The translations under genes and the position numbers were made by a program. From positions 806,001-870,000 of the forward strand of contig OY979728.1 in the NCBI GenBank assembly GCA_963855995.1: a stretch of DNA of 64,000 bases, read 5' to 3'. This stretch comes from Muricea muricata. Taxonomy: Eukaryota; Cnidaria; Anthozoa; Malacalcyonacea; Plexauridae. The notes beneath the pieces are model-generated. The model saw nothing but the letters and a program-made list of their open reading frames with translations, made no database searches and was not told where the DNA came from. Below, one piece after another: positions 1-64,000 of the stretch. The stretch's first letter is position 1. The number at the start of each line of letters is the position of its first letter.

Positions 1-83
1 TTCGTGTATGAAAATATACGTAGATTTGTAACATTTTGTTTATTGCTTTAGGGTAAGCATGCCTCAGTGCCGAACTAGTGTTA

Positions 84-380
84 AATACATGTGTGCTTGG
101 GAATACCAGATTTATTTCGAGTGTTGAACATGATATCAGAAATATCATGTTCAACACGAGAAATAAATCTGGTATTTCCTAGTACCCATGTATTATTCTG
201 TTTATTGTATAAACTACAAGTTTTCCACCAATATAAAATATACAGAAGCTATGATTGGTGATTGTTTGAAAAGCGATAATTTTCACATGTAAAATTATCA
301 TAAATAATCTCACATGTGAGATTATCAATTTTATCAGTGCCCGAAATCTCTATAAAGCACTGTACTTTATATAATAATGA
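84..380. repeat. Dispersed foldback element, copy A
   Basis: The first part is a palindrome: an arm around 101-135 containing CCAGATTTATTTCGAGTGTT is repeated inverted just after a short centre, followed by about 200 bp of AT-rich sequence ending in a TTTATATAAT run. A second copy with the same order of segments lies at about 57984-58313. It has no coding capacity and is probably a non-autonomous mobile element. Confidence 0.75.
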
Positions 381-501
381 CACGGTAATATATAAGAATT
401 ACCTCCTCTCCACAATCCAGCTCAGCATCGAGAGTGGGCATGAAAAAAAGCTCTTGGAAAATTTTTTTAAAGTTTGAATTAGCCCAGGTTTAAGCTAACC
501 T

Positions 502-647
502 GGGGTCGGTTGTATAAAAAAGTGCCTTAAGTTAACTATGATATTAGTGGTAATGTCAACCAAGCATAACTTATTTATTACTTAATTACTCGTTAACTTT
601 AAAACAGTGATTGAAAAAGTGATTAAGAGTGTTATACAACCGCCCCT
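502..647. mobile_element. Short TIR element (MITE-like), copy 1
   Basis: The ends are inverted copies of each other: GGGTCGGTTGTATAAAA at the left and TTATACAACCGCCCC at the right. The inside is non-coding. A related copy with the same ends and interior sits at 4940-5076, so the two flank the ankyrin-cGLR gene. The superfamily is not identified. Confidence 0.65.
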
Positions 648-702
648 AGCTTTTGAACAACTTATCGGACTTGTCCCAGTATGTTTTTGTACTTCGAGAA
701 GC

Positions 703-3700
703 TCAGGTTGAATGAAGATGTTTCAAAATTGATCTACACCATCTGATATCATAGCGGTCAATGTCTAAGCGACACTGAAGGAAGAAATGCGGAACAGCTT
801 TCTTTTCAGCAGCTCTTTCTTCTTCTTCGATTTCCTTGAAAGCACTAATAACACGAGAGACACTGCAATAGAAATCCTCTTGTTCTATCACCTTTAAGTG
901 CTGCTCGTCCGAATTCTTGTACAAACTGTTAAGAAGAACTGTTTTCAAATGATACGATGGAATGGGTGCCAGAACATTGGTATGAAGGTCTCGGAGGAAC
1001 TTAAGACATCTGTAAAGTGATAGCTTCTTCTTTGTTAACCGTTTAAGCATTTGCACTTCGATAAGAGAAAACGACGCTCTCCAATGGTTATGCTCGTCAA
1101 GTGCCAAGTATGGAACAACGTGAATTAGCCTATCAGGTAGCTCTTTCCTGGCGTAAGAATTGATGTCGTTCATTTGTTGTTCTTCAGTAATAAGAATCGG
1201 AATTCCGGGCGTTAAGTCGATACTAACCGTTAGACTTTTATACACTTCGCCATCCCAATACACAGTTAGGTTCACTCCAACTTTTGTGTACCGCAAAAAG
1301 CACTGCGAGTTTTTATCGTACTGGCACAAATTGAACCGGATGTTAGGGTATTTTGCTCTGTCCAGTTGCAAAGCTGCTTTCGCCAACAAAAAGGAAATGT
1401 AGTTTTTTAGCGTTGTCGACGACAGGTGACACTTACGATTACAAAGATTTGACCACAATGGTGCACATTCATCACGCAAGATAACCTGTTCGGGACATCT
1501 TAATTTGAATAGAATTAAAAATCTTATTATACCATATACACAGCAAAAAATGAACAACCTGTTCAGGGTTGATGAGAACAGCTTGAACAATGTTTTGCTG
1601 CCCATATTGTTCAGTGTTGTCAACAATATTGTTCAGCATTGTTACGCCTGATTCAAACTTAACAATATTGTTTGATATTGTTAACAGCCCAGAACAGTGT
1701 GGGCAGCAAGACCTTGTTTTCAATCCTGTTCTCACCAACCATGAATTTTCCATTTTTTGCTGTGTCCGACACGTGAATGCAAAAGCGCAAACATGGATTG
1801 CAATGAGGTTAGAAATATAAGACGGAATGGGTAAATTTATAGAAGATGCAATTGGTAAAAGCTAAAATATGCAGTAATGCGTTGTTTTACTCCGAGGTCT
1901 TAAACGTAAAAATTGTAAAATGGCGCCATGCTTATCTAAGGAAATACATTTGGCTTTTTCCTTGCATCTTCTTAACGATAGATGAATTAGAAAAGCATTA
2001 GATATATATCTCGAACTAACGTTGCCAGTGTTACTATAGTACAGTCAAAAGCGCACAAAAAATAAGATCTTCCACTACAATGGAGCGATGTAATGCACAA
2101 TTCGACGTTTACAGCCAAAGTCGGGAGTTACTGTTAAATTTTCGACAATTGAACCTTCGCTTTAAACGCCGAACTCTGTTTATATCGTTTCCGGTTAATA
2201 TACCTCTTATAGCCAAATTTTGTGGTAAAGCATGGGCAGTCTCGTAATTCGACCAGCTCCATAAAAAAATCAAATTCATCTGGAAGCCACATCTTTGTTC
2301 CTTCTGCACTGCTACCAACACAGTGGAGTTCGCTTTTCAACCTCGGATCCATGTCGGAACATTTCGTCGCCAAATCGCTTACTAAACTGAACACTTGTTT
2401 GGCCACTCGGCAATGCTCGTCCTGGCACGGTTCTGTCACGTGAAACTTCAGGCTGCTCTCCTCGCATAAACGCCGTAAAGAAGACTTATTTAATTCTGTT
2501 AAAAAGTTTTCATCTATTTTAGGCATGGCACTTTGGTAAATTTCCCAGTCGCTTGAACCGCTTGCACTGGCTGCAAAATAGAACAGTTTGCTTTCAATCC
2601 TAACAAGTTCTGTCACGTTTTGAAGCATGTTTTTCGTCCATTTTACCCTTGATCCCAAAGGAATGACTTCTGTTTTCTCGCTTCTCGCTTTTAACGAGGG
2701 CATGCTGTTACTTCTTTGCAACTTCGGCCGCATTCCAGAGTGGTTGTCAGGATTATCCAGCATTAAACTCATGAGGAGAAGTCTTTTGCACTCGGAATTG
2801 TTTTCAAGTCTTTCGTCGTCAACACTGCCACATACACATGTATTCTTACTGCGTTGACCGACGGTCAGCGGCCAGAGTAACAATTTTCGAGCGTATTCCC
2901 ATCGCTTGCACAATATCGCAACATCCAGTGGTGTGTTTCCATCACAGTCCGAATTATCCATCATCGCTCCGTGTCTGAGAAAGACCTCCGCAAGGTCCCA
3001 GTTACCTTTGGCTGAAATAAAATGCAGAACAGTTCGATTGTAATAGTCCTGTACATTAACGTTGACTTTGAAGCTTGGATGAAGAATTTCTTCACACCTT
3101 TTTACATCGAAAGAGCGAGAATCTGACAAGAGACGCTTTACTAGTACACAAAGTAATGTGGTGCCTGTAATATCAACACAATCCAACCTCATGCCGAAGT
3201 GGACAAGTTTCATTATCAATAACCATGTCCAACACGAAAAAGACATCTTTTTGTTCTTAAAGAGCCAACATGCCGGGGTCCTTTTAAGAATGTCCTCAGC
3301 GTTTGGATCGGCGCCTTCGACTAACATGAAGTCTACCATTTCAATTGCATTCAATTGAGTCAGAGTTATTTCCTCAAAGTTTAAAAAACATTCATGTAAA
3401 GCTGTTTTGCCACTGTTATTCTGTATATTTGGATTCGCATTAAATTCGTGCAGCAATCTTAAGAAGCCAGGAAGACCATCTTGGTGTGTTATGTTTTCGA
3501 TTTTGTCGAATACACAATGGTACAAAGTATTCCCCTTTTTGTCCTGGGCATTCGGATTTGCGCTGTTTTGTAAAAGAATCCTTGCGGATTCGATGTCATT
3601 CCATGTACAATGATGTAAAGGACTTTTACCTGTTTTATCAACGCAGTTCACATCAAAGCCAATTGAAATCAGATACTTTTGAATGTTATGACATTTGCTA

Positions 3701-4197
3701 ATGATGGCTCTGTGCAGTACGGTTGAGTGCGAAATATAATCTTTCCCGCTCAGATCTACGCCGTTCTTCTTAAGTAGTTTTAAAAGTTCTAAATCGTCGT
3801 CTTCAGAATTTTTGTAGCACCGCAGATGAGGGTTAAGAAGGAAATCTAAACATTCAACACCATCGGATGTCTTCAATTTCAAATCGGCTCCATGGGCCAA
3901 CAACAAGCGAACAATTTGGCACTGCCCAAGCGCAACGGCAAGATGTATAGCCGCATAATTGCCCCATAACTCGTACCTATCTCTTGTGCTCTTATTCAAC
4001 CTCGAGCCCCTTACACAAGTAAAAGCATTAACCACGGCACCATCTTTCAAAAGTTCCTCAACAAGATGAACTGAGCGGAATTTGTGAATAGCGGAACATA
4101 GCATTGGAATTCCCAGATGGTTTTTGAAGTTTTGTGCATTTTGTTTTCGGACTTCGCCTAAGAATTCTTTAGGCGTTTCTGGACGTACCGCAAGCAT
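703..4197 (-). CDS. Ankyrin-repeat cGAS-like (Mab21-type) nucleotidyltransferase
   Basis: Two exons: 4197-2204 and 1498-703. The intron begins GTATATT and ends TTAAG; both sides are phase 2 and the join keeps frame, giving about 929 aa. An in-frame stop at 4261-4263 with no ATG between supports the start. Residues ~30-441 hold about 8-10 ankyrin repeats (for example NTPLDVAILCKRWEYA). A linker follows, then a cGAS/Mab21 nucleotidyltransferase fold from about 515 to the end. Visible active-site elements are GSSAEGT at 628-634, the metal ligands E641 and D643 in DEFDF, and a third acidic residue D759 in VSIDLTPG. A WRASFSLIE motif typical of the Mab21 C-terminal half follows. Family members make cyclic or linear nucleotide second messengers after sensing nucleic acid or other ligands. 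A cGAS-type zinc ribbon is not obvious, so the ligand is unknown. A second possible splice (GCGAAG|GTTCAA to CAG|GTTATC) is also in frame. Confidence 0.85.
1538..1765. repeat. Foldback element inside the ankyrin-cGLR intron
   Basis: The left arm begins ACACAGCAAAAAATG and the right arm ends CATTTTTTGCTGTGT. Between them, further matching inverted blocks (TTGCTGCCCA / TGGGCAGCAA, GATGAGAACAG / CTGTTCTCACC) make an imperfect hairpin of about 228 bp. It lies wholly within the intron, starting about 38 bp from the splice acceptor. Confidence 0.7.
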
Positions 4198-4490
4198 TCT
4201 ACTTGCTTTCTTTCCAAAGTTATGCTGTTTTCGTTTTCCTTTTCCACTGTCTATGTTTATTAATTCAAAGCAGTTCTTTCTGCTCAGTGCTCGTTTGTAT
4301 TAGACATAAATCATTAGAGCTTCTTTTACAAGCACTTGGACTCGCTTTCTGTATGACAAGTAATCAGATTTTCTAAATGAAAATGATGAAACTATCTCTA
4401 TTTTTATAATTCGAAACACATGAATCAAAGTTAAGATGTTTTTGACGTACCGGAAGCAATATTAGACGTGGAATTCATTGTTTTCAATAT

Positions 4491-4721
4491 CTCTTCCTGA
4501 TCCATGAATTATTATGTGTTTTCAGTCAAGTCTGAGGGTCAAAATCTTTCCTTGTTGTACAAGGTGTCTCTTCCTGATCCATGAATTATTATGTGTTTTC
4601 AGTCAAGTCTGAGGGTCAAAATCTTTCCTTGTTGTACAAGGTGTCTCTTCCTGATCCATGAATTATTACGTGTTTTCAGTCAAGTCTGAGGGTCAAAATC
4701 TTTCCTTGTTGTACAAGGTGT
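4491..4721. repeat. Tandem repeat, three 77-bp units
   Basis: Three nearly identical units start at 4491, 4568 and 4645, each beginning CTCTTCCTGATCCATGAATT and ending TACAAGGTGT. Only one base change is evident between units. The array sits just upstream of the ankyrin-cGLR gene's 5' end (the gene reads leftward). Confidence 0.95.
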
Positions 4722-4939
4722 CCCAAAAAAGCGTGTGTCACTATAGAAAATATATAATTGTTATTTAACGCTTTTAAACGAGCCTGGTAAGACACCACGG
4801 GAGTCGGTTGTATATTCAAAAACTGTTTCATTCCGATGGCTTTTATACTTGCCTTTCTGGCAAAACTAGTTATAAATGACCTGGAAAATAGGGCACGGTA
4901 CTTTGCGGCACGGATACAATTTCATTGCATGGTTTTACT

Positions 4940-5076
4940 GGGGCCGGTTGTATAAAAAAAGGAATTAAAGTTAACTGGGGTTAGTGGAAGCGTCAACCAA
5001 TCAGAACCACGTATTTTGTACTTAACTACAAAACAGTGATTAAAAAAGTGATCAAGAGTTTTAAACAACCGGCCCT
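4940..5076. mobile_element. Short TIR element (MITE-like), copy 2
   Basis: The ends are GGGGCCGGTTGTATAAAA and TTAAACAACCGGCCC, and the interior matches the 502-647 element (CAGTGATTAAAAAAGTGAT). A further partial end, AGTCGGTTGTATA, is seen near 4802. Confidence 0.7.
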
Positions 5077-5174
5077 TAATTTGCATAGTTTGTTAACTCA
5101 AGATCTTGGTATGCTGACATCTTTTCATTGCATTTTGATTTTATGTTTGCCCATGTTTATTTATATTTATAAAT

Positions 5175-5287
5175 GGTAAGTTTTTGAGGTATCTTGCACG
5201 GTATGGATTGCGAAATACAAAAGAGTGCTCAATGACATATGACAGAGCGAAATGTATAATCGTGCAAAATACCTCAAAAACTTACCA
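5175..5287. repeat. Inverted repeat bordering the hammerhead-bearing repeat
   Basis: The sequence GGTAAGTTTTTGAGGTAT at the left is repeated inverted at the right (ATACCTCAAAAACTTACC), about 110 bp apart. The right arm is the 3' flank of the hammerhead-like unit at 5282-5327. The same flank occurs at about 7595-7640, 8810-8840 and 32680-32700. Confidence 0.7.
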
Positions 5288-5327
5288 CTATAGTCTATTT
5301 CATCCAGAAGGAATATTCGGATGGTAG
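5282..5327 (-). ncRNA. Degenerate hammerhead-ribozyme-like unit
   Basis: On the minus strand this copy keeps the stem I halves, the weak stem II hairpin (TTCC-TTCT-GGAT), GAAA and stem III. The core CTGAAGA reads CCGAATA, so it should be inactive. Stem III is TA-GAC-TA here against CA-GAC-TG in the other copies, a base-pair-preserving change. Confidence 0.4.
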
Positions 5328-5665
5328 ACACATTTCGAAAACATGCGAGCTTCTTTTATGCTCAAGAAAAAAACTTGTGCGTGTGAATGGTCAAATAGCA
5401 TGCACTCCTTAATTTCTTAATTCAACTTAAATGTAGGAAATAATCGAGATGTTTGTGTATAATTTTGACTTGGCAATCAAGTCATGAAAGACACTCAAAA
5501 CAAGACAAGACAATCTTTATTTGTGCCAACAATTTACGTAAATTAAAATATATGTAAAAAATAATTAAAACTAGTAATTATATGATCATGCAATAAAAAA
5601 AAACCCCGGTGAGAATCATTTGAAAACAATGATAACCACTTTGAAGACGTGGCCGAACGCGAGAA

Positions 5666-7090
5666 ATGAAGACGAGAAATGTAGTTGTTGTTCTGTTGTG
5701 CCTCGTTCTCAGCTTGTATTATACCTCGCTATACATTCGTTTCGATAATGGTAAAACAAGTGCTCCACCGTCACCTTCAGATAATCTCGATGTGTTCAAT
5801 GTATTCATGACTGTCGCAGACCTTTCTGGAGATAAACAAGCTGTTATTAATATAGCGAAGAATGGAAAATATGCTTTACCGGGCGAAAACTACACGTTCG
5901 ATTACAAGGTATACTCTACATCTTTTAAAGCACTACAACGAGTTAAAAACATAACTCGGACACCGATGAAACCGGTCGAACCCACACAATGGGATGGTTA
6001 TTTGAAAATACACGAGTACAGCGAGGAACTGTCAAAAGTAATGCGCGTATTTTTGGCGGTGCCCAACTATCCTGGCTTTCAGAAAATGAGATTAACAACG
6101 CCACGTTTTAACAGAGGCGGTGCGAGAAGCACAGGACCAACGTCATTTGATGCTGTGTACAATTTTGACGAACTGAACCAAGTTTACTCTAAAAATGGCT
6201 ACCCACCGCTTGTTTTGGACAAGGAATATGATGACGCGTGCAAGCACTTGAAACCAATCGGTGTCCTTGCATTCGTGCCACCTAACGGTGGACGCTATGG
6301 GAAGGATATAAGAGAGAAGATTTATGGGAAAAATGGAAAACGATGGATTAATTGTGATAGTTCCTTCAGTGGCAATGCAACCGATCGTAAATTCCTTTGC
6401 ACCACTTTTGATTTCGACATATCAGTTTTGAGACAGTCGGTGCTCAAGGACGTAAAATGTATCGAAGTTCAAAAGTGGGGAGATCGCGGTGGCTTGTATG
6501 GCAAGAGTGGACCAAATGGTTTAAGTCCCGACGATATATTTCATTATTTTCTTAACCCTAGTGATGTAATACTAAACGAAGTAGACAGGTTCACTACTCA
6601 GTACCTTAAGAGACCGTACGTAGCTGTTCATATTCGAGCAGGTCACATCAACGTACTTCCAACGACTGTGAAGCGTTGTTTTATGGTGGCAATGCGGTTA
6701 ATAGATTCTTTAAAAAGGCAAAGAGGGGTAAAGTCGGTATACATATCAACTGACATGAATAAATATGGTTGCCGTGGTGCTTATGTGCGTGGATACGAGG
6801 AATATTTGGCTAACATAAGTGGAGCTGTCCGGTACAACCCGAAAACGACAGAGGAGCTAAAAGACATTTCGCCCACCATGATATCGGTCACAAACGTATT
6901 ACTCCTTAGTAAAAGCGATCACCTCATTGCGATGGGTACTGGTAGCTTTCATGGTTACGTAATGGGTCAATTTCTCAAGGAACACTTTGAAAAAGATCCA
7001 AAAACGTGGTCCCTTACAAGAATGTGCGAGAATGCAAGAGCGAGAGGAATGACCAGGCCTAGTGAAGATTACTCCAAATGGGAAACCTAA
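5666..7090 (+). CDS. O-fucosyltransferase-like type II membrane protein, paralogue 1
   Basis: Intronless, 474 aa. An N-terminal signal anchor (residues ~7-25, VVVLLCLVLSLYYTSLYI) preceded by basic residues predicts a Golgi type II protein with a lumenal catalytic domain. Several N-glycosylation sequons are present (NYT, NIT, NAT, NIS). The C-terminal half looks like the O-FucT superfamily: RPYVAVHIRAGH with R324 in the HxR nucleotide-sugar motif, then YISTDMNKYG, and near the end LLLSKSDHLIAMGTGSFHG, matching the usual sugar-nucleotide pocket order. Substrate and linkage cannot be read from sequence, and a more distant GT-B fucosyltransferase is possible. This copy differs from the other three at the active-site loop (AVHIRAGH rather than AIHIRANH), at YLKRPY rather than YLERPY, and at TTEEL rather than TTGQL. 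It is first in a four-gene array. Confidence 0.65.
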   Translation: MKTRNVVVVLLCLVLSLYYTSLYIRFDNGKTSAPPSPSDNLDVFNVFMTVADLSGDKQAVINIAKNGKYALPGENYTFDYKVYSTSFKALQRVKNITRTPMKPVEPTQWDGYLKIHEYSEELSKVMRVFLAVPNYPGFQKMRLTTPRFNRGGARSTGPTSFDAVYNFDELNQVYSKNGYPPLVLDKEYDDACKHLKPIGVLAFVPPNGGRYGKDIREKIYGKNGKRWINCDSSFSGNATDRKFLCTTFDFDISVLRQSVLKDVKCIEVQKWGDRGGLYGKSGPNGLSPDDIFHYFLNPSDVILNEVDRFTTQYLKRPYVAVHIRAGHINVLPTTVKRCFMVAMRLIDSLKRQRGVKSVYISTDMNKYGCRGAYVRGYEEYLANISGAVRYNPKTTEELKDISPTMISVTNVLLLSKSDHLIAMGTGSFHGYVMGQFLKEHFEKDPKTWSLTRMCENARARGMTRPSEDYSKWET

Positions 7091-7139
7091 TAGTCTAATT
7101 TCACCCAAAATTAGAAATAAGCAACATTATTTTTTCCCC

Positions 7140-7530
7140 GTCCGGTTTTTCACTGAATCCTGTAATCCGATTGGCTGACGAGCGGTCCGGTTTTTCCGTA
7201 TACGGACCGCTGAACCGGACCGCTAACGGTTTTGCCTAGCGCTTACCGTATATGGTTTGTTTTTTACCATTTATGGCAACTTTGTTTCAAATCTCGCGTG
7301 TGCAAAATTGAATGGCGTGTGCAATTTCAAAAATGTTTTCAGTAAAAAATTGAAATGGCAAAGCCGCATTGCTTCGAGTTTTATTGTTTTGAGCGAAAAA
7401 ATAAATCTGTTATTTACCGGCAGCGTCGGTCCGTATGGGGAGAATCCCCCCCGGGCTCGGGCCGTTTTTAAGAGCTCGGGCACAGTTTCTCCCCATACGG
7501 ACCTCCTATCCGGTAAATAACACATATGTA
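7140..7530. repeat. Foldback sequences downstream of paralogue 1
   Basis: Two palindromes sit here. One, at about 7185-7225, is built on GGTCCGGTT / AACCGGACC around TCCGTATACGGA. The other, at about 7400-7525, pairs TTATTTACCGG...GGTCCGTATGGGGAGAA with TTCTCCCCATACGGACC...CCGGTAAATAA. No gene is seen. Both look like mobile-element hairpins absent from the other intergenic units. Confidence 0.65.
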
Positions 7531-7620
7531 TTTCGCATGTTTTGGTTTGCGAAATACAAAAGAGAGCTCAATGACATATGACAGAGCGAAATTTATAATC
7601 GTGCAAAATACCTCAAAAGC

Positions 7621-7667
7621 TTACCACTACAGTCTGTTTCATCCAGAAGGAATCTTCAGGTGGCAGA
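7621..7667 (-). ncRNA. Hammerhead ribozyme (type I), best-preserved copy
   Basis: Reading the minus strand: the stem I 5' half TGCCAC; core CTGAAGA (fits C-U-G-A-N-G-A); stem II TTCC-loop TTCT-GGAT with a T:T mismatch next to the core; GAAA; a 3-bp stem III (A-CA, loop GAC, TG-T); cleavage triplet GTA; then GTGGTA closing stem I with six pairs, one a G:T wobble. All core positions are present. Tiny stem III hammerheads of this kind are known from Penelope-like elements. Stem II is weak, so activity is uncertain. Confidence 0.55.
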
Positions 7668-8112
7668 CAAATTTCGAAAACATACGACCTTCTTTTATGC
7701 TCAAGGAGGAAACGTGGGCGCGTGGGTGTTTAAATAGCATGCATTCCTTTCTTTGTTTAGGTTTTTTACCGAAAATCTATTTTTGTGTTGGCAGACCGAA
7801 ACTATTTCCGATCTTTTATTTAAGCAAGCAATTGTTTTTTTCTTTCAAAATACTAATTTTTTCCTCCACACATAAATTACATCTTTTGGATCCTCCCGTG
7901 TACGAAATAGACTTTTATTATTGACCATTTTATGGTGAAATCTGTTTTGTTTTCCCTTAAGTGCCAAACGTGTTTCGAAAGTTACGTTTCGTTTGAACAT
8001 TTTTTGTGTGTGAAAGATTTAATATGATTCCTGTATCGCTTTTTGAATGTGTTTGAAGTCATGCCAATATGGTGCTTTGTGTCCTTTGTGTTGCCTGTAT
8101 TATTAATTAATA

Positions 8113-8788
8113 CAGTAGAACCCTGCTATCTCGAACTCGCTTAACTCGAACTCTCCCCTAACTCGAACTAACTCCAATTTCCTCTGGACTTGGTATTACA
8201 ATTTATAGTAATTTACTCCGGGTAACTCGAACTCGCTTAACTCGAGCAATTTTCACTCTCCCTTGGTCAAATTAAATTTCCCCGGTTAACTCGAACTCTA
8301 ATCTCGAAACGCGGATCTGAAAACCTGAAATGAAACTTAAATTTCATAATTCGAAAGCGTAAATTCGATTTCAACAACAACAGTTTAATCAATTTATACA
8401 TACATGCAGTATAGCTTCAAACATCCATAACCTAAAATTTGCTTCCGAGCAAAATATGAGACAAAGTCAGTAGCGAAGGAGCATCAAATAATATTTGGAA
8501 GAAATACAAATGGATTGACGTTAGAACTGAACCTTAGCCTTAGAGATTCGTTCTTAGTTTTCTTGGTTTTAGTAAAGCACGGGTCTTTGTAAGTATTAGA
8601 TAAAACTACAAATATCTGTAAATTACACCGTAGTAGTTCACATTGTAAATGAACAATAAAACTACTATAACTTATTAATTATTAACCTAATAAACGAAAT
8701 TTAACGCCAACCTTGCTAACTCGAACCCCCGCTAACTCGAACAGTTTTTCGTTTCCCTAGAGAGTTCGAGTTAGCGTGGTTTTTACTG
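8113..8788. mobile_element. Tigger/pogo-like non-autonomous DNA transposon
   Basis: The ends are inverted: CAGTAGAACCCTGCTATCTC at the left and a complementary end at 8761-8788 (GAGTTCGAGTTAGC...TTTTTACTG). A TA dinucleotide flanks each side (8111-8112, 8789-8790), the target-site duplication of Tc1/mariner-type elements. The motif AACTCGAAC recurs near both ends. No transposase frame is present, so it is internally deleted. It lies between paralogues 1 and 2 only. Confidence 0.85.
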
Positions 8789-8826
8789 TATATACATATA
8801 TCATCCTGCAAAATACCTCAAAAAAC

Positions 8827-8875
8827 TTACCACTACAGTCTGTTTCATCCATGAGCAGGAATCTTCAAGTAGTAG
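8827..8875 (-). ncRNA. Degenerate hammerhead-ribozyme-like unit
   Basis: Same repeat as 7621-7667, minus strand. Stem I and stem III (CA-GAC-TG, GTA site) are kept, but the core's first C is T (TTGAAGA) and the stem II loop is about four bases longer. Probably inactive. Confidence 0.4.
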
Positions 8876-9209
8876 ACAAATTTCGAAAACATGCGAGCTT
8901 CTTTTATGCTCAAGAAAGAAACTTGTGCGTGTGAATGGCCAAATAGCATGTACTCCTTAATTTCTTAATTCAACTTAAATGTAGAAAATAATCGAGAGGT
9001 TCGTGTATAATTTTGACTTGGCAATCAAATCATGAAAGACACTCAAATCAAGACAAGACAATCTTTATTTGTGCCAACAATTTACATAAATTAAAATATA
9101 TACAAAAAATAATTAAAACTAGTAATTATGATCATGCAATAAAAAACCTCCGACGAGAATCATTTGAAAACAATGATACCCACTCAGTAGACGTGGCCAA
9201 ACGCGAGAA

Positions 9210-10631
9210 ATGAATAGAAATGTAGTTGTTATTCTGTTGTGCCTCGTTCTCAGCTGGTATTATACCTCGCTATACATTCGTTTCGATAATGGTAAAACAA
9301 GTGCTCCACCGTCACCTTCAGATAATCTCGATGTGTTCAATGTATTCATGACTGTCGCAGATCTTTCTGGAGATAAACAAGCTGTTATTAATATAGCGAA
9401 GAATGGAAAATATGCATTACCGGGCGAAAACTACACGTTCGACTACAAGGTATACTCTACATCTTTTAAAGCACTACAACGAGTTAAAAACATAACTCAG
9501 ACACCGATGAAACCGGTCGAACCCACACAATGGGATGGTTATTTGAAAATACACCAGTACAGCGAGGAACTGTCAAAAGTAATGCGCGTATTTTTGGCGG
9601 TGCCCAACTATCCTGGCTTTCAGAAAATGAAATTAGCAACGCCACGTTTTAGCAAAGGCGGTGCGAGAAGCACAGGACCAACGTCATTTGATGCTGTGTA
9701 CAATTTTGACGAACTGAACCAAGTTTACTCTAAAAATGGCTACCCACCGCTTGTTTTGGACAAGGAATATGATGACGTGTGCAAACACTTGAAGCCAATC
9801 GGTTTCCTTGCATTCGTGCCACCTAACGGTGGACGCTATGGGAAGGATATAAGAGAGAAGATTTATGGGAAAAATGGAAAACGATGGATTAATTGTGATA
9901 GTTTCTTCAGTGGCAATGCAACCGATCGTAAATTCCTTTGCACCACTTTTGATTTCGACATATCAGTTTTGAGACAGTCGGTGCTCAAGGACGTAAAATG
10001 TATCGAAGTCCAAAAGTGGGGGGATCGCGGTGGCTTGTATGGCAAGAGTGGACCAAATGGTTTAAGTCCCGACGATATATTTCATTATTTTCTTGACCCT
10101 AGTGATGTAATACTAAACGAAGTAGACAGGTTCACCACACAATACCTTGAGAGACCGTACGTAGCTATTCATATTCGAGCAAATCACATCAACGTACTTC
10201 CAACGACTGTGAAGCGTTGTTTTGTGGTTGCAATGCGGTTAATAGATGCTTTAAAAAGGCAAAGAGGGGTAAAGTCGGTATACATATCAACTGACATGAA
10301 TAAATATGGTTGCCGTGGTGCTTATGTGCGTGGATACGAGGAATATTTGGCTAACATAAGTGGAGCTGTCCGGTACAACCCGAAAACGACAGGGCAACTA
10401 AAAGACATTTCGCCCACCATGATATCGGTCACAAACGTATTACTCCTTAGTAAAAGCGATCACCTCATTGCGATGGGTACTGGTAGCTTTCATGGTTACG
10501 TAATGGGTCAATTTCTCAAGAAACACTTTGAAAAAGATCCAAAAACGTGGTCCCTTACAAGAATGTGCGAGAATGCAAGAGCGAGAGGAATGACCAGGCC
10601 TAGTGAAGATTACTCCAAATGGGAAACCTAA
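9210..10631 (+). CDS. O-fucosyltransferase-like type II membrane protein, paralogue 2
   Basis: Intronless, 473 aa, nearly identical to the other three copies. Signal anchor at the N-terminus (MNRNVVVILLCLVLSWYYTS, the shortest basic head of the four), the same sequons, and the same O-FucT-like motifs: AIHIRANH, YISTDMNKYG and GTGSFHG. Particular changes are a serine-lysine pair (RFSKGG) where others have RFN(R)xG, LDPSDV rather than LNPSDV, and FLKKHF near the end. The upstream 500 bp resemble those of paralogue 1 (both carry AGACAAGACAATCTTTATTT), whereas paralogues 3 and 4 share a different upstream block. Function is inferred from the superfamily only. Confidence 0.65.
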   Translation: MNRNVVVILLCLVLSWYYTSLYIRFDNGKTSAPPSPSDNLDVFNVFMTVADLSGDKQAVINIAKNGKYALPGENYTFDYKVYSTSFKALQRVKNITQTPMKPVEPTQWDGYLKIHQYSEELSKVMRVFLAVPNYPGFQKMKLATPRFSKGGARSTGPTSFDAVYNFDELNQVYSKNGYPPLVLDKEYDDVCKHLKPIGFLAFVPPNGGRYGKDIREKIYGKNGKRWINCDSFFSGNATDRKFLCTTFDFDISVLRQSVLKDVKCIEVQKWGDRGGLYGKSGPNGLSPDDIFHYFLDPSDVILNEVDRFTTQYLERPYVAIHIRANHINVLPTTVKRCFVVAMRLIDALKRQRGVKSVYISTDMNKYGCRGAYVRGYEEYLANISGAVRYNPKTTGQLKDISPTMISVTNVLLLSKSDHLIAMGTGSFHGYVMGQFLKKHFEKDPKTWSLTRMCENARARGMTRPSEDYSKWET

Positions 10632-12201
10632 TAGTCTAATTTCACAGTATTTCGCATGGTAAAGTACACAAACTGGTTCGCCATACGTTAGTAATTGACC
10701 GTAACGAAAAAATGGATGTAAACATGGTTACATTTAATTGCTAGTTTTGCAATTATTTATATTTCTAGTTCGTTTGTTATATATCATAGCCGACCTAAAA
10801 ATGCGGGGGGAGGGGGCTTCTGTAAATACCTTAATTCCCCGTATTTTTGGGCCGCCTATGACTTAATCACTTATTTAGTTTTTGTAGTTTTGTTTATTCT
10901 TGTTTGCCATTACTTAAGTTTTGCATGGTTGCACTTAATTCCTAATTTTATTATATTATTTATTTTTAGCCACTAGTTTTGCTATTATTTATATTAAGGA
11001 AATGAAACGCATGAAACATTTCCGGGGCGTTTGCGAACGTTTTTTTTTGCGGGGGGCTTTTCTTTAAGTCTTGAAAGCGCGGGAAAAATTTCTTTCAAAA
11101 AATTCAACTGTTTTCAAAGATTTTGAGGTTAGTAACAGATTTTTTTGTTTAAATCAACTCCTGCGTTTTACTGATATACTTTTATTGCCTATAAATCATG
11201 TTAAAAACTTTTTTCTTCATCTTTTGGAGGGACTTGTGCTTCTGCCGTGGCTCATAGTGTTTACAACGAGCAAATAACTAAGGCTTTTGGTAAAGTTTGT
11301 ATGCAAGACTATTCGGGCTCTTTTTGTCGAATATATTTCCAATAATCAAAGGTAAATGATATTTTTTATAATCTCTACATATTTAGTCGTGCGTGCTTTT
11401 GTCTTCAATATCGTGTTGTTTATATTGGCCGCGAATGTTAACGCCATGTACTTGTGCATGTCCAGAATTTGCAGTTATATGATGCTAGTTATAGCACTTC
11501 GATTTAAAATGAAATATTATTGATAAAATGAAATTATAGATACACTTACAAATGATATAGGTATTTGGTACATATATATATATGCAGAACTGTAAACTGT
11601 TTTGAACTGTAAACTTTACAATAAAAATAACAATTTTATGGTAATTATTAATACTCGCTTCGCAGTCTGCGTTGACATTACATGTGTGCATTTTATACCT
11701 GTCTTTGGTATCCTTCAAAGAGTTGACCTCATCGTGCTTGCTGATGGCAAATGGACTATGTATTGAACAACACAACAGCAACATTGGAGCATACTTCTTA
11801 TATGCTTTAAGTAGAAATCTCATCCATGTTGATTGTGCTGCAACCCATGGGGCCACCCACATGTATTTTAACGCTTGAGACTGAGTAGTTAATTGTTGCA
11901 TGCGTGTTTAGTTGTCTTTGTCTGCATACTTGAACGCCGATCGATGTCCAATTATTCTGTGCAAGATTCAATATTTTCTTGCATTCCTTTGTGTAAATGA
12001 AATCTGAGATCAAGAAATGTAAATTCAACTTACGTGTAGAAAATAATCGATATATTTGTGTATAATTTTGATTTTTCTACAAAAAATCAATTTTATTTAA
12101 TGTATGCATATCTATGCAGGTATGCTGCAATAGAAACACAAACGGCGAGAAGCATTTGAAAACAATGATAACCACTCAATAGAAGTGGCCAAACGCGGAA
12201 A

Positions 12202-13629
12202 ATGAAGACGAGGAGAAGTCTAGTTGTTGTTCTGTTGTGCATCGTTCTCAGCTTGTATTATACCTCGCTATACATTCGTTCCGATAATGGTAAAACAAGT
12301 GCTCCACCGTCACCTTCAGACAATCTTGATGTGTTCAATGTATTCATGACTGTCGCAGACCTTTCTGGAGATAAACAAGCTGTTATTAATATAGCGAAGC
12401 ATGGAAAATATGCTTTACCGGGCGAAAACTACACGTTCGACTACAAGGTGTACTCTACATCTTTTAAAGCACTGCAACGAGTTAAAAACATAACTGGGAC
12501 ACCGATGAAACTGGTCGAACCCACACAATGGGATGGTTATTTGAAAATACACGAGTACAGCGAGGAACTGTCAAAAGTAATGCGCGTATTTTTGGCGGTG
12601 CCCAACTATCCTGGCTTTCAGAAAATGAGATTAACAACGCCACGTTTTAACAGAAGCGGTGCGAGAAGCACAGGACCAACGTCATTTGATGCTGTGTACA
12701 ATTTTGACGAACTGAACCAAGTTTACTCTAAAAATGGCTACCCACCGCTTGTTTTGGACAAGGAATATGATGACGTGTGCAAGCACTTGAAACCGATCGG
12801 TGTCCTTGCATTCGTGCCACCTAACGGTGGACGCTACGGGAAGGATATAAGAGAGAAGATTTATGGGAAAAATGGAAAACGATGGATCAATTGTGATAGT
12901 TCCTTCAGTGGCAATGCAACCGATCGTAAATTCCTTTGCACCACTTTTGATTTCGACATATCAGTTTTGAGACAGTCGGTGCTCAAGGACGTAAAATGTA
13001 TCGAAGTCCAAAAGTGGGGGGATCGCGGTGGCTTGTATGGCAAGAGTGGACCAAATGGTTTAAGTCCCGACGATATTTTTCATTATTTTCTTAACCCTAG
13101 TGATGTAATACTAAACGAAGTAGACAGGTTCACCACACAATACCTTGAGAGACCGTACGTAGCTATTCATATTCGAGCAAATCACATCAACGTACTTCCA
13201 ACGACTGTGAAGCGTTGTTTTGTGGTGGCAATGCGGTTAATAGATGCTTTAAAAAGGCAAAGAGGGGTAAAGTCGGTATACATATCAACTGACATGAATA
13301 AATATGGTTGCCGTGGTGCTTATGTGCGTGGATACGAGGAATATTTGGCTAACATAAGTGGAGCTGTCCGGTACAACCCGAAAACGACAGGGCAACTAAA
13401 AGACATTTCGCCCACCATGATATCGGTCACAAACGTATTACTCCTTAGTAAAAGCGATCACCTCATTGCGATGGGTACTGGTAGCTTTCATGGTTACGTA
13501 ATGGGTCAATTTCTCAAGGAACACTTTGAAAAAGATCCAAAAACGTGGTCCCTTACAAGAATGTGCGAGAATGCAAGAGCGAGAGGAATGACCAGGCCTA
13601 GTGAAGATTACTCCAAATGGGAAACCTAA
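12202..13629 (+). CDS. O-fucosyltransferase-like type II membrane protein, paralogue 3
   Basis: Intronless, 475 aa. The N-terminus is MKTRRSLVVVLLCIVLSLYY, a basic head then a signal anchor of about 20 residues. The lumenal domain has the same sequons as its siblings, then AIHIRANH, YISTDMNKYG and a terminal GTGSFHG stretch. It is closest to paralogue 4 at the start of the protein and in its flanks. Copy-specific residues include KHGKY instead of KNGKY, TGTPMKLVEP instead of TPMKPVEP, and RFNRSG. The start is fixed by the shared sequence right up to CGCGGAAAATGAAG in paralogues 3 and 4. Expected in the Golgi or ER lumen; acceptor unknown. Confidence 0.65.
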   Translation: MKTRRSLVVVLLCIVLSLYYTSLYIRSDNGKTSAPPSPSDNLDVFNVFMTVADLSGDKQAVINIAKHGKYALPGENYTFDYKVYSTSFKALQRVKNITGTPMKLVEPTQWDGYLKIHEYSEELSKVMRVFLAVPNYPGFQKMRLTTPRFNRSGARSTGPTSFDAVYNFDELNQVYSKNGYPPLVLDKEYDDVCKHLKPIGVLAFVPPNGGRYGKDIREKIYGKNGKRWINCDSSFSGNATDRKFLCTTFDFDISVLRQSVLKDVKCIEVQKWGDRGGLYGKSGPNGLSPDDIFHYFLNPSDVILNEVDRFTTQYLERPYVAIHIRANHINVLPTTVKRCFVVAMRLIDALKRQRGVKSVYISTDMNKYGCRGAYVRGYEEYLANISGAVRYNPKTTGQLKDISPTMISVTNVLLLSKSDHLIAMGTGSFHGYVMGQFLKEHFEKDPKTWSLTRMCENARARGMTRPSEDYSKWET

Positions 13630-15186
13630 TAGTCTAATTTCACAGTATTTCGCATGGTAAAGTACACAAACTGGTTCGCCATACGTTAGTAATTGACCGT
13701 AACGAAAAAATGGATGTAAACATGGTTACATTTAATTGCTAGTTTTGCAATTATTTATATTTCTAGTTCGTTTGTTATATATCATAGCCGACCTAAAAAT
13801 GCGGGGGGAGGGGGCTTCTGTAAATACCTTAATTCCCCGTATTTTTGGGCCGCCTATGACTTAATCACTTATTTAGTTTTTGTAGTTTTGTTTATTCTTG
13901 TTTGCCATTACTTACCAGTTTTGCATGGTTGCACTTAATTCCTAATTTTATTATATTATTTATTTTTAGCCACTAGTTTTGCTATTATTTATATTAAGGA
14001 AATGAAACGCATGAAACATTTCCGGGGCGTTTGCGAACGTTTTTTTTTGAGGGGGCTTTTCTTTAAGTCTTGAAAGCGCGGGAAAAATTTCTTTCAAAAA
14101 CTTCAACTGTTTTCAAAGATTTTGAGGTTAGTAACAGACACCCTTGTCTAAACCAACTCCTGTGTTTTACTGATATACTTTTATTGCCTAAAAACCACGT
14201 TAAAAAACTTTTTTCTTCATGTTTTGAAGGGCCTTGTGTTTCTGCCATGGCTCATAGTGTTTACAACGAGCAAATAACTAAGGCTTTTGGTAAAGTTTGT
14301 ATGCCAGACTATTGGGGCTCTTTTTGTCGAATATATTTCCAATAATCAAAGATAAATGATATTTTTTATAATCTCTACGTATTTAGTCGTGCGCGCTTTT
14401 GTCTTCAATATCGTGTTGTTTATTTTGGCCGCGAATATTAACGCCATGTACTTGTGCATGTCCAGAATTTGCAGTTATATGATGCTAGTTATAGCACTTC
14501 GATTTAAAATGAAATATTATTGATAAAATGAAATTATAGATACACTTACAAATGATATAGGTATTTGGTACATATATACATGCAGAACTGTAAACTGTTT
14601 TGAACTGTAAACTTTACAATAAAAATAACAATTTTATGGTAATTATTAATACTCGCTTCACAGTCTGCGTTGACATTACATGTGTGCATTTTATACCGGT
14701 CTTTGGTATCCTTCAAAGAGTTGACCTCATCGTGCTTGCTGATGGCAAATGGACTATGTATTGAACAAAACAACAGCGACATTGGAGCATGCTTCTTATA
14801 TGCTTTAAGTAGAAATCTCATCCATGTTGATTGTGCTGCAACCCATGGGGCCACCCACATGTATTGCAACGCTTGAGACTGGGTAGTTAATTTTTGCATG
14901 TGTAATTAGTTGTCTTCCTCTGCATACTTGAATGCCGATGTCCAATTATTCTGTGAAAGATCCAATATTTTCTTGGATTCCTTTGTGTAAATGAAATCTG
15001 AGATCAAGAAATGTAAATTCAACTTAAATAATCGATATATTTGTGTATAATTTTGATTTTTCTACGAATATTCAATTTTATTTAATGTATGCATGTCTAT
15101 GCAGGTATGCTGCAATAGAAACACAAACGGCGAGAAGCATTTGAAAACAATGATAACCACTCTGTAGACGTGGCCAAACGCGGAAA

Positions 15187-16617
15187 ATGAAGACGAGGAG
15201 AAGTCTAGTTGTTGTTCTGTTGTGCCTCGTTCTCAGCTTGTATATATCGTCGCTATATATTCGTTCCGATAATGGTAAAACAAATGCTCCACCGTCACCT
15301 TCAGATAATCTCGATGTGTTCAATGTATTCACGAATGTCGCAGACCTTTCTGGAGACAAACAAGCTGTTATTAATATAGCGAAGAATGGAAAATATGCTT
15401 TACCGGGTGAAAACTACACCTTCGACTACAAGGTATACTCTACATCTTTTAAAGCACTACAACGAGTTAAAAACATAACTCAGACACCGATGAAACCGGT
15501 CGAACCCACACAATGGGATGGTTATTTGAAAATACACCAGTACAGCGAGGAACTGTCAAAAGTAATGCGCGTATTTTTGGCGGTGCCCAACTATCCTGGC
15601 TTTCAGAAAATGCGATTAACAACGCCACGTTTTAACAGAGGCGGTGCGAGAAGCACAGGACCAACGTCATTTGATGCTGTGTACAATTTTGACGAACTGA
15701 ACCAAGTTTACTCTAAAAATGGCTACCCACCGCTTGTTTTGGACAAGGAATATGATGACGTGTGCAAGCACTTGAAACCGATCGGTGTCCTTGCATTCGT
15801 GCCACCTAACGGTGGACGCTACGGGAAGGATATAAGAGAGAAGATTTATGGGAAAAATGGAAAACGATGGATTAATTGTGATAGTTCCTTCAGTGGCAAT
15901 GCAACCGATCGTAAATTCCTTTGCACCACTTTTGATTTCGACATATCAGTTTTGAGACAGTCGGTGCTCAAAGACGTAAAATGTATCGAAGTCCAATTGT
16001 GGGGAGATCGCGGTGGCTTGTATGGCAAGAGTGGACCAAATGGTTTAAGTCCCGACGATATTTTTCATTATTTTCTTAACCCTAGTGATGTAATATTAAA
16101 CGAAGTAAACAGGTTCACTACTCAGTACCTTGAGAGACCGTACGTAGCTATTCATATTCGAGCAAATCACATCAACGTACTTCCAACGACTGTGAAGCGA
16201 TGTTTTGTGGTGGCAATGCGGTTAATAGATGCTTTAAAAAGGCAAAAAGGGGTAAAGTCGGTATACATATCAACTGACATGAATAAATATGGTTGCCGTG
16301 GTGCTTATGTGCGTGGATACGAGGAATATTTGGCTAACATAAGTGGAGCTGTCCGGTACAACCCGAAAACGACAGGGCAGCTAAAAGACATTTCGCCCAC
16401 CATGATATCGGTCACAAACGTATTACTCCTTAGTAAAAGCGATCACCTCATTGCGATGGGTACTGGTAGCTTTCATGGTTACGTAATGGGTCAATTTGTC
16501 AAGGAACACTTTGAAAAAGATCCAAAAACGTGGTCCCTTACAAGAATGTGCGAGAATGCAAGAGCGAGAGGAATGACCAGGCCTAGTGAAGATTACTCCA
16601 AATGGGAAACCTATTAG
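15187..16617 (+). CDS. O-fucosyltransferase-like type II membrane protein, paralogue 4
   Basis: Intronless, 476 aa, last of the array. The N-terminus is MKTRRSLVVVLLCLVLSLYI with a membrane anchor. Differences from the others: VFTNVADL for VFMTVADL, EVQLWGDRGG for EVQKWGDRGG, NEVNRF for NEVDRF, QFVKEHF for QFLKEHF, and one extra C-terminal tyrosine because the shared AACCTAATAG is AACCTATTAG here. Motifs AIHIRANH and GTGSFHG are intact, so the copy should be functional if the others are. Downstream spacer homology is interrupted at about 16.7 kb. Confidence 0.65.
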   Translation: MKTRRSLVVVLLCLVLSLYISSLYIRSDNGKTNAPPSPSDNLDVFNVFTNVADLSGDKQAVINIAKNGKYALPGENYTFDYKVYSTSFKALQRVKNITQTPMKPVEPTQWDGYLKIHQYSEELSKVMRVFLAVPNYPGFQKMRLTTPRFNRGGARSTGPTSFDAVYNFDELNQVYSKNGYPPLVLDKEYDDVCKHLKPIGVLAFVPPNGGRYGKDIREKIYGKNGKRWINCDSSFSGNATDRKFLCTTFDFDISVLRQSVLKDVKCIEVQLWGDRGGLYGKSGPNGLSPDDIFHYFLNPSDVILNEVNRFTTQYLERPYVAIHIRANHINVLPTTVKRCFVVAMRLIDALKRQKGVKSVYISTDMNKYGCRGAYVRGYEEYLANISGAVRYNPKTTGQLKDISPTMISVTNVLLLSKSDHLIAMGTGSFHGYVMGQFVKEHFEKDPKTWSLTRMCENARARGMTRPSEDYSKWETY

Positions 16618-18863
16618 TCTAATTTTACAGTATTTCGCATGGTAAAGTACACAAACTACTGGTTACCGATACGTTAGTAATCAACCATAACGAAAAAATT
16701 GCAACATGTACAATTTACTGGGATGCATTTAGGGTATCAAGCTAAAGCTATTGAAAACAAAATTGCCAAGAAAAACACCTAATAAGGACCAAAATCTTTA
16801 ACAAAACAAAGAAAATAACCTTCCTCTTGTATTTGTCATTCCAAAAACGTCAATTTGCTTTTTAAACGAATTTCGAACGCAATATATTCTGGAATTTCTG
16901 GTAAAATGTAGTATCTCGGCAAGCTTTTTCATTGCGGCCAATTAATGATTAATGGAGGGAAGGGTCTGGTGAGGGTCAAGATAATGTAATTTACTGACAA
17001 CCAGTTGATATGAAAACACGGAAACGTACTGGCACTAGTTGTCAAATAGAAATCTATTTTTCGATCCAAATTATCAAATTTCCCATGAAATATAATTTAC
17101 TTTGTTTGAAAATTTCTGGCAGACTTATAATTAACAATTAGTCGCCGAAGGTGTAGTGATTATTGGTAAATATTTACCGAGACGAAGTCGAAGTGAATAT
17201 AACAAATATTTACCATAATCACTGAGCCTGAGACGAATAATTGTTTTGGTATAATTTCTTTAGTAAAATTCACGTGTATAAAATGCACTGTCGTCTTTTA
17301 TGAATACAGTGTACTTAAGGTATGTGCAGACGATCTATTACCTTAAGATACTTTAACATCAAAGGTTGTTTGTATTCTTTGAGTTTGTATCAATGCAATT
17401 TTTCTCCATTTGCTAATTTTGGCAAAAGTATAATACATCAAAACTACTCTCATTGGCGGCCATTTTGAAAAAATGCCAACTAGTAAAAACTGTAAAAACT
17501 AGTATATAATGTCTCATATTTACTGGTCAGCGGCAACCAATCAAAATGCTTGAGAGTCATTATTTACTAAAGAAATTATACTAATTTTCTTTATTAAAGA
17601 CAGTTACTAAGTTCCAACAAGTTTCACAAAGGAAAACAAGAGATATAAGTGGTTTAACAACAGCAAAATGATATGGTTTCTATTTGGTAGCTAGTTCCAG
17701 GCCTTTTACTCACGGTCAGATCAGCTAGAAGATAGTTGTAGTGGATGTAAACATGATTACATTTAGTTGTTATTTTTGCCATTATTTATATTTCTAGTTG
17801 GTATGGTATATTGACTACATTTAGTATTCGTACGTTCACTTATTAATCACATATTTAGTTTTTGTAGTTTTGTCCATACTAGTTTGCCATTGCTCACCAG
17901 TTTTGCGTGGTTGCACCGAATTGCTAATTTTGTTATTATTTATTTTTAGCCACTAGCTTTGCTATTATTTTTTAGAATTTTTACACAAGTGAACATGAGA
18001 AATCCGACGATGTGATTGGTCCAATATGACGTGACATTCCTTTATATTCACCTACAGGTGAATATAACAGTAAAAACACGTTTACAAAATGGTGACTAGC
18101 CGCCGTTTTGTACAAACTACGGACAAAGAAATAAACAAAATTAAAATAACTTGTGTAAAAATACTAAAACAATTACTCGCCTTCGGCGAATAATTGTTAA
18201 ATATTAAGAAAATAAAAATGTCATGAAACATTTTCGGGGCGTTGAGGAATTTTTTTTTTTGGGGGGGGGGCTTTTCTTTTAAATCTCAAAAGCGCGGGAA
18301 AAATTTCTTTCAGAAAATTCAGCTGTTTTTAAAGATTTTGACGAGATTTTGAGGTTAGTAATAGATTTTTTTGTTTAAGCCCATTCCTGTGTTTTACTGA
18401 TGCACTTTTTATTGCCTAAAACTGCCACGTTAAAAAACTTTTTGTTTAATTAGTTTATCTCTAGGATTGAATACGTTGTTTTGGCCGCCATGTTAATGTT
18501 CTTGCTAAAATTGGTTTTTTGTTTTAAAATGTCATAAGGTATCTAAGAAAAAACATACTTCGAAGAATGTCTGTTACTCTGTCTTGTCTTGTTTAAAAGC
18601 TTGAACCTTGATTAAATTGTCTGCAAGTAATGTTTTTATAAGATGTTCATTGGAGATATTTTGCCCTGATGGGAAAATATCGATTTGAAATTCCAGTAAC
18701 CTTACCGTGCTTCTTACCTAGCACACGTTTTATATTTTTGTGATTTTGTCATATACTATATGTGTAAGTGCAGTTTTATTTGTGTGTATTTGATTTTTAA
18801 AGTGGTATTTTTTTTATCATTGCGCAATATTTAAATCACTAGTTGCGTTTATAAATATACATA
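16618..18863. other. Gene-free spacer with decayed array unit and foldback inserts
   Basis: The first ~90 bp match the spacers after paralogues 2 and 3. The match resumes around 17735 (GGATGTAAACATGATTACAT) and runs, degraded, to about 18440. Between and inside lie inserts with hairpin ends: about 17105-17600 (TTTAGTAAA...TTTACTAAAGAAATTATAC) and about 17985-18200 (TTTTTACACAAGT...ACTTGTGTAAAAA), the latter followed by CTCGCCTTCGGCGAATAATTG. A poly-T/poly-G run is at about 18250-18270. No gene is seen. The last 400 bp would hold the glucosylceramidase promoter. Confidence 0.6.
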
Positions 18864-21800
18864 ATGGAGTCACCGAAGCATTTTATTTTGTCATTTCTTG
18901 TTATTTTGCATTCCGTGAGGACAGTTTCAAGTGTGCACGTTTTCAACTACACTCTTTGCAAACGAAAAGACTTTAGTTCAGATTCTTTCGTATGCGTTTG
19001 CTCGGAAACCTATTGTGATGGATTTAATAACAAGGCATCAAAACCTTTGTCAAGTAACGAGTTTGCAGTATACACATCCTCAAAGGATGGCGCTAGATTT
19101 GAGCTGAAAATCGGCCAAATCTCGCCGCATTTTAATAAGAGAGAAGACGCTGTTTTTTTGCACGTCGACGAAACTGTACAATACCAAGAGATCGTTGGGT
19201 TTGGTGGAGCTTTTACAGGTAAACTGTTTAATTTAATTAAATTACCTCGTACGTAAATTACTATCCAGTATAATTTTAAAGTTTATCAGCAAAGGTATCA
19301 ACCAGTTCTATAAAACTGTTCTTTCTAGAGTAGAGGCCCAGAAAAGATCATCTCTTGTTGATCCATTCTTATATGAAAAACCTAAGCAACTTAATTACTT
19401 TTTGTATAGCTATTCTTATAAGAGGGCATCTTACCTATTTAATTCTGCACATTGGGACAATTAACTAAAGTAACGTTTATGTACGGGTACTTCAGGAGTC
19501 TTCTCTAACTCTGGACCAGAATTGTCAAAACGAATGAGCATACTAAAATGTGGTGGCCTTTTCAAGTCTTCTGTGTTTTATAAATTATGAATATATAAAC
19601 ATTAATTCATGTAGATGCTGCAACGATAAACATCAAAAACTTGAGCAATATTCTGCAAGAAAGTCTTATTAATTCTTACTACTCTCCAAATGGCATCGAA
19701 TACACTCTTGGTCGAATACCAATGGCAAGTTGTGATTTCTCAACCAGAATCTACACCTATGATGATGTCCCAGGAGATTTCAACCTGACCAATTTTAAGC
19801 TGGCCCCAGAAGATGTGTCATTCAAAATTCCTGTAATTAAGGCTGCTGTAAGCCAAAGCAAACGACAAGTCAAATTTTTTGCCAGTCCATGGTCGGCTCC
19901 GGCATGGCTGAAAAACAGCAACAGTACTGTAGGGGGTGAATTGATGGGTTCAGCTGGTGATAAATATCATAAAACATGGGCAAAATACTTTGTACTGTTT
20001 CTTGAAGCTTATGAAAAGAATGGAGTCAAAGTGCAGGGAGTTACTGTACAGAATGAACCAATCACAGGGTATATACCAGGGTAAGAGACTGTTGCATGCT
20101 TTCAGGGGTATAACCAAACCCCTATTTTTGGGAGGGGGCAAAAAGGTGCTAGGGTAGACAACACCTTAGGAAAATAGAAAATTCTAAGGCTTCTGGAATG
20201 CAATTTCTCCTTCTAGAGGAATATAACGAGAAACAATTTACAATAAGAACTGAATCCATATTTTCGTCAAAGTTTTTTCCGGTAATGCCCTGGGTATGAG
20301 GTTGAGTTTTCTTGTAGTGTGGTCTCCTTTTACTTTGACTCCCCCCCCCCCCCCCTCCAACTTTGTTCAGGATTTGAATGTTTAAAAAACAAATTGTCAA
20401 ACGATTGGGAGGCAGCTCCCCCTTCCCGTAACTACATCCCTGGATGTTATATCAAAATTTATCATTTAATGGGGAATACAGTGATAACCAGAAGTAGATC
20501 CAGCATGATCTGGGGAGGGAGGGGGGTGCTCTGCAAGCTCTATACAATACTCCAGTTCTGTTAGTCTAATAGTCTTAGTCATGTGTGTAGCATGACCTTT
20601 GAAATACAGGAAGAATATTTGCACAATAGATGGATCATAATACATCGTTGATTACTTTCAGCTACACATTTCAAAGTATGGGTTTCACTGGTTCAACCGA
20701 GAGAGACTTTGTGAAGGGTGACCTGGGACCAGCCTTAGAAAAGGCTGGATATGGTGATATAAAGTTGATGATATTTGATGATAACAGAATAACCCTACCT
20801 GGTTTTACAGAGACAGTTTTAAGTGATAAAGATGCAATGAAGTATGTTTCTGGTGTAGCTGTTCATTGGTATGAAGATAGCTTTCTGCCAGCATCTTTTC
20901 TTACTCATCTACATAACAAGTAAGTCCACTAAAGCTTCTGTAACATCGGAGGTTTGAATCTGCTCGCCTTAAGCCTCCTATAGTTTCCCTCGGGAAAACT
21001 TTTTTCCCAAGGGAGAAAAAGAGAGAATAAAAGAGAGAATAGTCTGAGGACAGAGTTCTTATCAAAAGTTATATATTAGTTTTCGTCAAGTAATCTAGTT
21101 TTCCACCCAGAGGGAGAAAAGAAAGAATGGTCTGGGGACAGAGTTCTCACCAAAAGTTAATGGAGTTGTTTCCAAGTATTCTAGTTTTCCTAAGGTGGGG
21201 GGGGGGGAGTGAGCTGGAGACAGAATTTGCTCTTACCATCAGTTGTTATTTTTCTTCAAGAAAACTTTTTTCATAACTTTTTCCTCCCCCTGAGGGAGGA
21301 AAAGAAAGAATACACCAAAACGTTGTTGGTTTAGTCCAAGTATTCTAATTTCCCTCCCAGAAAGGAAAGAAAAATTGAACAACGGGCAGAACTTTTACTA
21401 AAAGTATTCCACAATCTAGTTTTTTTTCAGAGAGGAAACTAGTCACTCTTGTAAAACCTACTTTACTAGTACAACCAGGGGGTGGGGCCGAAATTGATCA
21501 CACACTGTTTGCCCACTTCATTTCACGGGCTTCACATCACCAAAAAACCAAAGCATCTCCTCATATTGACTCTAATTGATAGCTACCCAGATACTTTTGT
21601 ACTCGCTACGGAGGCGTGTACTGGCTTTAGTCCACTGGAGACACGCGGTCCCGTACTTGGGAGTTGGGAACGAGGAGAAAGATACAGTCATAGTGTTATC
21701 GAAGTAAGTGCAATGACAATTGAAACAAATTACGATTCGGTTCAATATGATTGATATTGATTTCCTGTATTGATAATTCTAGAAAAAATCTCAAAGCTTC

Positions 21801-23169
21801 CGGACTACAGAACTATAGATTGAAATATAGAGAGTTTGTCAGAGTTACCTTTAATTAGTACTTAGAGAATTAAAGAATTAAGAATTAGAGAATTAATAGG
21901 GAGTCAAGACTCTCTTTCAACTAATACATATGTGTAAGTGATTAATAAAATCTAGAAGCTTTTTTACCCAATTACCACGTAGACGCACTTATTAGATCAT
22001 GATAAATCGATTGATTTCTAATAGTGTAGTCATCAAAGAGTTACTTTTAATTTGTACTTAGCAAAATGAATGCATGTATTTTTAAATTTTTGAACTCAAT
22101 AGACACTAGTTTGAAAGCTTTCTATTATTTACTTTCCATATCTTTTTGGGAATTTTGGAAGCTATTGACAACTCGTGAACGCCTTTGGAACATGTTCGGA
22201 AGTACTCACAATATCTCGGCCGTTCTTACAATATCGGGTTTTCATACAGAAAAAAAATATATTTTTCTTTTTTTCAAAATTCAGACGAGAAACTACTATT
22301 TTTTACTTGGCCTAAATTGGAGAAATATCTCACTCTGTATATTTAACTTTGTTTTCCCGACTTTCTTATCACGTCGACGGATTATTTCTTTACACATATC
22401 ATTGGAACATTTAGGACTTTCAACACTGGGTAGTAGGATGGACGGATTGGAATTTAGCGTTAAACATGGAAGGCGGTCCAAACTGGGTGAAAAACTTTGT
22501 GGATTCACCAATCATTGTTGACTTTGAAAACAACGCCTTCTATAAACAGGTAGAGACACTATATGGTACCTTTTCATTTCCTGTAGTAAGTAACACGAGA
22601 TATGGTTGTAAAGTCCCAGTCATCCCAAGGTTCAGTTGAAAATTAGGGCTTCACATCGCGATTGTTTAAAACTAACAATCAGTAACTTAATCACACAGCT
22701 TTCAATTTACAACAATATGTACAAGAATAAACTGAACAGACCAACGACAATGACTACTTACAAGAAAAGATAGTTAGATAAGAGCAAAGCTAACGGACTC
22801 GAAGTCCTAATCTAAAATAGAGAATATACAAGCTAAAAACTGTCTGAACAAGACAATTAACCCAAACGACAAAGGTTTATGTTATTTCCTATGTTTTCAG
22901 TTATTTTTCACTCATTTCAGCCAATGTTTTACCACTTGGGCCACTTCAGTAAATTTGTTAAACCAGGCTCATTGCGAATCGACATTAGTCCTCCCACCTC
23001 GACGGTCACTGGTCTGGAATACATCGCCTTCCTGTTGCGCGATAATTCTACATGTGCTGTTATACTTAACCGAAGTAAAATGGATGTGAAGATAACGTTA
23101 AGTACTGGAGTCGGTTACATTCTTGGCGAAATAAAGGCATCGTCCATTCAAACCTATTTGTGGCAGTGA
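18864..23169 (+). CDS. GBA1: Lysosomal glucosylceramidase (GH30)
   Basis: Six exons: 18864-19218, 19615-20080, 20662-20919, 21583-21703, 22415-22549 and 22921-23169. All junctions are GT/AG and in phase, giving 527 aa against about 536 in human. It hydrolyses glucosylceramide to glucose and ceramide in the lysosome. A signal peptide covers residues 1-~23 ([12 protein letters not shown]). Family landmarks in order are [30 protein letters not shown], the acid/base E266 in [15 protein letters not shown], the nucleophile E370 in [51 protein letters not shown] and the C-terminal TYLWQ. Both catalytic glutamates are present, so the enzyme should be active. Its 3' end faces maspardin 670 bp away. 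Several GBA-like paralogues are common in invertebrates, so strict orthology is not proved. Confidence 0.93.
19298..19370. repeat. Diverged single unit of the ~114-bp dispersed repeat
   Basis: AGTTCTATAAAACTGTTCTT, then a stretch like AGATCATCTCTTGTTGATCC, resembles the unit found as arrays at 43.4, 47.5 and 62.4 kb. It lies in glucosylceramidase intron 1. Confidence 0.55.
20340..20356. repeat. Poly-C run in glucosylceramidase intron 2
   Basis: An almost pure run of cytosines (CTCCCCC... then CTCC). Length is likely polymorphic or sequencing-sensitive. Confidence 0.9.
20995..21430. repeat. Degenerate tandem repeat in glucosylceramidase intron 3
   Basis: About four imperfect units of 80-110 bp, each carrying a GAGGGAGAAAAGAAAGAAT-like block, then GGACAGAGTTCT, ACCAAAAGTT and TCTAGTTTTCC. 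The last units are badly decayed. Confidence 0.65.
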
Positions 23170-23841
23170 GAAAAAGCACCGTTGTTCCAATATAAATTGC
23201 AGTGCTAGTATGGCGCATACTGATTTGAAGAAAAATTGCAGGGTTTTGAAGAAAACAATGGAATCGGGATTAATGACGTATTCGAAGTATTAGTTTAATG
23301 ATTTTTTAACTGGTTTTATAACAAAATGAGGTCAGTTTAGATTAATATTAAAAAGCAATCAGTTTTCTACGAAGCATGAACGCAAATCACACACTAAATA
23401 CATACACAAATGAGATTTAATGTATTTAAAATTTTCATTAATGCTACCAATTGAATGAACGCTACTTAACTTACAAAAAGTTGAAATGAGATTTGTCTTC
23501 ATAGTTCATGTACTTGAGTCAGCAAAGGTACATAGAGAGAGGTTTTACTTTCTGAGCAACAAAAACGAAGCCGATAGCAGTACGGTCCAGTGAAATCATT
23601 CTGTTGGAAACATGGCGTTCGTCGCAGCTCGTTCAGTACAAACGCTCTTTGTCCTATCTTTCTTAGGTACACGGCGCAAGCAAAACGACCAGTTGTAATT
23701 TAATGTCAAATCCTCTGTACTATGTAGTTAAGTTAATCTGAATTAGTTGTTACTGTCAGCAATAATCAACATCTTCACCATATCAAACAATCACTGCACA
23801 TTCTATATATGTCTGTCAATGTTGAAAATATATTTAAATAG
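23170..23841. other. Spacer between convergent genes
   Basis: The 3' ends of glucosylceramidase (+) and maspardin (-) face each other here. It is AT-rich and must hold both 3' UTRs. I see no open gene, no repeat of note and no clear overlap of the coding ends. Confidence 0.6.
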
Positions 23842-26800
23842 TTAATATTTTTCGTCACCGGAATCGGTTTTTGAACTGTTTTCACCCCTGGCAGTTAACA
23901 TCAACTCTTCATCGGCTGCTACTTCAGGATCCAGCGCGGAGTACCTGGTTCGAGCAAATTCCCGCAAATGAATCTAAACAAAGGATGGATACACTGATGG
24001 AGACACTGTCAAGCTTGGCTACACTGTCAAGAGACGTTCCCTAAAATTACATCCCCTCTACTCGTGTACTAAATGGAAGCGTATATTACCATTCTTGGAG
24101 TTTTCATTCGGAAGGAAAGAGATTTAATTGATTATTGCAACGACGGGAGCTTGCATGGGTGATATCTTTAGAATACTACTCTCTTGTAGAAAATTGGTTA
24201 TAAATAAGGAAGGTGTAATTAAGATTTGAGTTAAGTCGTCACTTAAAATTAGACAAGTGGAGTAATGGACGATAGGTCAAATAGCAGTCTTTAAAATCTG
24301 AAGATGAAGAGTTCTAATTCCGCTACAGACAACAAAATGTTTCGATGTTCTCCGTTTCTCACCTCTGAGGGTCGGTCTCGAATAATAATGCGATATTGTT
24401 GATAAAGGCTCTTACCTGTAAGTAAAGATTCACTTCGGCACTTCGACACAAGTACGGAAAGTTCCCGCCTGATTTTAAATGTGCTCTTCTGGCGTGAGGA
24501 TATAGTTTATAAAGACCTTCCTTTACTTGTTCTGACAACGCACAATCGTCAAACACCTAAACGAAACGCATAACGTGATCACTTAGCCAGCTAGCTGTCA
24601 TGTACGCTTTGCGACATTAATGTACTACTCCGACTACTTTTGAAAATACTTACGTCGATTATTGTTATTGGTATGTTGGCGATTTTTTGGGGCTCGATGT
24701 ATGAACTCATACAGTTCAGAGTAAGCCTTGATGCGAGAGAACTTCGTTCCAAACTGTCGAGCTATATGAAGAAGGAAAAAAGGAGATGCAACAAAGATTA
24801 TAAAAGATTTTATAACATTTGTTGGAGGATCAACACGAAGACAAGTCGCCTGGCAAGGCATAGATGAACACTTTTAATTTATTGCGTTCCTCATTCTTAG
24901 ATGAGCGAAGGATTTACCAAATAGGCTATCGCTTAATTGACAGGGGATCAGAGGCGCCTACGATTTTAACGTCCTTATCCGAGAAGACGCGGAAGACTAA
25001 CCTTGTTAGATGTTAATGTGGGAAGAGCGATTAATGGAAAAATAAGTAGAGGACGACAGCTAAAGAGATGGATTGAGAGCGAGATTGGAGAAGCTAGGCC
25101 TTAAGGAAGAATATGCCAAGGACAGGCAAAAATGGAGAAGAGGGATCGTGGCCACCGACCTCCAACTAAGTGATAAGGTGAAGAAGAAGAAGAAGAAGAA
25201 GAAGAAGAAAAAGAAAAAGAAGAAGAAGAAGAAAAAGAAGAAGAAGAGGATGTGCACTCCGCCCTTTCTTCTCAATCATTTCAATTTTCAAGATCACGAT
25301 CGCGAGTAGTGAACCTGCAGCTTGCAAGACAAGATCAGTGACCACTTGATTTTGTTACATGTTTGCCGTGCAGTGGTCCAATCAATTATGCTCAAAGAAG
25401 GAAGCTTTGTATCGTACTTACATTCTCTACCATAAAGTCTATGGAATCTGCAATATCTGGATCAACTTCTTTCGAAGTAAAATTTTCCATTACCATTCTT
25501 TTCAAATAAAAACCAGGCATTGCCCAGTACCTAGACGAATGATAAAAAATACACAAATAGAAGGCATCTGGGATAACTTTTTTTGTAATAAGTTCCATGT
25601 ATGTTTGCATCGTGATTATTAACTTTTTTGTAAAAAAAATACAGAGTTTGAACAAGGCAAGAATTCATCTCGTTCTGGAGACAAGATGTCTTTATATGTC
25701 GCTTTGGAGTAGTTCACATAGAGCTATTTCTGTCAAATCCTTCCCGAATTAAAGATAGGGAGATAACGATAACGACATTGTCAGCAAAAAATCCGACGAA
25801 TGAGCCAAAACAAACAGGAATATAGCTGGACATTGGTTGTGTGCTGACATCAGGAAAATGATCAAATACGAGTTCAATGACTCTGCTTGTGAACCAGAAC
25901 AAAGAAATTCGTCCATAGCCCGGTGTTTGTAACATGAAAATAAACGGAAAATATAGGATCTTTGAGCCCAACTTACATATAAGCCACTGAAGTTTGCTCG
26001 AACACAGTTGTATCGCCGAAAGAATTGCACAACACAATGGAACACGTTCTTGGACTCTTGCTCGTAGCTTCAGCAAATTTTTGCGCTAAAAATCCTCCAA
26101 GAGATGCACCAAAGAAATGGACCTAACAATGTTGGAATCAATCTGTTAAATACCGATGCGTCTCGCTGGGTCGGTTCTACGAAAGGTGAATAAGGCTATC
26201 CGCTCGATAGTGATTTTTTTAAACTTCCTAAAGCAACTGGTGAAATCCATGTTAAAGTTCAACATTTTCAAGTTAAAGTTACTAAACATCCCTGATATCA
26301 TTACTTTTACAGTAACACCTTTCTATGGGAGTTGAAGAAATCACTATTCTGCAGATAGCGCTATCTACCTCTCGTAAAACCATCCCCTGAGCTTCAATAA
26401 TACTCTCTGACAAATCTACCTCTCGTAAAACCATCCCCTGAGCTTCAATAATACTCTCTGACAAGATTTCAACTCTGAGGCCATTCAGGGCATCCGAGCT
26501 AGGTAATGAAGGTGTGAACTACATGAAGACATTCAAGGGAAGATTACAGAGTGACAATACCTTATCTAACTTCAAGAAATCCAGCAGCTTTTTCATCCCT
26601 TCTACCCATTCAGTGTAGGTCCAATATACCGGATACTCCACCTGGGAATGTGATAAGCATGAGAAATATAACATAGAGTAAACAAGTGTTTGTTTCTTAA
26701 TAAGAAATCACTTAGAAAAGCAAGGATAGACAGTGAAGATGATGTTTGTGGTGTTATTTCTGGGAAAGCATAAAAGGTTGGTTCAAGTGTGTGATATTTC

Positions 26801-27733
26801 TACACTGATCCTAGTTCCTTCAATATCAATGTAATTTTAGATATAATCACGTTGTGTAAAACAAAATGCTTGTGCATCAAGAAAATCCAGATCATTATGC
26901 TACATGGAAGCAACTTACCGCAATGATGCGATACCCCAGACTTGACAGTGACAATATCTGTTTGAAAAAGATGTCAGCAGTGCCGCTAACAGGAGGCAAA
27001 CATATCAATGGACAGCGGACATTTTTCGGCCCTGCATCATAGATAATCCAACTCTTTTCTGATGAAGGATCCACAATAACCTGCGCAAACAACAAAAATC
27101 TTGCATAAGTTCCTTGTATGATTGCATGGTGAATATCAAATTAAAATATAATTTATAATGCAAAAAAATTATAACTAAAATAATTAATATAATTATTCAT
27201 AATTAATTATTATTATTAATTATAATTAATTAAAAATTATAATTATAATTTTTAATTAATTATTATAATTAATTTTAATTATTATTATTATTAAAATTAT
27301 ATTGTAATTTAAAAATCTTGCATGCTGGATAACTGGTAGCAGTATCAAGCTTCTCAAGCACATGAAAGCAGAGCTGTAGTTGGCATTTCAGTGCCAGGAT
27401 ATCATTATTTTCATAAAAGAAGAAGACCTTTTGGTCAATTATGTGAAGATACCATTGGTAGTACCACAGAAAATAATGTTTTTATATTTTATACCTTAAG
27501 CCTGGTTCACAGTTGTAAGAATTGTAAATGGCTTCTTCTTGCCAATGTGATTGAGTGAATTCTGTACCATTGCAGAAGCAATCTAACATTTGTCCTATAC
27601 TTTAGTTTGTTCACATATTCATCCACATACGTGAGGAGAAAATGCCCCATTCTTAGAAGAAGTGTGAACCAGGCTTTAGAGTGATATTATAGTGTTACAT
27701 GCCTGCATAGGAGCTTATATGCAACAATATTGT

Positions 27734-27764
<31 letters not shown>

Positions 27765-28286
27765 GGGGGGCAAAGATGTCAACAATATTGCTTGGCTGCC
27801 TTGGCATATGTACACTTGATTGCTGGTTGATTTACGCTCAACATATATTGTTGACAACTAGGAACAATATTGCCCCCAAAACATTGTTGTATCCTGTTTT
27901 CAACAACAGAAAGCCCCTTATGCAACAAATCCAGTGGTGTTTAAACACCCCCTTTAATCCAGCCCCGGGTAACATACAAGTCAAGATCTAGAACTTCTTT
28001 CCTTAACGTGATTCCTTCAATAGTGACCACTGCTTGCAAGATTGGGCTTCAATTTAATCAGAGGACACCTCAGTTGTTACAAACGTTTACACAACTGATT
28101 AAATGAATATTATAATACTCCACACACAATTACACTACTGTTCATAGTCTAACATATAGTTTACAATTGTAAACCAAACCACATCTTCCACCATACAGCA
28201 AAACAAGAACATACCTTTCGTTTCGGGACAGTACAACGAAAACCTTGATACTCTTGTGACCGTCGTATCTCGCTCTCTTGTGCCAT
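23842..28286 (-). CDS. SPG21: Maspardin (alpha/beta-hydrolase-fold protein)
   Basis: Eight exons on the minus strand: 28286-28215, 27080-26919, 26641-26561, 26122-25977, 25530-25422, 24761-24654, 24556-24416 and 23973-23842. All are GT/AG and in phase, 316 aa against 308 in human maspardin. Maspardin is a cytosolic and endosomal protein linked to CD4 binding and to hereditary spastic paraplegia (Mast syndrome); no enzymatic substrate is established. Family landmarks are FRCTVPKRK at the start, [45 protein letters not shown], the nucleophile-elbow-like [16 protein letters not shown] with S112, [25 protein letters not shown], the strongly conserved [20 protein letters not shown] and [13 protein letters not shown]. 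The C-terminal tail (about 30 residues) is acidic and diverged. Confidence 0.95.
25178..25249. repeat. Purine microsatellite (AAG)n in a maspardin intron
   Basis: About 70 bp of AAG/AAA triplets on the + strand, in the intron between the 25530-25422 and 24761-24654 exons. Translating it gives only poly-lysine or poly-phenylalanine and is not a gene. Confidence 0.95.
26365..26465. repeat. Two 51-bp tandem units in a maspardin intron
   Basis: CTACCTCTCGTAAAACCATC starts at 26365 and again at 26416, with essentially identical sequence through CTCTCTGACAA. Intronic and non-coding. Confidence 0.9.
27140..27312. repeat. AT-rich low-complexity block
   Basis: Almost pure A and T (AATTAATTATTATTATTAAT-like) in maspardin intron 1. 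It can form several alternative hairpins. Confidence 0.9.
27731..27771. repeat. (TG)n followed by poly-G
   Basis: TGTGTGTGTGTG runs directly into more than 20 guanines in maspardin intron 1. The poly-G could form a quadruplex on the + strand and is a likely length-variable site. Confidence 0.9.
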
Positions 28287-28691
28287 TTTAGTAATATGAA
28301 AGTGCTAAGAATCAAATTCGATATAAACTAGACATCTGTACCTTTCTTGCTCGACATACAATGATCTTTTGCAAAATCGCTGCGATGGCTTCGATTTCCG
28401 AGCAATCTCCGTCAAAAGGTACAAATTGTAAACATATTTTGCTGTCAAAAACAAAAAATTTTCGCGTAGTTGCTATTTTATTGCAGTCGACTCTTCCACA
28501 ACAGGAGAATATGGCACATGACCACTGGGATACAAAACCCGACCGGAGAAACGTCTCGCGTGCCATATTGAATCGCTTTTATTTACATTTTTTGGTTATA
28601 TTGTTATGTTACGCGCACGAAATGTATATATATATATACGTCATTTATAATATAGATCAATGACGTCATTTATACAGCATATATGCCATAT

Positions 28692-29640
28692 GTGTTATAG
28701 ACGTATTGGTGTTATAGATGTTGTGGCGTTATTGGTGTTATGGGCGTTATCGGTGTTATTGGTGTTATGGCGTTATTGGTGTTATAGATGTTATGGCGTT
28801 ACAGACGTTATGGCGTTATTGGTGTTATAGACGTTATTGGTGTTATAGACGTTATTGATGTTATAGACGTTATGGCGTTATTGGTGTTATATAGACGTTA
28901 TTGGTGTTATAGACGTTATGGCGTTATTGGTGTTGTAGACGTTATTGGTGTTATAGACGTTATGGCGTTACTGGTGTTATGGACGTTATTGGTGTTATAG
29001 ACGTTATTGGTGTTATAGACGTTATTGGTGTTATAGACGTTATGGCGTTATTGGTGTTATAGACGTTATGGCGTTATTGGTGTTATGGACGTTATTGGTG
29101 TTATAGACGTTATTGGTGTTATAGATGTTATTGGTGTTGTAGACGTTATTGGTGTTATAGATGTTATTGGTGTTATAGACGTTATGGCATTATTGGTGTT
29201 ATAGACGTTATTGGTGTTATAGACGTTATGGCGTTATTGGTGTTATGGACGTTATGGGTGTTATAGACGTTATTGGTGTTATAGACGTTACTGGTGTTAT
29301 AGACGTTATTGGTGTTATAGACGTTATTGGTGTTATGGACGTTATGGCGTTATTGGTGTTATGGACGTTATTGGTGTTATAGACGTTATGGCGTTACAGA
29401 CGTTATGGCGTTATTGGTGTTATAGACGTTATGGCGTTATTAGTGTTATGGGCGTTATTAATGTTATGGGCGTTATTGGTGTTATGGCGTTATTGGTGTT
29501 ATAGACGTTATTGGTGTTATAAACGTTATGGCGTTATTGGTGTTATGGACGTTATTGGTGTTATAGACGTTATGGCGTTATTAGTGTTATGGGCGTTATG
29601 GCGTTATAGACGTTATTGATCTTATAGTTATATTGGTGTT
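28692..29640. repeat. Minisatellite based on 9-bp words
   Basis: About 950 bp built of GTTATTGGT and GTTATAGAC words alternating to give an 18-bp period, with irregular GTTATGGC (8 bp) and GTTATGGAC variants. Because most words are 9 bp, long open frames reading VIGVIDVIDV appear; they have no start context and are a by-product. It sits upstream of maspardin's 5' end. Confidence 0.95.
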
Positions 29641-30890
29641 AGAGCTAGATGCGGCAAAGAACGCCGACGCCTTTGCCGAATTGGTCCAGTGTTTGGACGA
29701 CCGAAGCCTGTCTCTGATTATTCGAGAAGCGAAAGATAAGGGGCGAAAAGCGTTGAAAGTACTTCGACAGCATTAAAGCAGGTAAAAAGGAGCGTGATTG
29801 CGCTTTACACCGAATTGACGTTGCTGCGAAAAGGCGAAAACGAGACCACAACACACTATATTATAAGAGCTGAAACTGCTGCAACAGCCCTCAAAACCGC
29901 CGAGGAAATAATAAGTGATGGGTTGCTGATTGCTATGGTTCTGAAGAGTATAATTTACCACGAAATTATAAAACATTTTCAACCGTTGTTATACAAAGAG
30001 CAAATGACCTTCAGTGAATTCAAGACCGCTCTTCGAAACTACGAAGAAAATGAAAAGAGCTGTAACCCACGCGACAACCAAGATAATGTGATGTTCTCAA
30101 AGCAAAGATTCACTGGGAAATGTTTCAAATGCGACAAGCAAGGACATGAAAGTTCTGAATGCCGGATGAAGACAGAAAAATGGTGTGTAAAATGTAGAAG
30201 CAAGACACACAATACGAAGGACTGCAGGGCCAACAAGAAAGACGCTGCAAAAGCGGTTGCTGAACCGGAAAAAGATGATACCGAAACGCATACATTCACC
30301 TTTACACTGCTAGAAACAAGTGAAAACCTGAAGAAGACTCAAGAGACAAGAAGAAGACATGACGAAGACCCAAGTCTATTGGTAGACACTGGTGCGACAA
30401 GCCACATAATTACGTAGTGTTTCAAATCCGGCTATGAGGACTGGACTAGATTTCAAGTCCGCGCAGTCAACTGCAAGGACTTGAAATCTGGATCCAACTA
30501 CAAGGACTTGAAATCTAGTCCAGTCCAAATTGGAGGATTTGGAATGACATCTCAAACGAATGAATTATTAATTATATCCAGTCCTTGGACTGAATTAATT
30601 TTGATCCAGTCCTAGGACTGGATCAACATACTTCGTAAAGTATCCACTATTATCATGTGAAGAAAATAGACTAACATGATTTGCTAATTGCTTCATGAAT
30701 TACCAATGAGTTTGAGATAGACCGTTCAAAATTCGTAAGCTTTGATGACAATTATCACACAAATGCACATATTATTGAGTTAGCTGATGGGAGTAAAACT
30801 AGCGTAGTATTGGGTAAGGGAAACGCTAAAGTAAAATTATTTGATGTAATTAATATCACAAATAACAAAAATGGGTAAGATCACAACTTG
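29641..30890 (+). pseudogene. Ty1/copia-like retrotransposon remnant (gag and protease)
   Basis: About 29643-29774 encodes a gag piece (LDAAKNADAFAELVQC). After a small frame break around 29775-29790 the main gag frame runs from 29791 to about 30410. It has two C-x2-C-x4-H-x4-C zinc knuckles (CFKCDKQGHESSEC and CVKCRSKTHNTKDC) and then the protease start LLVDTGATSHIIT, with the DTGA active site. The frame is interrupted by a nested insertion (30414-30697). Protease sequence resumes after it (FEIDRSKFVSFDDNYHT, HIIELADGSKTSVVLGKGNA). Integrase and reverse transcriptase are missing, and no LTRs are recognised. Dead element; nothing here should be expressed as a working protein. Confidence 0.85.
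30414..30697. mobile_element. 284-bp element nested in the copia protease
   Basis: The hexamer AATTAC occurs on both sides (30408-30413 and 30698-30703), and removing the insert plus one copy restores the expected protease reading frame. The insert has internal hairpins (ACTGGACTAGATTTCAAGTC with its inverse GACTTGAAATCTAGTCCAGT, and CCAGTCC...GGACTGG pairs). It has no coding capacity; class unknown. Confidence 0.8.
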
Positions 30891-31264
30891 AGCATACAGT
30901 AGGTTTCTGGTGCTACGAATTTTAAAATCCCATACTTTTGTAAGCAATAAAACATTTGAAAAATAAATGTGTGTTGAAATCAGCCTTAATTCCCTTATAC
31001 TCGGAGAAGACCTCGAAATTCTGATCAAACATACATTTCCAAATTTAATGACCCAGCTTTAGGCGTTCAATATACATCATTGAACAAAACAGATCACTAT
31101 TTAAATCTAATGTCGCTGAGGCACTGCAGAGACGATAAGTATTAAATAAATGGAAATGTTGTTCACTGATTGCATAAATGATCACGCAAATTATATTTTG
31201 ATGTTGATGATAAAACTTATACAGCACGTTAATAACAACAGCCTATATATAGATGCATGTGCGC

Positions 31265-31440
31265 ATGGCAGTAGTGGCTAGCTGGTCGTAATTCAACCAC
31301 AATCACTGCAACAGCAGAGCATGACGTATATATATACAAATCGGTGCTACTGTAGTATCACCGATTTGTATATATATACGTGATGCTCTGCTGTTGCACT
31401 GATTGTGGTTGAATTACGACCAGGTAGCCACTATTGCCAT
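31265..31440. repeat. Near-perfect foldback
   Basis: The left arm ATGGCAGTAGTGGCTAGCTG... and the right arm ...CAGGTAGCCACTATTGCCAT pair over about 80 bp with very few mismatches, around a short centre near GCTACTGTAGTA. The arms contain TATATATAC next to ACAAATCGGTG. Immediately followed by a Penelope-like fragment. Confidence 0.85.
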
Positions 31441-31484
31441 TGTTATCATTTGCTTTTCTTGTTTTCAAATATCTGCCTGTATTT

Positions 31485-31740
31485 AGAGGAAACAGGCAGA
31501 TCTCTGAAAACAAGAAAGGCTGAACACATCAGAAACGTTAAGAAACATAATAATGGTTCAAACATCGCGAAACATGCATGGGACAATGATCATGTAATTG
31601 ATTTCGACAGCACGAAAATCATTGACACAGGGAATTTCCGTAGTCGCCTAACACTAGAATCATGACATACAGCCAAAGGGAGGAATGCCGATACCAACTC
31701 AAAACCGCTTCCTCGACAATGTACAATCTTAATAAAGAAA
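31485..31740 (+). pseudogene. Penelope-like element GIY-YIG endonuclease fragment
   Basis: In frame from about 31470 to 31665 the translation reads LEETGRSLKTRKAEHIRNVK, then NNGSNIAKHAWDNDHVIDFD and KIIDTGNFRSRLTLES. This is the C-terminal half of a GIY-YIG nuclease of the kind fused to Penelope-like reverse transcriptases (R..EH, AKHAW..H and final LES motifs). After a stop the relic continues (WHTAKGRNADTNSKPLP). No reverse transcriptase is found upstream, so this is a 5'-truncated relic. Confidence 0.75.
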
Positions 31741-32694
31741 ACATAGTATCACCTTATCGTATTTCACAGTGCACATGTATACACGTCATATCTAGCTTCA
31801 TTTGACACTTTCACAGTTTATAAATCATTATAAATGAACCCGTTGAAAGCAACAGACTGGTGGCCAAAAGCTCGTAAACAAATAAATATATTTTAGTCAC
31901 AGAACGTCTCACCGTTTTCATTTATGTCTAATCCTGGCTACACATCTACGATTTTTAGTGGTTTATATTCTTCAACTATTTTTTAAAGCTCATTCTGTTG
32001 AAAACGGGTAAATAATTTAAACCACATAGGGCGAGTGTAATAGCCAACGCGGTCTGGTGATCAAGCAAAGTGGTGTAAATAAACAACGCAGCTGAACGAT
32101 AATTCCCTTGCTCGGAATTATTTTTATGTTTTAGAACAATTATAGGCTAGAGTAAACCACGCTTAAACAATTTAAGTGGCAAGGGCGTGATAGCGATCAT
32201 GTAGTCTAGTGGCCAATGCAAAATGTCTCAAGTCAACGAGTTTTTGGTCAAATCTTGCCCTTGTCACAAACCCCATAGGCTTTTGTCTGGGGTAAGAATT
32301 ATTATAAATATACACGCTAGATTAATTCAAAGTTATTTGAACCCATTCGCGAGCTTTTGTTCGCATTTCATCGAATAATATTTAATCATACTCTGTCGAG
32401 GAAGATCTTGAAGTTGCTTTTGAGTGTAATTACATTTTTAAATGTTGTACAAATTTATTTCTAAGTAAATCCAATTGAGTCTTTTTCAATTTAAAGGGTA
32501 ATCTGCATGAGTAATGTTAAGCAACACGCTGTATGTTCCGTCTTACCAGCAAAACATCTTTTCAGTTTCCGCAGAAGTAGAAAATGTCAACTTAGGGCCC
32601 CAGGTAAGTATCTACGCCACTGAGGAAGGAAGGGAGTTTGAATAAGAATTTCTGTTAGGGACTGTGTAAGTGTCAGGCAAAATACCTCAAAAAC

Positions 32695-32746
32695 TTACCA
32701 CTAGTCTACAGTCTGTTTCAGCCAGAAGGAATCTTCAGGTGGTAGA
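32695..32746 (-). ncRNA. Hammerhead-ribozyme-like unit with interrupted stem I
   Basis: Minus strand: TCTACCAC, intact core CTGAAGA, stem II TTCC-TTCT-GGCT, GAAA, stem III CA-GAC-TG and GTA. A five-base GACTA insertion then precedes GTGGTAAG. The core is complete, but the insertion displaces stem I and stem II is weaker. Same dispersed repeat as at 5.3, 7.6 and 8.8 kb. Confidence 0.4.
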
Positions 32747-33530
32747 TGGTCTTCGTGTATATCCGCGTTTGGATTGGCTGCTGATTTCGCGCTCATAACA
32801 ACAAACATGGCGACCTGCTATTTTTGTTGAAATCGCTGAAGCGAGAGTTTTATTGGGAATTTTTTGCCAATATTTTCAGAAATATGTACATTTAAGTAGC
32901 ATTAAAACAAAAAAAAGATAACATAGAACATCGTTTTCCATTTTTTAGAATAAAAATTCATCTTTGATGATCAATATTTTTCTTCAATTGTTCACCATCT
33001 CAACTCAAGAGTCACTAAATGATGAAAGACAAATCCGTTGATTTATTTTTTTATACATGACAAGCTATAGCTATACGGCCCCACTGGGGACGCCCACTTT
33101 TCATAGAATAAAAAATCTCGTGTTTCTGGCGCTCAGACAAAATCTAGCCTTAAAAAAATACACCGGTCCCAATTGTGCCCAATATAAGTGCGCTGTCGTA
33201 ATTTACATTCTTTCAAAATGGCTTTAACTTCCATAGTGATACCTGCTTTCATACATTGAAACGATATAACCTTTATGTCGAACAATTATAAATCGTATTC
33301 TCTCATTGTTACATTGATTGATAGGCTGGCAGCACATATAATAAGGAGAATAATGATATTTTTCTGAGAAGTGACACAAACCACACTCGTATCAGCATAT
33401 TTCGTAGAATAAACACTTGTATCGAATATGATCATTCTAGAAGCTGCCAATTAATAACAACACATCACATTTTTTCATAAAAGATCCAGCTATCACCTAG
33501 CAAAAGTGATGTTATCGAAATAACAATATA

Positions 33531-33711
33531 ATTAAAGTATAATTTTGTGGAAACACCACGTAAATTTAGTATCGCAAAACTTTCGATCCGTAAGCTCAGA
33601 TCTTCATCATAATGATGCATTATTATTAGCACTGATAAAGATCCGAGCTTACGGATCGAAAGCTTTGCGATGGTAAATTTACGTGGTGTTTTCACAAAAT
33701 TATACTTTGAT
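33531..33711. repeat. Foldback with conserved GATCCG hairpin
   Basis: The left arm (AAAGTATAATTTTGTGGAAA... through AAACTTTCGATCCGTAAGCT) is repeated inverted on the right (AGCTTACGGATCGAAAGCTT...ACAAAATTATACTTT). Within the right arm, CTGATAA is followed by a GATCCG-AGCTTA-CGGATC hairpin and GAAA, reminiscent of a hammerhead core with a G-to-A change. Such tails are common in Penelope-like elements. Confidence 0.75.
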
Positions 33712-34897
33712 TAATAATCACCATGCAAACATACAAGGAAGATATAATAATATAATTACTGGTAGTTAGTATATTATATTTGACCAGTGCAAGAACTTAA
33801 TGAAACTTTCATCTAAATCCAGTTCTGGGCCATTCGATAAGAAGTATCGACGAATTCTAAAGCTTGCATCAAACTTAGTTCAATGTTGTGGATTCATTCC
33901 TTCTTATAAATAAGCACAAGTCCTAGAATCTCTTCGAACCTTGTTAAATTTTATCAAACGTTATCGAGTAGTATGGCATGGTCAAGCGTCCTTCTAGAAG
34001 TTTCTGAAAACTGATTAACGAGTTTCAAATTTCTGGAAACTGATCCAAAACGTAAATATTTGCTGGTATATATTCCATGACCTCACGAGGTGTTGCTCTG
34101 AACTCTAGTTTGAGCATGTTAGTGAAAACCTGAAATCACCATGAACAGAGGCAAAGAAGAGACAAAACATGATCATAATTCATTCGGTTGTAAGTCTTTG
34201 GTGTGCGTATCTTGTATCTTTGAAGTATGTTTCATCGGTCAAGATCTAAACAACCCTGGAAAGTAATCACTGATGGATTATATATTTTGTAATTATGTGA
34301 TTTGTGTGACTTCACTCGAGTGTGTGCAATTTCGTAAGGATAAGCTGTGTTTCTGTCTTGAGCGGAAATCATACACATTGTAAAACATCACCTACTATAA
34401 GTCCTTTCTCAACCGAAATTTAATATATTTCAAGACTTCGAGAGTCCAGAATCACTCATCCAAGAATCCGGTTTTTGCGTCAGCTTGAACTTGCTTTACA
34501 GTGGAGCGCAGGTGGTTGATATGACATATTTCAATTAATATGCCTTATCAATTATTTTCCATCGTGCGATTATCAAAGCCACAAAGAATCCCTATTGGCT
34601 GTCTGGCTCCCTCGAGGATTAATTTGCCTCGCATTCAAAACACATAATGAGTTCGCAGTTGACAGGGGGTAGGATTGATTAAACAAACTATTTAATATTA
34701 AGATGAGTGCCGGTATACGGTCGTTTTATTTCACATGCGAGATTAAATTGGACGGCCGCGTTGTCGAGCAGCCATCTCGACGAACTGCTCGGTCCAACCA
34801 AGGTTTGGAACTTGCTGTTGCAGGACTTTGCTAAAGTCGCAATTTTTGTTCACAATCAATTTAATCGTGGAATTTCTGTCTTAAGTAGCCACTCAAT

Positions 34898-37800
34898 ATG
34901 TTTGTCCATGATACTCGTAAAGGGAGCCCCGACTTGACGGCGAAGAGTCCGGAAAATGCTGAATCTAGCTGTGCAAACAAACTGAAAATGGAGCAAACTT
35001 CGCCAAAAACGGCTGGCAATAATGTAAGTACACATTGTCAAACCTTGGATAATCTGAAACATAGTATAATTTGCTATAATTGACGCAGAATTTGGCAAGT
35101 TTTTGTAAGCTTGCGTTTCGGCCCCCGTTGAGCTAGCTTTTTGTCTCATCTTCATGCAAATAATAATGTTTGACGACCCATTTCAATTAAATTGCATTTT
35201 TGTCGCCTTGTAGATTAATTATTGAACCAATATTCGGTAGACGCAAATTTGATTGTAATTTGCTGTCGTTCAAAACTGCTATTAAAATGTTTGCCTTTCC
35301 CTCGATGAAATGTATGTCCGCTAAACGTTCGCTTGGGATTTCAAGCGCTTCACTTACTTTGCAATTTTTTATCGAGAATTCTACGAATTCGAAGCATATT
35401 AATGGTCTCTCGGCAATTGTTTGTGAGGCTTTGTTATTCGGATTCGCTACATTTTTTGTCAAGAATTCATCAGAAATAGACGTTTGACTAACTTTAGTTT
35501 AGAATTCGGGATTTTGGTTTGTTTTTCGGCCTAATGAACAGGCCTGAGTTTGCCTACTAAATTCTAAAACGACCCGACGCAAAAGCAGCTTTCGGCAGAT
35601 CGGTCAGAGCTAAATTGCTACAATATGCCGCGAATTAATAAAATTAATTTTTTAATTAAAAACGAAAGCAATTCACTCTTTCGCCTTTCGCTTATTAAGA
35701 CAACAAAAACGAATTAAATTAATGTGGTCTCAAGCTAAATAGTCGAAGCCAAAAAGCAAAATCTGGAAATATTTTTGTCGCAATTTTTGCGTGCAGCGTC
35801 TCAAACCAATTCTGTTTTTGCTATTATTCTTTTGTCACACATAAAAATAAGTAATTTATTATTTTAAATTATTTATTATCGCAAACGAGATCAAATCTGA
35901 ATTTTTTAATTTTGATACTTTATGGCAGCAGCCGGCGTTCTAGATCCTTCGAAGCAAAGCTGCTGCAAAGGCGAACATATGAATTATGATGAAAAGGAAT
36001 TATTAATATTCCCTTGATAAAATTTAAATTATAATATCGCACATTTGATTAAGATTTAGACACCAGATCTAATACGGCCTCGTTTAGGCGCAAAACGTGT
36101 GGCTAATAATATTTTATTAGATGGGTTTTTTGATTTTTTTTCTAATTCAACGTTAGGATTGAAACGGCGTTTTGTTGGCTGTCGCTGTAATTTAACGTTG
36201 TCGTTTAAACTCGTCTAGTATTGCAAGTACTTTTGAAATTGCATATGTCTTGGGCTTTGATCTTGCCTGGGGTATAAGTTGCTTTTGTTGATAATCAGCC
36301 GTATATTAAAAAATAATCAGCCATGCATTGGGCTTCTTTGTTCACAAGAATGGTGACATGGGTTTACATGGAGAAATCTTTCAGGAGTCCAGTTAAATCG
36401 CTGATTCAAACTTAGTTTCGGCTCGAAGATTTCTTGAGAATCTTCAAATCTTGGAATTTAAGCATGAAAATTAACGTCAACTATACTGTGATCACATGAG
36501 ACACTTTGACAATGCACAGTGCAGTAAATCATCTATAGTATTTTGATTCTTTCATTGATTCTTTCTGTATTCGATCCATGCATGCTGTCTTTGAGGAAGA
36601 TAAAAAACTTTGAAAGAAGCTAATTAAACAATATAGCATAACTCATAACATAATGTTTATGAGAATTGATGCATGTCTAGAAAGGTCGATCAATATTTCT
36701 AAAAAAACCTTTCAAATGATATTTCACTTTAACTTGAAATCGCACAATTTTATCCTCGTTTGTTCTGTAAAGTTGGTTAAAATCTGGAACCATCTCGTAA
36801 GCAGCATACTGTGGCTGAACATGCTTGAACTTGCTGCATGATCTGACCCTTTACACGCGACACATTAGGATATACAGCTATTTCAATTGAGGTTCCCTTC
36901 CAAAAGCGTAAACTGAACTATGAGCGCACAAGGGATGATGAATTATTGTTTATTTAGACCCTGATACTCAGGGAATTGCCTTTGCAGCAAGTAAATTTGC
37001 CGTCGTAAGTTTCCTATGTGCCCTCGACGATGTTTCATAGAAATAATTCCGTGTTTAGAGGTTAAAAATTAGCAATAATCCGCAATCCTTTGCGCGCTCA
37101 TAGTTTGCAGTTTACACTTTTAGAAGGACGACCTTTATTGAAATAGCCATATATGTATAGCGAGTAGACATTCGTGTGTGAAATTAAAAACAAAGTCCTA
37201 AAGATATGAATACGAGTCTTTTTTTAATACTCACGTTTTTAAATATTGGATAAAACTGTTACAGATGCCCTCCCCCCCGCGTGTCATGTATATGAGAAAC
37301 TGTAAAGGGCTGAATATTTCCTCGTTTGCACGAAACTATAGATAAATAACCGATTGGTTCCAAAGATGAAAAATAAGAATTTCACTTCATGTAAATAAAA
37401 AGAAATGATAATTTGCTTATCATTGTACAGAATTAATACATTTATGCTGATTCAAGAACTTTTGTGGTATTAAACAGTATACGGCATGCTTTTTTATTCA
37501 TGCTTTCCTTACGTAAAAGAAACTGGACAGCTTCAATATGTTGGTTTCTCAGATATAATGTAGAACTTGCTGCATATGGTCTAAAATTTGCCATGTGATG
37601 CAAGCAGAAATTGAATTTTCATAACATGTCGTCTCAAAATATTTATTTTAATCCCAAAACGTTCCTCTAGGGCAAACAATATTGATCGACAAATTGACAC
37701 GAAGACATTAATTGAAAAGTTGACCACACAAAATATTAATAAAATTAAAATTGTATGCGATTAAAATTCGATGCGCCTATATTTGACAAATATTGTTGGC

Positions 37801-39808
37801 CGGTTATAATGTCGTACAAAATTAATAATAGAAAACACGCACTAATATTTGTATCGTTATTTTTAGCATATACACGTGAACTAGCTCGCGTCACGCTGCA
37901 TGCCTTGTGAATGTTTCCAAAACCTGTAATAATTTATTGCCTGTACTAAAACCTTCTTCTGGTTTCTTATTGGTTAATTAAATGACCTGCATTCGGGCGT
38001 TTTGTCCGACTCGGAGATCGGTTGCGTCAAAGGCGTTTAATTTAAACAATGGATCAAAAATATAAAACAAGTATGTACTTTGCATGAATTACAAACCGGC
38101 TATTTGAGAAGAACAGTTATTAACCAAATATTTATTCCATAAAACTTCCGCCAATATCGTACAGGACGATTTTGAAATTTGACTTATTCATGCACCCTTG
38201 AGCTATTTCATACGCCCTTTATACAACTAATGCTAGCCTTTTCCGATAAATTTAATATGGAAAAAATTAATTCGAGAAAGAGGAATCTTCAGATATAAAT
38301 ATATTAAAAGTCTGTTCTGAAGAATGATGAACAGGATATCCTCAATGCATATTTATGTAGTCCGGCCGCAAAACCCTTAATGCATATTGCTGTTTTTTAA
38401 TAGGTACTTATCAGTTTACTTCCATATTACAAATGTAGTTCCTAATATGGTTGACCAATAAAAGGGAAACCTTTCTGTATCGTCGAGATATTTTTTTTTC
38501 TGAATCACATGAATGTTCTAGAAGTGTCGTTGACAAAGTGGAGCGCGCGCGTCTTTCATTGCGATTATTAACTCCAAATGGATCATTATTATTAATATTT
38601 TGAGTGTCCACCAAGTATTGATAGGATATGTTAATTATAAACTATATTTCGCTTGAAAAACAACCTTTTTACTTCATCTCAAAGCGTTATTAAAAATTCA
38701 TGATTGATTGTCTTCGCTTCAGTTGAACTCGTACAAGATGGTCGCTTTGGACAAAAGAAAAAGAAAAATAATCCAATATTAATTTTGTGCTGAATGTATA
38801 GGTAACGCGAGAGTGACCTAACAAGCACATAACTCGCTGAAATATTAATGCGTTACTATACTAGGCCGGATCGATCATGGCAAAAAATGTACAATCACAT
38901 CTTCAAATTGTAGTAAACTAGGAACTATGCGGCGTTTTATATTAATTAAAACAAAAAATGTTAGTCTCTACAATTTTGGATCTATACACAGTTATATATG
39001 CTAAAAACCTGTATTCTACAATTGCATGCCTATTTTAACTCCCAGCCACTCCAATTAAATTTGGCCTGGACATGCAGTTAGTGTTGTGCATATAAAATTG
39101 CTAAGTTCTTTGAGCTAGAGGCGCGAGGATTGGTTGTAAAATTTGTTTTAAAAATATTTCCGATTTATAGAGGTTTTCTTAAAAAGCATTCGCGTCATCT
39201 TGGTGTTCATTTCACATTTACGACAAAATATATGACACAGAACTTGGTCAAACCCATACATAACAATAGGACATATAAATAGATAAATTAATGCAACATT
39301 ACTGAAAAATTAAACCATCGCAGACTACTTGAATTCTTAACTCATGCACACATTCCACACTCACTTTGCATGTTAAAACGAACAAGATTGTCGAGACAAT
39401 GACAGATTCCAAGACAGGATCACTTTATGTGCTGTCATATTTTGATTAAGTTGTTATATTTTCGGCTTTAAAATTTGTTTTGAGAGCGATTAATTTTCTT
39501 GCGATAATAAACGGAAGCCACTAGAGTTTTATAGTCGTTCACTCGAATCAACAGAAACTGAATTATCCAAAATCGTGACTATATCAAATCGAAAATGAAA
39601 CCAAAATGAAATCAAAAGCTATATTAAACTGATGTACGAAAGAGAACATTTAAATAACTGCATAGTCACAATATTTTCTATATGTACTACTATACCCAGT
39701 GTTCCGTCGTCAGATTAAGCCAGTGAAATCAGAAACTCAGATGCATTGATCATTGATCGTAATGATTACCTGTTGGCGAAGCGTATATAATATTTATGCT
39801 TATACTAA

Positions 39809-39887
<79 letters not shown>

Positions 39888-42800
39888 AAGAAAATATGAC
39901 ATCGTTTTAAAATAACATTAATTAAAACATTACTAATGTTATTCTTTAACAGAAATAATAAAATGTAAAGTCATAACGACGACAGCCATTCCATGCCTGT
40001 GAATAAATTTAATTAATTTACATTGACAGTTCGGCGCGCCTTAACATCGAAATTGGATTCGCTTCGCAAACAATAGCTACGTACGAGCCATCGTCAGTTT
40101 GGGCGCAACGCGAAATTAATTACAATTTGAGTTAAAGTTGAAGTGGGCACTCTGTTGCGCTAATTAATTTAATCATACGCGTCGCATAGTTGGCCGAACA
40201 ATATACGTTATCATGTCATGTTAATTGAAATTAACTTAACATGCACATAAAACGCCTATATCGCCATATATCTCGATCGCGTTTTCTTCGGAGAAGAGAG
40301 AGTGGTGTTTTGACGACTTTGCATGTTCATCGAAACTTGGCTTCGCGATTCCTGAATGGCCTCAATTAAAAACTGCTTGTATTAAATTCTATTGCTGTGC
40401 AACATCGCGAATAGCCACCGGTTTTATTATTAATTAGAATTCTAAACACGTGGAAAGCAATATAATCAATGTTTCTCGCCTATATCGGTCATACTTTAAA
40501 AATATCAAGTGGGCACGTCAAGAATTTAATAAGAAACAATTTAAAGTCCGTTCGAAGTATAATGGTTTCTAAGTTCTCGGCGTTGGCTGGCCAGTTTGTG
40601 TAATTGCGATATTTTTGTGTGCAAAACTGGTGGCGTTGTATTAATGCGAGCGGAATTGAAGTTATCAAAGTTTTATTAAATTCTTTGGATAAATACATAC
40701 CAGATTGTCGTGCATCGGTTAATTTGAATGGCAACAGCAAGTCAATCCAAGGTACTGGTTCAGATGAATTACATCGGACAGCTTGTGCTTTTTTCCGAAC
40801 ATCTGGTTGATGCTTTTAGCGAATATTATAATAAGTGTTAAATATTGCTTGAAATATTTATTAGTGCGGGGTCTTTAGTTAAAAGTCTTGTGTGTTATTG
40901 ATCTGCTATCGTTAATGCACTTGCTTTTCCGTTGCATGTAGCTTGTCTGCGACTTGGAGAGTGCCGATCTGTCCAACAATGTCGCGAGCTCGAACGGCCG
41001 AGAACGAACGGACGGTCAGAAAGTCGAGCTAAGAATGGACGAGATCACAAGCAAATTTAAAAACGCGTTTGAGAGAATGGCAGAACTGGAATCCCTGCAA
41101 TTGTCAATGGAAGAAGACTCGAATGAAAACATGAAGGACAAATGGTTCCCGCAAGAAAGATCAGAGAATCCAAAGAAGGACAGCTTACAGGAAAAAGAAG
41201 GTAAATTACGATGCGTTAATTGATCTATACGCTTGCAACTGAGATCAACTGACTGCGTAAAACTCAGCTCGACCAGTCGAAGTCTTTCTGAAGACCGGAG
41301 CACGTCTGGCCGTCGCTAGACCGTCCGGACTAATCTTCTGTTGTTACATGCATCTGACATCTGTCAGGGTATTAATGATGGATGCGTTCTGAAGAAGGAG
41401 AACAATTTTGAGGCTCTTGATTTTTGTTGCTTATGACGTTTCTGCTTTTGCGTACGCTTTTCTATGCCGTTTGCTGCAAATCCAAAGTGATTTCGTCATG
41501 GCAAAATCATGGCAAAATGTTCAGGCATTTCTATAGTAAAAGTAAGATAATAAATGTCTGTAATTTAATTTTTGTATAGACGCCGGAAGGTCATTAACAA
41601 GTGCAGCTACAACAAAGAATCTATTAATCCGTACTAAAGAAGAACGGCATTCGCCTGATCCCGATGAGGCGCCTTTAAAGACAACCAGATTGGACGCCGA
41701 GGATCAGTACGATATAACACGACTCGAAAATCGACACGAGGTGCTAGTGGACGAAAGAGGTTTTCCTTCTGAGTGGTCTTACGAAGAACAATTCAAAAAG
41801 GTTTGTTTATATTTTATATTGTTTTTTGTTAATTTGCGTCCGTGTGTGCATCGAAGAAGGACGAATGCTTATATATATATATACCTGATCTGTTATTGAG
41901 TCTTTCCTCTAGTTATTATACGAGAAAAATCATCAGAATATTATTGACTCAATCTTGTAAATTAAGATATGACTTTTTTTTAACAAAAGATTGCATTGTT
42001 AAGCGAAGCCATTGTCAGGCCTCAAAGTCCACATTTAACCACTATAAATAATTTGACGTCTTGAACAGCTCTATCTTCAGTTTATGCTGGGTGGCGTTGC
42101 ATGTAATACTATTGGGAAAATATTTTTCTTGAAATTGTTTGGATGTGGCTGTTATAGCAGGTTTATTTGCTTTTTACTGTCAATGCAGTTTATGAATTAT
42201 CCCAGCAATATTAGTCTACCGATCACACTTCCCGTCCTCGGTTTGAATTAAGACGGGTAATTGGGCTACGTAAGCTACATTTCGATAGGCGAAATTGCCT
42301 TGAAATGCGACATGTAGCAAGTTAAATACCGACGCTAAACACAAACTCTGTCCGCATTGCGACATGGAATACCTATCCAATATCAGAGGGTATCATCAAT
42401 GTGAGGTATATACAGCTACATGTTCTGCCTGTGGTATGTGTATAAGAAATTTTGACACCTTTTGCTTCCAAACTGGTGGTCAAGTACTCAGTTACAGGAA
42501 AAATATAGTTCACCGCAACGCAACAACAACCAGACTGTTTTGAAAAAAAAAAATGAGCAAAAAACTTCTTGCTTTTGAATCTTATATATTAATTACACAA
42601 CCTGCTTCAAATTAGTTTAATTTAGATTTCCCACTGTCCGTTGATACGTTATAAGAATGATCCTTGCACAGTAGCACAAAATATTTTGTGCAGGTCCTTA
42701 AAGCAGTGCCGGACGGAATTGCGGCTTGACATTGCGCCCATGCTATTAGACACCTTTTGATATTTTAATCTTATATAACAGGATATTAATATTTATAATA

Positions 42801-45800
42801 TACACATATATCAATTAATGAGCCACGTTTTATATATACATAAAACAATATGTAGGAAACACAATACTTCGTATATTGACATAATCTATCTTTGTAAAAG
42901 GTGCCATGGCTATATTAATGAAAATTTTCGGATCAAAATGATGCAGGTAGCGCTTTTATGCAACTGACGAAAGATTTGATCATAAAGCTTATAATTTACT
43001 CCAAGCGATTTTTTGCATTTTGCCTTACTTGTCTATTTTTTTCTGGTCTGTTTCATTTTCGTTTATTATGGCCTTTTAATAAAAATATAATTCAGATCTA
43101 TTTAGACATTTGCGAATTTTTACATTTACGAGTTCTGCGACCAGTTGTTATTTTGTTAATCGAGTGAGAAGGAAAGAAAACAACGGCCACAAGAAATAAC
43201 CTGTCCGGCTGTCCAAAATTTAATGCGTTTTAATAACATATTGCCCTCTCATTCAAATCATCGAATCTTTTTATTCTATTAAAAAGATTCAAGTTTTAAT
43301 TATATTTGACTTGTAATGTCAGAAACGATCAGATATTCATAATTCTCGAATTTCTGTTAGTGCGAGAATTTCGTCATTCGTAAACGACAATGTGTCATTA
43401 TTTTAATAGGCAGTTGTAGAGAAAGTTATTTTATACCTGATGTTTTGTCAGTTCTAGGCTCTTCTCCCTTAGAGTTTCAGCGAGGATCATTTTTTATTGA
43501 TCCAATGTTACCACAGGAGGAAACCTAAACTAAACTAACTTTATTTATACTAGGTAGCTTTATCAGTTCTAAACTGTTCTTCCTAGAGGTCAGTAAGGAT
43601 CATCTCTTATTGATCCAGTGTTACTACAGGAGGAAACCTAAACTAAACTAACTTTATTTATACTGGATAGCTCTATCAGTTCTAAACTGTTCTTTCTAGA
43701 GGTCCAGTAAGGATCATCTCTTATTGATCCAGTGTTACTACAGGAGGAAACGTAAACCAAGCTAACCGATTTCCTGCTAATTCTAAGCTGTTCTTTCTAG
43801 AGGTTCATTATAAGGATCATCTCTTATTGATCACTACAGGAAAAAACCTAAACTAAACTAACTTTTTTTTATAATATAGTGGACTGCTCTAACTGTTCTT
43901 TCTATAGAGATCCAGTAGGATCATTTCGCACTACAGATCCATGAGTCATCTCTATATAATGGCTCGAAAAAAACAACTCTATCGATAAATGAAAAATGAT
44001 ATAGGCTTTAATTTTATTTATAATCATTTCTCATTTACATATATGCAAAACTTTCTTATGTCAAGTAATTATGATATTTGTATATGTGTTCGTAATTTTT
44101 ATTAAATTTAATTTGTTTTGTAAATATGTTTTCTGTTTTATTGTTTTTATCCCAGCTTTATGATTTGGGCGAAGAGACAGAACGTAAAGAATTTCTGGAC
44201 AAGCTCTTTGCTTTTATGCAACACAGAGGTATGTACGGCTATATATACTTTTACATTCCTATCGATTTTAGGCGCGAAGTCTCCTTTCGATTCGCTAATG
44301 TCGTTCGTTTTGAGATGTTTTTATCCACTACTCGGCATCATCCATTAACGATCACATAACGTTTTTAATTATGATTAAAATTACAGTTATGCTCGGAGGG
44401 ATGATTAGAAGTGCATCCATTTATACATATATTTACATTATCTTACAAACACATGCATGTGCTACAAATTCTGAAGATATGGGTTTTTAATTAAAAAAGA
44501 AAAAAGAGAGATCTATATTAGTTATGAGTAGCGACCGGAATTAAATGGCAACTTTGAATAAATTGAACGAAGAAAGATGAAACAGAATAAGTTCTTTAAG
44601 CAAACTCTGGCAGTCTCCACCAGCGTCAAAGAGCCATCCCACGAAATATCGAGTATCTTCACGGTGAAATACCCTGTGTTCAGTTTGCTTGTGACTGCAC
44701 TACTGTTAGTTAATGACAAATGAGTATTTCGAGAAATATAAGACCTTTATAGTATTTGTCTTGAGGATTAGACGGTTTGGGCGTTAAAACTTTCTTACAT
44801 CAGTCTTCGTATAGATTTTACATTGTTTAATTGTAACTAAGTTTATAACTGCTTGATATACTGATGCCAAGTTTTTATTTGCCTTATAAAGTCAATCGCG
44901 CAGTGGTTCTTTTTTTAAAAATTTTCAACCGGCTTTTATCACATGCATATATCTTTAACAAAGTAATTAAAAAACTCGCGTGATATTTTCAAATCGCCAA
45001 TCGGTTTATTAATTATTGGCGCCTATGTAATATTTATCTAAGGGACATCACTTGACAATACCGTGTGAGTATCGGTCGTGTCAGGTTAATAGTTCATGTT
45101 ATTAGTCTCCGAAGACACAAGTTGCAAACACCTGGGTCTTTTTTTGTAAGCTTGAGAGATCATGACGAAAAGTTGAACATGAAATAAACCAATAATGCAT
45201 GTCTAAAATTACATTGAAAGATCACAACAGCGTATTGAGAGTAGTAAGTCAAGCTTTATAAGCAAATGGCTTTGTAATACACAGGAACACAAAAAGATAA
45301 TGCATTTAATGCTAATGAACAAGAATTTTTATTATCTATTTATAGAAAAAATTATTTCGAATGTATGTATGTTTTCCGAGACAAAGCCCTAGCTTTGTGC
45401 ATTTGAGTTTCATGTTATTAGATAATTGTAGTTCTCTGAGTAATTTCGGCAGGATTTTTGCTAATAATTTTTTTCTTTGATACCATCTAAGTTAGTATAA
45501 TATATAGCTGGAACATGAATATTGCTTAACAATCATAATTTCAATATAAGCACACGCGCGTGCATGCTAATCTATAAACGCTTGTGGTATGGAAAAATTT
45601 GCGATGTTTTTGTCACTATAGCTGCATGATAAATGTACGTTTCATATTTTATCTAATTCTGTCTTTTAGTAATGATGCGATGTCCAACTTTGCCACATAG
45701 GGAAAATATATTTATCAATTATTTGACTGCATGCTCTTTGAGATGTTTTAGTTCGTTTTGCCGTCAGGGCAATTAAAAATGTTTGCAATGTGACTGTGCA

Positions 45801-48800
45801 TTAATAACTTGGCCATGTAGAAGCTCCTGTTTGAAAAGGCCAAACTACATTCGTCATTAGTACCAAGAAATTGCGTGCATTTGTATTCTTTGAACTGACA
45901 CTGGCAGTCATTATGATATTTTTTCAAAATGTGATAAAAAATTATTAGTTTTGATAAACCCACTTACTTTTTGCAAAAACTCATACAGACAATGGGACGC
46001 AAATGAAATTGTTAAAATGAATTAGACTTCAGCCCATTGTGAGGACATTAATAATTTATGGACATAATTTTTGTAATAAAGTCTTGGTGTATTATCAATT
46101 AATGCCGGCAAAACGCAATTTAATACGCTGACTCATTAGTACAAAGTTAATATGTTAAACCAATCCACAATCGGCTGCATACAGAAGGATTCCAAACAAT
46201 GGCTCGCCATCTTGCACTCCTATATTAGTAAGGTAGAATATATTTTTCTGACATCAACACGCTTTTGTAGTTGTGTAATGGACAAATTACATAGCAAGCA
46301 AATTCTGTTTTATATCATCAAGTTGGGGTACAAAAAATACAACTCAGCCTGAGCCTCATTTGAATGCAGTTTCCAAGAAGAAATTTAGAACCGTGACAAC
46401 ACTCCCAAACAGGGGTTACCTTTGTCTAATTAATATTCTCTGGTCGTTTAAAAAGTACATTTTGATTTAGAAAAATGAGTTTTAAGTAGCTCCGATCAGA
46501 TATTAATGTCTTCTTCAAATTTGAACAATTTATATACATATGTGCTAAGCAGGTTACTCAACAACGCCATGGATTTGCTTTGAGACGAAATTAAAGTTTA
46601 TTTTCGCAAATACAATAATTACATTACGACTTTTGATGACCTTGAAAAATGACTTTTTAATTTATTTTTGTTATTTGGGTAAATATAGTACGCAAGGGTC
46701 ATCCTTTTGTTAAATGATGCAGAATTTAAAAAAGAATATGGCGAAAAAAATCCGTTGTCAGATATAAAGATAAAATCTAACTGAACATTTTCCGCTTTTT
46801 TCTTTGAATATTTTTGAGAACATCCTGCGCGCACATCACGCATTGCAAGCCGAAGTAATTTTATCTAAAAGGTTATTAAAACCTTATTAAAAATGGCAGG
46901 TATATCTAAGCTTTATCTTAATAAAATAATGATCTAAAAGCCTTTTAGAGCGCGCGCGTTGACATTTCAATAAAAATTATGTTGATCGTCGTTAATTTTT
47001 TTGATCAATATTAATCGATGGAACAGTTGATAAAGAAGAAGCGATAAAGGATTTCTTTTTTGCATCAGCCTCATGAGGGCAAAGCCTGAATAAACAGCTG
47101 GTGTCTTATCACACGACCTAATCGACGCGTTGGTCTGCGAATGCAGAATCATTTTGCAAGCAGCGGACTTTAATTTCGCTTTGTCTTCTTGCATCCAAGT
47201 TCATTAAAATTATGCAGCACTTTGTCTAAGACGACATGACTCATAAGATCATTTCAATTCGTGCAAGTAGATCTTGATAATATATTTTAGTATATACAGG
47301 GAGGAAAACATGTCAAATGTTATTAACATTGATAAAAATCCATATATTGAGCGAAAAACTAATATCAAGTGATATTAATCAAGCGGTTACATATCGAACT
47401 AGTGTTTTACAGTTAAAGTAATAATGATAATATAATAGCATTGTAAAGCCAAGCTGTCACGCATTAAATATAGCTTTGTCAGTTCTGGGCGGTTTTTCTT
47501 AGAAATCTAAACAGACGCGCGTATGTCTTTCTTCCTTATAGAGGTCCAGTAAGGATCATCTCTTATTGATCCAGTGTTACTACAGGAGGAAACTAAACTA
47601 AACTAAACTAACTTTATTTATACTATAAGATCTAAACTGTTCTTCCTGAAGATCCAGTAAGGTCATAATTTATTTATTCAGTGTTACTACAGGAGGAAAC
47701 CTAAAAGGTCTAATTTTATTAAACTGTTCTTCCTGTGGGTCATATAAAAAAATCCATGCATGACTTTGTGTTCCATCGTCACCGTTACCACCAAGGAGGA
47801 AATTTAAAGTTATTCTCTCTCATTGTGGATAGGTACTCCCGTTAACAGAGTGCCAATCATGGCGAAACAAACGCTAGACTTATTCAAGCTCTTCAAACTT
47901 GTCACTGACAGAGGCGGTCTTGTTGAGGTAATTGTCTTTCCATCCTTCTGTTAGCATATTATTGAAATATCATGCGTTAACTTGAGCGGGTATATGAACT
48001 GATTTTAGGTGATCAATAAAAAAATTTGGCGAGGGATTATCAAAGGTTTAAATCTTCCATCTTCTGTCACGAGTGCTGCATTTACCCTTAGGACACAGTA
48101 AGTCCTTGTCCGTTGTATATCATTGGCTCTTTAACATTTGCTCTTTGTTGTAAATAAGGAGAAGATTAACTATGCGTGTTGTTTTCTCCGGTTAAAATGA
48201 TGTTTGAGGTGTTGCTCTGGGACTAAATATGTACCGGACATGCTGAAAAATATGCCTGACCAAATTGGGAACCAAACCTATGCGAGCTTTAGAATGTCAG
48301 TTCAATGCTCTGCTAACTGAGCTTTTCGGTTAGGTCGGTTCGAGTATGCTACATTTTTGTTGGAGTATGTGAGCCAGTTTCTTCGATTCCTTTGACATAA
48401 AAAGGAAGAAACCAGTCTGAATCAAGTACTGAAACCACCGATATGAACACGTAGCTTAGTTGGCAGGGCATATGGGCTACGATTTTGCTGGAATATATAA
48501 ACTTGGATTCAGAAAAGCTTTACGTAGGTTCGATTCCTGCGGTGATCAGACATATTTCTCAGCTTCCCTGGTGTGGAAAAGACTCAGAACAACTCCACAA
48601 ACAACAATTAGAAGATAAACTTGTTTTTTGCTTGTCAATCTCTGGTAGATATTCTCAAATCATTTGGGGTTTTTTTCAGATACATGAAGTATTTGTACCC
48701 CTACGAATGTTCCACGTTAAAACTCTCCTCTCCAAATGAACTACAGTGCGCCATCGATGGTAACAGACGAGACACCAGTCGTCGACCTTCTATTGGTCAT

Positions 48801-50474
48801 TATACTTCAATGGTCGAACCAGAGGTCGGATTTTATTCCAACTCAACAAGTCCGAAGTCAAATTGTTCATCGCCAACATTGAAACGACCCTCGTCACCGA
48901 CCATCACTCAATCAGCGATGGCGTTACGACTTCCGGGGGAGGGGGAGGTAAGAAGAAATGCTGAATCAACGTTTGCTCTGCAATATCGGATCACCCTTGA
49001 TGAAGACACCAGACCGGAGTGTCGTACAGTAGCGAAGCCAGCCTGACAATTTGGTCATGCTATGCAAATTTAAATCATTATCATTATTCATTTCTTTAGA
49101 AATTGATTCCTAATACGGTCTATAAACACAGAAAAATGTGCATTTTCATGATCAAATGTCGGGCTGGCTTCGCTACTGGTTTCGTAGGGTTGTGAACGCA
49201 ATTCAATCGAGCTTTGTGTTCATTTAAATTTTAAACATAACCAGATTAGCAAGCGAAATGTGATTATTTGAGTAAGATTTGTGCACCTATTTCGGTCATT
49301 TTTCAAAATTCCATCATCACCTTTTCTCCTATGATTCTAGTATGTGCCGCCCTCGTTTCACGGAAACAACGGCATTGGCTTTTCTCCAGCCATTCAGAGA
49401 ATCATCACATCAACGTCCGACTCGAGAACTGCCTACAAATACGACACCAGGCCCCAATCTCCAGGATACACGAACGGCAGAACGCCTTATGAGCCGCCTT
49501 ATAAGAGAATCGCGAGCAGCGAGGAACTAGAAAAGCGCATGGCAATGACACAAAGTCCTTGGGCGAATATTAAAATTCGATCTACGACCGGGCGAGGTAT
49601 GGATACTGAAATTTGTGTACAGGAGAGACGCAATGAGCTCTATAAGACTGAACTTGACCGTCATCTTTGAAGCCAAATTGATGTTCAGTAAAATTGCTAG
49701 TTAATTCCATTGTTCCCTGTATAGGAATTTCTAAACTCTGGTTAAATTTTTAGGGGCTGTGCTGATTTTAAATTACCGAAACAAAAGTTTATAACTAATG
49801 TTTATTTATTTATTTACCTTTGCCATTAACACAAATAGACAAACTGCCATAGAGGCAATTACACTACATACACATATACAATGGCTTAGGAAGACTACCA
49901 CAGCACGAGCCGATTACGTAAGTCTCCTTTGACAGTAATTAAAAATGAACAAGGAAATAATGTTGAGCGTAAAACACTGTAAAATAAGTCTAAGGAGATA
50001 AAAAGATAAATTGCAGCATAGTTCATTTCATGAAGGTAAATTTAGTTGAAGTAATAGAAAGTTTAAGTGAGTTATATGCACTGTTTGGTAATAATATATA
50101 CTGAAACTCTCTTTGAGAAAGTTTTACTGTAGAAAAGTCTCGACGTTTTTCGAGGGGAAATTAGTCAGCTTGGACTAGCCTGTTTCCTGTAATCTGCCCC
50201 GAAGGGTCATCCTTGAATTAAGCTTCTCCTTAGATCAATATTTCAATAATACATTTGTTTATTTCTGCATGTTTTCATCTTTTTCTTTGTCTATTCAGGT
50301 ATTCCAATCATTCACCAAAACGGAGATGAGAAGAATCCAAGCAATGAACATGTCAAGTCGCCCAAACGAATTCCTAGTGGTTCATTTGAACAAGGAAACG
50401 ATAACTCAATTGTTGTTTCTATTGAACTAAACGGTATTAAATACCAAGGAGTCCTGTACGCTCAACACAGGTAG
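34898..50474 (+). CDS. ARID3: ARID3 / Dead ringer transcription factor
   Basis: Nine exons: 34898-35023, 40942-41200, 41580-41800, 44156-44228, 47833-47927, 48009-48097, 48680-48947, 49341-49596 and 50299-50474. All are GT/AG and in phase, 520 aa. This is an AT-rich DNA-binding nuclear regulator. The extended ARID domain spans residues ~190-300: WSYEEQFKKLYDLGEETERK, EFLDKLFAFMQHRGTPVNRV, PIMAKQTLDLFKLFKLVTDR, GGLVEVINKKIWRGIIKGLN, LPSSVTSAAFTLRTQYMKYL, YPYEC. The C-terminus has the REKLES-type end (SIVVSIELNGIKYQGVLYAQ) used by ARID3 proteins for oligomerisation and nuclear shuttling. The acidic region before ARID (DEITSKFKNAFERMAELESL) may be a coiled coil. Exon 1 is the least certain: it has an in-frame upstream stop at 34886 and the right phase, but no recognisable domain. 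Introns are large (5.9 and 3.6 kb). Confidence 0.93.
36869..37155. repeat. Foldback in ARID3 intron 1
   Basis: The left arm (TATATACAGCTATTTCAATT, CTTCCAAAAGCGTAAACTG, ATGAGCGCACAAGG) recurs inverted on the right (CCTTTGCGCGCTCAT, CAGTTTACACTTTTAGAAGG, ATTGAAATAGCCATATATG), separated by about 150 bp. Confidence 0.75.
39812..39886. repeat. (AT)n microsatellite
   Basis: About 70 bp of AT dinucleotides ending in ACACAC, in ARID3 intron 1. Confidence 0.95.
43440..43950 (+). repeat. ~114-bp dispersed tandem repeat, array 1
   Basis: Four to five units in ARID3 intron 3. Each contains TCAGTTCTAAACTGTTCTT, CTAGAGGTCCAGTAAGGATC, ATCTCTTATTGATCCAGTG, CTACAGGAGGAAACC and AAACTAAACTAACTTTATTT. Unit spacing is 113-114 bp. 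The first and last units are diverged. Confidence 0.9.
47478..47810 (+). repeat. ~114-bp dispersed tandem repeat, array 2
   Basis: About three units of the same family in ARID3 intron 4, decaying toward the splice acceptor at 47831-47832. The last unit is only recognisable by ACCAAGGAGGAAA. Confidence 0.85.
48235..48330 (-). repeat. tRNA-like SINE head
   Basis: On the minus strand an A-box-like AGCTCAGTTAGCAGAGC is followed about 30 bp later by a B-box-like GGTTTGGTTCCC, as in tRNA-derived SINEs. It cannot fold as a full tRNA, and it lies in ARID3 intron 6. Confidence 0.55.
48450..48545 (+). repeat. tRNA-like SINE head
   Basis: On the plus strand the A-box-like TAGCTTAGTTGGCAGGGC is followed about 58 bp later by the B-box GGTTCGATTCC. 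The acceptor stem of a real tRNA is missing. It is divergent from the neighbouring head on the minus strand. Confidence 0.6.
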
Positions 50475-51150
50475 AATGCACAAACACTGCGTTTAGGACA
50501 TTCTCATCAGTAGCTTCAAATCCATGGGAAACTCGTTTGTGAGATAGGCAGATAGTAGCCTACATTTGTATCCAGGCACAAAGCAGGTGTACTCCATGCG
50601 CAACTTTCTGTTTCCCAATAGCATCTATGGATTGTTTGGAGGGACAACGCAAAGTGACTGGAAACTTTAAAAGTTAAATTTGAAGAAAGAAATTATAAAA
50701 GAAGCCTCATTATCTCTAAGGAAAAGCCTCAGAGGTTGTTTGCAATATTCGTTCCATGTCTCATGACTGCTTCCCTCTATCACACTGTCCCTCCAAGCAA
50801 TCCATCCATGAATGCTTTGCGGTCTCGATTAGGAAATGCCTGATTTAGTGAACAAGAATTCACTTTAAACCTTAGCTACTTTCAAACAGTACTAGCTGAG
50901 GATATCTAGACTTCGTAAAAGAAGATTTGATGGTCGTGAATACCTTAATATTTATCTTTGTACAATTTTAATATATAAAGAAGAGTTTTAAGTTGTTTGG
51001 CAGTTGTGTTAAGCCGATTCTTGTTTGTCGTAAGAATCTGCGATGGCTTCAGCGATCGAGGTGTTTCAAGCAAAACTAGGGCGCAAAGTACTAGAGTGTG
51101 AAGGGGGACGGGTTTGAACCCAAATTTGACTAAATCCCATTAGCCAAGTG

Positions 51151-51366
51151 CAAAATCAGATTTGCAATACATTTGCAACCTAGTGCCAAGATGCAAATGC
51201 CGTGAAGGCAACAAATTTGCTACAGTGCAAATCTGTGTGCAAATTTGATCATTTGTGTTTTCAGTGTTTTCAAATTTGCAAACAAATTTGCACTATAGCA
51301 AATTTGTTGCCTTCACGGCATTTGCATCTTGGCACTGGGTTGCAAATGTATTGCAAATCTGATTTT
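51151..51366. repeat. Foldback rich in GCAAAT
   Basis: CAAAATCAGATTTGCAATAC with CCAAGATGCAAATGCCGTGA at the left recurs inverted at the right (TCACGGCATTTGCATCTTGG, GTATTGCAAATCTGATTTTT). Arms are about 85 bp around a ~45 bp centre. Confidence 0.85.
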
Positions 51367-51514
51367 TAGTTGCTGTTTTTCTCAAATCTTAATTAATCTC
51401 ATTTTCCCAGTGCATGAATCTGCCTTTTCCCAGCATAAAATATTCAATTCCCAGCTCCCACATTACCCCATCAGGGCCCTCTTGGACTGTTGGTTTATTT
51501 CACGCATGACCGTG

Positions 51515-51711
51515 ACTGATCAATACCAGAATCCACGGCGAGCAGATAACTTACGGGAGTACAAAATAGAACAAATTCCGAAAATAGACATCTTGTATTC
51601 TAGATATTCAAGAAAAAACAAGAAAACGGTTTTACCGACTCCGTCGTTTTTTTGTTTTTTCTTGAATATCAGGAATACAAGATGTCTATTTTCGGAATTT
51701 GTTTAATTTTG
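51515..51711. repeat. Foldback family B, copy 1
   Basis: Arms contain CAAATTCCGAAAATAGACAT and ATGTCTATTTTCGGAATTTG. The outer left flank (CCACGGCGAGCAGATAACTT) matches, inverted, the outer right flank of the copy at 54033-54205, so the two are opposite-orientation copies of one element. Confidence 0.8.
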
Positions 51712-51790
51712 GTCAACACCAAGCCAATATATGTACTATCAGCATTGGTGTACTACCACAAAAGAACGCGATACGTACAGCAATTATTTT

Positions 51791-52249
51791 TTATTTCTCT
51801 TTTTTTACAATAAACTCTAACGGGGTTTCCAGCTGATCAGCAGAAATAAATACAACTTCATTTTCTAGCCAATAACTCTCTTCACATTCGACTTCGTCAA
51901 TGTCAGAATCACATTCAACAAAACTATTCATATCAGCATTTTTATTGCTAAGTCTGTTGGTAGCCGTCTCATCTTGGCTTCCTTTCTTCTGTTTGCATTT
52001 ATTGCCTTTAAATATTTCTTTATTTCTTTCTGAATTGGGTTCATCACTACTCCATTCTAAGCCAGAGTTTAGCCTTCGTTTTTTACTTTCTGCTTCCGAA
52101 ATCTCGTTTTCCGTCTCCTCCCATGCGGAGCTCCCGATTTCTCGATTATTCTTCTCTACAAACTTGAGAAAATACAAAAATCGCTCTCTTGTATGTTTTC
52201 GAACGGATTGTATTTGCATCGTGTTTGGCTTTTCAAATTTGTCGGCCAT
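51791..52249 (-). CDS. Unknown acidic protein, 152 aa
   Basis: Single exon starting MADKFEKPNTMQIQSVRKHT. No domain is recognised. The first ~45 residues are mixed and could be helical (RERFLYFLKFVEKNNREI). The rest is rich in E, S, D and K, with a basic KKRR cluster at about residues 56-59 that could be a nuclear localisation signal, and an acidic stretch (ECDSDIDEVECEESYW) before the end. It is divergent from DNAI1, with 258 bp between the two start codons, so a shared promoter is likely. It could be a small nuclear or scaffold protein; no function is claimed. Length, ATG context and the divergent layout support a real gene, but transcript evidence is lacking. Confidence 0.55.
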   Translation of the reverse strand: MADKFEKPNTMQIQSVRKHTRERFLYFLKFVEKNNREIGSSAWEETENEISEAESKKRRLNSGLEWSSDEPNSERNKEIFKGNKCKQKKGSQDETATNRLSNKNADMNSFVECDSDIDEVECEESYWLENEVVFISADQLETPLEFIVKKEK

Positions 52250-52507
52250 ATTGGATTTCAGGTTTGTGATTGGATTAGATCAGGATTATCTACAAGATTA
52301 GGATTTGATTTATTTGTAGTACTCAGACCCATTACGAGTGTTGCTATGGTAACTGACGTAGAAAACAACGAGTAATGGGATTTTTGAAAGATTTTTACAA
52401 TATTTCTTGAATTTTTCATCTAAATTGATGGAAAAGTAGCTGAGTTTTGCATTTAATGCTTTAAAGGGAATATAAGTACATAGTCTGCGTCGTTTTTGCA
52501 ACGAAAG
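52250..52507. promoter_or_regulatory. Probable bidirectional promoter
   Basis: The 258 bp between the divergent starts of the unknown acidic gene (-) and DNAI1 (+). No TATA box or ciliary RFX X-box palindrome is clear; GTTGCTATGGTAAC at about 52332-52345 is, however, a good match to the X-box pattern (GTNRCC-N-GGYAAC type half sites). Assignment rests on layout plus this motif. Confidence 0.5.
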
Positions 52508-55500
52508 ATGAAGAAAACAGGCGGTGGTAAAGGAATTAAGACAGTGAGTCAAAATTAAGAAACTTGTAAAGAATTTTAGCTCTTAGTTTAAATATTAGTG
52601 TTTGTAATGAAGACGTTTTATGAGGGCTCTTTATTGGGAAGACTTTGTTTATTTTTGTAGTCAACATTTATCCCACATAATTAAGGTGTGTGGGGGCATA
52701 CCTCTGGGTTTTATTCAGGGTGAGGGGAAGGGGAAACGTGCATTTACTTGCAACTACAGTGTAATGACAGGGAAGTTGCTTACAGTGCGCATGCACATGC
52801 ATAAAAATGCAAAAGTTGTAACAAACCTGCATTCAAGTTACAACAAGTTTACAACCTATAATGAATCTATATGGGATAATCATTTAGACTTCAACCTATC
52901 CAAGCATTCACAATGTAAACATGTATATTAAACAACACTTTATTTTTTAAGGACAAAAAGGTCTCAACAGCCGCGCCCAATCAAAATGCCAAGCCTGCTT
53001 CCAAAGGTGTTTTGAAAGCAAAGAAAAAGGTGAGATTCATTCATATGAATCACCCAATACATACCCAGTGCAGAATTTCCCAAACGTTTTTGCATGATGG
53101 CAGAAATACGCAATGTTTATTTCGATAACTATTTATGTATAATTATGAACTTTTAATGTGTTATTTAGGAAGAGGAAGATTCCACGCAAGCTGGTGATGA
53201 GTTTGACGAATGGACACAGGTAAAGACTTACCGTATAAATGTATCAAGCATTCAAGCTTGCCATTACCAGGCTGAGCTCAATTAGTTACGTGGACTATAG
53301 GGTTAACATTTCTGTCCTCACTGAGATGTTGTTAAACTGGCTGTAAGCACATATTTTAAAACCACTAAACAGGGATCAGAAGTAAAACTATTAAAGTCAT
53401 GAAGTTCTGATAATCTGACATTCAAGCAGACAAACCTGAATCAGTACAATAGAAAGTAGATGATTGTAATTACAAAGAGAGTGATGTGACTTGGTGAACT
53501 TATTTAATGTGTAAGTTTTATTTTTTAGCCAAAGCAGCTCATAAAACCCAGCGATCAGCTGGAACTGACTGAGACTGAATTAAAAGAAGAATTCACAAGA
53601 ATTTTAACGGCTAACAATCCTCACGCTCCCAATAACATTGTCAGATTCAGTCACAAAGACAAATCCTTCAAGCAGGTTTCGAGTGTTGATCAATTGGCTA
53701 TTCACTTTTCCATGGATGGGTATGTAACACTGACCAGTAATTGTAACCACGCTACAAAAATATATTTACTGTAGTAACTTATATTGATTTTTATGGCGTT
53801 TTTTCCAGCAACATGTTGCATAAAGACTCTGATGAAGCAAAAAGACAACTAACAAAACAAGGCATTTCTGTTGGTTAGTGCATTTTTTTCATGTTCATTA
53901 TTAACCCATAAACTTATCTTCCAGACATATATACTACAGTTTAATTTGTATTGACATGACATAATTGCAGGTGTCATTGTGTGTGGGTCATTGACCTATT
54001 CTATTTTTTTCTCACAAAAACACAGGAACTTTCAAAATAAAACAAATTCCGAAAATAGACATCTTGTATTCCTGATATTGGAGAAAAAAGCAAGAAAACG
54101 ATGGAGTCGGTATATAAGGAACACAAGATGTCTATTCTCAGAATTTGTTTTATTTTGTACTTCCTTAAGTTGTCGGCTTGCCGTGGTTTATAGTATCTTT
54201 CACCACCTACAGTGGCGGATCCAGGGTAAGTCAAAATAAATTATAGCAGCTCAATTTTAAATTCAAAATAACTTTAGAACAATGTCATAGGTTATGAATT
54301 TCAAAAGAGTAAAATCTAACCAATGAAGTTGCTTTGAAGGTATTTTAAAATGTAAATATATCCCAGAATGAGCTGTGGTAATTTATTTGACTTACGCTAG
54401 ATCCGCCACTGCAGGTAAGACTGTTATAGCTGGATATTTGGGTTTTTGCGTTTAAGGCCTTCCATCAAGAAGTCTATTAAGTAATGAAAGCCAAGGCCTT
54501 TGCTTTGAATGCTGAATTTCAGTTTGTGTCATTTCGCATAGCGAAAGATCCTATGTTTTTGTGTGCTTTTGACTGCACTACCTACACTGGTAAAGTTAGT
54601 TTTGGCTGGGGGGGGGGTGAGAGTGTTCGTCCCCCAATTGTATAAAGTGTTCTGTTCAATGTTCCAGGATCTGATAGTGAAGAGGAGGATGAGAATGAAG
54701 AAGAAACAACTGAAGCTGATGTAAGAATCAAACAAATATTGAAAATAGAACAATTATTATCCAATTCTTATTATCATCTAATCATTGATACAACTAGACT
54801 ATTAATTATTTTTCTCTCATATTTTGGACACAATTATTGATAGATTGCTAAAAATAAAATATATTATCTAGTACAATAAATATTATTAATACTGAGAGCA
54901 TTCTGTGTATGATTATTCCATATACATATGTGACGTCCAACTCCCATATCTCACCACATTTTCATTCCTCTCCACAGACAGAAGGCAAAGAAGCTGAGAG
55001 ATCAGAAGCTACTGCAGCCCCACAGACAGAAAAGAAACTCACGAATCAATTCAATTATTGTGAGAGAGCTTCCCAGACCTATAACAATCCACACAGGGTA
55101 ATACGTCAAATCTACATTAAATTTCATTCCTCTTCGTTTCATTTTATCTCCCTTCATTTCATTTCATTTCTTTTCCAATTCTCCACCACAGATATCCTAA
55201 TTTGTTGTTTTAAAATACTGTAACTTCTAGCTTCCTCTGCTTGCAGCCAAACAATTCTCTGTTGAGCTATATATTCTACAGAACGTCATCTACAACTAAA
55301 TTTTTCTCACCAGGAACGGGAAACACAAACTGAACCACCTCCCAGGGCGAATTTCTCAGCCACAGCTAATCAGGTACAGTATGCGCCGGTTTACCTCAGT
55401 GTTTAAAAGCGAAATAATACAACATGTGGAGCAATTGCATTCCTTGTGATTTTGCTTGTTGACTAAGAGGAAATCACAGGGCGGAACTTTCTTGGCAGAA

Positions 55501-58500
55501 TTTTCGTCTAATTTGTACGTTCGAAATTTTCCTTCTTAAGTCACACTTTGGTTGTACAATGAAGTTTTAAAACGTCGAAATTTATAATTGCTCTTTGCCT
55601 TGTAGTAACTTTTTTTCTTAGCCTGGCGTTTGCCGTTTCACGTTTGAACGCGAAGTTTAAGGTCTCTAGGATTTCAAAGATTTCTTACGTGAAATTTTCC
55701 ATTACTGGACATTTACCAATGACACGCAAAATTTCAGTGATGTACGTTCAAAGCTTTTTTGTGTTGCAGTGGGAAATATACGATGCTTATGTGGAAGATC
55801 TTCGGAGACAGGTGAGCAGTTGTCATATCTAAATTACATACAAGGATTGATGCTGCTTTTAAAGCAACTTCAAAACCACATGTCTGTTTACCTAGCGCCT
55901 TCTCCCTCTAAATTCCCACCCTATCAGTAAAACTTTATTTTTGAATAGCACACCTTCCTGTATTAAATGAAAATGTCAATTACATTCAAGGAAAAGAACA
56001 AGGAAAAAGAAACGAAGAAAGCAAGCAAGAAAGATGATGACAAGAAAAAGAAAATGAGTCAAATTGAGAGTCAGGTTGGAGTTCATAATCGACGAACACC
56101 TTACAGCTCAATTCATAGATTGTCGCGCTGGTTCCTTGTCGGTTCCACCATGGGACTGTATTAGGAATGGTGATAAATGATGGCGATGTAATAATCTTTG
56201 TAGAGAAAGTCTGAATCAATGTTTTTCTTGTGATAGCAATCAGATATTGTCACGTAGCTGCTCATACCGACGAAGGCCTGTCGCTCTACACGTCGAGTTT
56301 CTGTTTACAATTGACCATAGTTTAACATTTTAAGATCATGTTACTGAAGACAAGTTTTCCCGCAAGTTGGGTGGGGCAATATTAGACAAGACAAAAATTT
56401 TATGTCAGCATATGATCCTAGTTCTATTCTGTTGGCTCGTTCTTAAGTTAACATACCAAAAACATTCTCCTTTTGAAGAGAATGAGTGAATGAATAAGTT
56501 GAGAAATAACGACTTGGTATTAGCATGCAGATTTCTATTCAGCAACTCATCCTTCTCCTGTATTATTCCAGGGAGATGATGTTACTCGTATTGCCAGACC
56601 TGCGAAGATCGTCGAACGTATGGTCAACCAAAACACGTATGACGAATACGCTCAGGGTATGGTTTATGTGTTTCCCTGGTGGGGCCAGTCGTTCAAAAGC
56701 AGCTTTGCTTAACTTTGGGTTAACATAAAATATAACATAAAATTTCCCAGCAGCTTGCTGATAAGTTTGGAAATATTTCTTCATAAATCTTATCTGCATC
56801 AATTATTATCATCATATTGGTTTTTGGAAGGTTTGAGGTAGATGGGGGTGTATAGAAATAGACAACTAAAACAGTGCTTTAAATTTTAACCGAGCGTCAA
56901 TACTAAAACTGAGTGATTTAAAATCATAGTTTGACTACTAAAAACACAATTTAAATAGGTAATTCAAATCATCTTTAGTCTGATCTAAATTTAAATTTAA
57001 TGTAAATCTTCTTCAGACTAAAGATTCAGACTAAAGTAGTAATCTTTAGTCTGCATGAAGATGATTTAGATTAAATCGAAAATTAAGTATTTAAATTGTG
57101 TTTTTAGTAATGAAGCTACGATTTTAAAACACTCAAATTTCGCTGATATACTAACCTAACTTCAAACTGCTGGGTGCAACAACATTTGCTTCTGGTCATT
57201 TTTAATCACAACGTAATGAACCAATAGTAACACTAAGCTTATACCGTCATGATCTACGACAGTTTGGGGCATTAACTTCTAGTAGATTCTGACTTTTTGC
57301 TTACATTTTCTATTTCTTATCGCGTTCTGTGTGGTTGTTTTAAGATTTCAAATATTGGCAAGATGCGTCAGACGAGTACAAGGAACAGGAAGGCAGTCTC
57401 TTGCCATTGTGGAAGTTTTCGTATGAAAAATCTAAAAGACTGGCTGTCACCGCGCTTTGCTGGTGAGTTGAGCTCAACAGAGTTAGGATACGATCAATTG
57501 TGGCCAATTCTCGATGATTCTAGTCGATAACTCTTACTTGAATTCGTTCGAATTTTAATGCTAGTTGATGATCAACTCTCATTATCGTTTTACGGGGATT
57601 AAGACAGTTTAGGAAATCTTTTCATCTTTGTCAAATTTGATTTCTGCTAGAAACTTGGTGACTTATTATAACTTTATTTTTTTTTCCAGGAATCACAAAT
57701 ACCACGATTTATTTGTCGTTGGCCATGGATCTTGTAAGTCGAAATCACATCTGATATGTGCGATGATACCGTTAATAATATCCCAGAAAATTAGTGGCTT
57801 GGTGTCCCTTAAGAATTTTTTGTGTAATTTTATAGATGACTTTCTAAAGCAAACAAGAGGAATGATATGTTTTTACAGTTTGAAAAATCCTTCATATCCA
57901 GAGTAAGTATGAAGTCATTTATGTGGCAGAGGTGAATTTCAACAGTTTTCATCAACAGAAATTTTCATCTGAAGTAAATAGAGAATAATACATGGGTGCG
58001 CGGAAGAACCAGATTTATTTCGAGTGTTGATCATGATATCTCACGAGCGAGCGCAGCGAACGAGTGAGAAATATCATGTTCAACACGAGAAATAAATCTG
58101 GTATTTCCAAGCACCCAATCATGTATTTTTCTGTTTATTATATAAACTACAGGTTTTCCACCAATATAAAATGTCCAGAAGCTATGATTGGTGATTGCTT
58201 GATAAGCGATAATTTTCACATGTGATTAAATCATCATAAATAATCTCACATGTGAGATTATCAGTTTTATCAGTACCCGAAATCATTATAAAGCACTGTA
58301 CTTTATATAATGAAGGCTTGTATTATACGATACAATTTGTCTGACACGATTGTCAATAGAGTGTTTACTTGATCGCATGCGTCATGCACAGTACGACAGA
58401 ATATTATAGTGTAGATAACATGTGTATACAGTGATGGTGTATTTCGTATTAGGAATGATACTGCTTTAATTTCATCTGGAGTTGTTTTAAGTTTCTGTTG

Positions 58501-61500
58501 AACTAACTGGCAGTGTTTCGATTCTTCCAGATATATATTCCACACAGAAAGCGGTGTGATGTGTTTAGATGTCCATCCCGAGCACTCGAACTTGGTCGCT
58601 GTTGGATTCTACGATGGTACTGTCTATGCTGTATAATAAGCAATAAATTGATTCCGTATTCCCAGGTGGTGTTTGTATAAGTGCAGCTTAATATAAGTAG
58701 GCACTGGACAATTCTGCCGTGTAGATTTGTATTGTTTTTCCTAGTTTTATCAAATCACAGCGTTCTACAGCTCATTTTTAATATAATGCAATCACTTGTA
58801 AAGGAGCTTGAAAATTTGTCTTGTAATGAATAGATAAAGCCCTCGATAAGGCACTTGCAAATGTTAGCCATTCAGCTTCCTAAAATATCTAAACGCAGCT
58901 TAATCGGTGTTTTGAACTGGGAATGTTTGTTTCTAATCTGTACAAACTGTGATTCGACTCTTTCTTTTTACCATTCCTGTCTCACAGGAAGTGTTGCTGT
59001 ATACTCGGCGTGTGACAAGCAAGCGAAGCCATTGTACTGTTCAACAGCGAAGACTGGCAAACACACTGATCCGGTTTGGGAGGTAAGATGGTGCAAGTGC
59101 AATTCAAATACTAATGAGCTCCAATTACCACCTGATCTTTTACTTGATTCAACACGACTCTCTGGATTCCTACAGATTAGCCTCAACCTAATTGACACAG
59201 TGTTCTGATGCACCTACTTTGGTAACACAGTAGTCAACAGTTTGACCACTGTGTTACCATGATGTTAATAGGAAGCGCTGGTATTCAGTGGTTTCATCAA
59301 ACCATTTATTAATGTCTCCTTTAGACTCTTAAAAGGTCCAATTTCTGCTTGGCATTGTATTGTTTAGGTACTAAAACGTCCTAGGGTTTTTTGTACCGAA
59401 ATTAAAATGGCAAGCTACCTATAACAGTTTGATCTCTTATCTTCATGATGCTATGTAGTATTTTTATTCTTTCAATTTAGGTTCGATGGCAAAAAGACGA
59501 TCTTGACAACAATCTGAATTTCTTTTCAGTCTCATCTGATGGCAGGATTGTACAATGGACTATTGTTAAGGTAGGAAATATCGAACGAGAATAAGTATTG
59601 CGTAAGAGCTGTGTGGTAAGCAAGAGCTTGAAGCTGTGCAAGTTGAGTCATTTATTATTAATATTTCTCAGACGCCCTTCTTATTTGATAAGGTCACCGA
59701 TACAAACATCTCTTTAATACAGACATCTCTTTAATACGGACATCTCTCTAATACAGACATCCCTCTAATACAGACATCTTTCTAATACAGACATCTCTCT
59801 AATACAGACATCTCTCTAATACAGACATCCCTCTAATACAGACACCTCTTTAATACAGACACCTCTTTAATACAGACATCTCTCTAATTCAGACATCTCT
59901 CTAATACAGACATCTCTCTAATACAGACATCTCTCTAATACAGACATCTCTCTAATACAGACATCTCTCTAATACAGACATCTCTCTAATACAGACACCT
60001 CTCTAATACAGACACCTCTCTAATACAGACATCTCTCTGATACAGACATCTCTCTAATACAGACATCTCTCTAATACAGACATCTCTCTAATACAGACAT
60101 CTCTCTAATACAGACATCTCTCTAATACAGACATCTCTCTAATACAGATATCTCTCTAATATAGACACCTTTCTAAGACAGACATCTCTCTAATACAGAC
60201 ATCTCTCTAATACAGACATCTCTCTAATACAGACACCTCTCTAATACAGACATCTCTCTAATACAGACACCTCTCTAATACAGACATCTTTCTCTAATAC
60301 AGACACCTCTCTAATACAGACATCTCATAATCCAGACATCTCTTTATTCCAGAGTGAACTACACTACACGGACATCATCACACTAAAAATGAACACAACT
60401 CAATCCACTGAAGGTGATGGCTCAAAACTTGAAAGTTTGGGTGAGTTTACTTATAGATTAGAAATACGATAGAGTCTTCAAACATTATAAATGCATTGGC
60501 CAGAATCAACAGACATAGTTTAATGTAATTACTCTCGAATTTGCATATTGAAGCTAATTTATGACTTCAACAGTATAGACACTGAGCTATACAGCATAAC
60601 ACTATGCTGTAATTGAAAGGTTTGAGATAATATGGACAGTTTCGGTTTGCTCAAATCACTAGTTCCTAGAATATGCAGTACAATGACATAATTTACCTAC
60701 TGCTGATGTTTAACACTTGTGATGCATGGATAAAGACATGTTTCCTCGCTACTCTGTATATATTTAATGAATGCAAAGCTGCGTCGATTTGTTTAAACAT
60801 GACCACAGAGCAGGCGACCAAAACACATGACACCTGCGTATATTATACATATTTTGACGTTTAATATACAACTAATAGAAATTTTAAAGAAATTGACAAT
60901 GTACTTATTCTAAAATGCTTTGATTTGCATGTTGTTTACAGTGTAAATTAAAGATGCATTTCAACGTTATATGCAAACGTCCAACACAGCTTGAATAACG
61001 AATGTCTGCGATTTCTTAACCATATTTTTTGTTCGCTTTAGGTTGTGGAACTGCTTTCGATTTTCACAAGACAACAGACTATCTGTTTCTAGTTGGTGAG
61101 TAATTCGTCTGTAACAGACGCCATTGTCAATGTGAATAAAATTTATTAGTATTCATATAGTCATATCTTCAATGTAATCGCAATCACACTCCAGGTACTG
61201 AAGAAGGCAAGATCCACAAGTGTTCCAAAGCTTATTCAAGTCAATTCTTAACCACATTTCAGGTAACCAACAGCTTTGGTCATACGTTTCGGTGTTGTTA
61301 CTGTTCTGTGTTATTGATGTTGTTCAAATCTATTTTTCACCCAGGCACACCACATGGCCGTTTATGCGGTGAAATGGAATCATTTCCATCCAAAAACATT
61401 CATCTCATGCAGTGCGGATTGGACGGTTAAAGTCTGGGACCATACTTATAAGTGAGTTTTCCTCATTCGCTCTTCATCACCTCAATGTATGTGTCTGTGA

Positions 61501-62999
61501 TGATATTTCACAGCAACTATAGCGGGGTTTGGGCTAAAAGAACTGACAATTCGCGACTCAATTGTACTTTTTCAGCGAGCCAATGTTTACGTTTGATCTC
61601 AATAATTCTGTCGGAGATGTCGCTTGGGCACCATATGCATCCACAGTGTTTGCAGCAGTGACGGCTGATGGAAAGGTGTGGGACGAGTCTTTAATAATTT
61701 CCTTGTAAACACCACATGGTTTTGAGGAAACACCACAATAAAGTATAAGAAAAACACACTCCGAAAGACTACATCTTGTAAACTCATGATTCGAGCTTTT
61801 AAAAACAAGACAAAAATTTTGCGGTGATGTTTCGACCCTATTTCAAAGCCACCACAAAGTTTTTGTCTTGTTTTTAAAAGCTTGAGTTTACAAGATGTTG
61901 TTTTCCGAAGTGTGTTTCTTATATTTTATTCAATTGTCTTCTGGTAATGGTTTTTGACACCACAATAAGCTTTGCAACAATACATTTACGTGGCGTTTTC
62001 TAAAAAAAACTAAACTGATATTCAAACTCCGTTACTCTGACATGGCACTAGCAATGACCCGAGCAAAAATTTCCAGTGTAAGCAAGCCTTTAAATCACCA
62101 GGATTTGCTCTTTTCTTTAGGTGCATGTCTATGATCTTGTTATCAATAAATACGAACCAATATGCGAACAGTCTAGTAAGTCTACATTGAGTTTCATCCT
62201 TTTTCTTTATATCTCAAATAATTTTATTGAAAATGTGGAGGATTTTAACATATTTTGTCGTTTAGTTGTTGCCAAGAAGAAGACCAAATTAACACATCTA
62301 TCGTTCAATCCGATTCATCCGCTAGTTATCGCTGGTGATGACAGGTAATTTGATATTAAATGATGCAAGATTTGAGTTGATCTAAACAGCTTTGTCAGTT
62401 CCAAAATGTTCTTCCTAGAGGTCCAGTAAGGATCATCTCTTATTGATCCAGCGTTACTAGAGAAGGAAACCTAAACTAAACTAACTTTATTTATACTGGA
62501 TAGCTCTATCAGTTCTAAACTGTTCTTCCTAGAGGCCCAGTAAGGATCATCTTTTATTGATCCAGTGTTACTACAGAGGGAAACCTTAACTAAACTAACT
62601 TTATTTATACTGGATAGCTCTATCAGTTCTAAACTGTTCTTCCTAGAGGTCCAGTAAGGACCATCTCTTATTGATCCAGTGTTACTATACAGAAGAAAAC
62701 CTAAACTAAACTAACTTTATTTATACTGGATAGCTCTTTAATTTTTTTTTTCTTTGCCATTATTCAGAGGTTACGTTTCGTCTCTGAAACTCTCACCAAA
62801 CTTGAGGAAAGCCACAGCTCCGAAGGTAAGCGTTCACTTTGTACATCTGATGGTTAGACCAAGGCTCTGAAACCGCTACTAATTTCTACCAATTTGCATT
62901 TTTCCATGTTCTCAGGAAAAAGCGAAAGGCCCGGAGAACGAAATTGCCAAAATGGATAAATTGCTTAGCCTGGTTCGCGAACCTTCGGAAAAGAAATGA
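52508..62999 (+). CDS. DNAI1: Axonemal dynein intermediate chain 1
   Basis: Twenty-six exons: 52508-52543, 52952-53029, 53169-53219, 53529-53719, 53809-53873, 54668-54720, 54978-55097, 55314-55373, 55770-55811, 55991-56074, 56572-56656, 57345-57462, 57690-57733, 57836-57902, 58531-58616, 58988-59082, 59481-59570, 60353-60440, 61042-61095, 61195-61262, 61345-61451, 61576-61675, 62121-62175, 62266-62344, 62768-62825 and 62916-62999. All phases match; 685 aa against 699 in human. It is an outer-arm dynein subunit that docks heavy chains in motile cilia. The N-terminal part has [20 protein letters not shown] and [12 protein letters not shown]; a lysine-rich linker follows; the WD-repeat beta-propeller runs from residue ~290 to 650 ([43 protein letters not shown]). 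The end is [14 protein letters not shown]. Its presence means the animal makes motile cilia. Confidence 0.96.
54033..54205. repeat. Foldback family B, copy 2
   Basis: In DNAI1 intron 5. Arms AACAAATTCCGAAAATAGAC and GTCTATTCTCAGAATTTGTT surround a centre containing GATGGAGTCGG. It extends to the right through GTCGGCTTGCCGTGG, the flank shared with the copy at 51515-51711. Confidence 0.8.
54210..54411. mobile_element. hAT-like MITE
   Basis: Terminal inverted repeats CAGTGGCGGATCCAGG and its near-complement ending TAGATCCGCCACTG. The TIRs continue inward with GTAAGTCAAA / TTTGACTTAC. It is 202 bp, non-coding, in DNAI1 intron 5. A clear target duplication was not found; the hAT assignment is from the familiar end sequence. 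Confidence 0.75.
56911..57134. repeat. Foldback in DNAI1 intron 11
   Basis: GAGTGATTTAAAATC...CTACTAAAAACACAATTTAA at the left recurs inverted on the right (TTAAATTGTGTTTTTAGTAA...GATTTTAAAACACTC). The centre has two ATCTTTAGTCTG-like words that also pair. Confidence 0.8.
57984..58313. repeat. Dispersed foldback element, copy B
   Basis: Same element as 84-380, in DNAI1 intron 14. The palindrome centre has an extra CTCACGAGCGAGCGCAGCGA... stretch of about 29 bp that is itself partly palindromic and absent from copy A. The downstream 200 bp align throughout. Confidence 0.8.
59697..60352 (+). repeat. 17-bp tandem array ending at a splice acceptor
   Basis: About 37 units of AATACAGACATCTCTCT with minor variants (CACCTCT, CATCCCT) fill DNAI1 intron 17. 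The array runs to the acceptor at 60351-60352, where the last unit reads TCTTTATTCCAG, so the polypyrimidine tract and AG come from a degenerate unit. Confidence 0.95.
61741..61928. repeat. Foldback in DNAI1 intron 22
   Basis: AAGAAAAACACACTCCGAAA...CGAGCTTTTAAAAACAAGAC at the left pairs with GTCTTGTTTTTAAAAGCTTG...TTCCGAAGTGTGTTTCTT at the right. The centre holds GTTTCGACCC, seen in Penelope-like tails. Confidence 0.8.
62383..62740 (+). repeat. ~114-bp dispersed tandem repeat, array 3
   Basis: Three full units at 114-bp spacing in DNAI1 intron 24, ending about 27 bp before the acceptor at 62766-62767. The units are more alike than those of the array at 47.5 kb. Confidence 0.9.
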
Positions 63000-63249
63000 A
63001 TCAACTTTGCTGTGACACTTTCATTTATTTATTATGTCAAGGCTCTCTCAAGCTCTGTGTTGACGACGTCTTTGTAAATTCGATCAAAATTTTGCCGTTC
63101 ATATAAACGCATGTTCTATTTTAATATAATATTATACTGTACATAGCTTTACAAAGCCATGAGTAATATTTGTTTCTCGTGCATTTTTCGCTTCAAGGGC
63201 TGTGTTTGACTAGATTTACATTAATCTGATACTGCAGAGAACAACGAAA

Positions 63250-63625
63250 TTTGCGTCTTCGGATTTCTAGACCTTTGCTCTACCCATTGAGCTGGAATTG
63301 ATAGCGGATCTTACCAAGTTAAGTGCACGAAATATTTTCGTGACGACTGAAGTCACTGAACGCTTGTCTTTGAGGACGCGCAGTGTACGTTTCAATTCTA
63401 TTTCAGAACTATCCTCAGAGATGTGAAAGACTAGATTGATGCGAATATTCGAGTTCAAATACCGCTCGAAACAACGAATTTTTCGTTATTATGATATTGT
63501 GATGCTACTCCGAGTGTAAGCCACGCTGGGCAGGCTGAAAAATTTGCCTGGCCACAGCGGGATTCGAACCATCGACCTTTGGATTTGAACCAGCGACCAG
63601 GCAAAATTTTCAGCCTGCCCAGTGT
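63250..63625 (-). repeat. SINE-like fragments
   Basis: On the minus strand an A-box-like AGCTCAATGGGTAGAGCAA lies near 63275-63293. A B-box GGTTCGAATCCC followed by GCCAGGCAAATTTTTCAGCC lies near 63535-63575. The tail word CTGGGCAGGCTGAAAA recurs inverted at both edges (about 63527 and 63605-63622). These look like pieces of tRNA-derived SINEs in two insertions. Confidence 0.5.
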
Positions 63626-63666
63626 CACAAATTAGATATTATACCAGATGTCTCACTAAGCAAAAT

Positions 63667-63975
63667 TTATGTCCGCGATTTTCAAGAGCTCGCGTCAGCC
63701 TCAATTTATGAGTAAAATTCGTCAAGAAAATAAAGATCAATCGGTAGTAGCGCCTAAAATCGCCGTTTAACTGCCAAAATTCTGCACTTCCATATCTTTT
63801 TTCTAATAAAAAATGTGCATTACACTTGCCAGAGGTATTGCGTGTGCAATTCGTGCTCTCACATAAGCAGTACACGCCAGCGTGCAAGTACCATTGCGTG
63901 TGCAATTCGTGCTCTCTGGTGACGTCATCTCGCGTGTGCAATTCATGATCAGCCGAAAAATCGCGGACACGAAAA
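63667..63975. repeat. Foldback with internal short repeats
   Basis: TGTCCGCGATTTT near 63671 is repeated inverted as AAAATCGCGGACA near 63957. Inside, GCGTGTGCAATTCGTGCTCT occurs twice, with a third partial copy. Non-coding. Confidence 0.65.
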
Positions 63976-64000
63976 CATTAGGAATAGATAGGAAGGAGAC

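Follow-up and report, generated by a model that had tools for sequence, protein, structure and literature searches.

A gene on the minus strand of the analysed window, a stretch of 64,000 nucleotides from the octocoral Muricea muricata (C13:806001-870000), is predicted to encode an array of ankyrin repeats fused to a nucleotidyltransferase of the cGAS/Mab-21 superfamily. We lean, by a modest degree, towards reading the protein as a cGAS-like signalling enzyme that would use two-metal catalysis to make a messenger read by STING, and whose protein-binding ankyrin module would recruit or switch the enzyme. This reading builds on a fusion contained in one open frame, on catalytic residues recognised by alignment, on their conservation in a paralog and on STING genes in the same genome.

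The gene model joins exon 1 (4197-2204) across a predicted intron (2203-1499) to exon 2 (1498-703), which ends with the stop codon, and yields a protein of 929 aa, as the initial annotation had proposed, with E, D and D at residues 641, 643 and 759 (Table 1). The fusion itself does not depend on splicing, since one frame encodes both the ankyrin repeats and the GS...EFD motif; this longest open frame (4299-2134, minus strand, 721 codons) runs through the ankyrin array into the nucleotidyltransferase, of which it covers the first half with GSSAEGT and EFD. Exon 2 is read in the frame of the open reading frame 1632-703, and open reading is uninterrupted in both exons. For the position of the junction, all 22 splice variants with open reading were scored against the intronless paralog described below, and 2204/1498 ranked first with a score of 836, followed by 2155/1485 with 832; an earlier subset of ten of the 22 variants had given the same winner and the same runner-up. 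As the second junction scores so close to the first, 2204/1498 is favoured as the exact exon junction rather than proved. A simple, generic donor matrix also places 2204 first among six candidate donors (4.66), ahead of 2291 (2.06) and 2155 (0.22). The Pfam family Mab-21, searched with five of the 22 variants, is undecided on the junction, since 2254/1485 gains slightly more bits (24.0 versus 23.7 for 2204/1498) but covers profile positions 92-196 only. D759 is retained in all 22 variants, and only donor 2291 removes E641 and D643; its variants have the lowest scores against the paralog (734-750).

Table 1. Features of the ankyrin-nucleotidyltransferase gene, in window coordinates
Feature	Position	Strand	Basis
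Ankyrin-repeat array, about 11 repeats, residues 27-444	2866..4119	-	Pfam; count and limits by eye
Linker, residues 445-560, poorly conserved	2518..2865	-	Alignment with paralog
First half of the cGAS/Mab-21 nucleotidyltransferase, end of exon 1	2204..2517	-	Pfam and profile alignment
G-S activation-loop motif GSSAEGT, residues 628-634	2296..2316	-	Sequence; conservation in paralog
E641-F642-D643, predicted first two metal-binding carboxylates	2269..2277	-	Alignment with cGAS E225, D227
Intron, 705 nt, GT-AG, missing from paralog	1499..2203	-	Splice model, predicted
Repetitive, near-palindromic MITE-like element, intron bases 439-667	1537..1765	-	Genome-wide matches
Exon 2: rest of the nucleotidyltransferase core, C-terminal helix-bundle region, stop codon	703..1498	-	Mab-21 and Mab-21_C matches
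D759 codon, predicted third metal-binding carboxylate	1216..1218	-	cGAS D319 in profile alignment
R805 codon, matches cGAS R376	1078..1080	-	Profile alignment
Y847 codon, matches cGAS Y436	952..954	-	Profile alignment
AATAAA polyadenylation-signal-like hexamer, about 125 nt past the stop	574..579	-	Read from sequence by eye

The same architecture is found in a paralog on another contig (L024:2146-5016, plus strand, contig C2), an intronless frame of 956 aa with the same start. It was detected in a search of the genome (453 Mb in 74 contigs, E cut-offs of 0.001 and 0.01) that gave at least one close relative outside the window, the counts being lower bounds. The alignment of the two proteins starts at the initial methionine and extends almost to the C-terminal end; of 906 aligned residues 398 are identical (44%), with identity at 46.7% for the ankyrin region, 23.4% for the linker (25 of 107 residues) and 47.2% for the nucleotidyltransferase. 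The ankyrin families of Pfam are recognised clearly in the joined 929-aa protein (Ank_2 1e-31, Ank 4.1e-26, Ank_5 1.3e-21, Ank_4 1.3e-19), and the paralog matches Ank_2 (5.4e-36) and, below the cut-off, Mab-21 (2.5e-4), with no match to Mab-21_C at E 0.01. The paralog and the shared frame bear directly on the possibility that two adjacent genes, or a decayed copy, have been read as one. Such an artefact would fit the weak pyrimidine tract of the splice acceptor and the rank of donor 2204, which the generic matrix puts no higher than tenth among the 161 GT sites from 4290 to 1400, with stronger-looking GT sites within exon 1; however, the ankyrin repeats and the half of the domain with GS...EFD share a frame, both exons are fully open and the intronless paralog encodes the whole architecture, and we regard an artefact as very improbable. 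The possibility of two separate genes, which the initial annotation had itself named as a ground for giving up the fusion, is thereby countered.

The intron may have been lost from the paralog by retrocopy or gained by the window gene. The element within it has at least 87 matching rows in the genome including the window copy, many of them pairs of opposite strands at a single place (of 2025 candidates, 40 were scored). Other repeats lie close by, namely three tandem 77-nt units that match at 99% and lie immediately 5' of the gene (window 4490-4722), and two similar GGTTGTATAAAAA...AACAACC elements that flank it (window about 499-650 and 4803-5080) and look MITE-like by eye. Further along, the window holds four tandem genes on the plus strand (5645-16617; 481-486 codons from stop to stop) whose proteins are 93.2-96.5% identical and whose intervening DNA is duplicated as well; the two that were scanned show weak matches to O-FucT (GDP-fucose O-fucosyltransferase) below the cut-off. 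An exon of the glycosyl hydrolase family 30 (glucosylceramidase-like) follows at 19599-20084 (plus strand, E 1.8e-57), and the frame 18855-19256, which has no Pfam match, may be the first exon of that gene. The frame 29740-30417 (plus strand) contains a zinc knuckle and an LLVDTGA protease-like motif and resembles a retrotransposon gag by eye, with no Pfam match at E 0.01.

By homology over the nucleotidyltransferase core, the protein is a member of the cGAS/Mab-21 superfamily. Scanned alone (369 aa), the nucleotidyltransferase part matches Pfam Mab-21 with E=5.6e-5 and 23.7 bits over profile positions 3-196 of 197, and Mab-21_C with E=0.002 and 18.7 bits, both of which fall below the cut-offs of the two families (24.1 bits); the matches are weaker with the whole 929 aa (Mab-21 4.8e-4, 20.7 bits; Mab-21_C 0.054, 14.1 bits). 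None of four control sequences, consisting of the reversed sequence and three of eight shuffles made, matched Mab-21. A profile of the two paralogs was compared by hhalign with a second profile, made up of cGAS from human and mouse, cGLR1 (8gjy), Mab21L1 and L001, a Mab21L1-like protein of this genome, and aligned with 98.1% probability, an E-value of 7.6e-14 and a score of 101.8 over 273 columns, spanning residues 34 to 346 of the 369-aa domain, while the best of 100 column shuffles reached E 0.006 and a score of 28.1. As a single sequence the domain gave no hhalign match to human cGAS; the top match of the single-sequence PDB search was Mab21L1 (E 0.0026), with MB21D2 at E 0.5, and part of exon 2 found MB21D2 alone (E 0.32). 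A two-row profile that included human cGAS was set aside; it recovered only cGAS relatives that human cGAS finds by itself. The NCBIfam scan gave no matches, nor did the Rfam scan of the window at gathering scores, and among viral contigs scanned with a 449-aa nucleotidyltransferase part one stretch fitted a pattern and none encoded a relative.

In the profile alignment E641, D643, D759 and T761 fall on E225, D227, D319 and T321 of human cGAS, and R805, S807, S809 and Y847 on R376, S378, S380 and Y436. We take the cGAS carboxylates to be metal ligands and R376 and Y436 to contact the bases. Both paralogs have the three carboxylates together with the counterparts of R376 and Y436. The GSSAEGT motif and the three acidic positions listed in the initial annotation can all be read in the sequence, the carboxylates aligned with the cGAS triad. 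The third aspartate did not line up in pairwise and three-way MAFFT alignments with human cGAS and Mab21L1; D759 aligns only after the paralog and more relatives are added, and its placement therefore rests on the profile alignment and on the local SIDLTP/SVDITL pattern. GS and the first two carboxylates sit in the stretch most conserved between the paralogs, with 22 of 25 residues identical at 626-650 (88%) versus 47% in the domain and 23% in the linker. The surroundings of the third carboxylate (residues 750-768; 9 of 19 identical, 47.4%) are no better conserved than the domain as a whole. Single-sequence structure models of the separate exons have an unusably low mean pLDDT, 38.2 for exon 1 and 32.9 for exon 2.

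Residues 628-644, at the position of the cGLR motif of Li et al., read GSSAEGTKMWLPDEFDF. In the accessible text of that study, the stricter form of the motif has Q or T before GS (Li et al., 2023; PMC9980059), where the window protein has V and the paralog T, and the search motif expects the third acidic residue 50-90 residues past the second. The distance is 115 residues in the window protein, 108 in the paralog and 91 in human cGAS by the same counting rule, so that by the letter of that curation the protein is not a cGLR of the listed type. Written as a regular expression, the strict motif does not match human cGAS itself, and the non-match of the window protein was therefore not counted. 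The long spacing, the divergent branch on which the protein lies and Mab21L1 as its best single-sequence match in the PDB would all suit a Mab21-like protein that makes no messenger and has a developmental or scaffolding role or is a pseudoenzyme. We consider this improbable, as GS and the third acidic residue are kept in both paralogs and missing from the aligned Mab21L1, and as GS and the first two carboxylates lie where the paralogs have diverged least. Given the fusion, the complete triad and the kinship with cGAS, cGLRs and Mab21, an active nucleotide second-messenger synthase is plausible, and a protein that homology places in the cGAS/Mab-21 superfamily may well work like a cGLR.

The initial annotation had also suggested that the ankyrin repeats may act as sensor or adaptor in place of the zinc ribbon. 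The ribbon is indeed missing, with no zinc-binding insertion between the SFS..E and SYH.KT motifs in the profile alignment. The insertion is, however, absent from Mab21L1 as well, and cGLR1 (8gjy) has a short loop there with no cysteine cluster, so that the absence is uninformative about the ankyrin array, and the idea of a replacement specific to this protein is not supported. The predicted pI of the nucleotidyltransferase domain is 7.6 (8.0 in the paralog) versus 9.1 for human cGAS computed alike, and that of the whole protein is 8.2 (6.5 in the paralog). Nucleic-acid-sensing cGLRs are given a pI above 8.5 in the accessible text of Li et al., and non-nucleic-acid ligands are suggested for acidic ones (PMC9980059); the lower values found here lean weakly away from nucleic-acid sensing, the published values having come from another pI program. 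This concerns the view that the protein is a nucleic-acid-sensing cGLR, in which dsRNA or dsDNA would bind the nucleotidyltransferase and the ankyrin array would merely localise the protein or recruit downstream proteins. The known activating ligands of cGLRs, with which the window protein has the domain in common, are dsDNA and dsRNA in the same accessible text (PMC9980059), but the pI values of the domain and of the whole proteins and the lack of a zinc insertion weigh against such a sensor, which we judge unlikely.

In the reading we prefer, the protein would be a cGAS-like signalling enzyme of the animal, probably cytosolic, whose C-terminal domain would bind two metal ions via E641, D643 and D759 and link nucleotides to form a second messenger, for which a cyclic dinucleotide is the likeliest candidate; one of the STING proteins of the host might then read this messenger. 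The ankyrin array at the N-terminus would serve as a protein-binding module whose partner could be a microbial protein, a host adaptor or a scaffold, and by analogy the binding of this partner may place or switch on the enzyme; the role of the array as partner sensor or recruiter is what we infer from such analogy. Candidate readers are present in the genome, with at least seven STING_LBD places, all seven above the cut-off, and the one STING frame examined with Pfam carries the STING membrane domain as well. A STING with a long repetitive C-terminal extension was observed in a single 844-codon frame (L029:199-2733, minus strand, G000:C4), in which STING_TM and STING_LBD alone are recognised at E 0.001.

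At least 22 Mab-21 places were counted in the genome in addition to the two ankyrin-fused genes. Among 20 Mab-21 loci, open frames of 330 aa or more occur in 16, and 13 of the 16 carry a GS...acidic motif by a loose pattern; in the three loci scanned with Pfam (L003, L013, L017) Mab-21 domains only were found, with no ankyrin. Ten of the 22 places are clustered at G000:C2:19.72-20.30 Mb; their frames are stand-alone and cGLR-like, and several are nearly identical to one another. In a tree of 22 rows, which leaves out L005, L009, L012 and L020 as they have no 330-aa open frame, the two ankyrin proteins group together with full support on a long branch of 2.93 changes per column; the pair has no supported neighbour in this tree, and the program flags a risk of long-branch attraction. 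With a branch of this length, the biochemistry may differ. The pair might represent a separate divergent ankyrin-cGLR lineage, in which the array would be the receptor for a protein, either an effector of a pathogen or a guarded factor of the host, and this protein in place of a nucleic acid would trigger synthesis, a version to which we assign a rather low probability. For the preferred reading, the two detected ankyrin-cGLR paralogs beside several STING genes offer a tractable place to ask about ankyrin gating, and the paralog, being intronless, is easy to clone.

Compared with known systems, the protein is like human and mouse cGAS in having GS, the three carboxylates, the residues matching R376 and Y436 and the SFS..E and SYH.KT motifs. 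It is unlike them in lacking the zinc insertion, in its added ankyrin array and in its lower predicted pI, and it has 24 more residues between the second and third carboxylates than human cGAS. With Mab21L1 and MB21D2, its best single-sequence PDB matches, it shares the overall domain, whereas in the profile alignment Mab21L1 has neither GS nor the third acidic residue; we know of no ankyrin array in either of the two. A Crassostrea gigas protein that combines DED-TRADD-N, Mab-21/cGAS and TPRs likewise joins a cGAS-like domain to protein-interaction modules, though with other partner domains, as far as the accessible text describes it (eLife 2021, PMC8195603). The accessible text of Li et al. 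(2023; PMC9980059) counts 3,020 animal cGLRs, 87% of which stand alone and some of which carry ankyrin or tetratricopeptide repeats, and reports active cGLRs across many animals and ankyrin fusions that include those of the stony coral Stylophora pistillata. The likeness to the S. pistillata proteins, drawn from their description there, extends to the fusion of nucleotidyltransferase and ankyrin repeats and to the many cGLR and several STING genes per genome, while the carboxylate spacing is longer here than in the published motif (PMC9980059). In the literature searched, made up mostly of open-access papers, no further paper on a fusion of ankyrin with cGLR, cGAS or Mab21 was recognised and no ligand for an ankyrin-fused cGLR was found. 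For the ligand, this agrees with the initial annotation, which had called open what such a fusion senses; the type of fusion had been described before by Li et al. (2023; PMC9980059, accessible text). Taken together, the ankyrin-cGLR architecture is already known in corals and other animals, and the Muricea gene is a well-supported additional example of it and no new kind of system.
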